DNA of 64,000 bases, from NCBI RefSeq assembly GCF_905175385.1, contig NZ_HG992750.1:248001-312000 (forward strand), in the 5' to 3' direction. Shown piece after piece: positions 1 through 64,000 of this stretch. Every line of letters begins with the position of its first letter. Positions within the stretch are counted from its first letter, which is position 1. Under the pieces are notes generated by a model, which ran no database searches, was not told the DNA's origin, and saw only the letters and a list, made by a program, of their open reading frames with translations. Source of the stretch: Vibrio sp. B1FLJ16 (GTDB lineage Bacteria; Pseudomonadota; Gammaproteobacteria; Enterobacterales; Vibrionaceae). Made by a program: the position numbers and the translations under genes.

Positions 1-108
1 GAATCGCCAGTTGCGGTGCCAGAACCTTCCTCGCTGGCAATATTAGGCTTTGGGTTGTTCGGTGCAGGGTTGTTACGTCGCAGGCAAAGTAAGAAGTATT
101 CAGACTAA
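1..108 (+). CDS. C-terminal end of a PEP-CTERM-anchored protein (5' end outside window)
   Basis: The window opens inside this reading frame and 35 codons remain before the stop. They encode a typical PEP-CTERM sorting tail: a VPEPSS motif, a hydrophobic segment (LAILGFGLFGAGLL) and a basic RRRQSKK end. In such proteins the tail is recognised by an exosortase, and the mature protein is exported to the surface or matrix. The tail differs from those of the six-member family at 32543-44913 (which end PEPAALSMFGAG), so this is probably a different PEP-CTERM protein. What the body does cannot be seen. A bidirectional terminator hairpin follows. Confidence 0.8.
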   Translation, partial: ESPVAVPEPSSLAILGFGLFGAGLLRRRQSKKYSD

Positions 109-148
109 CTTACAGGCTTTACTCCCGATACACTTTCTCACCTTAACT

Positions 149-178
149 AAAAAGAGCAGCTTTTATCGTTGCTCTTTT
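149..178. terminator. Bidirectional rho-independent terminator
   Basis: AAAAAGAGCA and TGCTCTTTT form a stem flanked by A and T runs, between the PEP-CTERM gene and the converging HAD gene. Confidence 0.75.
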
Positions 179-211
179 ACAGTCTTCTCCATAACGGTCA
201 ATAACTCTTAA

Positions 212-871
212 TTAATCCCAACTTAGCACCGTCCAGTTTGGCTGATTCGAATGCTCTTTCAAGCGGGGGCATGGGTTGACCAAATAGGCAAAGTCCGCGC
301 GCTGGCAGAGCGGTAAATCATTGATGGAATCAGTATAGAAATGGATTTCTGAGTATGATTCTGGCTGTGCCTCTAACCATTGTTGCAGTCTGGTGACCTT
401 TCCTTCTCTGTAGCTTGGAATCCCGGAGATTTCAGCACTGTAACTACCTTGTTGTTCAACTAAGTCGATCCCGAGGGCCGTTGGAATTCCAAGACGTTGA
501 CCAACTGCTTCAACTAAGAAAGTCACGCTAGCGGAAATGATCACCATATCGATGCCATCGCGAGTGAGTTGCTCAATCAAAGTTATGGATTGCCTAAATT
601 GTTTAGGAAGAATTTGCTTGTCTACACATTCCGTAACCAGTGTTTTTACTTGCTCAACAGGAATGTCAGACAGCGGCGCCATAGAAAACGTAAGGTAATC
701 TTCCATATCCATTTTGCCTTCAGCATAGAGTTTCATCAGACGTTGGTCTTCTTCAATGAAGTTAGGCTCCGTTGCTATGCCTTTCTCCACCAAAAATTCA
801 TTCCAAATCATCGCGCAGTCAGCGTTGATTAAGGTTTCATCCATATCAAACACGTACAAAGGTTTGGACAT
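212..871 (-). CDS. HAD-superfamily hydrolase, subfamily IB (SerB-like phosphatase)
   Basis: This is a soluble 219-residue protein with the HAD motifs in order: DMDET at residues 9-13 (Asp9 nucleophile, Asp11 acid/base), a serine-bearing ISAS motif near 112, and the Mg-binding DSIND motif near 181. Length and motif spacing match the HAD-IB group, which includes phosphoserine phosphatase and related small phosphomonoesterases. The natural substrate cannot be told from sequence, and the lack of the rest of a serine pathway argues against calling it serB. It is a single-gene unit that converges on the PEP-CTERM gene. Confidence 0.8.
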   Translation of the reverse strand: MSKPLYVFDMDETLINADCAMIWNEFLVEKGIATEPNFIEEDQRLMKLYAEGKMDMEDYLTFSMAPLSDIPVEQVKTLVTECVDKQILPKQFRQSITLIEQLTRDGIDMVIISASVTFLVEAVGQRLGIPTALGIDLVEQQGSYSAEISGIPSYREGKVTRLQQWLEAQPESYSEIHFYTDSINDLPLCQRADFAYLVNPCPRLKEHSNQPNWTVLSWD

Positions 872-1112
872 TTTATGCTCTCACTGATTGAATTTTATTT
901 ATGTCAAAGAGTAGCTTGAGGTGTCTGCTACTCCTTTGATAGTGACCCAGAATTACATTAATGCAAAGCTCGTAGTTCGGCTTTTCTTCTGAGACCGGCC
1001 TCATGATATCTTAGGAGAGGAATATGACAATTTAGAGTAGACAATTAGAAACGGAGAAGTAAGAAACTCCCGATAATGGATATACCATTACCGAGAGTCA
1101 TAGTTCGAGTGA

Positions 1113-2696
1113 CTATACTAAGCCCTGATCTTTTGCCATCTGTTTCGCTATATTTGGCGCTTTCCAAATACTTGGTAAGATGATTAAAGACACTGGTACA
1201 GCGGTAATTACGATAAACGATTGCAAGGCAGAAATACCACCTGAACCCATTGAGATGAGCGCAATAGCAACGACACCCATCATTAATCCCCAGAAGGTGC
1301 GAATTACTGCGTTGGGTTCCGTAGAGCCAGTCATGACCACACTGATAGTGTACGTCATCGAGTCTCCGGTAGTGACAATGAAGGTTGTAGTTAAGATCAG
1401 GAAAAACACTGAAATAACCATCGGGAATGGCAGTTCCGAGGTGATTGCAAGCAATACCGCCGGGAGATTAAAACCTTCAAAGGCGGATGAAATTAAGCCA
1501 GGATTATCCAGCTCAAATGACAGACCACTCCCGCCAACAATGCTAAACCAAAAACAGGTAATGAGAGGAGCAGCGATACTAATAGACATAATCAGCTGGC
1601 GGATTGTTCGACCGCGAGAAATACGTGCGATAAAGATCGCCATCATTGGACCATAACCAATGAACCAACCCCAGAAGAACACCGTCCACCAGCTAAGCCA
1701 GTCTGTATCACCACGGTAAAGTGCCATTGGTATAAAGTTATCGACCATGCGGCCAACACCCTGAATATAGCCGTCAATGATAAAGCTAGTTGGACCAACA
1801 ACCAAAATGTACCCAATCAAAAGTACGGCTAGCACAATGTTATAGCGGCTGACTATTTGAATACCTTTACTTACACCACTAAGAGCTGAAAGGGTATACA
1901 GTAAAATTGCTGCAACAATAACGCCGCTTTGAGTAACAAAGGTATCTGGTAATCCAAACAGGGAATTCAGTGCGTAGCTGATTTGCAGACCAAGAAAACC
2001 GATAGGGCCAATTGTGCCTGCTGCGACTGCGAGGATACTGCAAGCATCCGCGATGTGACCAATCCAGCCATTGATGGCCTTATCACCAAAAACAGGGTAA
2101 AGCAGAGTGCGCGGCTTTAGGGGAAGGCCTTTGTCATAGTGAAGGTGCATTAATACTATTGAAGACAGACCACCAAGGATGGCCCAGGCTAAGAATCCCC
2201 AGTGCATAAAAGACTGAGATAAGGCATTGATTGCTAGTTTTTTTGCTGGAGCTTCTCCAAAGAGTGGTGGAGCAGTAACAAAGTGAGCAATAGGCTCTGC
2301 TGCTGCCCAGAAGACACCACCACCGGCAAGTAGGGTACAGAGGACGATTGATAACCACTTGAAGTTATCAATATCAGGTTCTGCTAGGCGACCTAAACGA
2401 ACGTGACCAGTTCGTCCAAAGGCCAAAGCCAAACCAATAAGGAAATTGAGAAGAAGTAATACTTGCCAGTATGAGCCAAAATATTTTGTGGCAAAACTGA
2501 AGCCAGTGTTAACCATTGCGGTCAGAGAGTTGGTATTTGTGAGAGCAAGCAGGACGAACAGGGTCAGTAAACTACCACTTAACCAAAATACGGGGTTAGC
2601 CAGTTCGAGTCGCTTTACTAGAGATGGAGGGTGAATTGCAGCATAGTCTGCTTCCTGAATAGGAGCATGAGAGACGGTATTCGTCATATTCGACAT
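1113..2696 (-). CDS. BCCT-family transporter (betaine/choline/carnitine type)
   Basis: This is a 527-residue integral membrane protein with about 12 hydrophobic segments. It carries the tryptophan-rich BCCT signature (WWTVFFWGWFIGYGPMMAIF) in the second half, followed by the FIARISRGRTIRQ loop, and the WAAAEPIAHF stretch near residue 130. BCCT carriers import quaternary amines such as glycine betaine, choline or carnitine with Na+ or H+, commonly for osmoprotection. The substrate here is unknown. No long C-terminal osmosensing tail is visible. It stands alone. The downstream 1074-1101 region has an imperfect hairpin (TAATGG/CCATTA) without a U-run, and I see no riboswitch in the 246-bp upstream gap. 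Confidence 0.9.
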   Translation of the reverse strand: MSNMTNTVSHAPIQEADYAAIHPPSLVKRLELANPVFWLSGSLLTLFVLLALTNTNSLTAMVNTGFSFATKYFGSYWQVLLLLNFLIGLALAFGRTGHVRLGRLAEPDIDNFKWLSIVLCTLLAGGGVFWAAAEPIAHFVTAPPLFGEAPAKKLAINALSQSFMHWGFLAWAILGGLSSIVLMHLHYDKGLPLKPRTLLYPVFGDKAINGWIGHIADACSILAVAAGTIGPIGFLGLQISYALNSLFGLPDTFVTQSGVIVAAILLYTLSALSGVSKGIQIVSRYNIVLAVLLIGYILVVGPTSFIIDGYIQGVGRMVDNFIPMALYRGDTDWLSWWTVFFWGWFIGYGPMMAIFIARISRGRTIRQLIMSISIAAPLITCFWFSIVGGSGLSFELDNPGLISSAFEGFNLPAVLLAITSELPFPMVISVFFLILTTTFIVTTGDSMTYTISVVMTGSTEPNAVIRTFWGLMMGVVAIALISMGSGGISALQSFIVITAVPVSLIILPSIWKAPNIAKQMAKDQGLV

Positions 2697-2942
2697 AAGT
2701 ACTTCGCTTTTTAGGGCTCGAAAGCCGTGTATTTCCCTAACATCAAATCAGTGAAAAGTGTGAGGGTGTTCAAAAAACCGGTGATACTAACACGTCGAGA
2801 AAACGAATATAACCTTAGATTCAGAGCCTCTGTTTTCTTCTTAATCAAACTCTTGATTTACAGTAGATGAGAAGGCGAAGCTATAGCGTAAACAGGAGTG
2901 ATTACTGCACATTCATGCTCATCGCGTGGAGCCATTTAAGGG

Positions 2943-3197
2943 TTACTTAAGTTTTCGATGAATACGATACCCAAAAACATAGCCAATATAGAACATTGCT
3001 GTAAGAGTAATTAACGCAACAGCATAAGAAAGAACTTTGTTCAGCCCGAGTCCAAAAGCGAAGATGAAAGCAATCCCGTTGATGGCTTCTACGGGAAATT
3101 GATACCACGCAGTATGGACGGAAGATCCAAAAAGCAGCAATGTAATGAGTAAAAAGATCATGCCGCCTAGTAAGCCGAACCATCTGCTATTGTTCAT
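2943..3197 (-). CDS. Small membrane protein of unknown function
   Basis: This is an 84-residue protein beginning MNNSRWFG, with three hydrophobic segments (roughly residues 7-26, 36-52 and 55-77) and a basic end, HRKLK. I chose the internal ATG at 3197 because a GAG-rich stretch precedes it; an alternative start four codons upstream is possible. I do not recognise a family. It sits alone between the BCCT transporter and a divergent binding-protein gene. Confidence 0.5.
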   Translation of the reverse strand: MNNSRWFGLLGGMIFLLITLLLFGSSVHTAWYQFPVEAINGIAFIFAFGLGLNKVLSYAVALITLTAMFYIGYVFGYRIHRKLK

Positions 3198-3424
3198 TTT
3201 TAATCTCAAGTGTTACCTAAGTAACGTAACAAAATATTTCAAAATAGAGATTATATACCTAAATGACTTCGAGACGCCCGTGTTTTGGACGTTTAGAAAG
3301 TCGTAGGATTCAATAAATATTTTTGCTTTTAAAGATTAATTAATTTTTCTTTTAATTGTTTAATTATTAACTAATTATGCACCCGAATCCCAGCGCGTCG
3401 CTGGACTGGTTTGGACTACATACC

Positions 3425-4459
3425 ATGAAATTTATCATCAAAGGATTGGGGCTGAGTGCACTTGTTCTCAGCATGTTTTCTCATGCAGAAAGCAAAACAT
3501 TGAACGTTTATGCATGGGGCGGCTATTTGCCGGAAGCGTCATTAAAAGCATTTGAGAAACAAGAAGGTGTGACGGTTAACTATTCGACCTTTGAGAATAA
3601 TGAATCAATGTACACCAAGCTAAAACTAGTCAAAGGCACTGGTTATGACGTTGTGTTTGCTTCTGCCTATTTCATTGAAAAAATGGGAAGAGAAGGGTTA
3701 CTTGCTCAGATCAACCATGCTCAGGTCTCAAACATGCAAGACACGATGCAAGGTTTGTTAGGGCAAGCTCACGATCCTAAAAATGACTACTCGCTGCCGT
3801 ACATTTGGGGTGTTACCGGGATCAGTTACAACGAATCCATGGTAGAGCAACCAGTCACAAAATGGGCTGACTTATGGGATGCGCAGTACGAGCAACAAGT
3901 GATGTTAATTGATGATATTCGCGACGTGTTCGGTATGGCTTTGAAAATGAACGGTCATAGTGTGAACAGCAAAAATGAAGCGGAAATCAAACAGGCATAT
4001 GAGTCGTTAGTGGCGTTGAAAAATAACGTATTGTTGTACAACTCTGATGCACCGCAAGTTCCATATGTGTCTGGCGAAACGTCTGCCGGAATGCAGTGGA
4101 ACGGTAATGCTTTTCAAGGGCAGGTAGAAATGCCCGAGCTGAAGTTTGTCATGCCGGAAGAAGGTGCAGTGCTGTGGATGGATAACTTCACTATTCCGTC
4201 AGGCAGTAAAAATAAGGCGTTAGCGCATAAGTTTATTAACTTCATGTACCAGCCTGAAAATCAGGCTGAAATCGTTAACAGCCTTGGGTACGCTTCTGCA
4301 ACCAATGCGGGACGTAATTTGTTGCCGGATGAACTGAAAAATAATCTGACTATTTTCCCTTCCGAAGACGATATGAGAAAAGGCGAGTTTATTAATGATG
4401 TCGGCGCTGAAACGTTGGCGATTTACGAGACTTACTGGCAACGACTACGAAATCAATAA
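3425..4459 (+). CDS. Periplasmic polyamine-type ABC substrate-binding protein (PotD/PotF-like)
   Basis: The protein starts with a signal peptide (MKFIIKGLGLSALVLS... cleaved after SHAES). The body has the PotD/PotF pattern: LNVYAWGGYLPE at the mature N-terminus, GTGYDVVFASAYF, LPYIWGVTGISYN, and WMDNFTIPSGSKNK near the C-terminus. Family members bind spermidine, putrescine or related polyamines in the periplasm and deliver them to an ABC permease or a sensor. I chose ATG 3425 rather than an upstream in-frame ATG at 3377 because only 3425 puts the signal peptide at the N-terminus. No permease or ATPase gene is adjacent, so it must work with components elsewhere or as a sensory protein. The upstream 200 bp is very AT-rich. 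Confidence 0.8.
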   Translation: MKFIIKGLGLSALVLSMFSHAESKTLNVYAWGGYLPEASLKAFEKQEGVTVNYSTFENNESMYTKLKLVKGTGYDVVFASAYFIEKMGREGLLAQINHAQVSNMQDTMQGLLGQAHDPKNDYSLPYIWGVTGISYNESMVEQPVTKWADLWDAQYEQQVMLIDDIRDVFGMALKMNGHSVNSKNEAEIKQAYESLVALKNNVLLYNSDAPQVPYVSGETSAGMQWNGNAFQGQVEMPELKFVMPEEGAVLWMDNFTIPSGSKNKALAHKFINFMYQPENQAEIVNSLGYASATNAGRNLLPDELKNNLTIFPSEDDMRKGEFINDVGAETLAIYETYWQRLRNQ

Positions 4460-4552
4460 TGCCTTGTGGGAGCTGGACTCCGTTGGCTGGCTAATGTGCC
4501 AGTCAACGGCTAACTCAGATACCCGGCGTCAAGTGAATTACGAAGTTGTGTA

Positions 4553-5332
4553 TTACTGCGAACTAGTCAACTCTTCAATGACCCAGTATTTAGAACCTGA
4601 CACGTTTGCATCAAAAAGCAAACCTTTGGAGTTCAGTTGATAAACGGCGACATTGTTATTGATATGTGCAGCGAGCTCATCGGCTTGCTCCCCTGCAACC
4701 GCAGAGGCTTTACTGGAAGCGTCCCAGCCGTCACTAATGAAAGCGTCGAAATCTTCTTTATTCTCGAATAGGACGACCTGCTGGTAGAACTTGCCCCCAA
4801 GACCAAGTGCTACTCCCATGCCAAACATATTCATGTACGTGCGTTTTCCGGTCTCTTTATTGACAGCAACACCGGAGCCAGAATCAGCATGGAACAATAA
4901 AGATAGCGCTCGCGAGTCAAACACAGCATAACCATAGGCGCGATCATAGATTGCTTTGGATTCTGGTTGCTCGTTAAATAGTTTGAAAAGGGTACTGTCA
5001 GCCATTAAATCGACCGCTTGACGAGCCTCTTCCGGTGTATCGCCTTCCATTAGTTCATCAATTTTTTTGTCTGCAATATCAATCCATTCTTTACTTTTTT
5101 CAATACTCGCGTCTGTCCATTCACCAGCCGTGTTTATCGCTTCTTCTGACCAGTTCATGAAATCTTGCCAAGCTTGTTTGGAAAACGTTTTAGTGCTGTC
5201 CCATGCCTCTTGCGCACCTTCTGCAACCGCTTCTCCCAGCTCGGACATTTTTTCGGAAATCTTATCCCAGTCGGCGTGGGCGGGAGAGCTGAGGAACAGT
5301 AATGTAGTTAGGAGAGCAACTGGTTTTTTCAT
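4553..5332 (-). CDS. Secreted SYLF/YSC84-domain lipid-binding-like protein
   Basis: A signal peptide (MKKPVALLTTLLFLSSPAHA) is followed by an amphipathic acidic helical stretch of about 80 residues, rich in Trp/Glu/Lys. The C-terminal half matches the SYLF (YSC84) fold: YAVFDSRALSLLFHADSGSG, GMGVALGLGGKFYQQVVLFEN, and AYQLNS-type strands near the end. SYLF domains in eukaryotes bind phosphoinositides; the role of bacterial periplasmic versions is unknown. I chose ATG 5332 because it gives the signal peptide directly. It is a single gene, divergent from nothing recognisable. Confidence 0.7.
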   Translation of the reverse strand: MKKPVALLTTLLFLSSPAHADWDKISEKMSELGEAVAEGAQEAWDSTKTFSKQAWQDFMNWSEEAINTAGEWTDASIEKSKEWIDIADKKIDELMEGDTPEEARQAVDLMADSTLFKLFNEQPESKAIYDRAYGYAVFDSRALSLLFHADSGSGVAVNKETGKRTYMNMFGMGVALGLGGKFYQQVVLFENKEDFDAFISDGWDASSKASAVAGEQADELAAHINNNVAVYQLNSKGLLFDANVSGSKYWVIEELTSSQ

Positions 5333-5468
5333 TAACTTCAATCTCTTGAGACATGGATGTCTTAACATTTTAGGTGAAATTGAGCAGAGGGAAAATTACA
5401 TATCACTAAAGGTTGAGAATGTTGTCACGATTTGAATTAATATTGACATAAAGCTTTGTTGCTGAATA

Positions 5469-5501
5469 CAAAAAGCCCCCAAATCTAGGTTTGAGGGCTT
5501 C
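5469..5501 (-). terminator. Terminator of ppsA
   Basis: Read on the minus strand, AAGCCCTCAAA pairs with TTTGGGGGCTT and is followed by a T-run, 23 bp after the ppsA stop. Confidence 0.85.
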
Positions 5502-5523
5502 TATTGATTCAGTTTCTAACGGG

Positions 5524-7893
5524 TTACTTGCTAACTTTACCTAACTGTAACCAGGTATCGATAACCGTGTCCGGGTTAAGAGATACAGAGCTGATGCCTT
5601 GCTCCATCAACCATTCCGCTAGGTCTTCATGGTCAGAAGGGCCCTGGCCACAAATGCCTACGTATTTACCTGCTTTGGTTGCTGCGTCGATCGCCATTTT
5701 CAGCATCACTTTGACGGCTGCGTTACGCTCATCAAACAGGTGAGCTACGTCGCCGGAGTCACGATCCAGACCAAGTGTAAGCTGAGTCATGTCGTTTGAG
5801 CCAATAGAGAAACCATCGAAGTACTTCAGGAACTCATCAGCCAAAACAGCGTTCGAAGGAAGTTCACACATCATGATGACTTTAAGACCCTGGTCGCCAC
5901 GGCGCAGATCAAACTTAGCTAACAGATCGATAACCGACGCTGCTTCGCTTGGAGTACGAACGAATGGGATCATGATTTCTACGTTTTTCAGCCCCATTTC
6001 GTTACGAACGCGTTTGATTGCCTGAGTTTCCAGTTCGAAACAGTCTTCAAACACCGGTGAGATGTAACGAGATGCACCGCGGAAGCCCAGCATAGGGTTC
6101 TCTTCATGTGGTTCGTAAGCTTTTCCGCCAACCAAGTTACTGTATTCGTTCGACTTAAAGTCAGACATACGAACGATAACGCGTTTTGGCCAGAATGCAG
6201 AAGCGATAGTTGCGATACCTTCTGTCAGCTTACTTACGTAGAAGTCGATAGGATCTTTGTATCCACGGATGCGATCAGTGATTTCAGCTTTCAGCTCATC
6301 GCTTTGAGCGTCAAAGTTCAGTAGCGCTTTAGGGTGAATACCAATCATCTTGTTGATGATGAATTCAAGACGCGCAAGGCCAACACCTTCGTTCGGAATC
6401 TGAGCAAAGTCGAACGCGCGGTCTGGGTTACCGACGTTCATCATTACTTTAGTCGGCAGAAGTGGCAGCTCGTCTACTGAAGAACGTTTAACTTCAAACT
6501 CCAGATCGCCTTGGTAAACGTAACCCGTTTCACCTTCGGCGCAAGATACGGTTACTTCGATACCGTCTGTCAACTTGCTGGTGGCATCGCCACAGCCAAC
6601 GATTGCTGGGATACCAAGCTCACGTGCGATGATCGCTGCGTGACAGGTACGGCCGCCACGGTTGGTTACGATAGCTGACGCTTTCTTCATTACTGGTTCC
6701 CAGTCCGGGTCAGTCATGTCGGTAACCAGAACGTCACCGTCTTGAACCAGTGACATTTGATCCAGAGAATCAACCAAACGTACTGTGCCTTTACCGATGC
6801 GCTGACCGATTGCACGACCTTCAATCAAAACGTCTGCTTTGTTGTTTAGCTCGTAACGCTCAATTACGTTCTTCTCGCTTTGAGAACATACCGTCTCTGG
6901 GCGTGCCTGAACGATGTAAAGCTTGCCGTCGATACCATCTTTCGCCCACTCAATGTCCATTGGACGCTGGTAGTGCTTCTCGATGATCATCGCTTGTTTT
7001 GCAAGCTCTTTAATTTCTTCGTCATTCAAAGAGAAGTGGTTACGTTCTTCATCTGACGTGTCAATAATGTCTACTTGTTTACCGATCTCTTGGTTGTTTG
7101 AGTAGATCATTTTGATCTGCTTAGATCCAAACGTTTTCTTAACGATCGGGTGCTCACCAGCCTCTAATAGTGGCTTATGAACGTAGAACTCGTCCGGGTT
7201 AACTGCGCCCTGAACAACCATCTCGCCCAGACCCCAAGAAGAAGTGATGAATACTACTTGGTCGAAGCCAGATTCTGTGTCCAGAGTGAACATAACACCA
7301 GAAGACGCTTTGTCTGAACGCACCATGCGCTGGATACCCGCTGAAAGCGAGATACCGCGGTGGTCGAAGCCTTGGTGTACACGGTATGAGATAGCACGGT
7401 CATTAAACAGAGAGGCATAAACGTGCTTAGTTGCTTCCAGTACAGCGTCAATACCTTTCACGTTAAGGAACGTTTCTTGCTGGCCTGCAAAGGATGCATC
7501 CGGAAGGTCTTCCGCTGTCGCAGAAGAGCGAACTGCGACTGAAAGTTCAGGGTTACCTTCAATCAGTTCTTGATAGTTTTCGCGGATGTCTTGTTCAAGA
7601 TCTGCCGGGAAAGGGGCATCTAATACCCATTGACGGATGGCTGCACCTGTCTTACGCAGGGCTTCTACATCTTCGACATCCAGTTCATCGAGTAATTGGT
7701 GGATACGCTCATCTAATCCTTCGTGGTCAAGGAACTTATTGAACGCATAGGAAGTTGTCGCAAAACCGTTTGGAACCGAAACGCCAACGTTAGCCAGGTT
7801 AGAAACCATTTCACCAAGCGAAGCGTTCTTACCGCCGACTTTGTCGACATCATTCATGGATAGGCCATTGAACCAGAGGGTGTTCTTTTGCAT
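5524..7893 (-). CDS. ppsA: Phosphoenolpyruvate synthase
   Basis: PpsA converts pyruvate, ATP and water to PEP, AMP and phosphate, opening gluconeogenesis from pyruvate or lactate. The 789-residue protein has the full three-part order: N-terminal ATP-grasp domain ([11 protein letters not shown] near residue 20, [20 protein letters not shown]), central phosphohistidine swivel ([18 protein letters not shown]), and the C-terminal PEP-utilising TIM barrel ending with the catalytic-Cys motif [11 protein letters not shown] chose ATG 7893 because a GGAGAAAGA ribosome site lies just upstream; an ATG six codons earlier lacks one. The regulator gene ppsR is divergently transcribed 340 bp away. The lactate genes lldPD in the same window could feed pyruvate to it. 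Confidence 0.96.
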
Positions 7894-8233
7894 GTCTTTC
7901 TCCAGAAACATTGCAGCTTTTGTAGGGGGACTTAAGTCAATCTAAACAAATGCTTACTCGTTATTGCTCGTTAAAAGTACTGCTGGCTTTTTTATAAATT
8001 GAGTAATCATATTAATGAGTTACAACAAACTATAATTGGCTATGAGCGACTTTTCCTGTGCAATTTTCGACTATTGATTTGTTCAGGTTGATTTCAAAGG
8101 CAATCGATTACGTTCCAGCCCAAAAAAACTCAACGAATTTTCAAAGCTGTGGTGAACCTAACTGAAAGCCAAATTGATTTATTAATATTATGTTTACCAT
8201 CCTACTCAAATGATTTTGAAATATTAAACAAAA
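7894..8233. promoter_or_regulatory. Divergent ppsA/ppsR control region
   Basis: This 340-bp gap must hold both promoters. The only palindrome I notice is AATCGATT (8102-8109) inside GGCAATCGATTACG. It is only loosely like Cra (FruR) sites, which control ppsA in Escherichia coli; the assignment is a guess. Confidence 0.35.
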
Positions 8234-9067
8234 ATGCAAACAAATACCCAAAGTCGTGATGTGTTCTATGTTTCTGATGGTACGGCAATAACATGTGAGA
8301 CATTAGGCCATGTTGTTCTCGGTCAATTTCCGTTCACTCCTAATCAAAAAACCTTTCCTTTTGTTGAAACGCCGAGCAAAGCTTTGGATGTGGTCAGAGA
8401 AATTGATACTTCCTACCGCCGAAATGGGGTCAAACCTTTGGTGTTTTTCTCGATTGTTGTCCCAGAAGTCCGTGAAATGCTCTTAGCTGCACCAGCTTTC
8501 AGCTACGATGTGCTTGAAAGCATTGTACAAAAAGTTCAGGATGATACTCAGATGGCGCCAGTACCAAAGTTGCAACGTTCCCGTAGTGTGGGGCGGGACT
8601 CGGATACTTACTTCGATCGTATCGCTGCGATTGAATACACGCTGGCACATGATGATGGCATCACATTAAAAGGCTTAGATCAGGCCGATATCATCCTGCT
8701 TGGTGTATCGCGCAGTGGCAAAACCCCGACCAGTTTATACATGGCGATGCAGTTTGGTTTAAGAGTTGTGAACTATCCGTTTATTGCCGAAGACGTGAAA
8801 ATGCTGCGTTTGCTGCCGGAGTTTGAAGTACACCGCCACAAGCTGTTTGGATTGACGATCACTCCGGAGCGTTTGAATGAAATTCGTGAGAACCGCTTAT
8901 CGGGCAGTGATTACGCCAGTGAAGAGCAGTGCAAACTGGAACTGAATACGGTTGAATCCTTGTTCAGAAGAGAGGCGATTCCTTACATCAATACATCTTC
9001 GCTTTCGGTTGAGGAAATTTCGACACGCATTCTTGAAAGAGCAGGTATGAAGCGTCGCATGTTTTAA
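8234..9067 (+). CDS. ppsR: PEP synthase regulatory protein (bifunctional kinase/pyrophosphorylase)
   Basis: This 277-residue protein belongs to the DUF299 family, whose members switch PEP synthase off by ADP-dependent phosphorylation of the threonine beside the catalytic histidine, and on again by Pi-dependent pyrophosphorylation. The family opening [16 protein letters not shown] is at residues 11-26, the P-loop-like [11 protein letters not shown] is near residue 155, and the [18 protein letters not shown] stretch follows near 210. Length is normal. Its divergent pairing with ppsA is the usual gammaproteobacterial arrangement and supports the assignment over the related PPDK regulator. Confidence 0.95.
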
Positions 9068-9076
9068 GTGTTAGCT

Positions 9077-9141
9077 GTTGACGCTGTTGCGTCAACGCTG
9101 TTGTGCTCGATCGTAGAGTGAGTGTTAGGGCTCTACGATCG
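9077..9141. terminator. Two consecutive perfect hairpins between convergent ppsR and frnE-like genes
   Basis: GTTGACGC/GCGTCAAC (9077-9096) is followed by an 11-bp perfect stem CGATCGTAGAG/CTCTACGATCG (9108-9141). Neither has a clear U-run, so termination is inferred from position between converging genes. Confidence 0.5.
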
Positions 9142-9165
9142 AATTGGTCAGAGGAGCGATGCAGC

Positions 9166-9819
9166 CTAAGATTGTGCTTCCTGAAGTAACTCCTTCAAAA
9201 CTCTTTTGTAGCTTTCCTGAGGATGCGCTCCGGTTAGTGCCGTTTTTCTATTGAAAATGACCGTTGGAACACTTGAGATACCCATTTGATACCACTGTGC
9301 CTCTGTGCTTCTTATCTTCTCTCGTATAGCGGTATCCGACAGTGCCTGCATTACTTCTTGTTTAAACATTCCGACTTTTTCTGCTTCGTCGAGCAGTGTA
9401 TTCAAATCTGAAATATCTTTTCTTTCGCTAAAGAATGCGGAGAATAATCGCAGCTTAAGTTCCGTTTGTTTTCCTTGGTCGCGCGCTAAGTCAAGCAGGA
9501 CATGTGCATCGAGCGTGTTAACCATTTTCATTTCATCAAAGTAGTTAAACTCAAACCCATACTTCGCACCTTGTTCAGTAATATTCGCTTGTGTCTTGTC
9601 ACTGTCTTGTTTGGATGCACCATACTTGCGTGCAATGTGCTCGCGCAGCCCCTCTCCCTCTGCTGGCATATCTGGATTCAGTTCAAAAGGTTGCCACTCA
9701 ATGTCAACTTTATCTTGTATGCCTAACTCATCAATAGCAGCCATGAGGTGTTTATAACCTATTACACACCATGGACAAACGACATCGGAGATAATGTCTA
9801 ATTTAATTCTGTTGTTCAT
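9166..9819 (-). CDS. DsbA-family (FrnE-like) thiol oxidoreductase
   Basis: This 217-residue protein is without a signal peptide and is probably cytoplasmic. The thioredoxin-fold active site CPWC is at residues 15-18 within ISDVVCPWCVIG. The all-helical insertion (FNYFDEMKMVNTLDAHVLLDLA) and the cis-Pro loop GISSVPTVIFN near residue 185 follow. The closest described family is FrnE / 2-hydroxychromene-2-carboxylate isomerase-like DsbA proteins, often implicated in oxidative-stress tolerance. The substrate is unknown. It is convergent with ppsR. Confidence 0.85.
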   Translation of the reverse strand: MNNRIKLDIISDVVCPWCVIGYKHLMAAIDELGIQDKVDIEWQPFELNPDMPAEGEGLREHIARKYGASKQDSDKTQANITEQGAKYGFEFNYFDEMKMVNTLDAHVLLDLARDQGKQTELKLRLFSAFFSERKDISDLNTLLDEAEKVGMFKQEVMQALSDTAIREKIRSTEAQWYQMGISSVPTVIFNRKTALTGAHPQESYKRVLKELLQEAQS

Positions 9820-9963
9820 TCTTTACCTTAACCGGGAAAAGTCTCTCTACTAAAATGTTCTAGATTAATAATGACTATTTATTTTTGACCAAGCACATTG
9901 TTCAATCATCATAACAGCCGAGCTCGCTTTACACAGATAGCATTTTTAACTAGGTGGAAATTT

Positions 9964-10638
9964 ATGAAGCAAGAAACGATACTTTTTGACATCAATGAAA
10001 CCGTGCTAAACCTGCATGTATTGAAACCAAAGTTTAAGCAATATTTTGGCGACGACAAATACATGCTGACTTGGTTTTCCATGCTGCTTCACTCTTCTAC
10101 GGTATGTTTGACTACCGAGGTCAAAACCAGTTTCGCAGAGTTAGCAAAATCCGCACTTCTTTCTTTAGCTGGTAAATGCCGAATCACGTTAACCGAAGAT
10201 CAGGTAGATGATGTTCTGGGACTTTTCGCTAACCTTGAAGCGCACTCAGATATTAAACCGTCGTTTGCACTACTGAAAGAAAATGGATTTCGGCTTGTTG
10301 CATTATCTAACTCCTCACAAGCACTATTGGAAAAACAAATTATGAATGCGGGTTTAGAGGATTACTTTGATGACATTATATCGGTTGAAAATGTCGGCAC
10401 TTTTAAACCGTCGCCGTTAGCGTATCAGCATGCAGCTGAGGTGTTATTGAAATCACCTGAAGAGTTAAGGCTCGTAGCGACACATGACTGGGATACGCAC
10501 GGTGCATTAAATGCCGGTCTGAAAGCGGCTTACATTGATAGAAGTGGAGCGCCATATCACCCGCTGTATCTTAAGCCAGATGTAGTCGGTGTTGATATGT
10601 TAGATATCGCAAGAGAGATTGTTATTTTAAACCAATAG
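9964..10638 (+). CDS. Haloacid dehalogenase type II (HAD subfamily IA)
   Basis: The 224-residue protein starts MKQETILFDINETVLNL; Asp9 is the HAD nucleophile. Motif II (LVALSNSSQALLEKQ) and motif III Lys (GTFKPSPLAYQHAAEVL) follow, then the acidic/His loop THDWDTHGALNAGLKAAYIDR. This pattern matches L-2-haloacid dehalogenases, which hydrolyse short 2-haloacids to hydroxyacids, although many members act on other substrates. I chose the internal ATG at 9964 because AGGTGG precedes it and homology begins there; the upstream in-frame extension is low-complexity. It is a single-gene unit. Confidence 0.85.
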   Translation: MKQETILFDINETVLNLHVLKPKFKQYFGDDKYMLTWFSMLLHSSTVCLTTEVKTSFAELAKSALLSLAGKCRITLTEDQVDDVLGLFANLEAHSDIKPSFALLKENGFRLVALSNSSQALLEKQIMNAGLEDYFDDIISVENVGTFKPSPLAYQHAAEVLLKSPEELRLVATHDWDTHGALNAGLKAAYIDRSGAPYHPLYLKPDVVGVDMLDIAREIVILNQ

Positions 10639-10700
10639 GTTGGTGGACATTAATTTTTTGAGGTAAGGCAGTGTTCCGATTATTGTTAGTAGAATGGAAA

Positions 10701-10740
10701 TTAAAAAAAGCGGCTTTACCCCGGAAAAGATAAAGCCGCT
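10701..10740 (-). terminator. Terminator of the PurA paralogue
   Basis: On the minus strand AGCGGCTTTA pairs with TAAAGCCGCT and is followed by seven T residues. The hairpin starts 26 bp beyond the purA stop. Confidence 0.85.
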
Positions 10741-10765
10741 GCCAACTGACGTGTTAGATCACGCC

Positions 10766-12022
10766 TTATCGCATAATCATTTGTTCGCGGCCAGGACCAA
10801 CAGAGACCATTTTCACTGGTACACCCATCAGTTCTTCAATACGTAATACGTATTTCTGTGCCGCGATTGGTAGCTCTTCAAACTTACGGCATCCAGTAAT
10901 GTCTTCGCTCCAGCTTTCCATTTTTTCGTAGATTGGGGCTAGTGCTGCTGTCTGAGGCCAGATCGGGTTTTCACTGTGGTCGCCTTCGTAGCCAACACAG
11001 ATTTTCAGATCGTTAAGTCCAGTCAGGCAGTCTACCTTGGTAAGCGCTATCTCAGTCGCTGCTTGCAGTTCAACGCCGTTTTTCGTCGCAACTGCGTCGA
11101 AGTAACCCATGTCACGCGGGCGGCCGGTTGTTGCACCGAACTCACCTGCCAGTTCTCGGAAGGCATCTTGCTCTTCCATGGCTGTAATCAGCGTGCCGGT
11201 GCCAACAGATGAACTGAATGCTTTTGCTACTGCAATCACGCGTTCAGGTCGAAGTGCCGGAAGACCACTGCCGATACCCGCGTACATCGATACGACGTTA
11301 GAAGACGTTGTCCAAGGGTACTCACCGTAAACAAGGTCACGACCCGCCCCAAGTTGCGCTTCGAACAATAGTGTTTTGTCTTTTGCTTGTAGCTCTTTTA
11401 GAGGCAGCGTTACGTTGCAAATTGAATCGCGCCAAGGTGCAGACACTTCTAGCAGCCAGTTCGCCAGTTCTTCAGCGGTTTGTTCAAATTCGAACGTTGG
11501 GTAAAGCGCACGCAGTTGCGGCAGTTTCCAGTCCATCATGAATTGAAGGCGTTCAACCAATACTTCTGGTTGCTTCAACCAACCAACAAGGATGCCTTTC
11601 TTCATTACGCGGTCACCGTAGGCAGGTGCAATTCCTTGACGAGTTGAGCCGTATGCTTTGTCGCCTAAACGTTGTTCTTCTAGCGTATCTTCTAGGGCGT
11701 GTAGAGGTAGACACATTGTTGCGCGATCAGAGATGCACATATTCACTTTTACGCCTGCTTCTTCTACTTCCGCAATTTCTTGAGACAGAGACGCTGGGCT
11801 GATAACCATACCCGGACCTAATACTGCAATACAATCTGGGTTGAATACGCCACTTGGAAGTTGGTGTAGCTTAAACGTACCCAGATCGTTAACCACGGTA
11901 TGACCCGCATTGTTACCACCTTGGAAACGAATACTCGCAGAAGCTTGCTCTGCCAAAAAGTCAACGATGCGGCCTTTGCCTTCATCACCCCAGTTTGCAC
12001 CCACAACAACAATAGACGACAT
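10766..12022 (-). CDS. purA: Adenylosuccinate synthetase, short divergent paralogue
   Basis: This enzyme couples IMP, aspartate and GTP to adenylosuccinate. The 418-residue protein keeps the P-loop-like GDEGKGRIVDF with the catalytic Asp, the NAGHT catalytic His, the GTRQGIAPAY-type loop (here YGSTRQGIAPAYGD), TSSN, and GATTGRPRDMGYFD for nucleotide binding. It is about 14 residues shorter than the usual bacterial enzyme, and several normally conserved residues differ (GNNAGHT for GHNAGHT, GRPRDMG for GRRRRTG). Such divergence suggests the second PurA copy seen in vibrios rather than the housekeeping gene; that is inference. I chose ATG 12022 because homology starts at MSSIVVVGANWGDEGKG. A LysR gene is divergent, 107 bp away. 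Confidence 0.9.
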   Translation of the reverse strand: MSSIVVVGANWGDEGKGRIVDFLAEQASASIRFQGGNNAGHTVVNDLGTFKLHQLPSGVFNPDCIAVLGPGMVISPASLSQEIAEVEEAGVKVNMCISDRATMCLPLHALEDTLEEQRLGDKAYGSTRQGIAPAYGDRVMKKGILVGWLKQPEVLVERLQFMMDWKLPQLRALYPTFEFEQTAEELANWLLEVSAPWRDSICNVTLPLKELQAKDKTLLFEAQLGAGRDLVYGEYPWTTSSNVVSMYAGIGSGLPALRPERVIAVAKAFSSSVGTGTLITAMEEQDAFRELAGEFGATTGRPRDMGYFDAVATKNGVELQAATEIALTKVDCLTGLNDLKICVGYEGDHSENPIWPQTAALAPIYEKMESWSEDITGCRKFEELPIAAQKYVLRIEELMGVPVKMVSVGPGREQMIMR

Positions 12023-12128
12023 AATTTGTTCTCCAGTAACAGACCGGAAAATCTTATGTTGTTCGCGACAATAAGAGAAATTAATTATACTGATTAGCTT
12101 GATAAGAATCTCATATCGGATGGTGAGC

Positions 12129-12995
12129 ATGTTGGATTTGAACTGGCTGAGAACATTTGTCACCTTGGCGGAAATAAAACATTTCGGTAAAACAGCAACA
12201 GAGCTGCATATGACTCAACCGAATGTCAGCTTACACATAAAGCAGCTGGAGCAAGTGACACGCACTAAGTTAATTGAACGAAACCCGGTGCAGCTTACTC
12301 AGGCCGGAAAACGGTTATTAGCTACCGCGCAGCATATGCTTAACGAGTTGCAGATCTGTCAGTCGGATCTCAACGCGATCAATGATCTCACTCAGGGGAC
12401 ACTTTCGATTGCAGCCAGCGATATCGTCTCGCGCTTGTTACTTATCAAACCATTTCAGCAATTTAAAAATGAGTATCCGGGCATCGACTTAGCGCTGTTT
12501 AATACAACATCTTCGCAAGCCGTGGACCTAGTTAAGCGCGCTCGCGCAGATATCGGTTTTGTGATTGCGCAGAAAGAGAGCCAGCCACTGCACTTTACGC
12601 CGCTGACGCAAATTCACTGGTGTGCTTTCGGGGACAATATATTTAACTGGCAAGAGAACAAACAAGAAAGCCAGACGCTTATTCTGTTGGGGCATGATAC
12701 CCGTACACGTGAACTGATTGATGCTTCATTGCCAGAGTTAAATTTACCAAAGCACCGGGTAATGGAAGTAGGCAGTGTCGAAGCACAAATTGACTGGGCA
12801 GAAGCAGGCTTTGGTACCGCAATCGTACCCGACTTTTCAATCGATCCAAGGCTAAAGCTATCCAGAGTAGTTACACCTTTACCCAGTTTCCCCAATACCG
12901 ATTTTGGCTACATCGTGCGCCAGAACCAGGTGTTATCCAAAGCGGCTAAGCAATTACTGACTTGGGTAGGAGAGAACGTCTCTGAGGTTAGCTAA
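12129..12995 (+). CDS. LysR-family transcriptional regulator
   Basis: The 288-residue protein begins MLDLNWLRTFVTLAEIKHFGKTA, the standard LysR winged-helix N-terminus (HTH near residues 17-36: TATELHMTQPNVSLHIKQLE), followed by the periplasmic-binding-like effector domain. I chose ATG 12129; in-frame ATG 12120 and TTG 12099 are alternatives. It is divergent from the PurA paralogue and may control it, but the effector is unknown. Confidence 0.85.
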   Translation: MLDLNWLRTFVTLAEIKHFGKTATELHMTQPNVSLHIKQLEQVTRTKLIERNPVQLTQAGKRLLATAQHMLNELQICQSDLNAINDLTQGTLSIAASDIVSRLLLIKPFQQFKNEYPGIDLALFNTTSSQAVDLVKRARADIGFVIAQKESQPLHFTPLTQIHWCAFGDNIFNWQENKQESQTLILLGHDTRTRELIDASLPELNLPKHRVMEVGSVEAQIDWAEAGFGTAIVPDFSIDPRLKLSRVVTPLPSFPNTDFGYIVRQNQVLSKAAKQLLTWVGENVSEVS

Positions 12996-13299
12996 TCCAA
13001 GTCGGGCGCATGTAAGTTCGCTATTACAGGTGTATCTGCCACCTGCCGTCTCATTTGTAATTGTCAAATTTTGCGTTCACTTTGATTTGTATTGGTTAAG
13101 AAGTATCGCCGAAAATGTATCTAAAAGTTGGCATTTTTGGTTATTTCCCTCTTACAACTAAGAGCTGGGTAACGTTTTACAATATTAAAGTGCATTTGCC
13201 GTGACCTAACTCTTATCTCCCCTCACTGATCACTACTTCTCCGTCTCCGGTTGTGTAAAATCACCTCAGTTTCAAAAATATTGATTATCTAAAATAAAT

Positions 13300-13320
13300 A
13301 ATGAAATGGTGGTTTGATTT
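13300..13320 (+). promoter_or_regulatory. Possible KdgR-type operator upstream of the pectate lyase
   Basis: AATGAAAT, five bases, then TTTGATTT gives an imperfect inverted repeat resembling the KdgR pectinolysis operator (AATGAAA...TTTCATT). It ends about 20 bp before the ATG. The rest of the 346-bp gap from 12996 shows nothing else I can name. Confidence 0.35.
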
Positions 13321-13341
13321 AAAATCTCCCGGAGACATCAA

Positions 13342-14874
13342 ATGAAAATGCTTAAAAAAACCTACATTGCTGCTGCATTAACTGTTGCTTGTTTTTCAGG
13401 CGCTATCCACGCTCAAGAGTTAACCTGGGATAACGCTAACCTTCACACTGTTTCGCTGATGATGAGCGAGCCGATGATGAAAGTGGATGGAAGCTACCAC
13501 GAACTGCTTGATTCTCATTACTTCAAGCCAATGATGACAAAAGATAAAGTAGTGATGGCACCACTTGATGACATCATTGATGAACTTAACGGCGTAACTA
13601 AGGTTGATGGCAAAAAGATCGAATTCACTCTAAATGGTAAAACCGTTGTGATGAAAGATGGCTCGTCGGATGCAACTGTTAACGGTAAAAAAGTAAAAGC
13701 GCCAGCGGCTGCAAAACTGGTTGACGGTGCGATGTATGTGCCTTTTAAATTTGTCTTTGAGCAGTTCAATGGCAAATACAGCTGGAACTCTTCACGTAAC
13801 CTTGCAGAAGTTACGCTGCTTCGCCCTGAAGGCACTATCTTCAAAGCTGAAAAAGGCAATATTTCTCTTAAAACCCTCGGCGATCAGAAAGATGAGTGGT
13901 ACGGCAGTGCAGAAGCACAAACAGTTGCTGATGCAATGGTTAAAAACCAAAATGCAGACGGCGGTTGGTTTAAAATCGGTAGCTCCAACTCACTTGCGCA
14001 AGTTTACGATCGCGATACATTCCCGACTTATCGTCAAAAATCGACGATTGATAACGACGCCACTTATACCCAGATCATGACGCTGGCGAAAGTTTACCAG
14101 CACACTAATAAAGCGGAATATAAAGATGCGGCAATTCGCGGTGTTGAGTACCTATTGGATGGTCAATACAAAAACGGCGGGTGGCCACAATTCTTCCCGA
14201 ACTCTACAGGTTATCACCGTCATGTGACGTTCAATGATAATGCGATTGCAAATACATTGAATGTGATGCGTGACGTGGCCAGCCAGAAGAATGAATTTGC
14301 TTTCGTCTCTGATAAATTAGCGAAACGCGCACAGGCTTCTATGGACAAAGGTTTGCGCCTTGTTCTTGATAGCCAGGTTGTGTCAAATGGCCAGAAGACC
14401 GGTTGGTGTGCGCAGTACAACATAGATACACTTGCTTGTGAGCGAGGCCGTTCTTATGAACTTGCTTCTATCAGTGGTGATGAAAGTGTTAATGTTATTC
14501 AGTTCCTTATGAGCATCGACAATCCTTCAGCTGAAGTCGTGGATTCGGTCAACAGTGCGGTGTCTTTCCTGAAGAGCAAGGAAATCACAGGCAAGAAAAT
14601 GATCAGAACGCCTGACGATACCATGGAGTTTGGTGTTAACCGTGTGGTTATCGACCAGGAAGGCAGCAGTGTGTGGCCACGCTTCATTAATATCGAAAAT
14701 CTACAGCCACTATTCTCGAACCGTCAGGGTGACAAACTTGATACATTTGAAGAGGTGAGTTATGAGCGTCGTGTGAAGTACACATGGCTGGTGACAACAC
14801 CTAATAAGATGCTGAAAAATGAATACCCTCAGTGGCAGGAAAAATACTCGCCATCGGTAAATGCTCTGAATTAA
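13342..14874 (+). CDS. Secreted pectate lyase, PL10 (PelA/Pel-15E type)
   Basis: Pectate lyases of this family cleave polygalacturonate by beta-elimination, using Ca2+. The 510-residue protein has a signal peptide (MKMLKKTYIAAALTVACFSG...HAQ). Residues 35-155 resemble the copper-amine-oxidase-N-terminal-like stalk domain found on many secreted proteins (MAPLDDIIDEL, VDGAMYVPFKFVFEQF). The (alpha/alpha)3 catalytic domain has NADGGWFK, STIDNDATYTQI, NGGWPQFFPN, and GWCAQYNIDTLACERGRSYELASISGDES, which carry the PL10 substrate and Ca-binding residues. GGAG lies 8 bp before ATG 13342. Monocistronic, with its own terminator. Confidence 0.88.
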   Translation: MKMLKKTYIAAALTVACFSGAIHAQELTWDNANLHTVSLMMSEPMMKVDGSYHELLDSHYFKPMMTKDKVVMAPLDDIIDELNGVTKVDGKKIEFTLNGKTVVMKDGSSDATVNGKKVKAPAAAKLVDGAMYVPFKFVFEQFNGKYSWNSSRNLAEVTLLRPEGTIFKAEKGNISLKTLGDQKDEWYGSAEAQTVADAMVKNQNADGGWFKIGSSNSLAQVYDRDTFPTYRQKSTIDNDATYTQIMTLAKVYQHTNKAEYKDAAIRGVEYLLDGQYKNGGWPQFFPNSTGYHRHVTFNDNAIANTLNVMRDVASQKNEFAFVSDKLAKRAQASMDKGLRLVLDSQVVSNGQKTGWCAQYNIDTLACERGRSYELASISGDESVNVIQFLMSIDNPSAEVVDSVNSAVSFLKSKEITGKKMIRTPDDTMEFGVNRVVIDQEGSSVWPRFINIENLQPLFSNRQGDKLDTFEEVSYERRVKYTWLVTTPNKMLKNEYPQWQEKYSPSVNALN

Positions 14875-14900
14875 GCGTCAAAGATACAATTTCCCCATGA

Positions 14901-14926
14901 AAAAGTGCCCAAGATAGGGCGCTTTT
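14901..14926 (+). terminator. Terminator of the pectate lyase gene
   Basis: AAAAGTGCCC pairs with GGGCGCTTTT across a 6-nt loop, 26 bp after the stop. Confidence 0.8.
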
Positions 14927-14982
14927 GTCATTTTAAGCAATACGTTAATAGACCATAAATCTCTTTGTTCGTAGTTGTGCTG

Positions 14983-15888
14983 CTAATGGCCTGTAGTGCT
15001 TTGTTCCGCTAACCAGTTCACCAGCTTACCAACCATGGCGTTGCCTTCGTGTTTCGGGTTGAGCAGATGATAGCCATTGCCAGAGGCGACATAGCTGTTA
15101 AATGGCCGGATTAAGCGTTTTGACTTCAAGTCCTGCTCAGCCAGCGTGATATCACCAATCGCCATTCCAAACCCTTGCTGAGCGGCGTTCACCGCCTGAT
15201 CGAGCGTAGCAAAAGTTTGGTTACCTCTACCCTGAATATTGCGATACCCTCGTGATGCCAGCCACATTGACCAGTCAGACTGCTCCGTGTTTGCGTGCAG
15301 CCAGGTGCATCGCTTGAGCAGACTTAATTCGTCTGGCTCTTTTTCTAAGTTTTGCTGGGCCATCTTATCCCATAATTGTGGTGCGCATACCGGAGCCAGG
15401 ATCTCATCGAACAACACTACCTGATCGATGGTTTTACTGCGAATCGGCTTACCGTAAGAGATCACCAAGTCGAAACTATCGAAGTTAGGAACGGCCTGAT
15501 GCTTGGTGGTCGAGGTCAGCTCGACATTCACATCAGGATAGTCTTGCTGAAAATTGGCGATATGACCTAACAGCCATGAAGTAATACAACTTGGTGCGTT
15601 AAGCTTGATACGGTTTGCGCTGTCGACTACTTCTCGAATAGAAGCTTGCAAACGCTGGATAATCTCTTCTGCCAACGGAATAAACTTTGCGCCCTCGGGC
15701 GTGAGAGCAAGACCTCGTGCCTGACGATAAAATAGCGCAACGCCCATCAGGCTCTCTATCGATTGGATCTGACGGCTAATCGCACCCTGTGTCATGTTCA
15801 GAGCCTCTGCGGCATGAGTAAAATTGAGGTGCTGCGCTGTGGCTAAAAACGCTTGCAGGTTTTTTGTTGAAGGGAGTCTGTTCTGCAT
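14983..15888 (-). CDS. LysR-family regulator (GcvA-like)
   Basis: The 301-residue protein starts MQNRLPSTKNLQAFLATAQ. The helix-turn-helix lies near residues 22-42 (AAEALNMTQGAISRQIQSIE), followed by a LysR substrate-binding domain. The N-terminal PSxxxLxAF pattern is of the GcvA/AmpR subgroup, which tends to control amino-acid-related or beta-lactamase genes. It is divergent from the HisC-like aminotransferase / binding-protein pair and probably regulates them. Effector unknown. Confidence 0.87.
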   Translation of the reverse strand: MQNRLPSTKNLQAFLATAQHLNFTHAAEALNMTQGAISRQIQSIESLMGVALFYRQARGLALTPEGAKFIPLAEEIIQRLQASIREVVDSANRIKLNAPSCITSWLLGHIANFQQDYPDVNVELTSTTKHQAVPNFDSFDLVISYGKPIRSKTIDQVVLFDEILAPVCAPQLWDKMAQQNLEKEPDELSLLKRCTWLHANTEQSDWSMWLASRGYRNIQGRGNQTFATLDQAVNAAQQGFGMAIGDITLAEQDLKSKRLIRPFNSYVASGNGYHLLNPKHEGNAMVGKLVNWLAEQSTTGH

Positions 15889-16040
15889 GTCATCTATCCA
15901 TGATTTTTTTGCATGTCTAGTATGCCTTTATTTCGATTTAACCAGAAGCGATTCTTGACTAATTTATTACCAATAAGGAAATTTAATTTAATTTAATCGG
16001 TTAAAACTGATTAGGTATTCATTTAGGGATAATAAAAACT

Positions 16041-17130
16041 ATGTCATTAGCTGAGAAGTTAGCTCCTGAGAGCATAAAAAAAGTTAATACCATATCAATC
16101 AGCAAGACGCATTGGTGGTTCAGGAAGATTGTGGCTAAACGCGAACGAGCTAGAAGAGCCGTTGCTATACAAAGAGCACCAGTCTCCGTTGCACCGTTAT
16201 CCGGACTTTCTTCCTCACGACATTGCCTCAGCGTATCAGGCTTATTGCTCAACTTCACAGCCAACTCTAGCAGTGCGCGGTGCAGATGAAGCGATTGATT
16301 TGCTTATTCGTACCTTCTGTCAGCCGGGAACAGACAGCATCGCAATATGTAGCCCGACCTATGCAATGTATGAGTTCTGTGCTGAATCATTAGCGATCAA
16401 TGTTATTGATTGCCCGTTATTACTGCCGAAATTTGAACTGGATGTTGAGAGCGTTGTTCAGGCGGCTGACAAGGCGAACCTTGTTTTCTTATGCTCTCCT
16501 AACAACCCAACCGGTCAGCTATTAAGTTACCAGAAGGTCGTTGATGTATTAGAGCAAACTCAGCACAGTGCAATTGTAGTTGTTGATGAGGCGTACATTG
16601 AGTTTGAACTTGATCAAAGCGTTGTCGAACTGATTGACCGTTATCCAAACCTTGTGGTGATTCGCACTCTGTCGAAAGCCTTTGGTCTTGCAGCGGTACG
16701 ATGCGGGTTTATCATCGCCCAGCAATCAGTAATGGACTTTGTATGTAAGCTGATCCCACCGTACCCGATGCCGGATAGTTCAGCAGAAATCGTTCTGCAA
16801 GCATTAAGTTCAGAAGGGTTAGCAAAGGTAGCGGAGCATACCCGTACCTTGGTTGAGTCCCGCCAGCGCTTTATTGAACGTATCTCAGGTCTTGATTGGA
16901 TAGAGACTATTTATCCGTCAGCGACTAACTTTGTACTGATTCGCACTAAGCCGAACGTCAATCTTTTTGAATACTTACGTGAGCAAGGCATTGTGACGCG
17001 TAACCAAACTCATGAGCCAAGCCTGCAGAACTGTGTTCGAATTACCATCGGTTCGGAAAAAAGTATGCAGGAAGTGGCGGACACCATATGTAACTTGCAA
17101 CTAGAGCAATCTACTGACACCATCAATTAA
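16041..17130 (+). CDS. Histidinol-phosphate aminotransferase-like PLP enzyme with N-terminal frameshift
   Basis: A PLP-dependent aminotransferase of the HisC family, probably a paralogue acting on an amino acid other than histidinol phosphate. The main frame (from 16078 on) shows KLIPYQSARRIGG, LWLNANE, CSPNNPTGQ and the PLP lysine in RTLSKAFGLAAVRCGF. The natural start is ATG 16041 (MSLAEKLAPESIK), preceded by AGGGA, but it lies one frame off. The two frames meet at a seven-A tract, 16076-16082; six A's would give a continuous protein of about 362 residues. The main frame has a stop at 16075, so it cannot extend upstream. It could be a pseudogene, a sequencing error, or expressed by slippage. 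A basic amino-acid binding protein follows 21 bp downstream. Confidence 0.75.
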
Positions 17131-17151
17131 AAAATAATAAGGATATTACAC

Positions 17152-17925
17152 ATGAATAAAATGCTGAGCGCGTTAGCTTGCACCGCTGCACTACTTTCTA
17201 CCCCTTTGATGGCAAAGGAAGTCCGTCTGGCTTCTGACTTTACTTACCCACCGTTTAACTACAAGGATGCAAGTGGTACACCGGTTGGTTTTGATATCGA
17301 AATTGCTGATGCCTTATGTGCGGAAGCAAAGCTAGACTGTACATGGGTCTCTCAGGGATGGGATTCTCTGATTCCTAGTCTGCTAGCGCGTAAGTCAGAC
17401 GTGATCATGGCTTCAATGCGTATCACTGATGATCGTAAAAAACGCGTGCTGTTTACCGACAAGTACTACCAAACGCCGGCGCGCTTTGTTGCTAAAGCGG
17501 GCAGCAATATTGAAATCAGCAAAAATGGCCTGAAAGACAAAGTGATTGGTGTTCAAAGCGGCACAATTCACGACATGTACGTGACGGATAAATTTGGCTC
17601 AGTTGCAACTATCAAACGTTATTCTGGTCAGGACGAAGTGTACCTTGATATGGCGAACGGTCGCTTGGACGCTACCTTCGGTAACTCAGATCAGCTTGCT
17701 CTGGCTTTCCTGGATAAAGAGATTGGCAAGGGCCATGAGTTTGTAGGTGAAGCTGTGACGGATAAAGCGTACATCGGTGAAGGCACGGCTCTGGCGCTGC
17801 GTAAGAATGATGAAGAATTGGCTGAGAAGTTTAACCAGGCAATCAAGACCATTCGTGCAAACGGCACTTACGATAAAATTGCTGCAAAATACTTCTCTTT
17901 CGATATCTACGGCGAAGAACTTTAA
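17152..17925 (+). CDS. Periplasmic basic amino-acid ABC binding protein (ArgT/HisJ/ArtJ-like)
   Basis: The 257-residue protein has a signal peptide (MNKMLSALACTAALLSTPLMA) and a type II binding-protein fold: VRLASDFTYPPFNYKDASGTPVGFDIEIADAL at the mature N-terminus, GWDSLIPSLLARKSDVIMASM, and TDDRKKRVLFTDKYY with the conserved Arg for the alpha-carboxylate. Family members bind arginine, lysine, ornithine or histidine. There is no permease or ATPase nearby. It follows the aminotransferase gene in the same transcript, suggesting one regulon for uptake and transamination under the divergent LysR protein. Confidence 0.88.
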   Translation: MNKMLSALACTAALLSTPLMAKEVRLASDFTYPPFNYKDASGTPVGFDIEIADALCAEAKLDCTWVSQGWDSLIPSLLARKSDVIMASMRITDDRKKRVLFTDKYYQTPARFVAKAGSNIEISKNGLKDKVIGVQSGTIHDMYVTDKFGSVATIKRYSGQDEVYLDMANGRLDATFGNSDQLALAFLDKEIGKGHEFVGEAVTDKAYIGEGTALALRKNDEELAEKFNQAIKTIRANGTYDKIAAKYFSFDIYGEEL

Positions 17926-17956
17926 TTTCAAACTTTTTTAGATATTGATAAAACAC

Positions 17957-17989
17957 AAGGCCTACCTCGCTCAGCAAGGTAGGCCTTTT
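17957..17989 (+). terminator. Terminator after the binding-protein gene
   Basis: AAGGCCTACCT pairs with AGGTAGGCCTT, followed by TTTG, 31 bp after the stop. Confidence 0.85.
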
Positions 17990-18101
17990 GCATTATCGGC
18001 TCGTCAATGTAATTCGTTAATGTTTTAACGTGTCTATATGATGAAAATTAAAGCTGTCGAGTTTAAAATGTTCACCTGTTTCTGATGTTCTTAACCTCTT
18101 T

Positions 18102-18494
18102 ATGAAATCAACAAAAATCACCATTTCATTGCCTTCGCTAATTCACCGTATTGGCGGGGAACACGCTAAACACGCAAAAGCAGTCGCGATGGAAATAGGC
18201 TGTGAGTTGAAGCGAGTTAGGCGCTCCCGAAACTGGCAGGTTTCTGGTGAGGCACTGGATTTGAAGAGATTTCAAGAGCACATCAAAGCTGAAGAATCAG
18301 AAGAGCTCAGGTTCCTGATAAATAAGCTAGAAGTAGGACTTACGGCGCATCAGGATAAGTTAGAGCCGTTGGAGGCTAAACTGGTACGGTTAGTCCTTCA
18401 GAGTCCAAATGTCACTTTGGCGGAACTTATGGCAGAAACCAATTGTAGTGTTGCTCAAGCTAGAACGGCTCGCTTTGAGGCAGAGATGTTGTAA
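18102..18494 (+). CDS. RRF_GI-type small protein (annotated as ribosome recycling factor family)
   Basis: This is a 130-residue, basic, soluble protein opening MKSTKITISLPSLIHRIGGEHAKHAK, a pattern I recall from the small vibrio family labelled RRF_GI. The label is historical: the protein is far shorter than true ribosome recycling factor and shows no clear similarity to it. The C-terminal 60 residues are helical (LEPLEAKLVRLVLQSPNVTLAELMAETNCSVAQARTARFE) and look like a winged-helix or HTH-type segment. Function unknown. It has its own terminator and converges on the purine permease. Confidence 0.6.
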   Translation: MKSTKITISLPSLIHRIGGEHAKHAKAVAMEIGCELKRVRRSRNWQVSGEALDLKRFQEHIKAEESEELRFLINKLEVGLTAHQDKLEPLEAKLVRLVLQSPNVTLAELMAETNCSVAQARTARFEAEML

Positions 18495-18532
18495 CGCGAT
18501 TGTATTGATGTCGCTGGCTAACTTTGATTCAA

Positions 18533-18580
18533 GCCACCACTCCGAATTATGGAATAGTATCGGAGTGGCGGCTTTGCTTT
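18533..18580 (+). terminator. Terminator of the RRF_GI-type gene
   Basis: CCACTCCG pairs with CGGAGTGG across a 16-nt loop and is followed by a T-rich stretch. Confidence 0.7.
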
Positions 18581-18618
18581 TACTTACGTAAGTTCCAATT
18601 ACGTAGGTTTCTAGGGTC

Positions 18619-20010
18619 TTATTTCTCTAGCGCTGGATTGGATAACCCTTTTTTGCTCGCTTGCTCCGCGTCCTCTTGTGAAGTCTCTGGTAGCACTAAA
18701 GTCATCACAATTGCTGCAATACCGCTGGTGGTCACCGGAGAACCGAAAACGCTTTGCAGGATTTTTGGCATTCCTTCAAGAACTTCAGGTACTAGCATTA
18801 CGCCAAGCCCGATACCGAATGAAACCGCGAGAATCATTAAGTTTCTTCGGTCTAATTCTTCGTTTGCAATGATCTTTATACCCGCCGCCGCAACCGTACC
18901 AAACATGACCAGTGTTGCGCCGCCAATCACTGGTTTTGGGATGGTAGTCAGAATGGCTCCGAGTAGTGGGAATAGCCCCAGAGCGACTAAAATAAGAGCA
19001 ACAAAGTAGCCCACAAAGCGGCTTGCTATACCGGTCAGTTGAATTACGCTGTTGTTCTGGCTGAAGGTGGTGTTTGGAAAGGTGTTAAAGACTGCCGCAA
19101 TGAGTGAGTTTACGCCGTCACCAAGTATACCGGCCTTAATGCGTTTCAGGTATTGAGGACCGGATACCGCTTGCTTGGTGATGATGCAGTTCGCGGTGAT
19201 ATCACCCGCAGACTCAATGGCGGTAATGGCATAGATAACCGCGATAGGTAAAAACGCATACCAGTCGAAATCAAACCCGTACTTAAACGGAACAGGGATA
19301 CTCACCAAAGGCTGATTGAATGCGCCTTCGACGTTTACCATACCCATCATTGCAGCTAGGACATAACCTAAAACCATACCGATTAGGATTGATGACAATC
19401 GTACCATCAGGTTTTTAGAGCGATTCAAAACAATAATGGTGGTTAAGACAACCGTCCCCAGTAGGAGGTTATTCCATGAGCCGAAATCAGGCGCATTGAA
19501 TCCGCCAGCAAGGTCAGTCATACCTACTTTGATAAGAGAAATACCGATCGTCGTCACTACGATACCCGCGACGACTGGTGTGATAATGCGTTTGAGCTTA
19601 CTGATAAACTGCGAAAGAATGATTTCTATAAAGGCACCAACAAAGCACACACCGAATATCATTGCCAGAATATCTTCCGGACCGCCACCTTGTGATTTAA
19701 CGATGAAGCCTGCCGCCAGTACTGAGCTAAGAAAAGCAAAGCTTGTGCCCTGAACGCAGACCAAACCAGCCCCAATAGGACCAATGCGACGAGCCTGAAT
19801 AAAGGTACCAACCCCCGAAACGATTAACGCCATACTGATGAGATAAGGGATATGCTCGCCTAGTCCCAGTACACCACCGATGATTAGAGTTGGGGTAATG
19901 ATTCCGACAAAACTTGCGAGGACATGTTGCAGACCTGCGTAAAGCGCTGCTCCGACGTTGGGCTTGTCTTCCAACCCGTAAATGAGGTCCTGGGCTTGCT
20001 GTTGAGACAT
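18619..20010 (-). CDS. NCS2-family purine (urate/xanthine) permease
   Basis: This is a 463-residue membrane transporter with about 14 segments. NCS2 hallmarks are present: QGTSFAFLSSVL in TM3, the ESAGDITANCIITKQAVSG motif near residue 270, and NTFPNTTFSQNNSVIQLTGI near residue 310. The TTFSQN form is typical of the xanthine/urate branch (XanQ, UacT) rather than the uracil branch. I chose ATG 20010 because GGAAG precedes it; a longer frame adds 22 residues without homology. It lies downstream of the urate-oxidation operon and has a RutR-like operator in its promoter, so urate or xanthine import for this pathway is likely. Confidence 0.88.
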   Translation of the reverse strand: MSQQQAQDLIYGLEDKPNVGAALYAGLQHVLASFVGIITPTLIIGGVLGLGEHIPYLISMALIVSGVGTFIQARRIGPIGAGLVCVQGTSFAFLSSVLAAGFIVKSQGGGPEDILAMIFGVCFVGAFIEIILSQFISKLKRIITPVVAGIVVTTIGISLIKVGMTDLAGGFNAPDFGSWNNLLLGTVVLTTIIVLNRSKNLMVRLSSILIGMVLGYVLAAMMGMVNVEGAFNQPLVSIPVPFKYGFDFDWYAFLPIAVIYAITAIESAGDITANCIITKQAVSGPQYLKRIKAGILGDGVNSLIAAVFNTFPNTTFSQNNSVIQLTGIASRFVGYFVALILVALGLFPLLGAILTTIPKPVIGGATLVMFGTVAAAGIKIIANEELDRRNLMILAVSFGIGLGVMLVPEVLEGMPKILQSVFGSPVTTSGIAAIVMTLVLPETSQEDAEQASKKGLSNPALEK

Positions 20011-20082
20011 ACTGACTTCCTTGTATTCATTATTGTGTACGATTCTAAGAACACAATAGAGCAAGCTCTGTGCCACAAGGTT

Positions 20083-20100
20083 CTTGACTATTTAGTCAAG
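20083..20100. promoter_or_regulatory. RutR-type palindrome in the permease promoter
   Basis: CTTGACTATTTAGTCAAG is a perfect 8-2-8 palindrome, 73 bp upstream of the permease ATG. It fits the TTGACYA-N2-TRGTCAA pattern bound by RutR in Escherichia coli, and a matching site sits upstream of xdhA. A half-CRP-like AAATGTGATC is at 20165-20174. Confidence 0.65.
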
Positions 20101-20242
20101 TTATTCCAAGGGTTTAGCCGAGACTGGATTTCAGAATTAGAAAAAAGTTGAGTCGTGTTGGTGCAAATGTGATCAATTCAGTGCATATGTGCGTCATTGA
20201 AGGGTGAGGACAGTAACAATAGAGCCACCTGTTAAGACTAAA

Positions 20243-20270
20243 ATGCCACTCGCTTAACAACGAGTGGCAT
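20243..20270 (-). terminator. Probable terminator of puuD
   Basis: ATGCCACTCG and CGAGTGGCAT form a perfect 10-bp stem with an 8-nt loop; on the minus strand it is followed by TTTAG. It lies 100 bp past the puuD stop. Confidence 0.55.
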
Positions 20271-20283
20271 ATCTTGATATCCA

Positions 20284-20320
20284 GTCATCCTGAACAGCGA
20301 CGAAGGCTCGCTGGAATGAC
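20284..20320. repeat. Small palindromic REP-like repeat
   Basis: GTCATCCTGAACAGCGACG begins a nested hairpin (GTCAT/ATGAC outside, AGCGA/TCGCT inside). This motif type recurs in intergenic regions of many bacteria. It lies between puuD and the permease gene. Confidence 0.55.
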
Positions 20321-20371
20321 CCGGTAAAGACGTTAATTGCGTGGAATTAACCTGTTATTGTGGTGAAGGCA

Positions 20372-21601
20372 TCAATTCAGAACTTCTTTTAAGCGTTGGC
20401 GCTCTTCGTCGGTCATTTTGGTTTTATTCAAAAATGGCATGTCTGCGCTTTCGACTGAGCGAACCAGAATACGCGCTTTCCAACGTTCAATGTCCTGCCA
20501 GCTATCGAATACCGCACCGCTTGGCGCAACTTTGAATACATCATCCGTGGGTGTTGAGCTGTGGCACTGAGTGCAGCGTTCATCAATGATTTGTTTTGCA
20601 ATCATCTGATTTTCTGTCAGTGATGCAGAGCCAGCAATGGCCTCATGATGACTGTCTGTGTTTGCCATAGTATCTGCTGCCGCGCTACGAAATGTGGACT
20701 GCCAGCTTACCAGCACTGCTAAAACCAGCATTGCACAAGCACCACTGATGATCACACTCGGCTTATTCTGTCCGACATGTTTGAGGTTAAAGTAATGACG
20801 GATGTAGGCACTGATGATCAGGACAAAGAAGCCAATCAACCAGTTCAGCGGGTGTTGATAGATCATCGGATAGTGATTGCTGATCATCAAAAATATGACT
20901 GGCAGAGTAAAGTAGTTGTTATGAATAGAGCGGCGTTTACCTTCAAGGCCTGGTGCAGGGTCGACGGTTTCACCTGCAATTACCTGTGCTACCATTTTAC
21001 GCTGACCCGGAATGATCTTGTGGAAGACGTTATTAACCATAATTGAACCGATGAGTGCGCCCATATGGATAAAGGCACCGCGTCCACTGAACAGTTGGGT
21101 AAAACCATAGAAAAACAGTGCGCCAAACGCCAGTAACGCGGCACTAAACATCACGGTATTGCGGCCAAGAGGCGAGCGCATCAGGGCTTCATAAACCGCC
21201 ACTCCGAGAAAAATACCGCCAACGCCAACGCCGACAGCTTGCAGTGAGGTTAGCTCCATGATCCGTGGATCAATCAGGTAAGCTTGTGCGTTGAAGTAGT
21301 ACATCCAAATCATCAATGCGGAGCCGGTCAGCCATGTGGCATAAGCTTCCCATTTAAACCAGTGCAGTTTTTCCGGGATTTTCTCCGGACCGGCCTGATA
21401 CTTAGCGACTTCGTAAAAACCACCACCATGTACTGCCCACAGGTCGCCTTTGATGCCTTTATCTTTCTTCCATTTTGGCGGAGTCTCTAGATTGTTATCC
21501 AGCCAGGCAAAGTAAAAGCTTGCTCCAATCCATGCGATGCCACAGATCACATGAAACCATTTAATAAACAGCGCTAGCCATTCATACAGTTGTGGCCACA
21601 T
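20372..21601 (-). CDS. puuD: Membrane-bound urate hydroxylase with C-terminal cytochrome c domain
   Basis: PuuD oxidises urate to 5-hydroxyisourate at the membrane, replacing soluble urate oxidase and passing electrons to the respiratory chain. The 409-residue protein has about eight transmembrane segments in the N-terminal 300 residues (family start LFIKWFHVICGIAWIGASFYFAWLD), then a periplasmic cytochrome c domain with one heme motif CTQCH near residue 345 and a distal Met in ADMPFLNKTKMTDEER. Length is normal. It follows uraH after a 146-bp gap that holds a terminator-like hairpin and a second hairpin in its leader, so it may be partly uncoupled from the upstream operon. Confidence 0.92.
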   Translation of the reverse strand: MWPQLYEWLALFIKWFHVICGIAWIGASFYFAWLDNNLETPPKWKKDKGIKGDLWAVHGGGFYEVAKYQAGPEKIPEKLHWFKWEAYATWLTGSALMIWMYYFNAQAYLIDPRIMELTSLQAVGVGVGGIFLGVAVYEALMRSPLGRNTVMFSAALLAFGALFFYGFTQLFSGRGAFIHMGALIGSIMVNNVFHKIIPGQRKMVAQVIAGETVDPAPGLEGKRRSIHNNYFTLPVIFLMISNHYPMIYQHPLNWLIGFFVLIISAYIRHYFNLKHVGQNKPSVIISGACAMLVLAVLVSWQSTFRSAAADTMANTDSHHEAIAGSASLTENQMIAKQIIDERCTQCHSSTPTDDVFKVAPSGAVFDSWQDIERWKARILVRSVESADMPFLNKTKMTDEERQRLKEVLN

Positions 21602-21620
21602 CGTAATATCCTTATCTATG

Positions 21621-21660
21621 ATACCAACCTAAGTAGGCACTTACTTATTTAGATTGGTAT
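21621..21660. repeat. Hairpin-forming inverted repeat in the puuD leader
   Basis: ATACCAA and TTGGTAT bound a stem that continues with CTAA/TTAG and an inner AAGTA/TACTT. It sits 20 bp upstream of puuD. It could be a leader structure or the terminal repeat of a small dispersed element. Confidence 0.55.
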
Positions 21661-21687
21661 GAATCCTTGAACATGCGTTTTGTTAAA

Positions 21688-21737
21688 GATTGTGCTTTGA
21701 GAGGGGTTTTGCCTCATTACCTCACTAAAGCACAATC
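21688..21737 (-). terminator. Terminator-like hairpin after uraH
   Basis: GATTGTGCTTT and AAAGCACAATC form an 11-bp perfect outer stem with GAGG/CCTC inside. It begins 10 bp past the uraH stop. There is no long U-run. Confidence 0.5.
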
Positions 21738-21747
21738 GTATCTGCTA

Positions 21748-22071
21748 TTAACTTCCCCGGTAGCTTGAATAAGAGAACGGAGATAACAGCAGAGGAATGT
21801 GGTAGTTACCCTCGTCATACACGTTGAAATTCACGTCTATAAGAGGAAAGAAAGCACTGCCAAATTGTGCGTCACAATATGGGGCGACAAGAAAACGCAG
21901 CGTATAACCTTGCTTTTCCAAAATGACTTCCGGAAATCTGGCGCGCCCGTCTTGATCGGTAATCGCCTCAGCAAGACAGGTTTGATCGCTGAGGCTAAAT
22001 AACTGCACCTGAATACCGGCTGCAGGCTTGCCGTTCGCCGTATCTAAAACGTGGCAACTGAGTTGTTTCAT
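21748..22071 (-). CDS. uraH: 5-hydroxyisourate hydrolase (transthyretin-like)
   Basis: Hydrolyses 5-hydroxyisourate to OHCU, the second step of urate breakdown. The 107-residue protein has the family N-terminal motif LSCHVLDTANGKPAAGI (catalytic His), a central conserved Arg in RFLVAPYC, and the diagnostic C-terminal YRGS tetrapeptide. No signal peptide, so cytoplasmic. Its start overlaps the uraD stop by 4 bp (ATGA), indicating translational coupling. Confidence 0.95.
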   Translation of the reverse strand: MKQLSCHVLDTANGKPAAGIQVQLFSLSDQTCLAEAITDQDGRARFPEVILEKQGYTLRFLVAPYCDAQFGSAFFPLIDVNFNVYDEGNYHIPLLLSPFSYSSYRGS

Positions 22072-22559
22072 AAAAAAGCTTCCATTCTGATTTTGCTGAT
22101 TTTTTGCTGTTCTATTGCTGCTTGCTCTAACTCTTCATCACGAGAGCGATTTATGCGGGCCTTAAGTAAGCTGAGCATTTCTTCGGCACTCTTGTTGGTC
22201 GCACATACGATAAAAATGAATCCAAATTTGTCGAGGTACTCGCGGTTGAGTGTAAGCAGCTCATGCAACACATCGTTTGTCGCTTGCTTAACACTCTGCT
22301 GCTCTTTTTCACTCAGATCTTTGCCCTGTGAATATTTCTTTTTCAGGCTATTAAGATCGCCAATCATCGGGTGACCCGAAAACGCTTCGAGCCAATCGTT
22401 TTCTTTTAATTTAGTAAAAGCAATCTCGGCGCTGCGAAGTAAAGAGTCTGCTGAGTCAAACGGCATACGGATGTTCATTTCCTGCTGCCAACGCTGACTG
22501 GTACAAATTCTTTCGAGCTGCTCATCATTCAGACTTAAAGCTTGGTTTACTGCCCCCAT
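22068..22559 (-). CDS. uraD: OHCU decarboxylase
   Basis: Converts 2-oxo-4-hydroxy-4-carboxy-5-ureidoimidazoline stereospecifically to S-allantoin. The 163-residue helical protein carries the catalytic-His motif FSGHPMIGD near residue 60, and the conserved EYLDKFGFIFIVCATNKSAEEML stretch near residue 115. It overlaps xdhC by one base (TAATG) upstream and uraH by four downstream. The product allantoin is not further degraded by any gene in this window. Confidence 0.94.
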   Translation of the reverse strand: MGAVNQALSLNDEQLERICTSQRWQQEMNIRMPFDSADSLLRSAEIAFTKLKENDWLEAFSGHPMIGDLNSLKKKYSQGKDLSEKEQQSVKQATNDVLHELLTLNREYLDKFGFIFIVCATNKSAEEMLSLLKARINRSRDEELEQAAIEQQKISKIRMEAFL

Positions 22560-23452
22560 TAATGACTCTCCTTGATATTTCTACGAGCATCATTGGCTTG
22601 TCGCCACTGTTCTTCGTTGTGATGCTTTTCATCTGCAAGCGCTGACGGTTTATTGCTTTGAAACAGGTTCATCAGTTGAGCAGAGACAGAGACTGCAACT
22701 TCCATCGGTAACTTGCCGGTGACATCAGGATGTCCGATAGGGCAGGTGAGTTGGCCGAGCAAGTTAATGTCAGTCAGTTGTTCTTTAAGACGGAATCTGA
22801 AACGCTGGCTTTTACCTTGCGAGCCAATTAAGCCAACATAAGCGAAGCGCTGGCTTTCGAGTGCTCGCTTAGTGATCTCAAAATCCAGAGCGTGATCTTG
22901 CGTCATGATCAAGACAAACGTTTTGTCTCGCAGAGTTTCAATCGCATCAGTCGGGTCAGCATACAGTTCAGTCTCTATCCCTTTTTGCGATAATGGCTCT
23001 AGCCATTCGGGTCGGCTGTCGATAACTTTTACACGGCAAGGTAATTCACTGAGAATACTGGTGATCGCTTGGCATACATGACCTGCACCGAAGATCGCCA
23101 CTTGTGGCGTTTGTGTCTGAAAGAACTCGAACATAACCTGTACTGCTCCACCGCAGCACTGCCCGAGATCGGCAGATAATGCAAAACGCTCGATTAATGG
23201 CTCACTAAGCTGCTGTGAGAGGCTTTCACGTGCTTTTGCGATTACCTGATATTCCAGATTACCGCCACCAAGCGTATCAAACTGGCTTTGAGCAGAAATC
23301 ACCATCTTTGCACCGCTGGAGCGTGGCACTGAACCGACATAAGCCAGAACGGTTGCGATACAGTACGCCTGACCTTGCTGCTCAAGCTGCTGGCAGGCGT
23401 CTAACCAGTTCATTCCAGGGTTAGACAAGTAAGTATCATTCTTCGACGACAT
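22559..23452 (-). CDS. xdhC: Xanthine dehydrogenase accessory protein XdhC
   Basis: XdhC binds molybdenum cofactor and delivers the sulfurated form to XdhB. The 297-residue protein has the N-terminal XdhC/CoxI domain (ATVLAYVGSVPRSSGAKMVI, GGGNLEY, LGQCCGGAVQVMFE) and a Rossmann-like C-terminal domain with AIFGAGHVCQAI and YVGLIGSQGKSQRFRFRL. I chose ATG 23452 because GGAATCCT precedes it and homology begins there. It overlaps the end of xdhB by 17 bp. Confidence 0.93.
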   Translation of the reverse strand: MSSKNDTYLSNPGMNWLDACQQLEQQGQAYCIATVLAYVGSVPRSSGAKMVISAQSQFDTLGGGNLEYQVIAKARESLSQQLSEPLIERFALSADLGQCCGGAVQVMFEFFQTQTPQVAIFGAGHVCQAITSILSELPCRVKVIDSRPEWLEPLSQKGIETELYADPTDAIETLRDKTFVLIMTQDHALDFEITKRALESQRFAYVGLIGSQGKSQRFRFRLKEQLTDINLLGQLTCPIGHPDVTGKLPMEVAVSVSAQLMNLFQSNKPSALADEKHHNEEQWRQANDARRNIKESH

Positions 23453-25832
23453 AGGATTCCTCCTGCACTGATTGCTCTGCGAGCCACTGCTGCTGGTGCT
23501 CACAGGCATTGAGGATTTCTTCGCCTGTTGCTGGTGCGTTTAGAGTTGGTCTGTATTGATGCTGGCTGATAGAGGCCACGGCATCGTAAATCGCACACCA
23601 CACACTGTTGGCATGCATAAATGGCGGTTCTCCCACGGCTTTCGAACGGTAAATGCTGTATTCCGGATTTGCCTGGTCGTACAGGGCTACGTGCATCTGT
23701 TTCGGGTAATCACCAATGGTCGGGATTTTGTAGTTCATCGGGCTGTTACTAAGCAGATGACCATTTTCACCCCAAACCAGTTCTTCGGTTGTTAACCACC
23801 CCATGCCCTGGATGAAAGCTCCTTCAATTTGCCCTTTATCTATCGCCGGATTGAGGCTGTTACCGACATCATGAAGGATGTCGACGTTATCGACGCGCAT
23901 TTCGCCGGTCAGGGTGTCTATTGTGACTTCTGAGCAGGAGGCTCCGAGTGCGAAATAGAAGAACGGACGCCCCGTCGCAGTACTTCTGTCGTAGCCAATT
24001 TTCGGCGTCTGATAGAATCCGCTGGCAGAGAGGGAAATCCGGTTCAGATACGCTAGCTGAATCAGTTCCGCCCAGCTTACTGGCTGTTGGTATTTCGGAG
24101 AGGATTCAATACCAGTCAATTCGCCGTTGACGATATCAACCTGCTCCACTTGGTAATGGTCACTAGCGAAATCAAGCAAGCGTTGTTTGATTTCGATTGC
24201 GGCATTATGCGCCGCCATACCGTTCAGGTCGGCTCCAGAAGAAGCAGCAGTCGGTGAGGTGTTTGGCACTTTATCGGTACGGGTTGAGGTGACAAGTACC
24301 TTTTCCATATCAATACCGAACGATTGAGCGACAATTTGCTGAATCTTGGTGTGCAGACCTTGTCCCATCTCTGTACCACCATGTGACACCTGAAGTGTGC
24401 CATCGGTGTAGACGTGAATCAGAGCGCCTGCCTGGTTAAGGTGTGTTGCAGTAAATGCGATACCAAATTTAAGCGGTGTCAGCGCTAAGCCTTTTTTAAG
24501 CACAGGGTTATTTTGGTTCCACTTATTGACGGCTTCGCGGCGAGCGCGGTAGTCAGCTTGTTTTTCTAGCTGGCGCATGATGTCGAGCATGGCGCCATGT
24601 TGTTCGACTTCCATACCGTAAGGCGTGGTGGTTGCGCCATCGCGGTAGAGGTTTTTGTAACGAACATCGAGTGAATCTTGACCGACGTGAAGTGCTAAAT
24701 CCTGCATCGCTTTTTCAATCGCCAGCATGCCTTGCGGACCCCCGAATCCACGGAATGCGGTGTGGGAAACCATATCGGTTTTAAGTCTGTTCCCGATCAC
24801 ACAGGCTTGCCCCAGCGAGTAAGCGTTATCCGCATGGAACATCGCACGATCGACAATGGCATCTGACAGATCAGGGGAGTGACCACATAATCCGTTTACT
24901 TCAACATTCGCAGCTATAATTAGACCTTGCTCATCTGCTGCAATCTGATAGCGGTTGTAGAAGGGGTGACGCTTGCCAGTGGCTGTCATATCTATTGAGC
25001 GAGGGAGCCTTATTTTTACCGCGCGTTTCGTATGATGAGCACCAAGTGAAGCCAGACATGCCCATTGTGCGGCCTGACTCTCTTTACCGCCAAAACCGCC
25101 GCCCATACGGCGCATGTCAACTGTGACGCGGTTGAAATCTATATCTAATACCTCTGCCACCAGTTTCTGCACTTCAGAAGGGTTTTGGGTTGAAGAGCGT
25201 ACGAAGATACCGCCATCTTCGGTTAATTCGGCAAGGCTTACCTGACCTTCTAGATAGAAGTGCTCCTGACCGCCGACATGTATATCACCGTGAATATAAA
25301 CTGGAGCTTCGTCGAAGACGGGCTGCTCATTTTTTTTGCCCATCTGATGAGGAGGCAGCAGCGGATCTTGTGCCACGGCTTTTGGGTAGGTCAGAGTGAG
25401 ATCATCCGCTTCCTCGTACTCTACTTTAGCCTCCGTTGCTGCTTTCCAGGCAAGGTCGTGTGTTGTTGCCAGAATCAGAGCAATAGGTTGTCCGAAGTAC
25501 TTTATCTCGTGGTTCAATGCCAGCAGGGGATCGCCTTTAAGGATCGTACCGATATCTTTTTCGCCGGGAATGGATGACTCAGTCAGTACTTTAACGACGC
25601 CTTCTGCGCCCTCAACCGTTGATAAATCAAGCTGGGTAATGCTTCCTTTCGCTATCGTACTGGTGACAACAGCAGCATGTAAGCAACCTGCCGGAGTTGC
25701 GTAGTCGTCGACAAAAAGGGCTTCACCACTGACTTGTTTGTCGGCGCTCTCGTGCTTATAAGATTTTCCCACGATTTGCTGGGATTCCGGGAGTATGGTT
25801 TGTCCGGATTCAACCTGAGTTAACTTACGCAT
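23436..25832 (-). CDS. xdhB: Xanthine dehydrogenase, molybdopterin-binding subunit
   Basis: Large catalytic subunit that hydroxylates hypoxanthine and xanthine to urate. The 798-residue protein begins MRKLTQVESG. Typical motifs are VGKSYKHESADKQVSGEALF at the N-terminus, GGQEHFYLEGQ, GGGFGGKE, AFRGFGGPQGM, EMGQGLHTKI, and the catalytic-Glu loop AVGEPPFMHANSVW near residue 740. I chose ATG 25832; a longer frame would run through the xdhA 3' end without homology. It overlaps xdhA by 8 bp and xdhC by 17 bp, so the three are co-translated. Confidence 0.95.
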   Translation of the reverse strand: MRKLTQVESGQTILPESQQIVGKSYKHESADKQVSGEALFVDDYATPAGCLHAAVVTSTIAKGSITQLDLSTVEGAEGVVKVLTESSIPGEKDIGTILKGDPLLALNHEIKYFGQPIALILATTHDLAWKAATEAKVEYEEADDLTLTYPKAVAQDPLLPPHQMGKKNEQPVFDEAPVYIHGDIHVGGQEHFYLEGQVSLAELTEDGGIFVRSSTQNPSEVQKLVAEVLDIDFNRVTVDMRRMGGGFGGKESQAAQWACLASLGAHHTKRAVKIRLPRSIDMTATGKRHPFYNRYQIAADEQGLIIAANVEVNGLCGHSPDLSDAIVDRAMFHADNAYSLGQACVIGNRLKTDMVSHTAFRGFGGPQGMLAIEKAMQDLALHVGQDSLDVRYKNLYRDGATTTPYGMEVEQHGAMLDIMRQLEKQADYRARREAVNKWNQNNPVLKKGLALTPLKFGIAFTATHLNQAGALIHVYTDGTLQVSHGGTEMGQGLHTKIQQIVAQSFGIDMEKVLVTSTRTDKVPNTSPTAASSGADLNGMAAHNAAIEIKQRLLDFASDHYQVEQVDIVNGELTGIESSPKYQQPVSWAELIQLAYLNRISLSASGFYQTPKIGYDRSTATGRPFFYFALGASCSEVTIDTLTGEMRVDNVDILHDVGNSLNPAIDKGQIEGAFIQGMGWLTTEELVWGENGHLLSNSPMNYKIPTIGDYPKQMHVALYDQANPEYSIYRSKAVGEPPFMHANSVWCAIYDAVASISQHQYRPTLNAPATGEEILNACEHQQQWLAEQSVQEESYVVEE

Positions 25833-27237
25833 CTTGCACCAACCTTGTCTCAATGCTCTGAGACTCCAGATAAAAACGTTTAAGCAGGTTCTGAACCAGC
25901 TTGACTCGGTAGATATTGGTACCTCGGACATCGCTCAACGGTTGGATTAACTGAGGTACCATTTCCTGTGCTTGCTGTACGACAGAGAGCGACAATGGCT
26001 TGCCTATGAAGAGGGCTTCCAGCTCCGCAAGGCGTATGGACTTCGCGGCAACACCGCCAGCGGAGATAATGCAGTTCGTCACAAGTTGATTACTGTCGAA
26101 TGCCATGTTGAGACCTAATGTGACCGTCGCGATGTCATCTTCGTAGCGTTTACTGACTTTATAAATGGCGTGACGTTCGTTACTCGCCAGTTGAGGTAAG
26201 TGAATCGCGCTTATCCATTGATTTGGTTGGAGTGCGGTCTGGCGGTAGCCTGTGATGTACTCTTCCGGAGCCAGGAGTACTCTTTCCTTCCCATCGTCTA
26301 GCTCAATCAGGCCATGTAGGCTAATAAGCAGAGGAGCAATGTCGCCAATGGGAGAGGCATGACCCAAACTGCCACCAAGCGTTGCTCTGTGACGGATAGT
26401 CAGGCTTCCTAAGCGCTCAATCACTTCATCAGCCGTTGGAAAATACTGTTTAACGAATTTGTGAACCTGTGTCATCGGTACTGCTGCACCAATGCGCCAA
26501 CCAGCAGACGTTTCGCTGATGGTCAGCAAATCATCGACATGAGACAAATCGATAAGCTGCGCCAGAGGTTTATGTTGTTGGGTTACCTCTAGCGATAAAT
26601 CGGTACCGCCCGCAATCAGTTTTGCTTGTGGCATATCTTTGAGTGCCTGCGCAAGTTGCTGACGATTTTGTGGACGAGCATAGTCTGGTTCGTCTGTTGT
26701 GCTTACCGAGGCCATCCATGTTTTTACTTCAGGCTCATAGGCACTGAGCGGATCTTCAACTTCACTTGCCGCAATGGTGTTGGCGGCTTCAATCAGGGGG
26801 CCGTAACCTGTGCAGCGACACAAATTACCAGACAAAAAGTTGGTTGGATCTTGTGGTGCTTGCTCTTGTTTAGAAAGAGCGTAGAGCGACATAACAATAC
26901 CCGGTGTACAAAATCCACATTGCGAGCCGTGATGATCAACCACAGTCTGTTGTACAGGGTGAAGCTGATTATTTTGTTTGAGGTGCTCGACGGTAATGAT
27001 CTGTTTACCGTGCAGAGCGTGAATTGGTGTGATGCAGGCGTTAATTTGTTGGTAGTTCAGTTTTTGTCGATCATCAATATCAACCATTACCACAGTACAA
27101 GCGCCACAGTCCCCACTGGCACACCCTTCTTTAGAGCCAGTCATCTGTTTTTGTTCACGCAAGTAATTCAAAAGCATCGTGTCTGCTTTTGCTGATGTCA
27201 CTTGAACGACATCATTGTTAATCATGAGCTCTAACAT
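25825..27237 (-). CDS. xdhA: Xanthine dehydrogenase small subunit (2x[2Fe-2S] and FAD)
   Basis: This 470-residue subunit passes electrons from the molybdenum centre to FAD and NAD+. The N-terminal ferredoxin-like domain has GCASGDCGACTV (first cluster), followed by a helical domain with HGSQCGFCTPGIVMSLYAL and GNLCRCTGYGPL (second cluster). The FAD domain from about residue 190 has KLIAGGTDLSLEV and TLGGSLGHASPIGDIAPLL. It is the first gene of the purine operon, with a RutR-type operator about 180 bp upstream and the TetR gene divergent. Confidence 0.95.
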   Translation of the reverse strand: MLELMINNDVVQVTSAKADTMLLNYLREQKQMTGSKEGCASGDCGACTVVMVDIDDRQKLNYQQINACITPIHALHGKQIITVEHLKQNNQLHPVQQTVVDHHGSQCGFCTPGIVMSLYALSKQEQAPQDPTNFLSGNLCRCTGYGPLIEAANTIAASEVEDPLSAYEPEVKTWMASVSTTDEPDYARPQNRQQLAQALKDMPQAKLIAGGTDLSLEVTQQHKPLAQLIDLSHVDDLLTISETSAGWRIGAAVPMTQVHKFVKQYFPTADEVIERLGSLTIRHRATLGGSLGHASPIGDIAPLLISLHGLIELDDGKERVLLAPEEYITGYRQTALQPNQWISAIHLPQLASNERHAIYKVSKRYEDDIATVTLGLNMAFDSNQLVTNCIISAGGVAAKSIRLAELEALFIGKPLSLSVVQQAQEMVPQLIQPLSDVRGTNIYRVKLVQNLLKRFYLESQSIETRLVQDA

Positions 27238-27412
27238 AACTTCCTCTGTTTATTCTATTTACGTTAAAAACCTGTCCATGCGGTCAACTCAAGAGCCCTA
27301 AATAGCCCGTGCAGTCGTGGTGAAAGCACAAGCTAACGTTCAATCTGCTAATGGTTTTATCCATGAACGAATTAGCAAATTTCCGGTAGGTAACAGCACT
27401 AAAGCAAAAACC

Positions 27413-27426
27413 TGACCAATTGGTCG
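27413..27426. promoter_or_regulatory. RutR-type operator between xdhA and the TetR gene
   Basis: TGACCA, AT, TGGTCG matches the TTGACYA-N2-TRGTCAA RutR pattern with one mismatch. It lies in the 556-bp gap (27238-27793) that separates divergent xdhA and tetR. I see nothing else nameable in that gap. Confidence 0.65.
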
Positions 27427-27793
27427 TATTTTTGAAAATAACTTCTATTTTTAGTTTGAGGGCTTATATAACAAGCATAATAGGCGTGCCAGAAAACCCC
27501 AATATTGCGAGGGATCTGGTGGTCTGACAGGATTGTGTACAATTTTGGTGCCGCGTCTTGTATACATTGCACTTAATTGATGCAAGTTTACTTCGCTGAA
27601 AGACGGTGAAGGTTGATATCCGAGGCTAGATGAGCAATCTACGAGTTGGCGCGTATCTTGTAATGCGTACCTTTTAATTAAATTCGGTAAGCTTATAAAG
27701 ACGTTTGGTGAGTAAGAGACTTAACCGTCTTTATTAAAATTAAAGTATTGTCGATTTAGCCAAGGACAAAGCATCGAAAGATAAGGAGTCAAC

Positions 27794-28435
27794 TTGACTG
27801 TTGAAGCTGGGCAAAAGAAACGAACAAATGCTGGTGGGATCAGACGACGCAATGAAGAGTTAATATTACAGGCAGCTGCAGATGAATTCGTCAAGCATGG
27901 CTATAAAGGCACGTCTGTTCAGGCAATTGCAGATCGAGTGAATTTACCCAAAGCGAATCTACTTTATTACTTCAAGTCGAAAACTGGTATCTATAAAGCG
28001 CTATTGAAAGACATACTCACGTTATGGAACGATGGTTTTTCAGAGCAAGCTGCAACGTTGCCTCCTGAAGTTGTGCTGCGAAATTACATCATCGGTAAGA
28101 TGCAATACAGTCGTACTCATCCCAAAGAATCTAAGATTTTCGCACAAGAGATCATCCAGGGTGCACCAATAATTGCTGATTCTGTCCAGTTCCCGATGGT
28201 TAACTGGGCTGCAGGCAAAGCAACTATCATTCAAACTTGGATAGAGCAGGGGCTGATTCGCCCCGTCGAGCCTTTACACTTGCTATTTCTGATCTGGGGA
28301 GCTACCCAGTTTTATGCTGACTTTGATACTGAAATCGAGTTAATCATAGGTGAGCCTTTGTCGGAACAAGAGTTCGAAAGCGCTCAGGAATTCATCGTTG
28401 ATATGGTTTTACGAGGCTTGAAAGTGGCGGTTTAG
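27794..28435 (+). CDS. TetR-family regulator of purine catabolism (RutR-like)
   Basis: The 213-residue protein has an N-terminal HTH (ILQAAADEFVKHGYKGTSVQAIADRVNLPKANLLYYFKSKTGIYKALL, residues 24-71) and a ligand-binding C-terminal half with EIIQGAPIIADSVQFPMVNWA, resembling E. coli RutR, which senses uracil/thymine and controls pyrimidine and purine genes. The start is TTG at 27794, supported by AAGGAG five bases upstream; no ATG fits. Divergent from the xdh operon, and two RutR-type sites lie in front of xdhA and the permease. The effector here may be a purine. Confidence 0.85.
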   Translation: MTVEAGQKKRTNAGGIRRRNEELILQAAADEFVKHGYKGTSVQAIADRVNLPKANLLYYFKSKTGIYKALLKDILTLWNDGFSEQAATLPPEVVLRNYIIGKMQYSRTHPKESKIFAQEIIQGAPIIADSVQFPMVNWAAGKATIIQTWIEQGLIRPVEPLHLLFLIWGATQFYADFDTEIELIIGEPLSEQEFESAQEFIVDMVLRGLKVAV

Positions 28436-28790
28436 TCTTGAGATTTCCGCTCTCATTATCTAAAGCTAAAAAACCTTTAATCGCTAACTTCTAGAGCTAT
28501 TCTGGGATAGTTATGTTGGTTTCTAGCATCTACCAGTAATTCGCAACTACGTACACAACACAAACAACCAATGCATGTTAAAGTGGGGTGATATTATAAA
28601 AATTTTGTATTTCGTAGCGTATATATATCAATGGTCTGATTTTACACAACATTTTTTAAACAGTTTGTTGTCATAAAGAAATTTAAAACTAAGAAGGCAA
28701 ATGCAAATAATCTCCAGAAGGATTTCTCCTACAGCCAACCAAGAATAGTCCTACATTCATTCTCTTCCTCATATGTAATATGTGTCATTC

Positions 28791-28811
28791 AAAGTCACAT
28801 ATTGTGACTTT
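28791..28811. promoter_or_regulatory. Perfect inverted repeat before the GGDEF-EAL gene
   Basis: AAAGTCAC, ATATT, GTGACTTT is an 8-5-8 perfect palindrome ending 37 bp before ATG 28849. It could be an operator or a leader hairpin. The rest of the 413-bp gap (28436-28848) is AT-rich without other recognisable sites. Confidence 0.45.
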
Positions 28812-28848
28812 GCTTCAAAAAATAGACTCATTGAAGGAGTGGGTAGTC

Positions 28849-30888
28849 ATGAGTATGGCGGCCAATAACACCAATTACTTGAACAAAATAACAAAAATCA
28901 TGTATGCCTTTGTTGGTATAGTCGTTGTCTCGTTATTAATTAATTTGCTTTACATTTCTAATAAGGTAATAAAGCCATCTAATGAAATAATAAAAAATGA
29001 ATATATAGAAATTCAAAAAGAAGAAATATATAAAGAAGTGGAATTTGTTCTAAAAGCATTAGAAATATTAAAGGTAGATTATAATATTACAAGTTCATAT
29101 ATACCTGACAGAGTAAAGGATAAAGCTATATCAATTATAAATGAATATAATAAGAATAACGATAATTTTATATTTGCTTTGGATGAAGGATGGAATCTTA
29201 TAATCCATCCGGACTCCAGCGTACTCAATTATTATAATGAAAACTATGGGCATATTATCTACGAGATAAAAAATGCGATAGATTCGGGTAATAATTGGGT
29301 AAGTTATGACAATAGCCCCAAAGGTGAGTTCGGTCATGATAAAAATTTGAAATATAGTTATGTTATCTATTTGCCTGAATGGGAAATGACGATTGGAAGT
29401 GGGTATTTATATGGTAGAATAAATAGTAACGCCGATAAGTTTATTCATAAAGTAAATATACTTGTTAATGATAATAAATTAAACATACTATTCATAAATC
29501 TGTTTCTTATTTTTATTACTGTTTTATTTTCTGTAGTTTCAAGCTTAGGGATAAGGCAAGAGATTGATGAGTATAATGAAGATATTTTACAGGGGAATGA
29601 GAAAATTCACAGAATGCTTTCTATTCTTGATAGTCATACAAATAGAGATCCTATTACTAATATCCCTAATAAAAAGTCCGCCGTTAATTTTTTAGATACA
29701 GTTAAGGAAATATCAAAAAACTTTAACTACTATGTTCATATTTTTGAAATAGATGGTTTTAACCATAAAAATTTGATATCAGGATGTAATTCTAGAGAGT
29801 CTATCTTAAAAGAATTCTCGATATCTTTAAAAGAAATAAAGCTGGATAATCAAAAGCTCTTCCATATTGAGTATGACAGGTTCGTTTTACTAACAGAAAA
29901 TATTAAAGGTGGTACAGAAGAAACGCAGAGTATTATCGATAAATTAGATGAGAGCTTAAGTAATGTTTTACTTTGTGGAAACGTGAGTAAAATATCATTT
30001 GTTAGTGCGAACGTTAAGTTTGATAATAAGAATGAAAATTTCGACAGTATACTAGAGAAGGGAGAGTATGCTCTACGATATGCAAAATCTAATAAGTTAA
30101 ATTATCTACACTACTCTGATGAAATTGAAGAAATTCGCGATAGAGAGGTTGGGTTATCCTTTGAGTTGATGTCAGCAATTCAAAAAGGTGAGTTATATGT
30201 GCATTATCAACCTCAGTTTTGTTCTAATAGTAATCAAGTTATAGGATTAGAAGCTCTCGTTAGGTGGAATAATAAAAACTACGGAGAAGTATCACCCGCA
30301 GAGTTTATCCCTTTAGCTGAAAATAAAGGTCAAATACATGATATTGGTAATTTTGTAATACGTAGTGCTTTAATTGATATGAAAAAAATTGGTGGCTTGG
30401 CAATGACTATCAATATATTGCCTGTTGAGTTGTTGTCCCCTAATTTTGAGAGCTTTATAAAATCAACGGTAAAAGACCTTAAGGTCGATACTAGTAAGTT
30501 GATTTTTGATATTACAAAACAGATTCTTGTAAATGATATAAATAAAGCATCAAAGGTGATGCATAACCTTAAAGATTTAGGCATTCGTTTTTCTATCAGT
30601 TCGGTTGGTATAGGACAATCATCTTTCAAGTACCTATGCGAACTCCCGATAGATGAAATAAAAATACCTTTAGAAATAGTTAAGAAAATTGACAGTCACA
30701 ATAAATATCAGTCCTTCATTAAATCAGCTATTTATTTTGCTAACTTAACAGGGGTAAGAATTGTTCTCGAAGGTGTTGAAACGGAAAGTCAACATAAACA
30801 TATTGCGGGTTTAACTAATGCTTATGTTCAAGGCTTTAATTTATCTAAAGCAAAGCCTTTAGATGAAATAGTTAAAAATATAAAATGA
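28849..30888 (+). CDS. Membrane sensor with degenerate GGDEF and degenerate EAL domains
   Basis: The 679-residue protein has a transmembrane segment near residues 16-38, a Cache-like periplasmic domain of about 170 residues (NNDNFIFALDEGWNLIIHP, LPEWEMTIGSGYLYG), a second segment near 215-235, then cytoplasmic GGDEF and EAL domains. The GGDEF signature is replaced by EYDRF. The EAL domain keeps EALVRW and LEGVET, but the catalytic DDFGTG loop reads SSVGIG and KID reads KIP, so neither activity is expected. It probably binds c-di-GMP or a partner. ATG 28849 is chosen for the GAAGGAG site nine bases upstream. The gene is strikingly AT-rich. A GGEEF cyclase follows 23 bp downstream, probably co-transcribed. 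Confidence 0.85.
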   Translation: MSMAANNTNYLNKITKIMYAFVGIVVVSLLINLLYISNKVIKPSNEIIKNEYIEIQKEEIYKEVEFVLKALEILKVDYNITSSYIPDRVKDKAISIINEYNKNNDNFIFALDEGWNLIIHPDSSVLNYYNENYGHIIYEIKNAIDSGNNWVSYDNSPKGEFGHDKNLKYSYVIYLPEWEMTIGSGYLYGRINSNADKFIHKVNILVNDNKLNILFINLFLIFITVLFSVVSSLGIRQEIDEYNEDILQGNEKIHRMLSILDSHTNRDPITNIPNKKSAVNFLDTVKEISKNFNYYVHIFEIDGFNHKNLISGCNSRESILKEFSISLKEIKLDNQKLFHIEYDRFVLLTENIKGGTEETQSIIDKLDESLSNVLLCGNVSKISFVSANVKFDNKNENFDSILEKGEYALRYAKSNKLNYLHYSDEIEEIRDREVGLSFELMSAIQKGELYVHYQPQFCSNSNQVIGLEALVRWNNKNYGEVSPAEFIPLAENKGQIHDIGNFVIRSALIDMKKIGGLAMTINILPVELLSPNFESFIKSTVKDLKVDTSKLIFDITKQILVNDINKASKVMHNLKDLGIRFSISSVGIGQSSFKYLCELPIDEIKIPLEIVKKIDSHNKYQSFIKSAIYFANLTGVRIVLEGVETESQHKHIAGLTNAYVQGFNLSKAKPLDEIVKNIK

Positions 30889-30911
30889 GAACGATATAGG
30901 ATTAGGTGACA

Positions 30912-32339
30912 ATGTCAAACCAAAGCATTAATAAAATGGTCATTGTTGGTAACAGTATCATTGCAGTTACCTTGATATTGTTGTTCATTATGCAGCATGC
31001 ATCTATTGTTCTAGAGCAAAATGACTTGGACGCACGTTTGCAAGCTAGGGAATTAACCAAGGCCACATTAGCTATACAAAAAATGTCTGATGACATTACA
31101 AATATGACCCGCTCGTATGTGTTTACTGGTGATAAAAAATATAAGGACATACTATTCAGCATCTATAATTTCATATCTCCAGAAAACTCATGGCCAGTTA
31201 ACTATCACTTCTACTTATCTCAGATGGAAGCTAACCTAAACTATAAAGTAAAGAGTAGTGATATTTTTGACATCGTTAAACACTTTGAAGACCTTGGTGT
31301 AAATGAATATGAGCTAAACTTATTAGTTGAAAGTAAGGATATTAGGCGTGATTTATATACATTTGAAATGGATGTCATTGCAATTTATGACTCTGGTAGT
31401 ATTGAGCACGCGAAATCAATGGTGAACAGCAACTTTTATCTGATCGGGAAGAGAGAACTATCAAAGAAGTTATCGAGGCTAAACTCAATAATTAATTACA
31501 GGATTGAGCTGCAAAGTGAGTCAAAGAAATATACACAAAATATATTGAGTATATCATCATGCATGCTACTACTAGTTTTAATGACATTTTTTATAGCTTT
31601 TTTTAATAAAACTAAAAAACTTATAAGTTTTAATATTAATTCTATAGAATTATGGAGTGATAAAATATCTAAAGGTCAATACAATTTAGCGTTAAATACA
31701 AAAGTGCTGAAAGAATTTGTCCCTTTAACCAATTCGATAAAAAGTTTGTCGAAAAATACGGCCACTTTAGTTCATAAACTGCAAGATATTGCAGAGCGGG
31801 ACGAGTTAACTGGGATGCCAAACAGGCGTGCTGCGATAGACTTTTTAAAGCAAAAACAAAAAGAAGTTGCTCGCTATTATTCACTGTGCAGTATTATTCT
31901 TATAGATATCGATTATTTTAAGCGAATCAATGATACCTACGGGCATCCAGTGGGGGATGAAATTTTGATTAATGTGGGGCGCTTGATATCAAAATATTCA
32001 CGCGATTCTGACTGCGCTGCTCGTCTGGGTGGGGAAGAGTTCATGGTTATCGCGCCACAAACCGATCTCAATTCTGCTTATATACTGGCTAATAAACTCA
32101 AAACAAAAATTGAAAGTTACATACATCATTGTGGCCAACATCAAATTAAAGTCACAATAAGTAGTGGGGTTTCAATACTCGTCGCTGCTGGTAGTGTTGA
32201 GCAGACCTACAAACAAGCTGATGATGCATTGTATCTCGCTAAAAAACTCGGTCGAAACAATGTTCAGGTTTATTCTTCTTCGAGCGATTCAGATAGCGTT
32301 GTTAGCGCCACTAATGAGGGGATTAAGGCTAGGGAATGA
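30912..32339 (+). CDS. Membrane diguanylate cyclase (GGEEF with I-site)
   Basis: The 475-residue protein has TM1 near residues 10-28, a helical periplasmic domain of about 170 residues, TM2 near 208-228, a short HAMP-like linker, and a C-terminal GGDEF domain. The active-site GGEEF is intact, the inhibitory RDSD (RxxD) lies five residues before it, and DELTGMPNRRAA and the substrate-binding DIDYFKRINDTYGHPVGDE are present, so it should make c-di-GMP. ATG 30912 is preferred; a GTG two codons upstream is possible. The 5' half is AT-rich like its neighbour, whereas the GGDEF part has ordinary composition. Confidence 0.92.
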   Translation: MSNQSINKMVIVGNSIIAVTLILLFIMQHASIVLEQNDLDARLQARELTKATLAIQKMSDDITNMTRSYVFTGDKKYKDILFSIYNFISPENSWPVNYHFYLSQMEANLNYKVKSSDIFDIVKHFEDLGVNEYELNLLVESKDIRRDLYTFEMDVIAIYDSGSIEHAKSMVNSNFYLIGKRELSKKLSRLNSIINYRIELQSESKKYTQNILSISSCMLLLVLMTFFIAFFNKTKKLISFNINSIELWSDKISKGQYNLALNTKVLKEFVPLTNSIKSLSKNTATLVHKLQDIAERDELTGMPNRRAAIDFLKQKQKEVARYYSLCSIILIDIDYFKRINDTYGHPVGDEILINVGRLISKYSRDSDCAARLGGEEFMVIAPQTDLNSAYILANKLKTKIESYIHHCGQHQIKVTISSGVSILVAAGSVEQTYKQADDALYLAKKLGRNNVQVYSSSSDSDSVVSATNEGIKARE

Positions 32340-32383
32340 GTAAAGTCACCGTTGAGGCGGTAAAATAAGTTAGCCGGTCAAAT

Positions 32384-32418
32384 AAAAAGGCGAGACTGTT
32401 AAACAATCTCGCCTTTTT
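32384..32418. terminator. Bidirectional terminator between the cyclase and PEP-CTERM copy F
   Basis: AAAAAGGCGAGA pairs with TCTCGCCTTTTT. The core GGCGAGA is shared with the terminators of the other family cassettes. Confidence 0.85.
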
Positions 32419-32542
32419 CAAGAAATAATGTAACGCATGCGGCTGGCAAAGTCGTTACGGCTTGCAAAAGCTTGTGCTAACTCCGCATCACAAACGTGGC
32501 AAGCGTAAAGCAAACTGCATCACTAAGCAGAAGAATCAGTGT

Positions 32543-33349
32543 TTACTGATTTCTTCTGCGTCTATACCCCATAAGACCTAGCATTAACATACCAGCACCG
32601 AATGTGGATAGTGCTGCAGGCTCAGGTACCTCAACCGTTGTTACACGAGACAGACTTAAGTCGACGCTGATTTCACTATTCTCAATATCGCCTGTGCTGT
32701 CTAAGTTAAAGATTGCCTGAAATGCCCCAACGCTTGCCCAGTTGATATCTTCATAATCATCGAACCAAGCGATTGGGATAATGGCATCGTACAAGCCACC
32801 GTCATTGATGTCACCAAATGTACCAAAATCAAGCACATGCTTGACGAAGACTCCGTTCATTGCATCATCCGTCCAGACAATTAACTGAACAGGTGCAATA
32901 ATATCATTGGAAACATCTTCAAACAGAATTCCTGTCGTACCTGACCAGTCAGCACCCCCTAAGCCGTCGACGTCAACCCCTGTTGCCCAGTTACTGCCGA
33001 CACTGTTCATACCATCATAGGTTACGACTGCGAAGCCTTTAACAAGATCATCAAGTGTCGCACTGAATCGTCCGTTGGATACCTGAACATGAATCCCAAG
33101 AGAATCATCATCCTCTACGTCTTCTACACCGTTATCAACTTCCTCGACGTAGATATCTCTATAGCCGCCTAAGATATCAGTACCACCAGTACTGATTTGG
33201 CTGGCAGCGCCACCCCCACCTACAACGTTGTCAAAGACAGGGCCTTGATTAGTAGAAAAATCATCTATTAAGATTTCCGCAGCCTGTGCATTAACATGCA
33301 AAGCCAAAGCACATGCCATAACGGACAACGCTCTAATAAATTTAAACAT
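32543..33349 (-). CDS. PEP-CTERM family protein, copy F (minus strand)
   Basis: This is a 268-residue secreted protein with signal peptide MFKFIRALSVMACALALHVN, an acidic beta-rich body starting EILIDDFSTNQGPVFDNVVG, a conserved WASVGAFQAIFNLDSTGDI near the C-terminus, and a PEP-CTERM tail (VPEPAALSTFGAG, hydrophobic segment, YRRRRNQ). The body matches five tandem copies at 39012-44913. Its N-half resembles copies A-C (VGGGG) and its C-half copies D-E (AIIPIAWFDD), indicating a mosaic. The start is set by GAGGG eight bases upstream. It has its own sigma-54 promoter and upstream box. Function unknown; the tail implies exosortase-dependent surface or matrix location. Confidence 0.85.
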   Translation of the reverse strand: MFKFIRALSVMACALALHVNAQAAEILIDDFSTNQGPVFDNVVGGGGAASQISTGGTDILGGYRDIYVEEVDNGVEDVEDDDSLGIHVQVSNGRFSATLDDLVKGFAVVTYDGMNSVGSNWATGVDVDGLGGADWSGTTGILFEDVSNDIIAPVQLIVWTDDAMNGVFVKHVLDFGTFGDINDGGLYDAIIPIAWFDDYEDINWASVGAFQAIFNLDSTGDIENSEISVDLSLSRVTTVEVPEPAALSTFGAGMLMLGLMGYRRRRNQ

Positions 33350-33429
33350 ATATATCCCTCTATATCTTATCTTCATCTTATTTAGAGAATGCAAAGTAAC
33401 GTATGCTTTGCCAGCCTGGTGCAACAGGA

Positions 33430-33445
33430 TGCTTACTTTGTGCCA
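33430..33445 (-). promoter_or_regulatory. Sigma-54 (-24/-12) promoter of copy F
   Basis: TGGCACAAAGTAAGCA on the minus strand matches TGGCAC-N5-TTGCA with exact GG-GC spacing, and ends 80 bp before the ATG. Confidence 0.75.
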
Positions 33446-33530
33446 GGTAGAGGGGGTTCTATTTATTATCTATAAATAGCAACTGGTTATGGTTGATTTG
33501 GTTTTGGGTTGGTAAGTGTTTGATTTTATG

Positions 33531-33561
33531 GTATGGCATACAGTGTTAAATAATCTGACAC
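33531..33561 (-). promoter_or_regulatory. Conserved upstream box of copy F
   Basis: Begins GTGTCAGATTATTTAACAC on the minus strand and ends GCCATAC. It is shared by all six family members about 80-90 bp upstream of the -24 element. It is a candidate enhancer-binding-protein site. Confidence 0.6.
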
Positions 33562-34005
33562 TCATCCTCAGTTGCTTTTTACGCTTTGTCGAATTCCTTT
33601 ACACCGCATGACCGAGGAATTTAGGTACACATATATTGTGTAGGGAGGGGGAAGGTATACCCAATATGCAGGTTAGTTGACCTAGCATACAGGGTATCAG
33701 AGGAGAGGGGCGAGTTAAGCGCGACAATCTTGGTTGGGTGTTACATTCGTTCATATACTTTGTTTGCTGGTAACTTCCATCACCTTTAACTTTGATAAAG
33801 TGGAATAAAAATATCGGCGTTTCTATTTTGCCCACATGCAGAATCACACGATTTTCCATGTAATTGAGAATAAACAACCCGGGCAGAAGCAATAATGAGA
33901 GCGTACGTAAATGTCACTCTCGATTATGCCGACGTATTCAGTGAGTAACCTCTATGGCCTGGAGTTCAGGACTGTATTTCTGCTGGCAGATGTGATGTTG
34001 CCAAA

Positions 34006-34908
34006 TTACATTTCGGGAGTATGGCAGCGTTTAATCTCTTCAATCAGTGCGTTAGCCAATGGTGTCGCTGAGCTGTTCTTTAAGGTGATTAGCATCACCG
34101 GAATCTGATACGTATATTTTTCGGGCAGGATAGGTTTAAGCAGCCCTTTACTAACCCAACTGCTGGCGTAGTGCTCGGGCAGATAGCCGATAAACTCACC
34201 CGATAAAATCAAATGAGCAATACCCTCATCGTGATAAGCGATGGCACTGTTCTGGTAGTTCAGTTCATCGTTACGCGTCTCTTTATCTCGCGTATAGTTA
34301 CTGGTGATCACTTCAGCTTGTTGCAGAAGCGTGTCAGTTTTAGCTGGATCACAGTCGAACAACGGGTGGCCTTTGCCACAATATAAATAGTTAGTTTCAT
34401 TGTGCAGCGGGTGGTAATCGAGTCCTCTTAACTGGTGACGGCTGACGCCTATACCAACCAGCGAGCGGCCATTTACCACTGATGTTTCTACTTCGCGAGC
34501 CTCACACACGTTAATGTCGAATTGTAAATTATTGCTCTTGTTTTTTAACGCAGAAATCACCTCTGCTAAATGACAGCGAGGGTCGTTAATTAAGGTGTCG
34601 ATTATGGCGATCGTCACCCGGCCTGAGAGTTCGTTTTTGGAAGTTGCTACTGTCGCTGCAAAGGCTTCACACTGCTGGAGTAGCTCCAGTGACGCCTGAT
34701 AGGTTACGCGCCCGGCTTCAGTTACCTCAAAGCCGCTCCTGCCTCGCTTACAAAGCTTGAGTCCAAGACGTAATTCCAAATCCGATAAATGAGAACTAAT
34801 CGTTGAGCGACCTATGTTTAAACGGGATTCAGCAGCAGATAACCCTCCGCACTCGACGATAGCAACGAATATTCTAAGCATACGTAAATCAACATCTTGA
34901 ACCTGCAT
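34006..34908 (-). CDS. LysR-family regulator divergent from hutH
   Basis: The 300-residue protein begins MQVQDVDLRMLRIFVAIVECGG. The HTH is near residues 22-45 (AAESRLNIGRSTISSHLSDLE), followed by a substrate-binding domain. It is divergent from hutH, with 255 bp between, and probably controls hutH-hutU in response to histidine or urocanate; that role is inferred from position only, since classical hut operons use the GntR-type HutC. A T-N11-A-like TTCG...CGAA repeat near 34942-34970 may be its site. Confidence 0.85.
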   Translation of the reverse strand: MQVQDVDLRMLRIFVAIVECGGLSAAESRLNIGRSTISSHLSDLELRLGLKLCKRGRSGFEVTEAGRVTYQASLELLQQCEAFAATVATSKNELSGRVTIAIIDTLINDPRCHLAEVISALKNKSNNLQFDINVCEAREVETSVVNGRSLVGIGVSRHQLRGLDYHPLHNETNYLYCGKGHPLFDCDPAKTDTLLQQAEVITSNYTRDKETRNDELNYQNSAIAYHDEGIAHLILSGEFIGYLPEHYASSWVSKGLLKPILPEKYTYQIPVMLITLKNSSATPLANALIEEIKRCHTPEM

Positions 34909-35163
34909 GGCCTTCCATCACCTGTATAGTTTTAATCTTTAGTTCGAAAAAATCGGAATAAACTACGAACATTATGCTTTTATAAAACATCCAGAGCAAG
35001 TTAGCATACCCGCATAAGTAACCTAAGATATCCCGATAACATAGAAAGAGTTGGCTATTCCACTGAGTTATTTCCCTTGGACTTGCGCTCGAGACAGCTT
35101 TCTGAATCCTTCATCCTGAAGTTTTTTGGGTATCATCATTTAGCAGTAAGTTAGGAGAACAAA

Positions 35164-36657
35164 ATGACGTTTAGATATGGTGTAGACCGACTAAACCTTG
35201 ATATTGTAAATGGAATCGCTGACGGCAGTATCAAAGCCGAACTGTGTGAAGAAGCTTTAGATAAAATTAATACCAGCCGTCGCAATGTTGACGTGATGGC
35301 TGCTTCAGACAAAGCGGTGTACGGCATCAATACCGGTTTTGGTCCTTTATGTGATACTCAAATCTCACCTGAAGAGACGCATCTGCTACAAAAAAACCTC
35401 CTTATTACTCATGCGGTTGGTGTCGGTGAGCCGATTGCTAAACCAATCTCTAAGCTAATGCTGATCACTAAGGTTCACGCGTTAAGCCAGGGTTTCTCAG
35501 GTATTCGCCTGGAAGTCGTTGAACGTATGTTGGCGTTTATCGAACTTGATCTTATTCCTGTTGTACCAGAGCAAGGTTCTGTAGGTGCATCGGGTGACTT
35601 AGCACCGCTTTCTCATCTGTTCTTACCACTAATTGGTGAAGGTGAGTTCTGGCAGGGCGACAGTATCGTTCCTGCTGCTGAGGCGCTACGTGAACACGGC
35701 CTTGAGCCGCTTGAGCTGCACGCGAAAGAAGGTCTGGCGCTTATCAACGGCACACAGTTCATTCTGTCTCACGCTATTACTGGTCTAACCAAAATGCGCT
35801 ATCTGCTTGATCTGGCAGACCTGGCTGGTGCGATGAGTATTGAAGGTATGCAGGGCAGCAGCTCTCCATTCCGTGAAGAGCTTCACCTGACTCGTGCTTT
35901 TGCTGGTAACCTTGAAGTTGCAGCTCGTATGCGCCGATTCTTCAAAGACTCTGAAAACATGGCTTCACACACTGATTGTGATCGTGTGCAAGACCCATAT
36001 TCACTGCGTTGTATTCCACAAGTACACGGTGCGTCTCGCAACGCATACAATCACCTGAAAGAACTTGCTGAAATCGAAATGAACTCTGTAACTGATAACC
36101 CGATTGTTATCAGCTCAGAAGAAGCGATTTCTGGTGGTAGTTTCCACGGCCAACCACTGGCGATGGTACTGGACTACGCATCAATTGCAGCAGCAGAACT
36201 TGGTAACATTGCAGACCGTCGCTGTTACCTGTTGCTTGAGGGTTTACATGGCCTGCCGCGTCTTCTGACGAGTTCAGGTGGTCTTAATTCAGGCATGATG
36301 ATCCCGCAGTATGCGACTGCAGCGTTAGTAACTGAAAACAAATCACTTTGTTTCCCGCCTTCTGCTGATAGCGTGCCAACCTCTATGGGTCAGGAAGACC
36401 ACGTTTCGATGGGTAGCATCTCTGGACGTAAACTTAACCAGATTCTAGGTAACCTGGAAAAGATCTTCGCTATCGAACTGATGTATGCTGCACAAGCTAT
36501 CGACTTCAGACGTCCGAACAAATGTTCAGACCTGATTGAAGAAAACTTCCAGATTATCCGTGAGAAGGTTGCCAAGCTTGAAGAAGACCGACTGCTGAAG
36601 CCTGACATCGACGCGATGATCAAACTTGTTAAAACACAAGCATTTAATGTGAACTAA
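35164..36657 (+). CDS. hutH: Histidine ammonia-lyase
   Basis: Deaminates L-histidine to trans-urocanate. The 497-residue protein carries the autocatalytic MIO motif in GSVGASGDLAPLSH (Ala-Ser-Gly near residue 145), YGINTGFGPL near residue 50 with the catalytic Tyr, and the QDPYSLRCIPQVHGASR stretch near residue 275. The downstream urocanate hydratase supports histidine over tyrosine or phenylalanine as substrate. A TAGGAG site precedes the ATG. No hutI or hutG gene is present in the window, so the pathway stops at imidazolonepropionate here. Confidence 0.92.
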   Translation: MTFRYGVDRLNLDIVNGIADGSIKAELCEEALDKINTSRRNVDVMAASDKAVYGINTGFGPLCDTQISPEETHLLQKNLLITHAVGVGEPIAKPISKLMLITKVHALSQGFSGIRLEVVERMLAFIELDLIPVVPEQGSVGASGDLAPLSHLFLPLIGEGEFWQGDSIVPAAEALREHGLEPLELHAKEGLALINGTQFILSHAITGLTKMRYLLDLADLAGAMSIEGMQGSSSPFREELHLTRAFAGNLEVAARMRRFFKDSENMASHTDCDRVQDPYSLRCIPQVHGASRNAYNHLKELAEIEMNSVTDNPIVISSEEAISGGSFHGQPLAMVLDYASIAAAELGNIADRRCYLLLEGLHGLPRLLTSSGGLNSGMMIPQYATAALVTENKSLCFPPSADSVPTSMGQEDHVSMGSISGRKLNQILGNLEKIFAIELMYAAQAIDFRRPNKCSDLIEENFQIIREKVAKLEEDRLLKPDIDAMIKLVKTQAFNVN

Positions 36658-36671
36658 GGGAGATGGTAACA

Positions 36672-38675
36672 GTGTTAAATTTTCAAGAACAGATTAAGCA
36701 AGGCATCCCTGGCACACTGCCGGAAGCAAGACCGTATCCGGCTGGTGTAAACCGTGCGCCAAAGCGTAAAGACATTTTATCTCCTGAAGAAAAGCAATTA
36801 GCTATTCGTAACGCATTGCGCTATTTCCCGAAAGAGTGGCATCAGGAACTGGCTGCCGAGTTCGCTCAAGAGCTGAAAGATTTCGGCCGTATCTACATGT
36901 ACCGTTTCAAGCCGAACTACGACCTGAAAGCGCGCTCTATCGCTGATTACCCAGCAAAATGTGAGCAAGCAGCGGCTATCATGCTAATGATCGACAACAA
37001 CTTAGATCCAGCAGTAGCGCAGCACCCAGAAGAGTTAATCACTTACGGTGGTAACGGTGCGGTATTCCAGAACTGGGCACAATACCTGCTGACAATGAAA
37101 TATCTGAGTGAGATGGAAAGCGATCAAACGCTACACCTGTACTCTGGTCACCCAATGGGTCTGTTCCCGTCTTCAGAAGAAGCGCCTCGTGTTGTTGTAA
37201 CTAACGGCATGATGATCCCGAACTACTCTAAGCCAGATGATTGGGAAAAATTCAACGCGCTAGGCGTGACTCAATACGGTCAGATGACGGCGGGTTCGTT
37301 CATGTACATCGGTCCACAGGGCATCGTACACGGCACGACAATCACAGTAATGAACGCATTCCGTAAGGTACTGGAAAAAGATCAAAGCCCGAAAGGTAAG
37401 ATCTTCCTGACTGCGGGTCTGGGCGGTATGAGTGGTGCTCAGCCTAAAGCAGGTAACATCGCTAACTGTATTACTGTTTGTGCAGAAGTGAACCCGAAAG
37501 CGGCGATCAAGCGCCACGAGCAAGGTTGGGTTGATGAGCTTGTTGATAACATGGACGCGCTAGTAGAGCGTGTTCGCGAAGCTCAAGCTAACGAAGAAGT
37601 AGTTTCTATTGCCTTCATCGGTAACGTGGTTGAAGTATGGGAAACTTTCTACGAGAAAGACATTTTCGTACACCTAGGCTCTGACCAAACGTCACTACAT
37701 AACCCTTGGTCAGGCGGTTACTACCCAGTAGAGATCAGCTACGAAGAGTCGAACCGTCTTATCCGTGAAGAGCCAGAAGTGTTCAAGGTAAAAGTACAGG
37801 AAACTCTGAAGCGTCACGCTGATGCAGTCAACAAGCACACTGCTCGTGGTACTTACTTCTTTGACTACGGTAACGCATTCTTGCTTGAAGCCTCTCGCGC
37901 TGGTGGCGATGTGATGGCTGAAAACGGCATCGACTTTAAGTACCCGTCATACGTACAGGACATTCTTGGTCCTATGTGTTTTGACTATGGTTTTGGTCCA
38001 TTCCGTTGGGTTTGTACTTCAGGTAAACCAGAAGATCTAGATCGTACTGATGAGATTGCTGCAGAAGTGCTAAGCAAGATCATGCAAGAGTCGCCAGAAG
38101 AAATTCAACAGCAGATGCAAGACAACATCACTTGGATCAAAGATGCGAAGCAGAACAAACTGGTAGTTGGTTCTCAAGCTCGTATCCTTTACGCTGACGC
38201 GCAAGGTCGTATGGAAATCGCGAAAGCATTTAACGATGCGATCAACCGCGGCGAAATCGGTCCTGTGGTACTTGGTCGTGACCACCACGACGTAAGTGGT
38301 ACAGATTCACCGTTCCGTGAAACGTCAAACATCTACGATGGCAGCCGCTTTACTGCTGACATGGCGATCCACAACGTGATTGGCGACGGCTTCCGCGGCG
38401 CTACTTGGGTTTCTATTCATAACGGCGGCGGTGTAGGCTGGGGTGAAGTAATCAACGGCGGCTTTGGTATGCTGCTTGATGGTAGTGACAATGCAGAGCG
38501 CAGACTGAAGTCTATGCTGTTGTTCGATGTGAACAATGGTATCGCACGTCGTAGTTGGGCTCGTAACAAAGAAGCGAACTTCGCTATCAAACGCGAAATG
38601 GAAAGAACACCTAAGCTAAAAGTAACGTTAGCTAACCAGGTTGACGATGACATCATCGATAACTTGTCGTTCTAA
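36672..38675 (+). CDS. hutU: Urocanate hydratase, long eukaryote-like form
   Basis: Adds water to urocanate with NAD+ as electrophile, giving imidazolonepropionate. At 667 residues it is over 100 residues longer than the usual bacterial HutU (about 560) and matches the size of vertebrate urocanases. Conserved features include ITYGGNGAVFQNWAQYLLTM, LYSGHPMGLFPSSEEAPRVV, TAGLGGMSGAQPKA, and HNGGGVGWGEVINGGFG. I prefer GTG 36672 because GGGAG lies nine bases upstream; ATG 36663 directly abuts GGGAG. It is 14 bp after hutH and probably co-transcribed, with a terminator following. Confidence 0.92.
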   Translation: MLNFQEQIKQGIPGTLPEARPYPAGVNRAPKRKDILSPEEKQLAIRNALRYFPKEWHQELAAEFAQELKDFGRIYMYRFKPNYDLKARSIADYPAKCEQAAAIMLMIDNNLDPAVAQHPEELITYGGNGAVFQNWAQYLLTMKYLSEMESDQTLHLYSGHPMGLFPSSEEAPRVVVTNGMMIPNYSKPDDWEKFNALGVTQYGQMTAGSFMYIGPQGIVHGTTITVMNAFRKVLEKDQSPKGKIFLTAGLGGMSGAQPKAGNIANCITVCAEVNPKAAIKRHEQGWVDELVDNMDALVERVREAQANEEVVSIAFIGNVVEVWETFYEKDIFVHLGSDQTSLHNPWSGGYYPVEISYEESNRLIREEPEVFKVKVQETLKRHADAVNKHTARGTYFFDYGNAFLLEASRAGGDVMAENGIDFKYPSYVQDILGPMCFDYGFGPFRWVCTSGKPEDLDRTDEIAAEVLSKIMQESPEEIQQQMQDNITWIKDAKQNKLVVGSQARILYADAQGRMEIAKAFNDAINRGEIGPVVLGRDHHDVSGTDSPFRETSNIYDGSRFTADMAIHNVIGDGFRGATWVSIHNGGGVGWGEVINGGFGMLLDGSDNAERRLKSMLLFDVNNGIARRSWARNKEANFAIKREMERTPKLKVTLANQVDDDIIDNLSF

Positions 38676-38727
38676 GTAATCCAAAAGCTGGCTCGAATAA
38701 CGGGTCAGTACAGCGATTCTAAACATC

Positions 38728-38759
38728 AAAAAGGCAGCGAAATTTTTCGCTGCCTTTTT
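38728..38759 (+). terminator. Terminator of hutHU
   Basis: AAAAAGGCAGCGAAA pairs with TTTCGCTGCCTTTTT, a 15-bp stem with a T-run. Confidence 0.9.
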
Positions 38760-38804
38760 GGTTTGTATTGTTGTGAGAACACATCGTAAGAGAAGCTATG
38801 AAAA

Positions 38805-38834
38805 GTGTCAGTGCACTTTACATTACGCCGTATT
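38805..38834 (+). promoter_or_regulatory. Conserved upstream box of copy A
   Basis: Starts GTGTCAGTGCACTTTACATT and continues ACGCCGTATT. Same element as upstream of the other family genes. Confidence 0.6.
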
Positions 38835-38920
38835 CTATAAGTGCGAGCATTTTCTAATTAATTAACACTCCCTGCCTAATTAACTGTATTTCGGCGACAA
38901 AAAATAACGAGTATGCCATC

Positions 38921-38936
38921 TGGCATGAAATAAGCA
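38921..38936 (+). promoter_or_regulatory. Sigma-54 promoter of copy A
   Basis: TGGCATGAAATAAGCA, with correct GG-GC spacing, ends 75 bp before the ATG. Confidence 0.75.
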
Positions 38937-39011
38937 TTTCGTTGCAATGAGTTGGTTGGCGTACGTCGTTTTGTATTAACAGATACAAGGTAAAGATATA
39001 GAGGGAAATAT

Positions 39012-39818
39012 ATGAAATTAGTTAAAACGTTAGCTGTTATGGCTTGTGGCTTACTTTTGCATGCGAATGCGCAGGCAGACGAGATATTGATTGATGATTT
39101 TTCTACCCTTCAGGGGCCAGTTAGTGACTTAGTCGTTGGTGGTGGAGGGGCTTCCAATCAAATCAGCTCTGTTGGTGGTGACATACTAGGTGGTTATCGT
39201 GATATCTATGTTGAAGAAGTCGATAACGGTATTGATACGGGGGACGACGCTTCTCTGGGGATTCATGTCCAGGTTTCTAACGGTCGATTTAGTGCCACAC
39301 TTGATGACCTTGTTAAAGGTTATGCTGTCATCACCTATGATGGCGCGAATGAGGTAGGTAGCAACTGGGAAGGAAATGTAGATACTAACGGCTTAGGTAG
39401 TCAGGACTGGTCTGACACCGCTTACTTCTCATTTGAAGAAATCTCTAATGACATCATCGCCCCCGTTCAGTTAATCGTCTGGACCAATGACAACGAAGAT
39501 GGAGTGACTTTTGTTAAGCACATTGCTGACCTTACAACCGACGGTGATATCAATGATGGCGGTTTATACGACTCACAAACCTCTCTTAGCGAGTTTGCGG
39601 ACGCCGGCAGTATCAACTGGGCGAGTGTAGGGGCGTTTCAGGCCGTATTTAACCTAGACAGTACCGGAAACCTTGACAACAGTGAAATAAGTGTCGATTT
39701 AAGTTTGTCTCGCGCGGTGCTGGTAACTGAGGTACCAGAGCCAGCTGCGCTATCCATGTTTGGTGCGGGCATGCTGATGTTAGGTTTTGTGGGATACAGA
39801 CGCAGGAAGAATCAGTAA
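39012..39818 (+). CDS. PEP-CTERM family protein, copy A
   Basis: This is a 268-residue secreted protein with signal peptide MKLVKTLAVMACGLLLHANAQA, the body motif ILIDDFSTLQGPVSDLVVGG, GYRDIYVEEVDNG, a short acidic variable linker (IDTGDDAS), GRFSATLDDLVKGYAV, PVQLIVWTNDN, INWASVGAFQAVFNLDSTGN, and the tail VPEPAALSMFGAG...YRRRKNQ. It is the first of five tandem plus-strand copies. The region around residues 195-210 (SQTSLSEFADAG) differs from all other copies. GAGGG precedes the ATG. Function unknown; no known enzymatic motif. The body looks like an all-beta, Asp-rich, possibly Ca-binding fold (inference). Confidence 0.87.
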   Translation: MKLVKTLAVMACGLLLHANAQADEILIDDFSTLQGPVSDLVVGGGGASNQISSVGGDILGGYRDIYVEEVDNGIDTGDDASLGIHVQVSNGRFSATLDDLVKGYAVITYDGANEVGSNWEGNVDTNGLGSQDWSDTAYFSFEEISNDIIAPVQLIVWTNDNEDGVTFVKHIADLTTDGDINDGGLYDSQTSLSEFADAGSINWASVGAFQAVFNLDSTGNLDNSEISVDLSLSRAVLVTEVPEPAALSMFGAGMLMLGFVGYRRRKNQ

Positions 39819-39940
39819 ACACATTGATTCTTTCAGTTAGAAGTGCAGTTTGCTTTATGCTTGCTATGCGTTGAGCGAAGTTAGTACTAGCTGTAGCGAA
39901 CCGAAACGACTATGCCAGCCGCTTTTGATATTGTTTATGA

Positions 39941-39976
39941 AAAACGGTGAGACTGAATGACAGTCTCACCGTTTTT
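39941..39976 (+). terminator. Terminator of copy A
   Basis: AAAACGGTGAGAC pairs with GTCTCACCGTTTT, followed by T. It lies 122 bp after the stop, beyond the conserved 3' UTR. Confidence 0.85.
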
Positions 39977-40031
39977 AATTCATTCAAGCCCTTCCCCTCC
40001 ACCCAACACGAGTCATCAACTTGTCTGAACA

Positions 40032-40060
40032 GTGTCAGGCTATTTTACATTGCACGTTTA
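40032..40060 (+). promoter_or_regulatory. Conserved upstream box of copy B
   Basis: Starts GTGTCAGGCTATTTTACATT and continues GCACGTTTA. It sits about 85 bp upstream of the -24 element. Confidence 0.6.
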
Positions 40061-40145
40061 TTTTTTAGCTAAAGCACACTCTAGTTAAAGGCGAGCTCAG
40101 CCTAATTAATTGTTATTAAGACACAAATAAAAAATAACCAACACT

Positions 40146-40161
40146 TGGTATGAAATAAGCA
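40146..40161 (+). promoter_or_regulatory. Sigma-54 promoter of copy B
   Basis: TGGTATGAAATAAGCA, with correct GG-GC spacing, 84 bp before the ATG. Confidence 0.7.
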
Positions 40162-40245
40162 TCAGCTTGCACTGGAGTTGTCTGTATGTATTGGTTTCTT
40201 TGAATTCACTTAAACAAGATGAAGATAAGATATAGAGGGATATAT

Positions 40246-41064
40246 ATGAAAATTATTAGAGCGTTATCTGTTATGACTTGTGCAGTGCTTTTGCATGCGA
40301 ATGCACAGGCAGCGGAAATCTTGATTGATGATTTTTCTACCAATCAAGGCCCTGTAAGCGACTTAGTTGTTGGTGGTGGTGGGAATTTTAATCAAATCAG
40401 TTCTGGTGGTGGTGACATACTTGGCGATTATCGTGATATCTACGTCGAGGAAGTTGATAACGGCATTGATCCGACTAAGGCGGCGGATGATCCTTCTTTA
40501 GGGATTCATGTCCAGGTATCAAATGGACGATTTAGCGCCACACTCGATGACCTTGTTAAAGCTTATGCGGTCGTAACTTACGATGGCTCGAACGAGGTTG
40601 GCAGCGATTGGGAAGCCGGTGTCGATGTTGATGGTTTAGGTGGTGTGGATTGGACAGGTACGACCGGATTCCAGTTTGATTCTGTTTCTAATGACATTGT
40701 TGCGCCCGTTCAGTTGATTATCTGGACGAACGACAGTGGGGATGGGGTTACATTTGTTAAGCACGTCATGGACTATGACACCCTTGGTGATATCAATGAT
40801 GGTGGTTTATACGATGCCTTTTTCTCTGTAAACGGGTTCGCTAACGCAAGTAGCATCAACTGGGCTAGTGTGGGGGCATTCCAAGCTATATTTAATTTAG
40901 ACACTACTGGGGACATTACTCATAGTAAAGTAGCCGTCGATTTAAGCTTAGCTCGTGCGACGGCGGTTCAAGTACCCGAGCCAGCTGCGCTGTCCATGTT
41001 TAGTGCTGGTGTGCTAATGCTCGGTTTTGTGGGTTACAGACGCAGAAAAATCAGTAAACGCTGA
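40246..41064 (+). CDS. PEP-CTERM family protein, copy B
   Basis: This is a 272-residue member of the family with signal peptide MKIIRALSVMTCAVLLHANA, VVGGGGNFNQISSGGG, the longer acidic linker IDPTKAADDPS, DVDGLGGVDWTGTTG, AFFSVNGFANASSINWASVG and the PEPAALSMFSAG tail. The tail ends RRRKISKR instead of the RRRKNQ/RRRKDQ of its siblings: the A-run at 41046-41050 is one base shorter than in copy E, shifting the last codons, but the basic cluster needed in PEP-CTERM tails is kept. GAGGG precedes ATG 40246. It is most similar to copy C throughout. Confidence 0.86.
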   Translation: MKIIRALSVMTCAVLLHANAQAAEILIDDFSTNQGPVSDLVVGGGGNFNQISSGGGDILGDYRDIYVEEVDNGIDPTKAADDPSLGIHVQVSNGRFSATLDDLVKAYAVVTYDGSNEVGSDWEAGVDVDGLGGVDWTGTTGFQFDSVSNDIVAPVQLIIWTNDSGDGVTFVKHVMDYDTLGDINDGGLYDAFFSVNGFANASSINWASVGAFQAIFNLDTTGDITHSKVAVDLSLARATAVQVPEPAALSMFSAGVLMLGFVGYRRRKISKR

Positions 41065-41178
41065 TTTATACTCAGTAATGCAGTGTATTACGTTTGTAAT
41101 GCTTTTGAAGCGAAGTTAGCACAAGCTTTGAAACTATAGCGACTTTGCCAAGCGCTTTCACTAAACATTTATGAAGAA

Positions 41179-41210
41179 GGGCGAGACTGTGTGGCAGTCT
41201 CGCCCGTTTT
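41179..41210 (+). terminator. Terminator of copy B
   Basis: GGGCGAGACT pairs with AGTCTCGCCC, followed by GTTTT. Confidence 0.85.
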
Positions 41211-41311
41211 GTATATGCGGCAAATTCACCCGAATCAACAATTATCAATCCTATCCAACTGTCCTCACAGCATCATAGCGAGCATAAAGCACAGCATAAA
41301 CAGCCTGGCTT

Positions 41312-41341
41312 ATTGTCGATTTATTTTACATTGTACGGTAT
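41312..41341 (+). promoter_or_regulatory. Conserved upstream box of copy C
   Basis: ATTGTCGATTTATTTTACAT then TGTACGGTAT. The left GTGTCAG part is degenerate here; the TTTACATTGTACGGTAT part is intact. Confidence 0.55.
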
Positions 41342-41428
41342 ATGTTGAAGGTAAAGACTCGCCAATTAGAGAGTATCCCCATCCTAATCGATTGTTATTA
41401 AGTAACAAAGGCTAATCAGAATGCCATC

Positions 41429-41444
41429 TGGCACAGAATAAGCA
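41429..41444 (+). promoter_or_regulatory. Sigma-54 promoter of copy C
   Basis: TGGCACAGAATAAGCA, with correct GG-GC spacing, 80 bp before the ATG. Confidence 0.75.
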
Positions 41445-41524
41445 TTACCTTGCATTGAGTTGGTTGGCATAAATTTCTTTGAATTCACTGAAACAAGATG
41501 AAGATAAGATATAGAGGGATATAT

Positions 41525-42337
41525 ATGAAAATTATTAGAGCTTTATCCGTTATGACGTGTGCTTTGCTGCTCCATGCAAATGGGCAGGCAGAGGAAATTT
41601 TGATTGATGACTTTTCTACTAATCAAGGCCCGGTTAGTGATTTAGTCGTGGGTGGTGGTGGCAGTTCCAGTCAGATCATTTCTGGCGGTGGTGACATACT
41701 AGGCGAGTATCGTGATATCTACGTTGAGGAAGTCGATAATGGTGTCGATCCAACTAAGGCAGCGGATGATCCTACTTTAGGAATTCATGTCCAGGTATCC
41801 AGCGGGCGATTCAGCGCGACACTTGATGACCTTGTTAAAGCCTATGCAGTGGTAACCTATGATGGCGCGAATGAGGTGGGTGGTAACTGGCAGACGGGTG
41901 TAGATGTTGACGGCTTAGGCGGAGACGACTGGACCGGTACGATTGGATTCCAGTTTGAAGCTGTCTCTAATGACATCGTTGCGCCTGTTCAGCTAATCGT
42001 ATGGACGAATGATAGTGGGGATGGGGTTACGTTTGTTAAACATGTCATGGACTACGACACTCTGGGCGACATTAACGGTGACGGTTTATATGACGCGTTT
42101 TTCTCTGTTGACGGGTTCGCTGACGCCGGCAGTATTAACTGGGCCAGTGTGGGGGCATTTCAGGCAGTATTTAATTTGGATACGACCGGCGATCTTTCTC
42201 ATAGCAAAGTCAGCGTTGATTTAAGTCTCGCTCGTGCGACGGCGGTACAAGCTCCTGAGCCAGCTGCGCTATCTATGTTCGGTGCAGGTGTGTTAATGCT
42301 TGGTTTTGTAGGATACAGGCGTAGAAAAGATCAGTAG
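41525..42337 (+). CDS. PEP-CTERM family protein, copy C
   Basis: This is a 270-residue member with signal peptide MKIIRALSVMTCALLLHANG, VVGGGGSSSQIISGGG, linker VDPTKAADDPT, DVDGLGGDDWTGTIG, AFFSVDGFADAGSINWASVG, and the tail APEPAALSMFGAG...YRRRKDQ. The proline before PEP is kept, but the usual Val is Ala. The leader from the sigma-54 site to the ATG is nearly identical to that of copies B, D and E, and GAGGG sets ATG 41525. Close sibling of copy B. Confidence 0.87.
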   Translation: MKIIRALSVMTCALLLHANGQAEEILIDDFSTNQGPVSDLVVGGGGSSSQIISGGGDILGEYRDIYVEEVDNGVDPTKAADDPTLGIHVQVSSGRFSATLDDLVKAYAVVTYDGANEVGGNWQTGVDVDGLGGDDWTGTIGFQFEAVSNDIVAPVQLIVWTNDSGDGVTFVKHVMDYDTLGDINGDGLYDAFFSVDGFADAGSINWASVGAFQAVFNLDTTGDLSHSKVSVDLSLARATAVQAPEPAALSMFGAGVLMLGFVGYRRRKDQ

Positions 42338-42462
42338 ACGCTGATTTTTTTACTCAGTTATGCAGTTTGTTTGGCGCTTACCATTCTTATGTAGTGAAGT
42401 AAGCACAAGCTTCTGCAAAACGTAACAATTTTGCCAGCCGATTTCATTTCTCATTTATGAAT

Positions 42463-42496
42463 AAGGGCGGGACTTTATGACAGTCTCGCCCTTTTT
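42463..42496 (+). terminator. Terminator of copy C
   Basis: AAGGGCGGGACT pairs with AGTCTCGCCCTT (one G-T pair), followed by T's. Confidence 0.85.
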
Positions 42497-42607
42497 ATTT
42501 TTGCAATAAATTCAGCTATCTCAATAGCTGTTAGCCCAACAGGACTGTCCCGCAAAGTATGTTAGTACCAAAGCGTTTTTTCAGGATTACAAAACCAGTC
42601 AAATAGA

Positions 42608-42637
42608 GTGTCAGGCTATTTTACATTGTACGGCATA
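42608..42637 (+). promoter_or_regulatory. Conserved upstream box of copy D
   Basis: Starts GTGTCAGGCTATTTTACATT and continues GTACGGCATA. It is the clearest example of the box. Confidence 0.65.
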
Positions 42638-42723
42638 TCGCCAAGGTAAATCCTTTATTAATCAAATAGAAAATAACCCTAATCAATTGTTATTCATAAA
42701 TAAAGTTCAAACGGAATAGTGTT

Positions 42724-42739
42724 CGGCCTGAAATGTGCA
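42724..42739 (+). promoter_or_regulatory. Sigma-54 promoter of copy D
   Basis: CGGCCTGAAATGTGCA keeps GG and GC at the right spacing; the flanking bases are weaker than in its siblings. 80 bp before the ATG. Confidence 0.65.
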
Positions 42740-42819
42740 TTATGTTGCATGGTTGGCAAATAAAACCCTACTTAGCATTAATCAAAAATAAGATGAAAAT
42801 AAGATATAGAGGGATATAT

Positions 42820-43637
42820 ATGAAAATTATTAGAGCTTTATCTGTTATGACTTGTGCTTTTCTTTTGCATGCAAATGCACAAGCATCAGAAATATTAATT
42901 GACGACTTTTCTACTAATCAAGGTCCGGTAAGCGACACAATAGTAGATGATATGGGTAGTTCCAACCAAGTCAGTACTGCTGGTAATGACATAGTTGGCG
43001 GCTATCGTGATATCTACGTCGAGGAGGTTGAGAATGGTGTCTTAAATAAAGAAGGTGATGCATTAGGTGATGATCCTACTTTAGGTATCCATACTCAGGT
43101 ATCGAATGGCCGATTCAGTGCGACACTTGATGATCTAGTTAAAGCCTATGCAGTGGTAACCTATGATGGCGCAAATGAAGTAGGTAGTAACTGGGAAACC
43201 GGCGTGGATGTTGACGGTTTAGGTGGAGAGGACTGGACAGGTACTAGTGGCTTCAAGTTTGAAGATACTTCAAATGATATCGTTGCTCCCGTTCAGTTAA
43301 TTGTCTGGACGATGATGCAATGGACGGAGTCTTCGTTAAGCATATCCTTGATTTCGGAACCTTTGGTGACGTTAATGATGGCGGTTTATATGATGCTATC
43401 ATCCCTATCGTTTGGTTTGATGACTATGAAGATATCAACTGGGCGAGCGTAGGTGCGTTTCAGGCAGTATTTAACTTAGACAGTACTGGTAACATTGATA
43501 ATAGTGAAATCAGTGTCGACTTAAGTATCTCTCGTGCAGTGGCAGTTGATATACCTGAACCAGCAGCGCTATCTATGTTCGGTGCAGGTGTGTTAATGCT
43601 TGGTTTTGTGGGATACAGACGCAGAAAAGATCAGTAG
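42820..43637 (+). pseudogene. PEP-CTERM family protein, copy D, frameshifted
   Basis: The first frame gives signal peptide MKIIRALSVMTCAFLLHANA, a DDMGSSNQVSTAGND N-terminal module and the longest acidic linker (VLNKEGDALGDDPT), up to PVQLIVWT. There the frame is lost and runs to a stop at 43452. The remainder, MDGVFVKHILDFGTFGD... to the tail IPEPAALSMFGAG...RRRKDQ, is in the next frame (stop 43637). Comparison with copy F (TGGACGGATGATGCAATG) shows that one G is missing at 43310-43312 (TGGACGATGATGCAATG). Everything else, including promoter, box, leader and terminator, is intact, so the lesion is recent, phase-variable or a sequencing error. Without repair the product lacks its anchor. Confidence 0.85.
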
Positions 43638-43759
43638 ACGTTGATTCTTTTTCTCATTATGCAGTTTGCTTGATGCTTAAGAAGGTTGTGCAGCGACGTT
43701 AGTACAAGCCACTGCATACCATGAAGACTTTGCCAACCATTTTCATTCTATTATTAGCT

Positions 43760-43796
43760 AAAACGGCGAGATTGTATGGCAGTCTCGTCGTTTTTA
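43760..43796 (+). terminator. Terminator of copy D
   Basis: AAACGGCGAGA pairs with TCTCGTCGTTT, followed by T's. Confidence 0.8.
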
Positions 43797-43900
43797 TTTG
43801 TATCGTTCGGACCTGTGGAGCTCATTCACGCAATAGGCTCATATCGTTTTTTAGTGAGTATTAAACCGAGTTGATAGGAACGTAATAATAACTCATTGAA

Positions 43901-43930
43901 GTGTCAGCATTTTTTACATTTTACGGTATG
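43901..43930 (+). promoter_or_regulatory. Conserved upstream box of copy E
   Basis: Starts GTGTCAGCATTTTTTACATT and continues TTACGGTATG. Confidence 0.6.
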
Positions 43931-44016
43931 AGGTAAGAATAAATACCTTTCAGTCAACCGATGAGGCCTACTTAAGCCACTGTTATTTAATAATAAAAGT
44001 TAAACGGAATCCCATC

Positions 44017-44032
44017 TGGCTTGAAGTATGCA
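44017..44032 (+). promoter_or_regulatory. Sigma-54 promoter of copy E
   Basis: TGGCTTGAAGTATGCA, with correct GG-GC spacing, 80 bp before the ATG. Confidence 0.7.
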
Positions 44033-44112
44033 TCTGGTTGCATTGGCTGGTAAATAATACCCTATTTTGCATTAACTAAAACAAGATGAATATAAGATAT
44101 AAAGGAATATAT

Positions 44113-44913
44113 ATGTTGAAATTCGTTAAAGCGTTATCTGTTATGACTTGTGCTTTACTTTTGCATTCGAACGCACAAGCAGGGGACATATTAATTGATG
44201 ATTTTTCTACCAACCAAGGTCCTGTAAGTGACCTAGTCGTGGATGATATGGGCAGCTCCAACCAAGGTTTTACGAGTGGTAGTATCGGAGGATATCGTGA
44301 TATCTATGTTGAAGAAGTGGATAACGGCATAGGCACTGGTGATGATGATTCCCTGGGAATTCATGTTCAGGTATCAAACGGTCGCTTTAGTGCGACGCTC
44401 GATGATCTCGTTAAAGGGTTTGCTGTCGTAACCTATGACGGTGCAAATGAAGTCGGCAGCGACTGGGAGACTGGTGTAGATACCAATGGTTTAATGAGTC
44501 AGGACTGGTCAGGCACGACTGGATTCCTGTTCGAAGACATTTCTAATGACGTTATTGCGCCGGTTCAGTTAGTTGTCTGGACAAATGACAGCATGGACGG
44601 AGTAACATTCGTTAAGCATATTCTCGATTTTGCAACTTTTGGTAATATCAACGATGGCGGATTATATGATGCGATTATCCCTGTAGCCTGGTTTGATAAC
44701 CATGAAAACATCAATTGGGCGAGTGTAGGTGCGTTCCAGGCTATCTTTAACTTAGATAGCACTCAGGATCTCGATAATAGTGAAATAAGCGTCGACTTAA
44801 GTCTGTCTCGTGCCGTTGCAGTTGAAGTGCCAGAGCCTGCAGCTCTATCCATGTTTGGTGCTGGTATTTTAATGTTAGGTTTTGTGGGATCCAGACGCAG
44901 AAAAAATCAGTAA
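44113..44913 (+). CDS. PEP-CTERM family protein, copy E
   Basis: This is a 266-residue member with signal peptide MLKFVKALSVMTCALLLHSN, the DDMGSSNQ N-terminal module (as copy D), short linker IGTGDDDS, DTNGLMSQDWSGTTG, AIIPVAWFDNHENINWASVG (as D and F), and the tail VPEPAALSMFGAG followed by SRRRKNQ. It is the last cassette of the array. AAAGG precedes ATG 44113. The surrounding leader and 3' UTR contain a perfect 13-base complementary pair (44042-44054 and 45014-45026). Confidence 0.87.
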   Translation: MLKFVKALSVMTCALLLHSNAQAGDILIDDFSTNQGPVSDLVVDDMGSSNQGFTSGSIGGYRDIYVEEVDNGIGTGDDDSLGIHVQVSNGRFSATLDDLVKGFAVVTYDGANEVGSDWETGVDTNGLMSQDWSGTTGFLFEDISNDVIAPVQLVVWTNDSMDGVTFVKHILDFATFGNINDGGLYDAIIPVAWFDNHENINWASVGAFQAIFNLDSTQDLDNSEISVDLSLSRAVAVEVPEPAALSMFGAGILMLGFVGSRRRKNQ

Positions 44914-45046
44914 ATACAGGCTCTTCTATTTTATTTAACTAATGCAGTGTGCTTGGTGCTTGGCATACGCTTCTGAAGTGAAGCTAGCACAAGCTTTTGG
45001 GAACTATAGCAACTTTACCAGCCAATTTCGTTACGCCACTAATGAC

Positions 45047-45077
45047 AACGGCGGGATTCTCTAAGAATCTCGCCGTT
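45047..45077 (+). terminator. Terminator of copy E
   Basis: AACGGCGGGATTC pairs with GAATCTCGCCGTT, followed by TAT. Confidence 0.8.
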
Positions 45078-45162
45078 TATATTTGTGTAACTAATTTTTG
45101 CCTTCTTTAATTGTGAGAATATTTTTATTCTTAAAATTAGAAAGTTGTTTGTATTTGATTGG

Positions 45163-45630
45163 TTAGTGTTCTGAGCACAATTGCGAATCGAAGGTATTCT
45201 TGTCGATGGCAGGCATTTTGTCGATCTGCTGGAAACCCCAAATAACTACCGCTAAAAAAAGTAGAGGGAAGGCGAGATGGAACATTGCTGTTATTCGAGC
45301 AATGGCACCTGTCTTAACTCGTGTTGGTCTATAAACTTTCACGTTACTTGGCGGGAATCGACCCTCTTTGAGACTTGTAATACCTTTGGGTATCAGGGCA
45401 AACGCTGTAAATAGAAAGAGAAGTGCTGGCATAGCAATGAATATGATATGCCAAAGGTAATCGGCACCATTGAGGCCAAACAACTCATAGCAATGAGGGC
45501 GTTTACCAAAATCTTTCATCATTGGGTCTAGCCACTGTACTGAGAGAACGAAGCCAGGTAAAGCAAGCAGGATAGCCAGTAAGATCCGGATGGTCTTTTC
45601 TTTCTTTGTGTATCCTTGTGCGTATTCCAA
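45163..45630 (-). CDS. Membrane protein of unknown function
   Basis: The 155-residue protein has three hydrophobic segments (near residues 14-32, 58-80 and 113-133), two Cys residues (one in HCYELFG, one in LCSEH), and a positively charged loop KVYRPTRVKTG. I do not recognise a family. It converges on the last PEP-CTERM copy. The 338-bp gap upstream (45631-45968) contains no convincing gene or site. Confidence 0.55.
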   Translation of the reverse strand: MEYAQGYTKKEKTIRILLAILLALPGFVLSVQWLDPMMKDFGKRPHCYELFGLNGADYLWHIIFIAMPALLFLFTAFALIPKGITSLKEGRFPPSNVKVYRPTRVKTGAIARITAMFHLAFPLLFLAVVIWGFQQIDKMPAIDKNTFDSQLCSEH

Positions 45631-45968
45631 TCTCTGGTGTCCTTTGCTGTAAAGAGTTCCGACATTTTCTCAGAGCACTCTTTATGACATCTAGTCATTT
45701 TGGCCTTTAACAACGCTCATCATGCAATCTGCCTAGTGAAATAACAAAATTAAATCAGAGAGTTAACTCGCATATTAGTTTCGTAATTGGAAAGGTATAA
45801 CCTGGTTCTCGGGGAAAATCACACCCTGTACTACGCTTGTCTTTGGAAAGAATAGGTATGATAGGTAGGTGTCGTAGGAAGGATGTTTCGGTTGTATTGC
45901 TTGTTTGGCGTTTTCAGAGTCGTAACGCCACTATTACTGAAATTGGTGGCGTTAATATTGTCGAGCGA

Positions 45969-46451
45969 TTAAAAACCTCGGTTTTTCCAGAACTGCCCTT
46001 CGTCACGTGCGATAACTTTGAATGTTTTCTCAGCGATGGTTTTACCTTGCATCTCTAGTGTCATTCGCCATTCACCTAAGTTACTTTCCAGTCCGTTAAT
46101 TGGGCACAGTAGCTGAATAGTGTCACCAAGATAAAAGTGCCAATCATTGCTACGTACATACACTTCACCGTCAAAAGGCGCCAGTATTTTCCCTTTTTTG
46201 TTAACGATACCCGGGTGATGAATACAAAACTCTAAAAGCTGTCCTTTCGCTTTTTTAATGTTAACGGTAAATCCAAATTCAACCCCTTCATCGGCAGTAA
46301 CGACTTGAGTGAACTCTTTAATTCGAGGTAACTCTTTGGCTTTTGCATCCCAATGGGAATAAATTCCATAGGACGTCATTTCTATAACTGGAGTACGTTT
46401 GGCCACACTGGTTCTCGCTAATGAATTCTGCAGTGATTCTACCAAATACAT
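45969..46451 (-). CDS. DUF3859-like protein
   Basis: This is a protein of up to 160 residues without signal peptide or membrane segment. The core SYGIYSHWDAKAKELP...EGVEFGFTVNI and the C-terminal GEWRMTLEMQGKTIAEKTFKVI...GQFWKNRGF resemble the domain I recall as DUF3859, an immunoglobulin-like beta sandwich of unknown role. The start is uncertain: ATG 46451 is listed, but ATG 46379 (MTSYGIYSHWD) begins where the conserved core begins. Neither has a strong ribosome site. Confidence 0.6.
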   Translation of the reverse strand: MYLVESLQNSLARTSVAKRTPVIEMTSYGIYSHWDAKAKELPRIKEFTQVVTADEGVEFGFTVNIKKAKGQLLEFCIHHPGIVNKKGKILAPFDGEVYVRSNDWHFYLGDTIQLLCPINGLESNLGEWRMTLEMQGKTIAEKTFKVIARDEGQFWKNRGF

Positions 46452-46685
46452 TTCGGGCTTGAAACAGAACTCAGTTATGCCTGTTGCTTTGGTGAGAAAT
46501 TCCGATGTCGCGGTTTTAGTGACCTTGTGTGAAATTGGCGGGTGGTGGGCGAAATATCAATTACAACGCTAGTAGCGCTACTATCAAAATTTTATGCAAT
46601 CATAGTTTTCAGGGTGTTCCTACCCGATCCGCAGGGATTAGTATAGCGAGGCTTAATACTTAACTTGATGGAATAAGGTAAAACT

Positions 46686-47402
46686 ATGAATAAGTCTCTC
46701 GCAGCTATTGGGTTATCACTGGCAATGTTTGGTTCCGCGCATGCAGCAAACTGGGGATATGAAGGTAATCATGGTCCTGAGCATTGGGGCGAGTTTGCAT
46801 CTGAATGTGCGCTAGGTAAAAACCAAAGCCCGATTAATATCCAGTCAGCAACGCAAGCAGAGTTAGCTAAACTGCAATTGGACTATAAAGGCAAAGTGGT
46901 TGCACTGACGAACAATGGTCATACACTGCAAACCAGTTTAGAGGGTGAAAATAGTCTGTTGGTCGATGGCAAGCAATTCACTCTTAAGCAATTTCATTTC
47001 CACACGCCGTCAGAAAACCATGTAGATGGTAGGTCCTATCCTCTAGAGGCGCATTACGTTCATGCAGACAAACAAGGGAACCTAGCGGTTGTTGCGGTAT
47101 TCTTCGAACAAGGTGACGCAAACCCTGCACTTGCTAGCTTGCTGGAGAATGTCCCAGAGAAAGACAATAACGTGACTATCCGCGCGCCATTTGATGCGAG
47201 TGCACTAATACCTGCCGACAAAGATTACTACCGTTTCAATGGTTCATTAACCACACCGCCTTGTTCTGAAGGTGTTCGTTGGTTAGTGATCCAAGAGCCG
47301 CAAACTATCTCTGCGACTCAGATTGAAAAGTTTGAAAAAGCAATGGGCGAGAACAACCGTCCGGTTCAGCCATTGAATGCACGTATGATTTTGTCTAAGT
47401 AG
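46686..47402 (+). CDS. Periplasmic alpha-carbonic anhydrase
   Basis: Interconverts CO2 and bicarbonate using Zn2+. The 238-residue protein has signal peptide MNKSLAAIGLSLAMFGSAHA, then WGYEGNHGPEHWGEF and SPINI. The three zinc histidines are in FHFHTPSENHVDG and AHYVHAD, the proton-shuttle His lies in NNGHTLQ, and TTPPCSEGVRWLV is the family signature. Length is usual for bacterial alpha-CAs. Single gene with its own bidirectional terminator. Confidence 0.95.
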   Translation: MNKSLAAIGLSLAMFGSAHAANWGYEGNHGPEHWGEFASECALGKNQSPINIQSATQAELAKLQLDYKGKVVALTNNGHTLQTSLEGENSLLVDGKQFTLKQFHFHTPSENHVDGRSYPLEAHYVHADKQGNLAVVAVFFEQGDANPALASLLENVPEKDNNVTIRAPFDASALIPADKDYYRFNGSLTTPPCSEGVRWLVIQEPQTISATQIEKFEKAMGENNRPVQPLNARMILSK

Positions 47403-47445
47403 TGAAATTTTTTAAATAACAATGTCACTAACCAGAGTTTAAGTG

Positions 47446-47475
47446 AAATAGCCCACTGATAGTGGGCTATTTTTT
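47446..47475. terminator. Bidirectional terminator, carbonic anhydrase / mscS-like gene
   Basis: AAATAGCCCACT pairs with AGTGGGCTATTT, flanked by T and A runs. Confidence 0.85.
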
Positions 47476-47484
47476 ATGTAGCGT

Positions 47485-48588
47485 TTAATAATTGTCGTCG
47501 TTTTGATCTACAGAGTTGGCCATTTGAATTGGGTCCAACTTAAGGGTCTGAGTCGGGAAGGCGATGTCTGCATCGTGCTCTTTAATGATATTCACGACCT
47601 GCAGTAATACATCTTGTTTTACTTCGTGGTAACGTACCCAGTTCACTGTTTTAGTGAAGGTGTAGATAAAGAAGTTTAGCGAGGAATCCCCGAAGGAATC
47701 GAAGTTTACAATTAGGGTTTGGCGCGCATCGATATCTTTATGATTCTTCAGCATCTCTTTGATTGCATGAATAACTTCCGGTATTTTTTCTGCATCGTCA
47801 TAACGAAGACCGATTTTTTCATAGATTCGTCGGTTCAGCATTCTTGATGGATTTTCCACAACGATGTTACTGAATACCGAGTTAGGTACGTATAGTGGGC
47901 GCTTGTCAAAGGTACGGATAATGGTCATGCGCCAGCCGATACGTTCAACCGTACCTTCTATCTCGCGGTCAGGCGAGCGAATCCAGTCACCGACTTTAAA
48001 CGGGCGGTCGAAGTAAATCATCAAACCACCAAAAAAGTTAGACAATAAATCCTTAGCGGCTAAACCTACGATCAAACCGCCGACACCACCGAATGTCAGC
48101 AGACCTGACAGAGACAAGCCAAAGGCCTGCATGATGGTAAGGATACCTAACGTGATAAAGAACAAACGTGCGACTTTTGCGATGGCCTGTACAGTGGTTT
48201 CGTCACGATTGTTCTTCTTAAGAACGTAATCCTCGACATTGCTGATGAGTCTCATCAAGGTCCAGATGAGAACGCTGATGATCAAAATAAGCTTTAGTGT
48301 GCTCAGCCAGTCTATTTTATCGTTCAGTTCGCTCTCAAGGATGATGCCGAGAGAGACTGTCGCGGGCCAACACCAGATCAATGTACTCACTGGCGCTTTT
48401 AACGCTTCGAGTAACATATCATCCCAATGAAATTGTGTTTTTTCGACAAGAATAGCGAGACGGGAATGGATGATTCGCCAAGCGATCCAAGCGATTAAGC
48501 TCGCAAGTGTGATGAAAAGAACACTGCTGCTCCACTCCTCACTATGGGCGAGAATGTAGCTTTGTAAACTGATAAACCATTGTGTCAT
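47485..48588 (-). CDS. MscS-family mechanosensitive ion channel
   Basis: The 367-residue membrane protein has four to five transmembrane segments. The pore-lining helix and beta domain follow near residues 165-210: SGLLTFGGVGGLIVGLAAKDLLSNFFGGLMIYFDRPFKVGDWI, the MscS signature. The GTVERIGWRMTIIRTFDKRPLYVPN strand region and a cytoplasmic C-terminal domain come next. It resembles the medium-size YnaI/YbdG type that releases solutes at hypo-osmotic shock. Monocistronic. Confidence 0.92.
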   Translation of the reverse strand: MTQWFISLQSYILAHSEEWSSSVLFITLASLIAWIAWRIIHSRLAILVEKTQFHWDDMLLEALKAPVSTLIWCWPATVSLGIILESELNDKIDWLSTLKLILIISVLIWTLMRLISNVEDYVLKKNNRDETTVQAIAKVARLFFITLGILTIMQAFGLSLSGLLTFGGVGGLIVGLAAKDLLSNFFGGLMIYFDRPFKVGDWIRSPDREIEGTVERIGWRMTIIRTFDKRPLYVPNSVFSNIVVENPSRMLNRRIYEKIGLRYDDAEKIPEVIHAIKEMLKNHKDIDARQTLIVNFDSFGDSSLNFFIYTFTKTVNWVRYHEVKQDVLLQVVNIIKEHDADIAFPTQTLKLDPIQMANSVDQNDDNY

Positions 48589-48805
48589 AAGTAACTTTGT
48601 TTTTTATAAACTGTGAGGGGAAAGGTAGCAGAAATTAAACCTGTACCCCAGTTAAACCTTATTTAACTTGTGAGTTAGAGATTAGATTTGGATAACATTA
48701 CCTTGCGTACGTGGAACCGTTAATTATAAACTCTTTGACTTATTGCTAACACTAAGTGCAAGCAATTATGAGAGGGTATGGCCACTTAAATTAGCGGAGC
48801 CAGAT

Positions 48806-49153
48806 ATGGAATTTACAGAGCAGGATCGAAACGCGCTCTACGACACTTGGATGTCACAGAAAGCCAAAATGCACATTACTCAAATGGACATGGCAAAACG
48901 TCTCGGTTTGAACCTACATGAGTTTTCAGGATTATTACGCGGGAATTCGCACCTGACATTAGGTTTTGTTCAACAGCTGTGCGAACAACTGCATGTGCGT
49001 CCAAATCAAGTGATTCCGTCTTTAATGGAGCGAGATATGGCTGCTATCGGATCGGTGCTATTGCAAAATAGGGTAACGGTGGATGGCGATATCAGCAATG
49101 TGTTTATCGACGGTAATCAGGTTGTGATCGAATACGTTCACCAAGTTAGCTAA
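48806..49153 (+). CDS. Small XRE-like helix-turn-helix protein
   Basis: The 115-residue protein starts MEFTEQDRNALYDTWMSQKAKMHITQMDMAKRLGL. A Cro/CI-type HTH spans about residues 24-75 (TQMDMAKRLGLNLHEFSGLLRGNSHLTLGFVQQLCEQL), followed by a short beta C-terminus (VDGDISNVFIDGNQVVIEY). I chose ATG 48806 because GGAG lies eight bases upstream; an upstream extension of 21 codons lacks similarity. Targets unknown. It has its own terminator. Confidence 0.75.
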   Translation: MEFTEQDRNALYDTWMSQKAKMHITQMDMAKRLGLNLHEFSGLLRGNSHLTLGFVQQLCEQLHVRPNQVIPSLMERDMAAIGSVLLQNRVTVDGDISNVFIDGNQVVIEYVHQVS

Positions 49154-49225
49154 TCGCATACAGGCTGTATGGCGCAAATAGTGCCCGACCCGAGTGGTTG
49201 CTAATTCGCGTGGTATGAAGAGCAA

Positions 49226-49253
49226 TAAAAAACGAGCCCTGGAGCTCGTTTTT
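49226..49253. terminator. Bidirectional terminator between HTH gene and lldD
   Basis: AAAAACGAGC pairs with GCTCGTTTTT across a short loop. Confidence 0.85.
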
Positions 49254-49278
49254 GCTTTTCTGCATTGCTGCGGGGTGT

Positions 49279-50418
49279 CTATGGCATTTTCACTAGAGAG
49301 TCTTGTGAAAGATCTGCAATAGTTTTTGCCCCAGTCAATGTCATGGCAACGCGCATTTCTTTGTCGTATAGATCAAGCAAGTTCTCAACTCCAGCGCCAC
49401 CTTGTGCCGCCAAAGCATAGACGAATGAACGCCCCAGAAGCGTACAGTCAGCACCAAGTGCCAGCATACGAACCACATCTAAGCCTGTACGGATCCCTGA
49501 GTCAGCGAAGATCTTCAGATCGCCTTTTACTGCGTCTGCGATGCTTGGCAGTGCTTTAGCGGTAGAAAGAACACCGTCTAACTGGCGACCACCGTGGTTA
49601 GATACCACGATGCCATCGGCACCGAAACGTACCGCATCTTTTGCATCTTCTTCATCCAGAATACCTTTGATCACCATCGGGCCATCCCAGAAGTCGCGAA
49701 TCCATTCCAGATCTTTCCATGAGATTGAAGGGTCAAAGTTTGCACCTAGCCAGCCGATGTAATCTTCCAGCTTAGTCGGTTCACCACGGTAAGTAGAGAT
49801 ATTACCCAAATCGTGTGGCTTACCAAGCATGCCCACGTCCAGCGCCCAGCTAGGGTGACGCATAGACTGGAATACACGGCGCATCGCTGCGTTCGGGCCA
49901 CTCATACCTGAGTGCATGTCACGGTAACGTGCGCCCGGAACCGGCATGTCAACGGTAAACACCAGTGTTGTCACACCCGCTGCTTTTGCGCGCTCCAGAA
50001 CGTTTTTCATAAAGCCACGATCTTTCAGTACGTATAGCTGGAACCACATTGGACGGTCAATAGCAGGAGCTACTTCTTCAATTGGACAAACTGAAACGGT
50101 AGACATGGTGAATGGAATACCTTTCTTCTCTGCTGCCTTTGCCGCCTGAACTTCGCCGCGGCGCGCATACATGCCTGTTAAGCCAACAGGAGCAAGTGCA
50201 ATAGGCATTGCCAGTTTCTCACCAAAGATCTCTGTTTCAAGGCTCAAATCAGCCATGTCACGCAGGACGCGTTGACGCAGTGCTACATCGCCTAAATCGT
50301 CAGTGTTGCGCTTCAGGGTACGTTCATCGTAAGAGCCGCCATCAATATAGTGGAACAAAAATGGAGGTAGCTTAGCTTTAGCGGCTGCGCGGTAATCGGT
50401 TGAAGCAGATATAATCAT
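49279..50418 (-). CDS. lldD: FMN-dependent L-lactate dehydrogenase
   Basis: Oxidises L-lactate to pyruvate and passes electrons to quinone at the inner face of the membrane. The 379-residue protein matches the family length. It shows the N-terminal [28 protein letters not shown] for [16 protein letters not shown], the catalytic-His motif [11 protein letters not shown] near residue 275, and [19 protein letters not shown]. It lies 301 bp downstream of lldP on the same strand; a hairpin between them may separate or attenuate expression. Confidence 0.95.
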
Positions 50419-50691
50419 AATTGTGTCCTAGCGTTTATTCTAAGCAAAGTTGTGGAGCGTTTTTCTCATCGCGACGGCGTCGCTGACGACATCAGAATAT
50501 TGAGAGTTACCAGTGAATTACGACGACCAGATAACGTCATTCAAGTAATCTATTTACATAACTGATTGAACAATCGTGGCGCAATTATTCAATCAGTTAG
50601 GCAAAATGATTGAAAGCGACACAGTTACAGGGGGCTTTGAAAGCTAAACTAACTTTCGGGGTGGTTCTGTTGATAACTGTGCCAAAACAGT

Positions 50692-50711
50692 GCAGGGCGG
50701 TGAGGCCCTGC
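50692..50711 (-). terminator. Hairpin after lldP
   Basis: GCAGGGC and GCCCTGC form a 7-bp stem 9 bp past the lldP stop. On the minus strand it is followed by ACTGTTTT, a weak U-run. The remainder of the 301-bp gap shows no gene. Confidence 0.55.
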
Positions 50712-50719
50712 GTCTTCAT

Positions 50720-52411
50720 TTATTTCATTAGTACATCTGTAGTCTGGAGTCCGTAAATCAGAGCGAGACCAATAATGCCTGTCATAACAAGGTAGTAGAA
50801 TGTCGGGATAACGGTTTTACGTAGAGTTGCACCCTCGCGCCCTAACAAACCGACCGTTGCTGAAGCAGCAACAACGTTATGGATCGCTATCATATTACCT
50901 GCTGCGGCACCAACAGCTTGCAGGGATACAACCACCACACTAGATATAGACAGCGTCTGGGCCACCTCAAACTGGAACTGGCTGAACATCATGTTCGATA
51001 CCGTGTTCGAACCGGCGATAAATGCGCCCAGCGCACCAATAGTTGCACTCAGTGCCGGGAACGCAGAGCCAACAAGGTCAGAGGCAAAGTTCGCGGTTGT
51101 AACGGGCATACTTGCAAGGTCAGCAGCGTTCACACCAGAGTTGATGAAGATACGTACCATTGGAATTGTGAATACCAGTACGAAGCCTGCACCAATCAGT
51201 GTTTTGCTTGACTCACCAAATGCTTCACGGAGTGGTTTAGCGCTGCCGCTTTGTAGCACGGCTGCAAGCAGAGCGACAAATACCAGGATGCCACCAGGCA
51301 GGTATAGCGGTTGAATAGCCGCGCTGACACCTGCTTCACCCAGAATGTTGCTGAATGAAACGCTGATGCTTTGCAGGAAGCCCTTAAACTCTGTGCTAAC
51401 ACGGCTAGCGACTAGAATCACGGCCAGCATTACGTATGGTACCCAGGCTTTCACAAGGCTCATTGGCTTACCGTAGTTCTCTTGCATGTTCATTTTAAGA
51501 GAGCCTAACCACTCTGCTGGCCATTTGTCCTCGCTTTCAAAATCCCATGTTGTTTTTGGTACCAGGAAGCCTTTCTTAGCGGCAGTTACGACAATTGCAA
51601 GACCAACCAGACCACCAATCAGAGACGGGAACTCAGCGCCCAGGAAAATACCTGTTAACGCGTAAGGAATCGTGAATGATATACCCGCAAACAATGCGAA
51701 TGGCAGAATATCCAGGCCTTCAGTCCAGCTTCGTTTCTTACCGAAGAATCGGGTTAGCATCACTGCCATCAATACAGGAATCAAGGTACCTACTACTGCG
51801 TGAATTACCGCGACGTGTGAAGTGATATCTTGCAGGTATGCTTCCCATGTCGATCCACCAGCTACCAGTGTCTCCGTAATGTTGTGTGAATCCAGACCTT
51901 TATTTACACCAACAATGATTGGTGTACCTACAGCACCGAATGATACGGGAGTAGACTGAATCATCATGCCCATTAGTACAGCTGCCATCGCCGGGAAGCC
52001 AATAGCGACTAATAATGGTGCTGCAATTGCTGCTGGTGTACCGAAGCCAGATGCACCTTCGATGAACGAACCAAAACACCATGCGATGATGATCGTTTGA
52101 ATACGGCGGTCAGCAGATATATCCGTAAATCCGTTACGGATAGTGGTGATCGCTCCGGTGTGTTTTAAAGTGTTGAGCAAGAAGATAGCGCCAAACACGA
52201 TCCAGAGAACAGATACAGTAATTCCTAGACCTTGGAATACTGACGCCAGCACACGAGTAGCTGACATATCCCAAAAGAAAAGGGCAATAGCGACGGTCAT
52301 ACCGAACGCGACAGGCATGGCTTTTTTTGCGGGCCAGTTGAGACCAACCAGTAAAATGGCGGCCATAACGATTGGCGAAAATGCCACAAGGGCAAGTAGG
52401 GTTTCACTCAT
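50720..52411 (-). CDS. lldP: L-lactate permease
   Basis: This is a 563-residue proton-coupled lactate importer with about 13-14 hydrophobic segments. Family features are WCFGSFIEGASGFGTPAAIAAPLLVAIGFPA near residue 110, AVLMGMMIQSTPVSFGAVGTPI, and the C-terminal AFIAGSNTVSNMMFSQFQ and GNMIAIHNVVAASATVGLLGREG. AAGGA lies upstream of ATG 52411. A LysR gene is divergent, 174 bp away, and lldD follows, giving a lactate uptake and oxidation unit. Confidence 0.95.
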   Translation of the reverse strand: MSETLLALVAFSPIVMAAILLVGLNWPAKKAMPVAFGMTVAIALFFWDMSATRVLASVFQGLGITVSVLWIVFGAIFLLNTLKHTGAITTIRNGFTDISADRRIQTIIIAWCFGSFIEGASGFGTPAAIAAPLLVAIGFPAMAAVLMGMMIQSTPVSFGAVGTPIIVGVNKGLDSHNITETLVAGGSTWEAYLQDITSHVAVIHAVVGTLIPVLMAVMLTRFFGKKRSWTEGLDILPFALFAGISFTIPYALTGIFLGAEFPSLIGGLVGLAIVVTAAKKGFLVPKTTWDFESEDKWPAEWLGSLKMNMQENYGKPMSLVKAWVPYVMLAVILVASRVSTEFKGFLQSISVSFSNILGEAGVSAAIQPLYLPGGILVFVALLAAVLQSGSAKPLREAFGESSKTLIGAGFVLVFTIPMVRIFINSGVNAADLASMPVTTANFASDLVGSAFPALSATIGALGAFIAGSNTVSNMMFSQFQFEVAQTLSISSVVVVSLQAVGAAAGNMIAIHNVVAASATVGLLGREGATLRKTVIPTFYYLVMTGIIGLALIYGLQTTDVLMK

Positions 52412-52585
52412 TTGTACATCCTTCGTTCGCTAACTTCTCGAACGGGGTATTCCGTTGTAGAGGCGACTTTTGTTGTAATGTTTTTGTTGTGATCGTTTTG
52501 TTAACTGGGCGTGAATTTACTCCTTTATTTTTTCTTGATATAGGGAAATAATGAAAATAATTAATTCCAAAAATGACATAATGAG

Positions 52586-53485
52586 ATGCGAGCAGACGAT
52601 TTAATCCTATTTTCTCAAGTAATCGAACTGGGTAGTTTTAGCAAGGTTGCAGAGGCAAATAACCTTACAAATTCGGTAGTTAGTAAAAGAATGGCGAGAT
52701 TGGAAGAAGAAATCGGCGCTCAGCTATTATATCGAACAACGCGTAAATTGACCCTGACAGAAGCAGGAAAGGTGTTACTGAACAGTGCTAAAAATGTGAA
52801 GCAAGCCACTCAGGAAGCTATGGATGCGGTTGCAGGCTTTGGAGAGAACATCACCGGCCATATCAAAATGTCTGTGCCATCCATATCTGGAGACTTGATT
52901 CTAGCTGATGCAGTCGCGGAGTTTTGTAACCTTCATCCGGGGTTAACTGTCGACATGTCACTGGATAATCGCTTTGTTGATCTCGTGGCTGACGGCTATG
53001 ATCTTGTCATTCGCACTGGTTACCTGGAAGACTCTAGTTTAATTGCGCGACACATTCTTGATTCTCAATGGGTCGTATGTGCCTCGCCTTCGTATATAGC
53101 AAAAAATGGTAAGCCAATCGAACCGATAGATTTAACGCGTCACAACTGCTTCCAATATGCCTACCAAACCACAGGCGCTTCGGACTGGGAGTTCAAGAGT
53201 GATGAAGGCAACTATATAGTCAGAGTATCAGGTAGTTTTTCAACCGATAACGCCACCGCGCTTCGTAAAGCCGCATTAGGCGGGCACGGTATCGCCTATG
53301 TGCCTCGCTGCCTGGTCTATCATGATATTCGCAATGGTCAGCTGGTTGATATTCTCCCTGAGTTAGTTGGCAAAAAGCTGGGCATCTACGCGGTATATCC
53401 GTTTACCCGGCAGCCCCCAAACAAAGTGAAGCTGTTGATCGAGCACATCCGAGATCGCTACCTGACCATTTCTCATTACTTCTAG
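52586..53485 (+). CDS. LysR-family regulator divergent from lldP
   Basis: The 299-residue protein begins MRADDLILFSQVIELGSFSKVAEANNLTNSVVSKRMARLE (HTH about residues 18-40), in the CrgA/AaeR-like subgroup with a C-terminal effector domain (HIKMSVPSISGDLILADAVAEF). The ribosome site is weak. Divergent orientation makes it the likely regulator of lldPD, replacing the GntR-type LldR of enterics; this is inferred from position. Confidence 0.88.
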   Translation: MRADDLILFSQVIELGSFSKVAEANNLTNSVVSKRMARLEEEIGAQLLYRTTRKLTLTEAGKVLLNSAKNVKQATQEAMDAVAGFGENITGHIKMSVPSISGDLILADAVAEFCNLHPGLTVDMSLDNRFVDLVADGYDLVIRTGYLEDSSLIARHILDSQWVVCASPSYIAKNGKPIEPIDLTRHNCFQYAYQTTGASDWEFKSDEGNYIVRVSGSFSTDNATALRKAALGGHGIAYVPRCLVYHDIRNGQLVDILPELVGKKLGIYAVYPFTRQPPNKVKLLIEHIRDRYLTISHYF

Positions 53486-53613
53486 GTGCCTCATGGATTT
53501 TATAAATGTTTCATTCTGCTGGTTGAAATCAGGTCTCGCTGCCCTAAGGTATGTGTTGAGAATTACTCTCAATTACAATCAAGATAATAGATAAACGGAG
53601 CAACACGGACGTT

Positions 53614-55647
53614 ATGCATTACCCAAAAACTCGTAAAGATTCTGTCGTGGACAGCTATTTTGGCCATGATATCGTCGATACTTATCGTTGGTTAGAAGAT
53701 GACCGCAGTGAAGAAACAGCCAACTGGGTTTCTACCCAGAACTCAGTAACTTTTGACTTCCTTGGACAAGTTCCTTACCGCCAGAAAATCCGTGACTTGG
53801 TGGCAAACAGTCAGAACTACGAAAAATATTCACAGCCATTTGTTCGCGGCGATTACACCTATTTCTATAAAAATGATGGCTTGCAGAATCAAAGCGTCCT
53901 TTACCGACATAAAGGAGAAGGTGAGGCAGAAGTATTCCTGGATCCAAATACTTTCTCTGAAGACGGTACGACATCGCTCGGAGAGGTGAGTTTTTCAAAA
54001 GATAACCATTTAGTCGCGTACTCCATCTCTGAAGGCGGCAGTGACTGGCGTAAGATTTTTGTGATTGACGCAGAAACCAAACAACAGTTAGAGCCTGAAA
54101 TCATCGACGCAAAATTTACCTCGATTTCGTGGCTGGGCAGTAAAGGCTTCTACTACTCAAGTTACGATAAGCCGAAGGGGAGTGAGTTGTCTGCTCGTAC
54201 TGAGCAGCACAAACTTTATTATCATCAGCTGGGTACAGCACAGTCGCAAGACACAGTCATTTTTGGTGCGTCAGATGACCAAAAGCATCGCTATGTTTCT
54301 GGTACGACAACGACGGATGACCGTTACCTGATTATTTCCGGTGCCGAGTCTACCTCTGGTAACCGTCTGTTCTATATCGACTTGAGCTCTGAAGCCCAAG
54401 AGGTAGTAATGTTGCGTGATACAACCGACGGTGACACTTACCTAGTTGATAACCAGGATGATACGCTGCTGTTTTACACCAACCTCGAAGCGCCAAACGG
54501 CAAAGTAGTGAGCTATAACACTCGGACGTCACAATGGGCAGATGTTATCACTGAGCAAGAGCAGCCGTTAGAAGTCGGCAAAGGCGGTGGTTACTTGTTC
54601 GCGACTTACATGGTTGATGTTTTATCGAGAGTGCAACAGTTCAACTATCAGGGGGAGTGGATTCGTGATGTTAAGTTGCCCGGTGAAGGTACGGCCTATG
54701 GCTTAGCGGGTAAGAAAGAAGAATCGACGCTTTATTACACATTCACGAATTACGTAACCCCTCCGACAATTTTTTCTTTTGATGTCGAAACGGGTGAGTC
54801 GAAACTTTATCAAGAATCCAAAGCACCTTTTGATCGCAGTGAGTATGAGTCAAAACAGGTTTTCTACACATCAAAAGACGGTACCAAAGTACCGATGATC
54901 GTCTCATACAAAAAGGGTATTAAGTTTGATGGCAGTGCGCCAACCATACTGTACGGTTATGGTGGTTTTAATATCAGCCTGACACCGATGTTCTCAGGTA
55001 ATGTAGCCAATTGGCTGGAACTGGGTGGTATCTATGTCGTCGCAAATATGCGAGGAGGCGGCGAGTACGGAAAAGCTTGGCATAACGCTGGTACTCAGCA
55101 ACAAAAGCAGAACGTGTTTGATGATTTTATTGCAGCGGCGGAATACCTGATTGAGAACAACTACACCAGCTCTGAGCGTCTGGCTATTCGTGGTGGCTCG
55201 AATGGTGGGTTGCTGGTGGGTGCATGCATGACTCAGCGACCTGAGTTATTCCAAGTGGCACTGCCTGCGGTTGGTGTACTTGATATGCTGCGTTATCACA
55301 CATTCACTTCTGGTGAAGGCTGGAAATATGACTATGGCACTTCCGAGCAAAATGAGGAGATGTTCAAGTATCTGCTTGGTTATTCACCAGTGCACAATGT
55401 CAAACAGGGCGTGCAATACCCAGCAACGCTCGTAACAACAGCTGATCATGATGATCGCGTTGTACCGGCTCACTCCTATAAGTTTATTGCAGAGCTGCAA
55501 GAGAAACATCAGGGTGAGAATCCGGTACTAATCCGTATTGATGTAAATGCCGGTCATGGAGCAGGTATGCCGCTAAGTAAGCAAATTGATCTCACCACCG
55601 ATGTATATGCGTTTACGCTCTACAATATGGGGATTCAAAACGTATAG
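53614..55647 (+). CDS. Prolyl oligopeptidase (S9A family)
   Basis: This is a 677-residue serine peptidase that cleaves short peptides after proline. The N-terminal beta-propeller gate (YPKTRKDSVVDSYFGHDIVDTYRWLEDD...) is followed by an alpha/beta-hydrolase domain with YGYGGFNISLTPMFS, NMRGGGEYGKAWHNAG, the nucleophile in AIRGGSNGGLLVGA near residue 530, Asp in ADHDDRVVPAHSYKF, and His in NAGHGAGMP. No signal peptide is visible, so it is probably cytoplasmic. GGAG lies 12 bases upstream of the ATG. It has its own terminator. Confidence 0.94.
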   Translation: MHYPKTRKDSVVDSYFGHDIVDTYRWLEDDRSEETANWVSTQNSVTFDFLGQVPYRQKIRDLVANSQNYEKYSQPFVRGDYTYFYKNDGLQNQSVLYRHKGEGEAEVFLDPNTFSEDGTTSLGEVSFSKDNHLVAYSISEGGSDWRKIFVIDAETKQQLEPEIIDAKFTSISWLGSKGFYYSSYDKPKGSELSARTEQHKLYYHQLGTAQSQDTVIFGASDDQKHRYVSGTTTTDDRYLIISGAESTSGNRLFYIDLSSEAQEVVMLRDTTDGDTYLVDNQDDTLLFYTNLEAPNGKVVSYNTRTSQWADVITEQEQPLEVGKGGGYLFATYMVDVLSRVQQFNYQGEWIRDVKLPGEGTAYGLAGKKEESTLYYTFTNYVTPPTIFSFDVETGESKLYQESKAPFDRSEYESKQVFYTSKDGTKVPMIVSYKKGIKFDGSAPTILYGYGGFNISLTPMFSGNVANWLELGGIYVVANMRGGGEYGKAWHNAGTQQQKQNVFDDFIAAAEYLIENNYTSSERLAIRGGSNGGLLVGACMTQRPELFQVALPAVGVLDMLRYHTFTSGEGWKYDYGTSEQNEEMFKYLLGYSPVHNVKQGVQYPATLVTTADHDDRVVPAHSYKFIAELQEKHQGENPVLIRIDVNAGHGAGMPLSKQIDLTTDVYAFTLYNMGIQNV

Positions 55648-55653
55648 TGTATA

Positions 55654-55685
55654 AAAAATGCCGCGAATGAATCGCGGCATTTTTC
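55654..55685 (+). terminator. Terminator of the prolyl oligopeptidase gene
   Basis: AAAAATGCCGCGA pairs with TCGCGGCATTTTT. The 287-bp gap beyond it (55686-55972) contains a hairpin-rich stretch near 55790-55825 but no gene. Confidence 0.9.
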
Positions 55686-55972
55686 ATGGTTGGGAGCAAA
55701 TCAAACTACATCAAGTTTAGGGTGATATAGCTAGGTCAACAGACCCTAATCAGGTTGACTAAGCCTGACTATTTGAACCCAGCCAGTGTCGGCGGCCAAA
55801 CCGAAAGGCAGCTACGCCTATTTTCGAAGAGATACGAAGTTTTGTTTATCTCGAGCTGAGGTTATTTAAGCCTAGTTCAAAACAATGACACTGCGATGAA
55901 CTTAGGCAGCTTCATATTGATTTTCATGGTTTTCATTTCTAAATGTGGCGTCAATCTACTAGTACATACGGA

Positions 55973-56476
55973 TTAGTTATAAAGGCGTGCAGTCGCGGTC
56001 TCTCCGGATGCCATCGCCTGTAACTGTAGAAACTGCTCGTGGGCGTGCGAGACACGATCCAACTCAAGCATCCATTCTGCATTACGTTGCGCGGAACAAA
56101 ACGCTGCTATTTTCGCAAGTAAGTCTTCACTTTGTTGGGCGAGTAAATCCTTCAACCTTACTATGAGGTCGTGCCTTTCTAGCTGTAAGAACTGGAACAG
56201 CGCATAGGCTTGATTCAGCACGGAAAACGCGTCCCGATGTTGTCCCAGTCTGTTAAGAATCTCAGATTGTGCGATGCTGGCATCACGTAAGCCACTGATC
56301 AAGCATACAAACTGGCAAGGCTTTGTTTGGTTGTTTTCTAACGCCTTCTGGATATGACAAGGCAAATGATTGAGTACCTCCTCGTATAAACGATGAGCTT
56401 CAGGCCAGTGACCTTGTTGCATTAATTGCCCTGCTTTTATGTAGCGCATCCAACATTGCTCAATATCCATATCCAT
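55973..56476 (-). CDS. TPR-like helical protein of unknown function
   Basis: This is a 167-residue, soluble, all-helical protein. WMRYIKAGQLMQQGHWPEAHRLYEEVLNHLP and LNRLGQHRDAFSVLNQAYALFQFLQLE look like two tetratricopeptide-type repeats, suggesting protein binding. Cys-rich in the middle (CHIQ, CQFVC). I do not recognise the family. Divergent from the Lon-like gene. An alternative start at the second in-frame Met is possible. Confidence 0.6.
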   Translation of the reverse strand: MDMDIEQCWMRYIKAGQLMQQGHWPEAHRLYEEVLNHLPCHIQKALENNQTKPCQFVCLISGLRDASIAQSEILNRLGQHRDAFSVLNQAYALFQFLQLERHDLIVRLKDLLAQQSEDLLAKIAAFCSAQRNAEWMLELDRVSHAHEQFLQLQAMASGETATARLYN

Positions 56477-56664
56477 CTCTGCAAAATTTGATTTACCGAA
56501 ATATTAAATGAAAATAATTATCAATTGCAAGGGTGTTGTTTTGAATTTTGTATTGTGTTGCTGTTTATAAAGTGTTCAACTGAATCGCGATGGAACGTAA
56601 ATCACTTAAAATTAAACAAATAATCTCTACACTCAAGTGACGACAATAAGAAAAGGAAGTGGAT

Positions 56665-59028
56665 ATGGCAATACTGAGATTGGAATCCAAGGAACTGTAT
56701 TCTGTAGCTGATCTAGAGAATATGCCATGTAAGTCTACCAAGGAACTTCCTCCGATTGATGAAATCGTGGGACAAGAGCGCGCTCAGAAGGCGGTTGAGT
56801 TTGCCATGTCCATCAAGGAGAAAGGGTACAATATTTACGCGATTGGTCAGAACGGGCTAGGTAAACGTACCATGATTCTGCGTTATCTGAACCGTCATCA
56901 ACACGATGTGGAAGCTTTGTTTGACTGGTGTTATGTCGCGAACTTTGAAGACACCCGTACGCCAAAGGTATTAAAACTACCTTGTGGCATCGGTAATAAA
57001 CTACGTCTAGATATCGAAGCTTTAATGGGCAAATTGCTTAATGCCTTACCACTGGCTTTTGATAATGAAATGTACTTTAGCCGGGCGGATCGTTTAAAAA
57101 ACCAACTTGCTAACAAGCAGCAAAATGAGTTGGATCGCATCAGTAAGGAAGCGAAAGACAAAGGCATTAGCCTGACAATTACGACTCAAGGTGATTACCA
57201 GTTTGTAGCAATGAATGGTGAAGAGGAGTTGCATACTGAAGAGTCTTTTGATGCTTTGAGTAAAAAAGAGCAGGAACAGTTCAGTGATGCAATTGATGAA
57301 CTCGAAGTAGCATTGCGTTCTATGGTGCGCGAGCTGACTGAATGGGAAGAAACCTACAGTGACAAAATTCAGAAGCTCAATGATGAAGTGACTCTGGATG
57401 TGATCACTCATTTCATCAAAACGCTTAAGCTTGACTACTCACAATACTCAGAAATTAAAACCTACTTGACTGATCTGCAGAAAGACATCGTCGAGAATGC
57501 TGATATTTTTCTGGATCAAACTGGTGAACAAGGCGAAATTGCTACGGCTTCACTTGATAAGAAATTACCACGTCGTTACAAAGTCAATGTGCTGGTTAGT
57601 CGCTGTAACAGTGACTTCCCGATTGTGGTCGAAGAGAATCCGAATTATCACTCTCTGTTTGGTTCTATTGAAACGGCGACGTTTAAAGGCACCGTATTTA
57701 CTGACTTTTCACTTATCCGTGCGGGCAGTCTGCATAAAGCCAATGGTGGTGTGCTCCTGATGGATGCGCAGAAAGTTCTGGAACAACCCTATGTATGGGA
57801 TGGTTTGAAGCGCGCGATTCGTTCGCGTCAGCTTAGTTTCACCTCGCTAGAGAAAGAAGTGACGTTGACTGGCGCGGTATCACTCGATCCGGAACCTATT
57901 CCTTTAGATATAAAGATCATTCTGTTTGGTGACTACCGAACTTATCAGCTGTTACAACATTATGATCCGGAGTTTAGTGAACTGTTCCGCGTAACGGCCG
58001 ACTTTGAAGATGAAATGCCGCGCACGCCGGAGTCTGAACTGCATTACGCACGCTTTATCTCCAGTGTCGTCAATGATAACAACATGCTGCATTGCGACCG
58101 AAAAGCCATTGCGCGCATTATTGAGTACAGTTCACGCTTGTCTGGCGACCAAACCAAGTTGTCACTTCATTCTGCGAATATTGCCAACCTACTTCGCGAG
58201 TCCAATTACGTTGCCCGCCAGGCTAACTCGAATATGATCCGGACCGGTCACGTTCAGGAAGCGATGAAGAATCAGGAAATGCGTGTTAGTCGATTACGTG
58301 ACAGTGTAATGGAAACCTATGTAAACGGGACGACCTTGATACGAACAGAAGGTTCGGCAGTGGGTCAGGTCAATGCGCTCTCCGTATTAAGTACCAGCGA
58401 CTATATGTTTGGTGCACCAAACCGCATTACAGCGACTACCTGCTACGGTGACGGCGATGTGATTGATATCGAGCGCAGCGTTGATCTAGGTGGCAGCCTC
58501 CACTCCAAAGGGGTAATGATCTTATCTGCGTATTTGTCGTCGGTGTTTGGTAAAACGGCGAGAGTACCTCTTACAACCACCATCACCTTTGAGCAGTCTT
58601 ACGGCGGCGTAGATGGGGACAGTGCCAGTATGGCAGAGCTTTGTGCGGTTGCGTCTGCGTTCTCCAAGCAGCCGAACCGTCAGGATATTGCCATTACAGG
58701 TTCGATGAATCAGTTTGGCGAAGCGCAGCCAATTGGTGGCGTTAATGAAAAGATTGAAGGCTTTTACGACGTGTGTGAGATTAAAGGTCGTCATGACGGA
58801 CAAGGCGTTATTATTCCGGCTTCTAACGTTCACAATTTGATGCTGCGTGCTGATATCGTCAAGGCGGTAGAAAAAGGAGAGTTCAACATATGGGCTATCG
58901 ATCATGTTACCGAAGCGATCGAACTGTTTACCGGAAAAGTAGCCGGCGAGCCAACTGAAGAAGGCTCTTACCCGATAGATACCATCTTTGGTATTGCTCA
59001 GGCTAAGCTTAATGCTCTTAGAAAATAA
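56665..59028 (+). CDS. Lon-like ATP-dependent protease (AAA_32 / LonB type)
   Basis: This is a 787-residue soluble protease, distinct from housekeeping Lon by lacking the N-terminal LAN domain. It has an early P-loop (AIGQNGLGKRTM near residue 65), a coiled-coil-like insertion at about 145-260, a second AAA part (GVLLMDAQKVLEQPYVWDGLKRAI, acting as Walker B), and a C-terminal S16 domain with catalytic Ser in YGGVDGDSASMAELCAVASAF near residue 655 and Lys in IGGVNEKIEGFYDVC. ATG 56665 is preferred because AGGAAG precedes it; GTG 56659 is possible. Substrates unknown. Confidence 0.92.
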   Translation: MAILRLESKELYSVADLENMPCKSTKELPPIDEIVGQERAQKAVEFAMSIKEKGYNIYAIGQNGLGKRTMILRYLNRHQHDVEALFDWCYVANFEDTRTPKVLKLPCGIGNKLRLDIEALMGKLLNALPLAFDNEMYFSRADRLKNQLANKQQNELDRISKEAKDKGISLTITTQGDYQFVAMNGEEELHTEESFDALSKKEQEQFSDAIDELEVALRSMVRELTEWEETYSDKIQKLNDEVTLDVITHFIKTLKLDYSQYSEIKTYLTDLQKDIVENADIFLDQTGEQGEIATASLDKKLPRRYKVNVLVSRCNSDFPIVVEENPNYHSLFGSIETATFKGTVFTDFSLIRAGSLHKANGGVLLMDAQKVLEQPYVWDGLKRAIRSRQLSFTSLEKEVTLTGAVSLDPEPIPLDIKIILFGDYRTYQLLQHYDPEFSELFRVTADFEDEMPRTPESELHYARFISSVVNDNNMLHCDRKAIARIIEYSSRLSGDQTKLSLHSANIANLLRESNYVARQANSNMIRTGHVQEAMKNQEMRVSRLRDSVMETYVNGTTLIRTEGSAVGQVNALSVLSTSDYMFGAPNRITATTCYGDGDVIDIERSVDLGGSLHSKGVMILSAYLSSVFGKTARVPLTTTITFEQSYGGVDGDSASMAELCAVASAFSKQPNRQDIAITGSMNQFGEAQPIGGVNEKIEGFYDVCEIKGRHDGQGVIIPASNVHNLMLRADIVKAVEKGEFNIWAIDHVTEAIELFTGKVAGEPTEEGSYPIDTIFGIAQAKLNALRK

Positions 59029-59069
59029 TCATCACCATAAGAGCTGAGCTTATCATTGCGTAAAACGAG

Positions 59070-59095
59070 AAAAGGCACTTTAGAGTGCCTTTTTC
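59070..59095. terminator. Bidirectional terminator, Lon-like / PilZ genes
   Basis: AAAAGGCACT pairs with AGTGCCTTTT, followed by T-rich sequence. Confidence 0.85.
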
Positions 59096-59134
59096 TTTTT
59101 TGCATTCTGCTCTGCAAGAATACTATCTAAGCGA

Positions 59135-59878
59135 TTACTTCAACTTCAGTTTAGTACCATCGAACTTAAGGTGGCTGAGTAAACTCTTGGCGTTTTCTTT
59201 CCCTATATCGTCGAACTCCATGCCGTAACGGGAGTAGTGCGTCGATTTTTGAAGGTTGCAGACCCGGCCTTTAAGCGGAGCGAGTAAGCGGTTGCCTCCG
59301 GGCATCGCAAGATCGAGTGATATTTCATCACCAACATGGAGCGGTCTGCTCATTGGCGATGTGACAAAGCGACAACCACTACGTGATAAATCACGGATCT
59401 CACATTCATTACGATACCCGCTAAGGTGTACGTAAGCTTTTAAATTTACCTCGTAGCGTACTTCCTTTCTGAGCTGGAATACCTGCATTGTCCTTGGCAA
59501 ATCGAGCACCAATAACGGGTAGGGCTCATCTAAGCGATGGATCAACTGTGCCCGAAAAGGAATTATTGCTCCTTCGCCTCGCTGCGAATAGGCTTTTACG
59601 TTTAGCCAGAACCCCTCTTGAAAGTAGTACTTTAGATCTTCATCTGAAATATGTGGTACTTCAATAAGTGCGGTATGGTTCGAATGACAACCAATAAAAG
59701 TGCTGGTTGTCATAAATTTGGTGCCTACTGGTGTTGTTACACTTAGGGTAACTTCACTGCCATGTTCTACCATGGCCATCGCATCGGTACTGTTTAATAT
59801 ACTGGACTGGCGTTCTGGTTCTTTCTTGGTTTTTGAAGGTGACGTGCTCTCTCTGGCACTGGTTAGAGTATTTTTCAT
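59135..59878 (-). CDS. PilZ-domain c-di-GMP receptor (YcgR-like architecture)
   Basis: The 247-residue protein has an N-terminal YcgR-N-like beta domain (GSEVTLSVTTPVGTKFMTTSTFIGCH...) and a C-terminal PilZ domain from about residue 130. The c-di-GMP-binding motifs are intact: RKEVRYEV (RxxxR) and DLSRSGCRF (D/NxSxxG). Members alter flagellar, secretion or surface processes when c-di-GMP rises. The targets here are unknown. It provides a possible receptor for the cyclase at 30912-32339. Confidence 0.9.
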   Translation of the reverse strand: MKNTLTSARESTSPSKTKKEPERQSSILNSTDAMAMVEHGSEVTLSVTTPVGTKFMTTSTFIGCHSNHTALIEVPHISDEDLKYYFQEGFWLNVKAYSQRGEGAIIPFRAQLIHRLDEPYPLLVLDLPRTMQVFQLRKEVRYEVNLKAYVHLSGYRNECEIRDLSRSGCRFVTSPMSRPLHVGDEISLDLAMPGGNRLLAPLKGRVCNLQKSTHYSRYGMEFDDIGKENAKSLLSHLKFDGTKLKLK

Positions 59879-59994
59879 TATTATTGTCGTACCTGAACGA
59901 TGACTGATATAACTTTGCTTCCTAGCGAGGTTATGATTTTATTCAGTCACATAGTTCAATTCAATAAATTAGCATCAAAAAAAGTGAGGAAATT

Positions 59995-60270
59995 GTGAAA
60001 AAGGTGATACACGATGTCGAAAGTGGCGTTTTTTTAGTGGATCTTGAGCAAGGATTTAACGCAAGAGTGGTTTATCAAATTCAAGATGGTGTGATGCACA
60101 TAACGTCAACGGTGGTTCCTGCAGAACTTAGAGGCAAAGGCTGCGGAAAATTGATGATGGAAGCGGTGTTGCCTGAAATTGAATCACTTGGCTATAAAGT
60201 GGTACCTGTTTGTCCTTATGTGGCGTACTACATTGATAAAAATAAGCAGTGGGCACACCTTTTGGCATAG
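59995..60270 (+). CDS. Small GNAT-type acetyltransferase (YjdJ-like)
   Basis: This is a 91-residue minimal GNAT fold: MKKVIHDVESGVFLVDLEQG, then VMHITSTVVPAELRGKGCGKLMMEAVLPEIESLGYKVVPVCPYVAYYIDK, where RGKGCGKLM is the acetyl-CoA pyrophosphate loop. The start is GTG 59995 with GTGAGGA upstream. The acceptor is unknown. It ends directly before a GGAGGGG site for the next gene, so the two form an operon. Confidence 0.85.
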   Translation: MKKVIHDVESGVFLVDLEQGFNARVVYQIQDGVMHITSTVVPAELRGKGCGKLMMEAVLPEIESLGYKVVPVCPYVAYYIDKNKQWAHLLA

Positions 60271-60282
60271 GAGGGGTGAATT

Positions 60283-61269
60283 ATTAATTCTTTATACCAA
60301 AACATTGGTAATGATCTGAATCTCGGCAATCTTGTCACTGCTGAAGTGATTCAATCTCTGTGGGGAGGCTATGGTGAACTGGTTCGGCTTGTGTTTCCCG
60401 AACGCTCAGTCATCGTGAAACATGTGACCCTTCCCAAACCATCAGAACATCCACGCGGCTGGAACACGGATCTTTCACACCAGCGTAAGCTACATTCCTA
60501 TCAGGTTGAAGTGAGTTGGTACGATAAATTCAGCCACATACCGGATGAGCACTGCCGATTTCCGCAAGGCTTGAAATGCTTTCAAACTGACAACGAATGG
60601 CTGATAGTGATGGAAGATCTTGCGCAAGCGGGGTTTCCCAAACTGATCACTAAGGCATCTCCAATTCATCTGCGGGCTTGCCTCTCCTGGTTAGCACATT
60701 TCCATGCCCGTTACATTGGCGTTCAAAGTTCGCAGCTTTGGAAAAGCGGCACTTATTGGCATTTGGCGACGCGTCCCGATGAACTGAAAGCGTTAGAGGA
60801 CAGCGAATTAAAACAGGTCGCGACCTTGATTGATCGCAAGTTGACTCACGCAAAATACCAAACCATCGTCCATGGAGACGCCAAACTGGCGAACTTCTGT
60901 TTCGACCAAGCTGAATCATCGGTTGCTGCGGTGGATTTTCAGTATGTTGGCCATGGCTGTGCCATGAAGGACGTAGCACTTTTTATGAGTAGTGCCGTCG
61001 AGCCAAAGGCCTACTCAGAAATGGAAAGCTGGGTACTCGATACCTATTTCGCAGAGTTATCGCGAGCGCTGCAAATCTACCAACCACATATTGATCCTGA
61101 AGATGTTGAGCGAGAGTGGCATCCTTTATTTGCAGTCGCGTGGGCTGATTTTCAGCGTTTTGTGAAAGGCTGGAGCCCGGGGCATTGGAAAATTAATCCA
61201 TACACAGAAGCGCTAACGGCAAGAGCTATTGCATCGCTAAAAGGAAGTTTAAAGAAGTTGAAAGAATAA
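60283..61269 (+). CDS. Phosphotransferase of the APH/choline-kinase-like superfamily
   Basis: The 328-residue protein has a small-molecule kinase fold: QSLWGGYGELVRLVFPE, ERSVIVKHVTLPKP (ATP-binding Lys), VHGDAKLANFCFD (catalytic Asp and Asn) near residue 195, and AAVDFQYVGHGCAMKDVALFM (Mg-binding Asp). The substrate is unknown. The first usual start in frame is GTG 60346, but similarity seems to begin earlier. GGAGGGG at 60270-60276 sits six bases before ATT 60283, so an ATT start is proposed here; this is unusual and uncertain. Confidence 0.78.
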   Translation: MNSLYQNIGNDLNLGNLVTAEVIQSLWGGYGELVRLVFPERSVIVKHVTLPKPSEHPRGWNTDLSHQRKLHSYQVEVSWYDKFSHIPDEHCRFPQGLKCFQTDNEWLIVMEDLAQAGFPKLITKASPIHLRACLSWLAHFHARYIGVQSSQLWKSGTYWHLATRPDELKALEDSELKQVATLIDRKLTHAKYQTIVHGDAKLANFCFDQAESSVAAVDFQYVGHGCAMKDVALFMSSAVEPKAYSEMESWVLDTYFAELSRALQIYQPHIDPEDVEREWHPLFAVAWADFQRFVKGWSPGHWKINPYTEALTARAIASLKGSLKKLKE

Positions 61270-61288
61270 AGCCTCCGGTTTGGAGGCT
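61270..61288. terminator. Hairpin between convergent phosphotransferase and acetyltransferase genes
   Basis: AGCCTCC pairs with GGAGGCT; on the minus strand it is followed by TTTATTCTTT. Confidence 0.6.
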
Positions 61289-61293
61289 GGACT

Positions 61294-61794
61294 TTAGTTT
61301 TTATTAGGTCTTATGCGGGCCATGTAATAGGTATTGATGAACTCTCCATTACGGAAGGAGCCATCTACCGCTTCACCTTCTACTTCAAAGCCGTGCTTTT
61401 TGTATAGTCCGATGGCGGCTTCGTTGTCGGTGTTCACCTCTATTTGAATTCGTCGTACATTCAGCCAGTTGTCTGCTAACTCGATTACAGTCTCTATCAG
61501 TTTACTGCCGACGCCAATTCCGTGAAAACTATCGTGAACCCCGAGACCAAATGAACCGGTATGTGAGGTTCTTGGTCTCTGAGAGTGCTGAAAACCAATA
61601 TTTCCAACTACTTTGCCATCTACCTCAGCAACATAACTATACATACCAACTGGCAAGTTCGATAGCTTGTTCACCCACATAGCGACAGAGGGGTTAGGGA
61701 GTTGCAGGGTTTCACGCTGTGCTTTGGGCTGTGAATAGATTTCAACCAGCGCGGCTGCGTCTTCAACCGTGGTTGGACGTACGATTATTTCCAT
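61294..61794 (-). CDS. GNAT N-acetyltransferase (YhhY/AaaT-like)
   Basis: The 166-residue protein closely follows E. coli YhhY, described as an L-amino-acid N-acetyltransferase: LQLPNPSVAMWVNKLS, VVGNIGFQHSQRPRTSHTGSFGLGV, the CoA loop HGIGVGSKLIETVIELADNWL, and IGLYKKHGFEVEGEAVDGSFRNGEFINTYYMARI. The acceptor is not proven. Single gene, convergent with the phosphotransferase. Confidence 0.87.
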   Translation of the reverse strand: MEIIVRPTTVEDAAALVEIYSQPKAQRETLQLPNPSVAMWVNKLSNLPVGMYSYVAEVDGKVVGNIGFQHSQRPRTSHTGSFGLGVHDSFHGIGVGSKLIETVIELADNWLNVRRIQIEVNTDNEAAIGLYKKHGFEVEGEAVDGSFRNGEFINTYYMARIRPNKN

Positions 61795-62081
61795 GCTTCT
61801 CTCCTGTGGCTTTTTTTATGTGATTAACGTTAATCTAACCACTAAATTTGAGCTTGAATAGGATTTTTAAAAGCATTCATCATTAAGGCCTTTTAAATTA
61901 GTTGGTTACGCAGTCTTGATTTTAAGTTTTATTAGAGGTTTATAGCTGAAATTGTCGAACTGATTGCTGTTATGTTGAATTTTTATACTGGCTGTTGTTT
62001 GTTATTCAGGTATTTGTGGCGAATTCTCTCTTAGCCATTTTAGACAAGGCTTCAAAGTGTGAAGTGAGTGGTCACGTACAG

Positions 62082-62095
62082 TTGATTTGAATCAA
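62082..62095. promoter_or_regulatory. Perfect FNR box upstream of napGH
   Basis: TTGATTTGAATCAA equals the FNR consensus TTGAT-N4-ATCAA, centred 104 bp before ATG 62192. A TTATGA -10-like element at 62115-62120 would put the box near -40, a class II activator position. The rest of the 397-bp gap (61795-62191) is AT-rich without other sites. Confidence 0.75.
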
Positions 62096-62191
62096 TAGAG
62101 GATTGAGTTACCTCTTATGAGGTATGGGGAAGATGAACGTTTCGGGCTATTTATGCTTAACTTAATTAAGGAGCTTTTTTGAGGAAAAGTG

Positions 62192-62962
62192 ATGAAATCC
62201 TCCACGTCAAAAATATCCCAAAGTCGTCGTCGATTTTTGCGTGATACTGCTCGAACTGCCATGGGTGTTGGTGCTGCTGCCTGTGTATTAGGGCTACAGT
62301 CCTTACAAAGCCAGGCTCGAGAAACCAAAGGCGTCCCAATTCGACCGCCAGGTGCGCTCCCAGAAGGTGATTTTGAATCTGCCTGTGTTCGTTGTGGGTT
62401 GTGTGTACAAGCGTGTCCTTACGATACGTTAAAACTGGCTACTTTATTATCGCCGGTCGCTACCGGCTCACCGTATTTCAATGCCCGCGATATCCCTTGC
62501 GAAATGTGTGATGATATTCCTTGTGTAGTTGCGTGTCCGAGTGGTGCGCTTGATCCAGAGCTAACCAATATCGATGATGCAAGGATGGGTACAGCAGTTC
62601 TTATCGACCATGAAACCTGTCTCAACTGGCAAGGTCTGCGCTGTGATGTTTGTTATCGAGTTTGTCCTCTCATCGATGAAGCGATTACGTTAGAGAAAAT
62701 TCACAATGACCGTACGGGTTACCACGCTAAGCTGATCCCAACGGTTAATACAGATATTTGTACAGGTTGTGGCAAGTGTGAACAGGCATGTGTACTGGAT
62801 GTATCTGCGATAAAAATCGTGCCGACAGACCTGGCAAAAGGCAAGGTTGGCAGCCATTACAATTTCGGCTGGCAAGAGATAGATAAGCCTTTAGAGAATG
62901 TGCTTCCGGGAGAGAACTCAGTACCATCTGGTGCACTAGAGTCTCTTAAAGGAGGCAGATGA
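62192..62962 (+). CDS. napG: Ferredoxin-type protein NapG
   Basis: This is a periplasmic electron carrier of the quinol-to-nitrate reductase route. The 256-residue protein has a Tat signal ([20 protein letters not shown]) and four cysteine clusters for [4Fe-4S] centres: [45 protein letters not shown], and [16 protein letters not shown] 62192 follows GAGGAAAAG. It overlaps napH by one base (TGATG). The FNR box upstream indicates anaerobic induction. napA and the other nap genes are not in the window. Confidence 0.94.
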
Positions 62963-63816
62963 TGGCTAAAAATTTAGCACAAGATGCCGGAAAAGAGGCG
63001 ATTGATAAGCTTGGCTGGTGGCGGGCACACCGATTTCTTATTTTACGCAGACTGTGTCAGCTAACCATTATTGGTTTGTTCATGGTTGGGCCAACAATCG
63101 GCGTTTTTAGCGGTAATCTTTCCTCTAGTATGCTGCTGGATACTGTCCCGATGAGTGACCCGCTTATCGTACTGCAGGCTTTGGCTACCGGACACATTCC
63201 AGAGTTTAATGTTTTGCTCGGGGTCACGATTGTTGTTGTGTTTTATGCGGTTTTAGCACCGCGCGCTTTTTGCGCGTGGGTGTGTCCTTTGAATGTGGTT
63301 ACGGACTTCGCAGCGTGGCTGCGCAGAAAACTGAATATTAAGGCAAGTTATCGTTGGTCTCCGTCTATTCGCTACTGGTTAATACCGGTTCTAATGCTAG
63401 GTAGTGCCGTATCTGGCACGATTCTATGGACATGGATAGATCCGGTAGCTGCGTTACATCGCGGGCTCGTGTTTGGCATGGGCGCAGGGTGGATACTTAT
63501 CGTACTTGTCTTTGTCCTGGATCTTTTACTGGTTGAGCATGGCTGGTGTGGTCACTTGTGTCCCTTAGGGGCCACTTACGGTGTCATTGGAAAACAGAGC
63601 CTAATTCGGGTAACAGCGATTCGTCGTGAAAGCTGCACTAAGTGTATGGACTGTTTTTATGTCTGTCCTGAGCCAGAGGTACTGAGGCAGCCGTTGAAAG
63701 AGGGTGACCGCCGAGTGATGGATAAAAACTGCATCAGTTGCGGCCGTTGTCTGGATGTGTGTCCGGAACAGGTTTTTGAGTTTAAAAACCGCCTCACAGT
63801 TAAAAATATCGAATAA
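62962..63816 (+). CDS. napH: Quinol dehydrogenase membrane component NapH
   Basis: This is a 284-residue membrane protein with four transmembrane segments that oxidises menaquinol and passes electrons to NapG. Cytoplasmic CxxxCP motifs (FCAWVCPLNVV, GWCGHLCPLGATYG) are present, and two C-terminal [4Fe-4S] ferredoxin motifs (CTKCMDCFYVCPE, CISCGRCLDVCPEQ). ATG 62962 is six bases after GGAGG; ATG 62959 is only three. Translationally coupled to napG. Confidence 0.94.
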   Translation: MAKNLAQDAGKEAIDKLGWWRAHRFLILRRLCQLTIIGLFMVGPTIGVFSGNLSSSMLLDTVPMSDPLIVLQALATGHIPEFNVLLGVTIVVVFYAVLAPRAFCAWVCPLNVVTDFAAWLRRKLNIKASYRWSPSIRYWLIPVLMLGSAVSGTILWTWIDPVAALHRGLVFGMGAGWILIVLVFVLDLLLVEHGWCGHLCPLGATYGVIGKQSLIRVTAIRRESCTKCMDCFYVCPEPEVLRQPLKEGDRRVMDKNCISCGRCLDVCPEQVFEFKNRLTVKNIE

Positions 63817-63959
63817 GGCTTTTAATTTTCCCTCTAATGGCTAGTTGCGTTTGAAGAGTATTTTTGCTTTTCAGACGCGCTAAACCTTGCGCGATATTGA
63901 TATTGTGAATTTGTTACAATTGGCGCTATGATGATTCCTTCATATCTCAAGGATGCATC

Positions 63960-64000
63960 ATGAACATCTCATCTCAAGGCTGGAGAACGCCGCAAAATTT
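63960..64000 (+). CDS. Start of a reading frame cut by the window end
   Basis: ATG 63960 follows AAGGATGC and opens MNISSQGWRTPQN. Only 13 codons are visible, so no function can be given. Upstream, TTGTGAATTTGTTACAATTG is loosely CRP-like. Confidence 0.45.
   Translation, partial: MNISSQGWRTPQN

What the first reader, a model, noticed from the sequence alone, without database searches (positions are those of the whole stretch)
32543..44913. Six-cassette family of paralogous PEP-CTERM proteins, each a complete sigma-54 transcription unit
Six copies (F minus; A-E plus) share signal peptide, acidic beta-rich body and PEPAALSxFxAG anchor. Each repeats the same order: box, -24/-12 promoter, leader, gene, 3' UTR, hairpin. 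Whole regulatory units, not only genes, have been duplicated. I know of no described function for the body (start ILIDDFSTxQGPV). The exosortase needed to process the tails is not in this window. The array may encode a variable matrix or surface layer.
Basis: partly seen in the sequence, partly recalled or inferred. Interest (0 to 1): 0.8.

Follow-up and report, generated by a model that had tools for sequence, protein, structure and literature searches.

The report
Orphaned PEP-CTERM surface protein array
A Vibrio chromosome carries six related copies of a gene for a likely surface or matrix protein, each with its own specialised switch, but the genome as sequenced shows neither the enzyme that should attach these proteins to the cell surface nor the regulator that should turn the genes on.

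Summary
In detail: six paralogous PEP-CTERM cassettes, each with box, -24/-12 site, leader, gene and hairpin. Copy D is frameshifted in this assembly. The unit is known: it is the motif-1/sigma-54 element that Haft 2006 tied to PrsR. In this genome 10 of 11 PEP-CTERM genes carry it. The body has no Pfam or NCBIfam family; its predicted fold is a beta-sandwich like carbohydrate-binding modules. The surprise is what is missing. Of 227 genomes of the genus, 13 have PEP-CTERM proteins and 13 an exosortase; 12 have both, and this genome alone has substrates without the enzyme. All 12 carry PrsR over cut-off; this genome has no PrsR, PrsK or XrtA-linked amidotransferase over cut-off. On a V. alfacsensis plasmid xrtA, prsT, prsK and prsR lie together; in two other genomes a relative of the body lies by prsT. 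Best reading: XrtA/PrsR-dependent matrix proteins whose machinery was lost, or lies on a replicon absent from the assembly. As assembled, the array should be silent and unsorted. Haft 2006 raised this scenario for Chlorobium tepidum.

The parts
32543..33349 (-). copy F, PEP-CTERM protein (inner ATG start)
   Evidence: TIGR02595 16.8 bits (cut-off 16)
33544..33560 (-). motif 1 (PrsR-type box) of F
   Evidence: 1 mismatch
33430..33445 (-). -24/-12 (sigma-54) site of F
   Evidence: 99 nt from box
32377..32423 (-). terminator-like hairpin of F
   Evidence: not in the scan
38806..38822 (+). motif 1 of A
   Evidence: 0 mismatches
38921..38936 (+). -24/-12 site of A
   Evidence: spacer 99
39012..39818 (+). 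copy A, PEP-CTERM protein
39934..39980 (+). terminator-like hairpin of A
   Evidence: not in the scan
40033..40049 (+). motif 1 of B
40146..40161 (+). -24/-12 site of B
   Evidence: spacer 97
40211..40248 (+). conserved leader ending with the start codon (shown for B; 97% identical to F over 38 nt)
   Evidence: D11, I22
40246..41064 (+). copy B, PEP-CTERM protein; its last residues differ from its closest relative P0002
41168..41214 (+). terminator-like hairpin of B
41314..41330 (+). motif 1 of C
   Evidence: 1 mismatch
41429..41444 (+). -24/-12 site of C
   Evidence: spacer 99
41525..42337 (+). copy C, PEP-CTERM protein (the one modelled)
42454..42500 (+). terminator-like hairpin of C
42609..42625 (+). 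motif 1 of D
42724..42739 (+). -24/-12 site of D
   Evidence: place counted on the sequence
42820..43637 (+). copy D, broken in this assembly by a frameshift near 43,310
   Evidence: intact counterpart P0006
43753..43799 (+). terminator-like hairpin of D
43902..43918 (+). motif 1 of E
44017..44032 (+). -24/-12 site of E
   Evidence: spacer 99
44113..44913 (+). copy E, PEP-CTERM protein
45038..45084 (+). terminator-like hairpin of E

Best explanation
The array encodes six old, separately promoted paralogs of one exported protein, copy D being broken in this assembly. Each has a signal peptide, a beta-sandwich body resembling carbohydrate-binding modules, and a PEP-CTERM tail. Proposed mechanism: phosphorylated PrsR binds motif 1 and, through sigma-54 at the -24/-12 site, turns on each single-gene unit; the protein is exported, exosortase A cuts the PEP tail, and the body is handed to the surface or exopolysaccharide matrix, where it binds polysaccharide. 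Shown here: gene and cis-element anatomy, purifying selection on body and tail, linkage of relatives to prsT/prsKR, and no XrtA, PrsR, PrsK or XrtA amidotransferase over cut-off in this assembly. Inferred: PrsR binding, sigma-54 use, processing, polysaccharide binding. Since the machinery is a separate locus, plasmid-borne in V. alfacsensis, this genome most likely lost it recently, or the assembly lacks the replicon that bears it. As assembled, the array should be transcriptionally silent and, if expressed, left unprocessed in the inner membrane.
Confidence: 0.72

Rival explanations
1. The machinery is present in the living strain on a plasmid that the assembly does not hold, so the array works normally.
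For: In V. alfacsensis xrtA lies on plasmid records of 174-221 kb. G006, whose third contig has the length of one of them (176,380), has three PEP-CTERM hits on that contig and three on its two other contigs. Promoters and tails here are intact or constrained. Haft 2006 gives the same plasmid case for Desulfovibrio vulgaris.
Against: The assembly is two contigs and scored 100% complete. Six other relatives have xrtA on contigs of 1.2-3.6 Mb. Copy D is already broken. The contig sizes lowered this from 0.33 to 0.30 on checking.
Confidence: 0.3
2. A different, unrecognised activator and a different protease or transpeptidase now serve the regulon.
For: Ten intact promoter pairs and constrained tails although no PrsR or XrtA was found.
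Against: The best PrsR-like protein here (401.6 bits) has counterparts at 391-404 bits in 12 of the other 15 genomes searched, including XrtA-negative G001 and G009, so it looks like an ordinary NtrC-type regulator. The 12 relatives with PEP-CTERM all have the standard pair.
Confidence: 0.08
3. The array is a decaying relic with no remaining function.
For: Copy D is frameshifted, copy B has altered last residues, and one weaker PEP-CTERM hit (C2:527732) lacks a sigma-54 site. No machinery found.
Against: Five copies are intact with low dN/dS, though that mostly records past selection. Close counterparts of several copies exist in other records.
Confidence: 0.25
4. The six genes are unrelated to exosortase sorting; the tail is only a membrane anchor.
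For: None beyond the missing enzyme.
Against: TIGR02595 over cut-off in all six, the P-E-P residues invariant in the 46 aligned sequences, PrsR-type box, prsT linkage of relatives.
Confidence: 0.03

Closest known systems
PEP-CTERM/exosortase A (EpsH) system with PrsK/PrsR/sigma-54 control (Haft et al. 2006, PMC1569441)
   Same: Tail, signal peptide, single-gene units, motif 1 plus sigma-54 site, paralogous expansion; relatives sit by prsT/prsKR.
   Different: No exosortase, PrsR or PrsK over cut-off in this assembly. Box-to-GG distance 97-99 nt in the array, against a published spacer of 32-92 nt (measured to the start of the 17-nt motif 2, so a few bases shorter on that scale, still above 92).
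Flocculation protein PepA (NF033554; PMC9850573 for the RpoN-dependent Aquincola gene)
   Same: RpoN-dependent PEP-CTERM gene with -24/-12 promoter and a predicted enhancer upstream (passages); weak similarity mainly near the tail.
   Different: At most 25.5 against the 80-bit cut-off for the array proteins.
Orphan PEP-CTERM genes of Chlorobium tepidum, as discussed in Haft et al. 2006 (passage)
   Same: PEP-CTERM proteins without an EpsH homolog; plasmid loss suggested there.
   Different: Two there; eleven here, ten with box and promoter pair.
Carbohydrate-binding modules CBM11, CBM29, CBM30 and related beta-sandwiches
   Same: Predicted fold of the body.
   Different: No sequence match in the PDB search or to a Pfam CBM; ligand site untested.

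Membership tests
PEP-CTERM proteins | C-terminal TIGR02595 domain over cut-off | tested here: met
   6 of 6 array copies (D on its second piece) at 16.8-22.8 bits against 16
PEP-CTERM proteins | N-terminal signal peptide | tested here: met
   Read directly from the alignment; N-terminal helix at residues 2-19 of the model, low confidence; no predictor run
PEP-CTERM proteins | cognate exosortase in the genome | tested here: not met
   TIGR02602 and PF09721 in own genome: none over cut-off
PrsR/sigma-54 regulon | motif 1 plus -24/-12 site upstream | tested here: met
   6 of 6 array copies, 10 of 11 genes in all; binding untested
PrsR/sigma-54 regulon | PrsR and PrsK in the genome | tested here: not met
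   none over cut-off
PrsR/sigma-54 regulon | PrsT in the genome | not tested
   no search of the own genome was made
Carbohydrate-binding module | CBM-like beta-sandwich fold | tested here: inconclusive
Carbohydrate-binding module | sequence membership in a CBM family | tested here: not met
   no Pfam CBM among the families matched by 46 members at E up to 10; by Pfam HMMs only
Carbohydrate-binding module | binding to a polysaccharide | not testable with these tools
   needs a binding assay

The most novel reading that the evidence does not exclude
This Vibrio runs a working PEP-CTERM regulon of eleven proteins without exosortase or PrsR, using an unrecognised sorting enzyme and an unrecognised sigma-54 activator for the same box.
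Probability: 0.07. Interest if true: 0.8.

Novelty: new variant of a known kind. Interest (0 to 1): 0.42.

Why it matters
It is a natural test of whether PEP-CTERM sorting and PrsR control are indispensable. One genome keeps the substrates and their switches while 12 of its genus keep the whole set. Removing xrtA or prsR from a harmless relative that has both, and comparing the fate of the same family of clients, would show directly what the enzyme and the regulator do. It also suggests that in some Vibrio the sorting and exopolysaccharide machinery may come and go as one unit while its client proteins multiply on the chromosome.

Tried and rejected
Rejected: (a) an exosortase in the own genome: the only hit (21 bits, C1:2449179, one stop inside) overlaps a 255-aa ORF that by eye is a regulator. 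(b) A PrsR: the 401.6-bit protein has counterparts at 391-404 bits in 12 of the other 15 genomes searched. (c) Body as a known family: over the cut-off nothing but the tail; the 11 to 25-odd-bit matches to named PEP-CTERM families lie far under their cut-offs. (d) Body in solved structures by sequence: 0 matches. (e) Phage origin: no match in the phage collection; the viral fold matches add nothing to the PDB ones.

Limits: TIGR02595 is short. At E up to 1 it rang in 7 of 14 control genomes, over cut-off in 2; at E up to 0.01 in 0 of 14. At that limit the own genome has 10 hits, the eleventh (C2:527732, E 0.02) being the one without a sigma-54 site. Two own hits at 14.5 bits were dropped as under cut-off. 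Model R1 was built from the 11 own sites plus two others, so its hits there are by construction, and one search scored only 150 of 2183 candidates; it added three sites: one with a GG-N10-GC site before a lipoprotein-like gene, one with such a site but lying over a gene on the other strand, one without. G078's body gene has the box, but the script found no GG-N10-GC there; by eye a TGG 97 nt on has GT at the -12 place. Of two other V. alfacsensis PEP-CTERM genes checked, one has the pair (73 nt), one only the box. Searches scored only the best-matching candidates. No paper named B1FLJ16 was found. The DDF start resembling CBM11 is recalled, not tested. hutH/hutU are named by eye.
Full report
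What is there. Six paralogs, F on the minus strand and A-E on the plus strand, lie around genes that by eye are hutH and hutU. The proteins share a signal peptide, an acidic body that mostly starts EILIDDFST and a PEP-CTERM tail. Copy D is broken in this assembly by a frameshift near 43,310; an intact counterpart, matched by eye, is P0006, on a contig whose length (1,664,102) it shares with a protein named from Vibrio sp. B1FLJ16. The common start is the inner ATG, since copy A has an in-frame stop in the leader. Each copy has a 17-nt box, a 97-99 nt spacer and a GG-N10-GC site, a leader (by alignment) and a 3' hairpin with both-side changes kept at 4 of 17 pairs and some sequence unpaired at 6 of 17. 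The separate terminator scan lists the hairpins of B-E only.

Is it more than chance? Box within one mismatch plus a properly placed GG-N10-GC occurred in 1 of 3000 first-order Markov sequences, against 10 of the 11 PEP-CTERM genes of this genome. The eleventh is the weakest TIGR02595 hit. In the window the box occurs without mismatch four times, all at array copies, and with one mismatch five more times, two of them at array copies. The sigma-54-like pattern alone is not enriched (38 against 31 expected).

What is known. Haft et al. 2006 (PMC1569441; section 7 read whole, passages) describe this element: motif 1 of 17 nt ending TTTACA, a spacer of 32-92 nt, then a sigma-54 motif, before 99 of 167 proteobacterial PEP-CTERM genes, with PrsK, PrsR and PrsT matching its distribution. 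RpoN-dependence of a PEP-CTERM gene was shown in Aquincola (PMC9850573, passages). So the unit is not new. The array's box-to-GG distance, 97-99 nt, lies above the published range even if a few bases are taken off for the different measure; the four other own genes with the pair have 43-63 nt. G078's relative has the box and, by eye, a TGG 97 nt on, but GT instead of GC at -12.

What is missing. In the own genome the exosortase models give one stray 21-bit hit and none. PrsR and PrsK give none over cut-off, and the XrtA-linked amidotransferase scores 144 against 816.9. PrsT was not searched. Among 227 genus genomes, exosortase is in 13 and PEP-CTERM (E up to 0.01) in 13, with 12 shared; G021 has only an enzyme, of a divergent kind, and the own genome only the substrates (Fisher p 6e-18, ignoring relatedness). 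PrsR is over cut-off in all 12 and in none of the 4 others searched. [quoted passage not shown] Haft 2006 noted one exception, Chlorobium tepidum with two genes, and proposed plasmid loss with Desulfovibrio vulgaris as the example. Searches for PEP-CTERM with Vibrio and exosortase or biofilm, or with plasmid or V. alfacsensis (14 of 14, 20 of 21 and 15 of 94 papers listed; listings, starts of abstracts and a few passages seen) showed no paper on such a Vibrio.

Where the machinery lives. In V. alfacsensis, xrtA is on plasmid records of 174, 176 and 221 kb. The 174-kb one also holds EPS genes, prsT, prsK and prsR, and a broken relative of the body. In six other relatives xrtA lies on contigs of 1.2-3.6 Mb, so a plasmid seat is not the rule. 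In G078 the relative, its only hit, follows prsT (568 bits against 312) and a serine protease gene. In Enterovibrio sp. JCM 19048 it lies between prsKR-like and protease-prsT-like genes. So the family looks like an original client of this system that multiplied on the chromosome in a Vibrio lineage.

Age and selection. Copies A, B, C, E and F differ at 0.57-0.76 of synonymous sites. dN/dS is 0.05-0.15 overall in 8 of 10 pairs (two saturated), 0.03-0.18 in the tail, and looser in the signal peptide, 0.09-0.68. Synonymous sites are near saturation, so these are rough. Closest sequences outside the own records are P0010 for A (90.7%), P0002 for B (97.8%), P0003 for C (84.1%), P0011 for E (88.3%) and P0012 for F (95.5%), the last two named V. 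alginolyticus. Equal contig lengths suggest that several other records hold two or more copies on one contig.

Conclusion. The finding is real and mostly of a known kind. Its unusual side is that the assembly keeps a whole set of clients and switches without a recognisable enzyme or regulator. The likeliest causes are recent loss of the machinery locus or a replicon absent from the assembly; I cannot tell these apart here.

Noticed in passing
window 1-108 (gene continues outside: C2:247404-248108): The window's first bases are the 3' end of another PEP-CTERM gene, not of the array family, with its own box and sigma-54 site upstream, outside the window.
   Followed up: yes
L089:6807-8723 (own genome C2:1112807-1114723): A 638-aa lipoprotein-like gene with Asp-rich repeats and no PEP tail has a motif-1-like box and a GG-N10-GC site upstream; it may be a further regulon member.
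   Followed up: partly
window 28780-32339: Two cyclic-di-GMP genes (Cache-GGDEF-EAL, and GGDEF) end just beyond the 3' end of copy F, facing it; the V. alfacsensis plasmid also has a diguanylate cyclase beside a PEP-CTERM gene.
   Followed up: partly
G021:C2:602957-603715: A divergent exosortase (E 4.5e-20) in a Vibrio without a PEP-CTERM hit at E up to 0.01 and without PrsR over cut-off; its substrates are unknown.
   Followed up: no
L063:16957-17755 (NZ_CP140104.1 52956-53754): The body relative on the V. alfacsensis plasmid is broken across frames.
   Followed up: partly
window 40211-40248 and equivalents: The leader next to the start codon looks more conserved than the rest of the upstream region and reads as an in-frame extension in B-F but not in A; it may have a role beyond ribosome binding.
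   Followed up: partly
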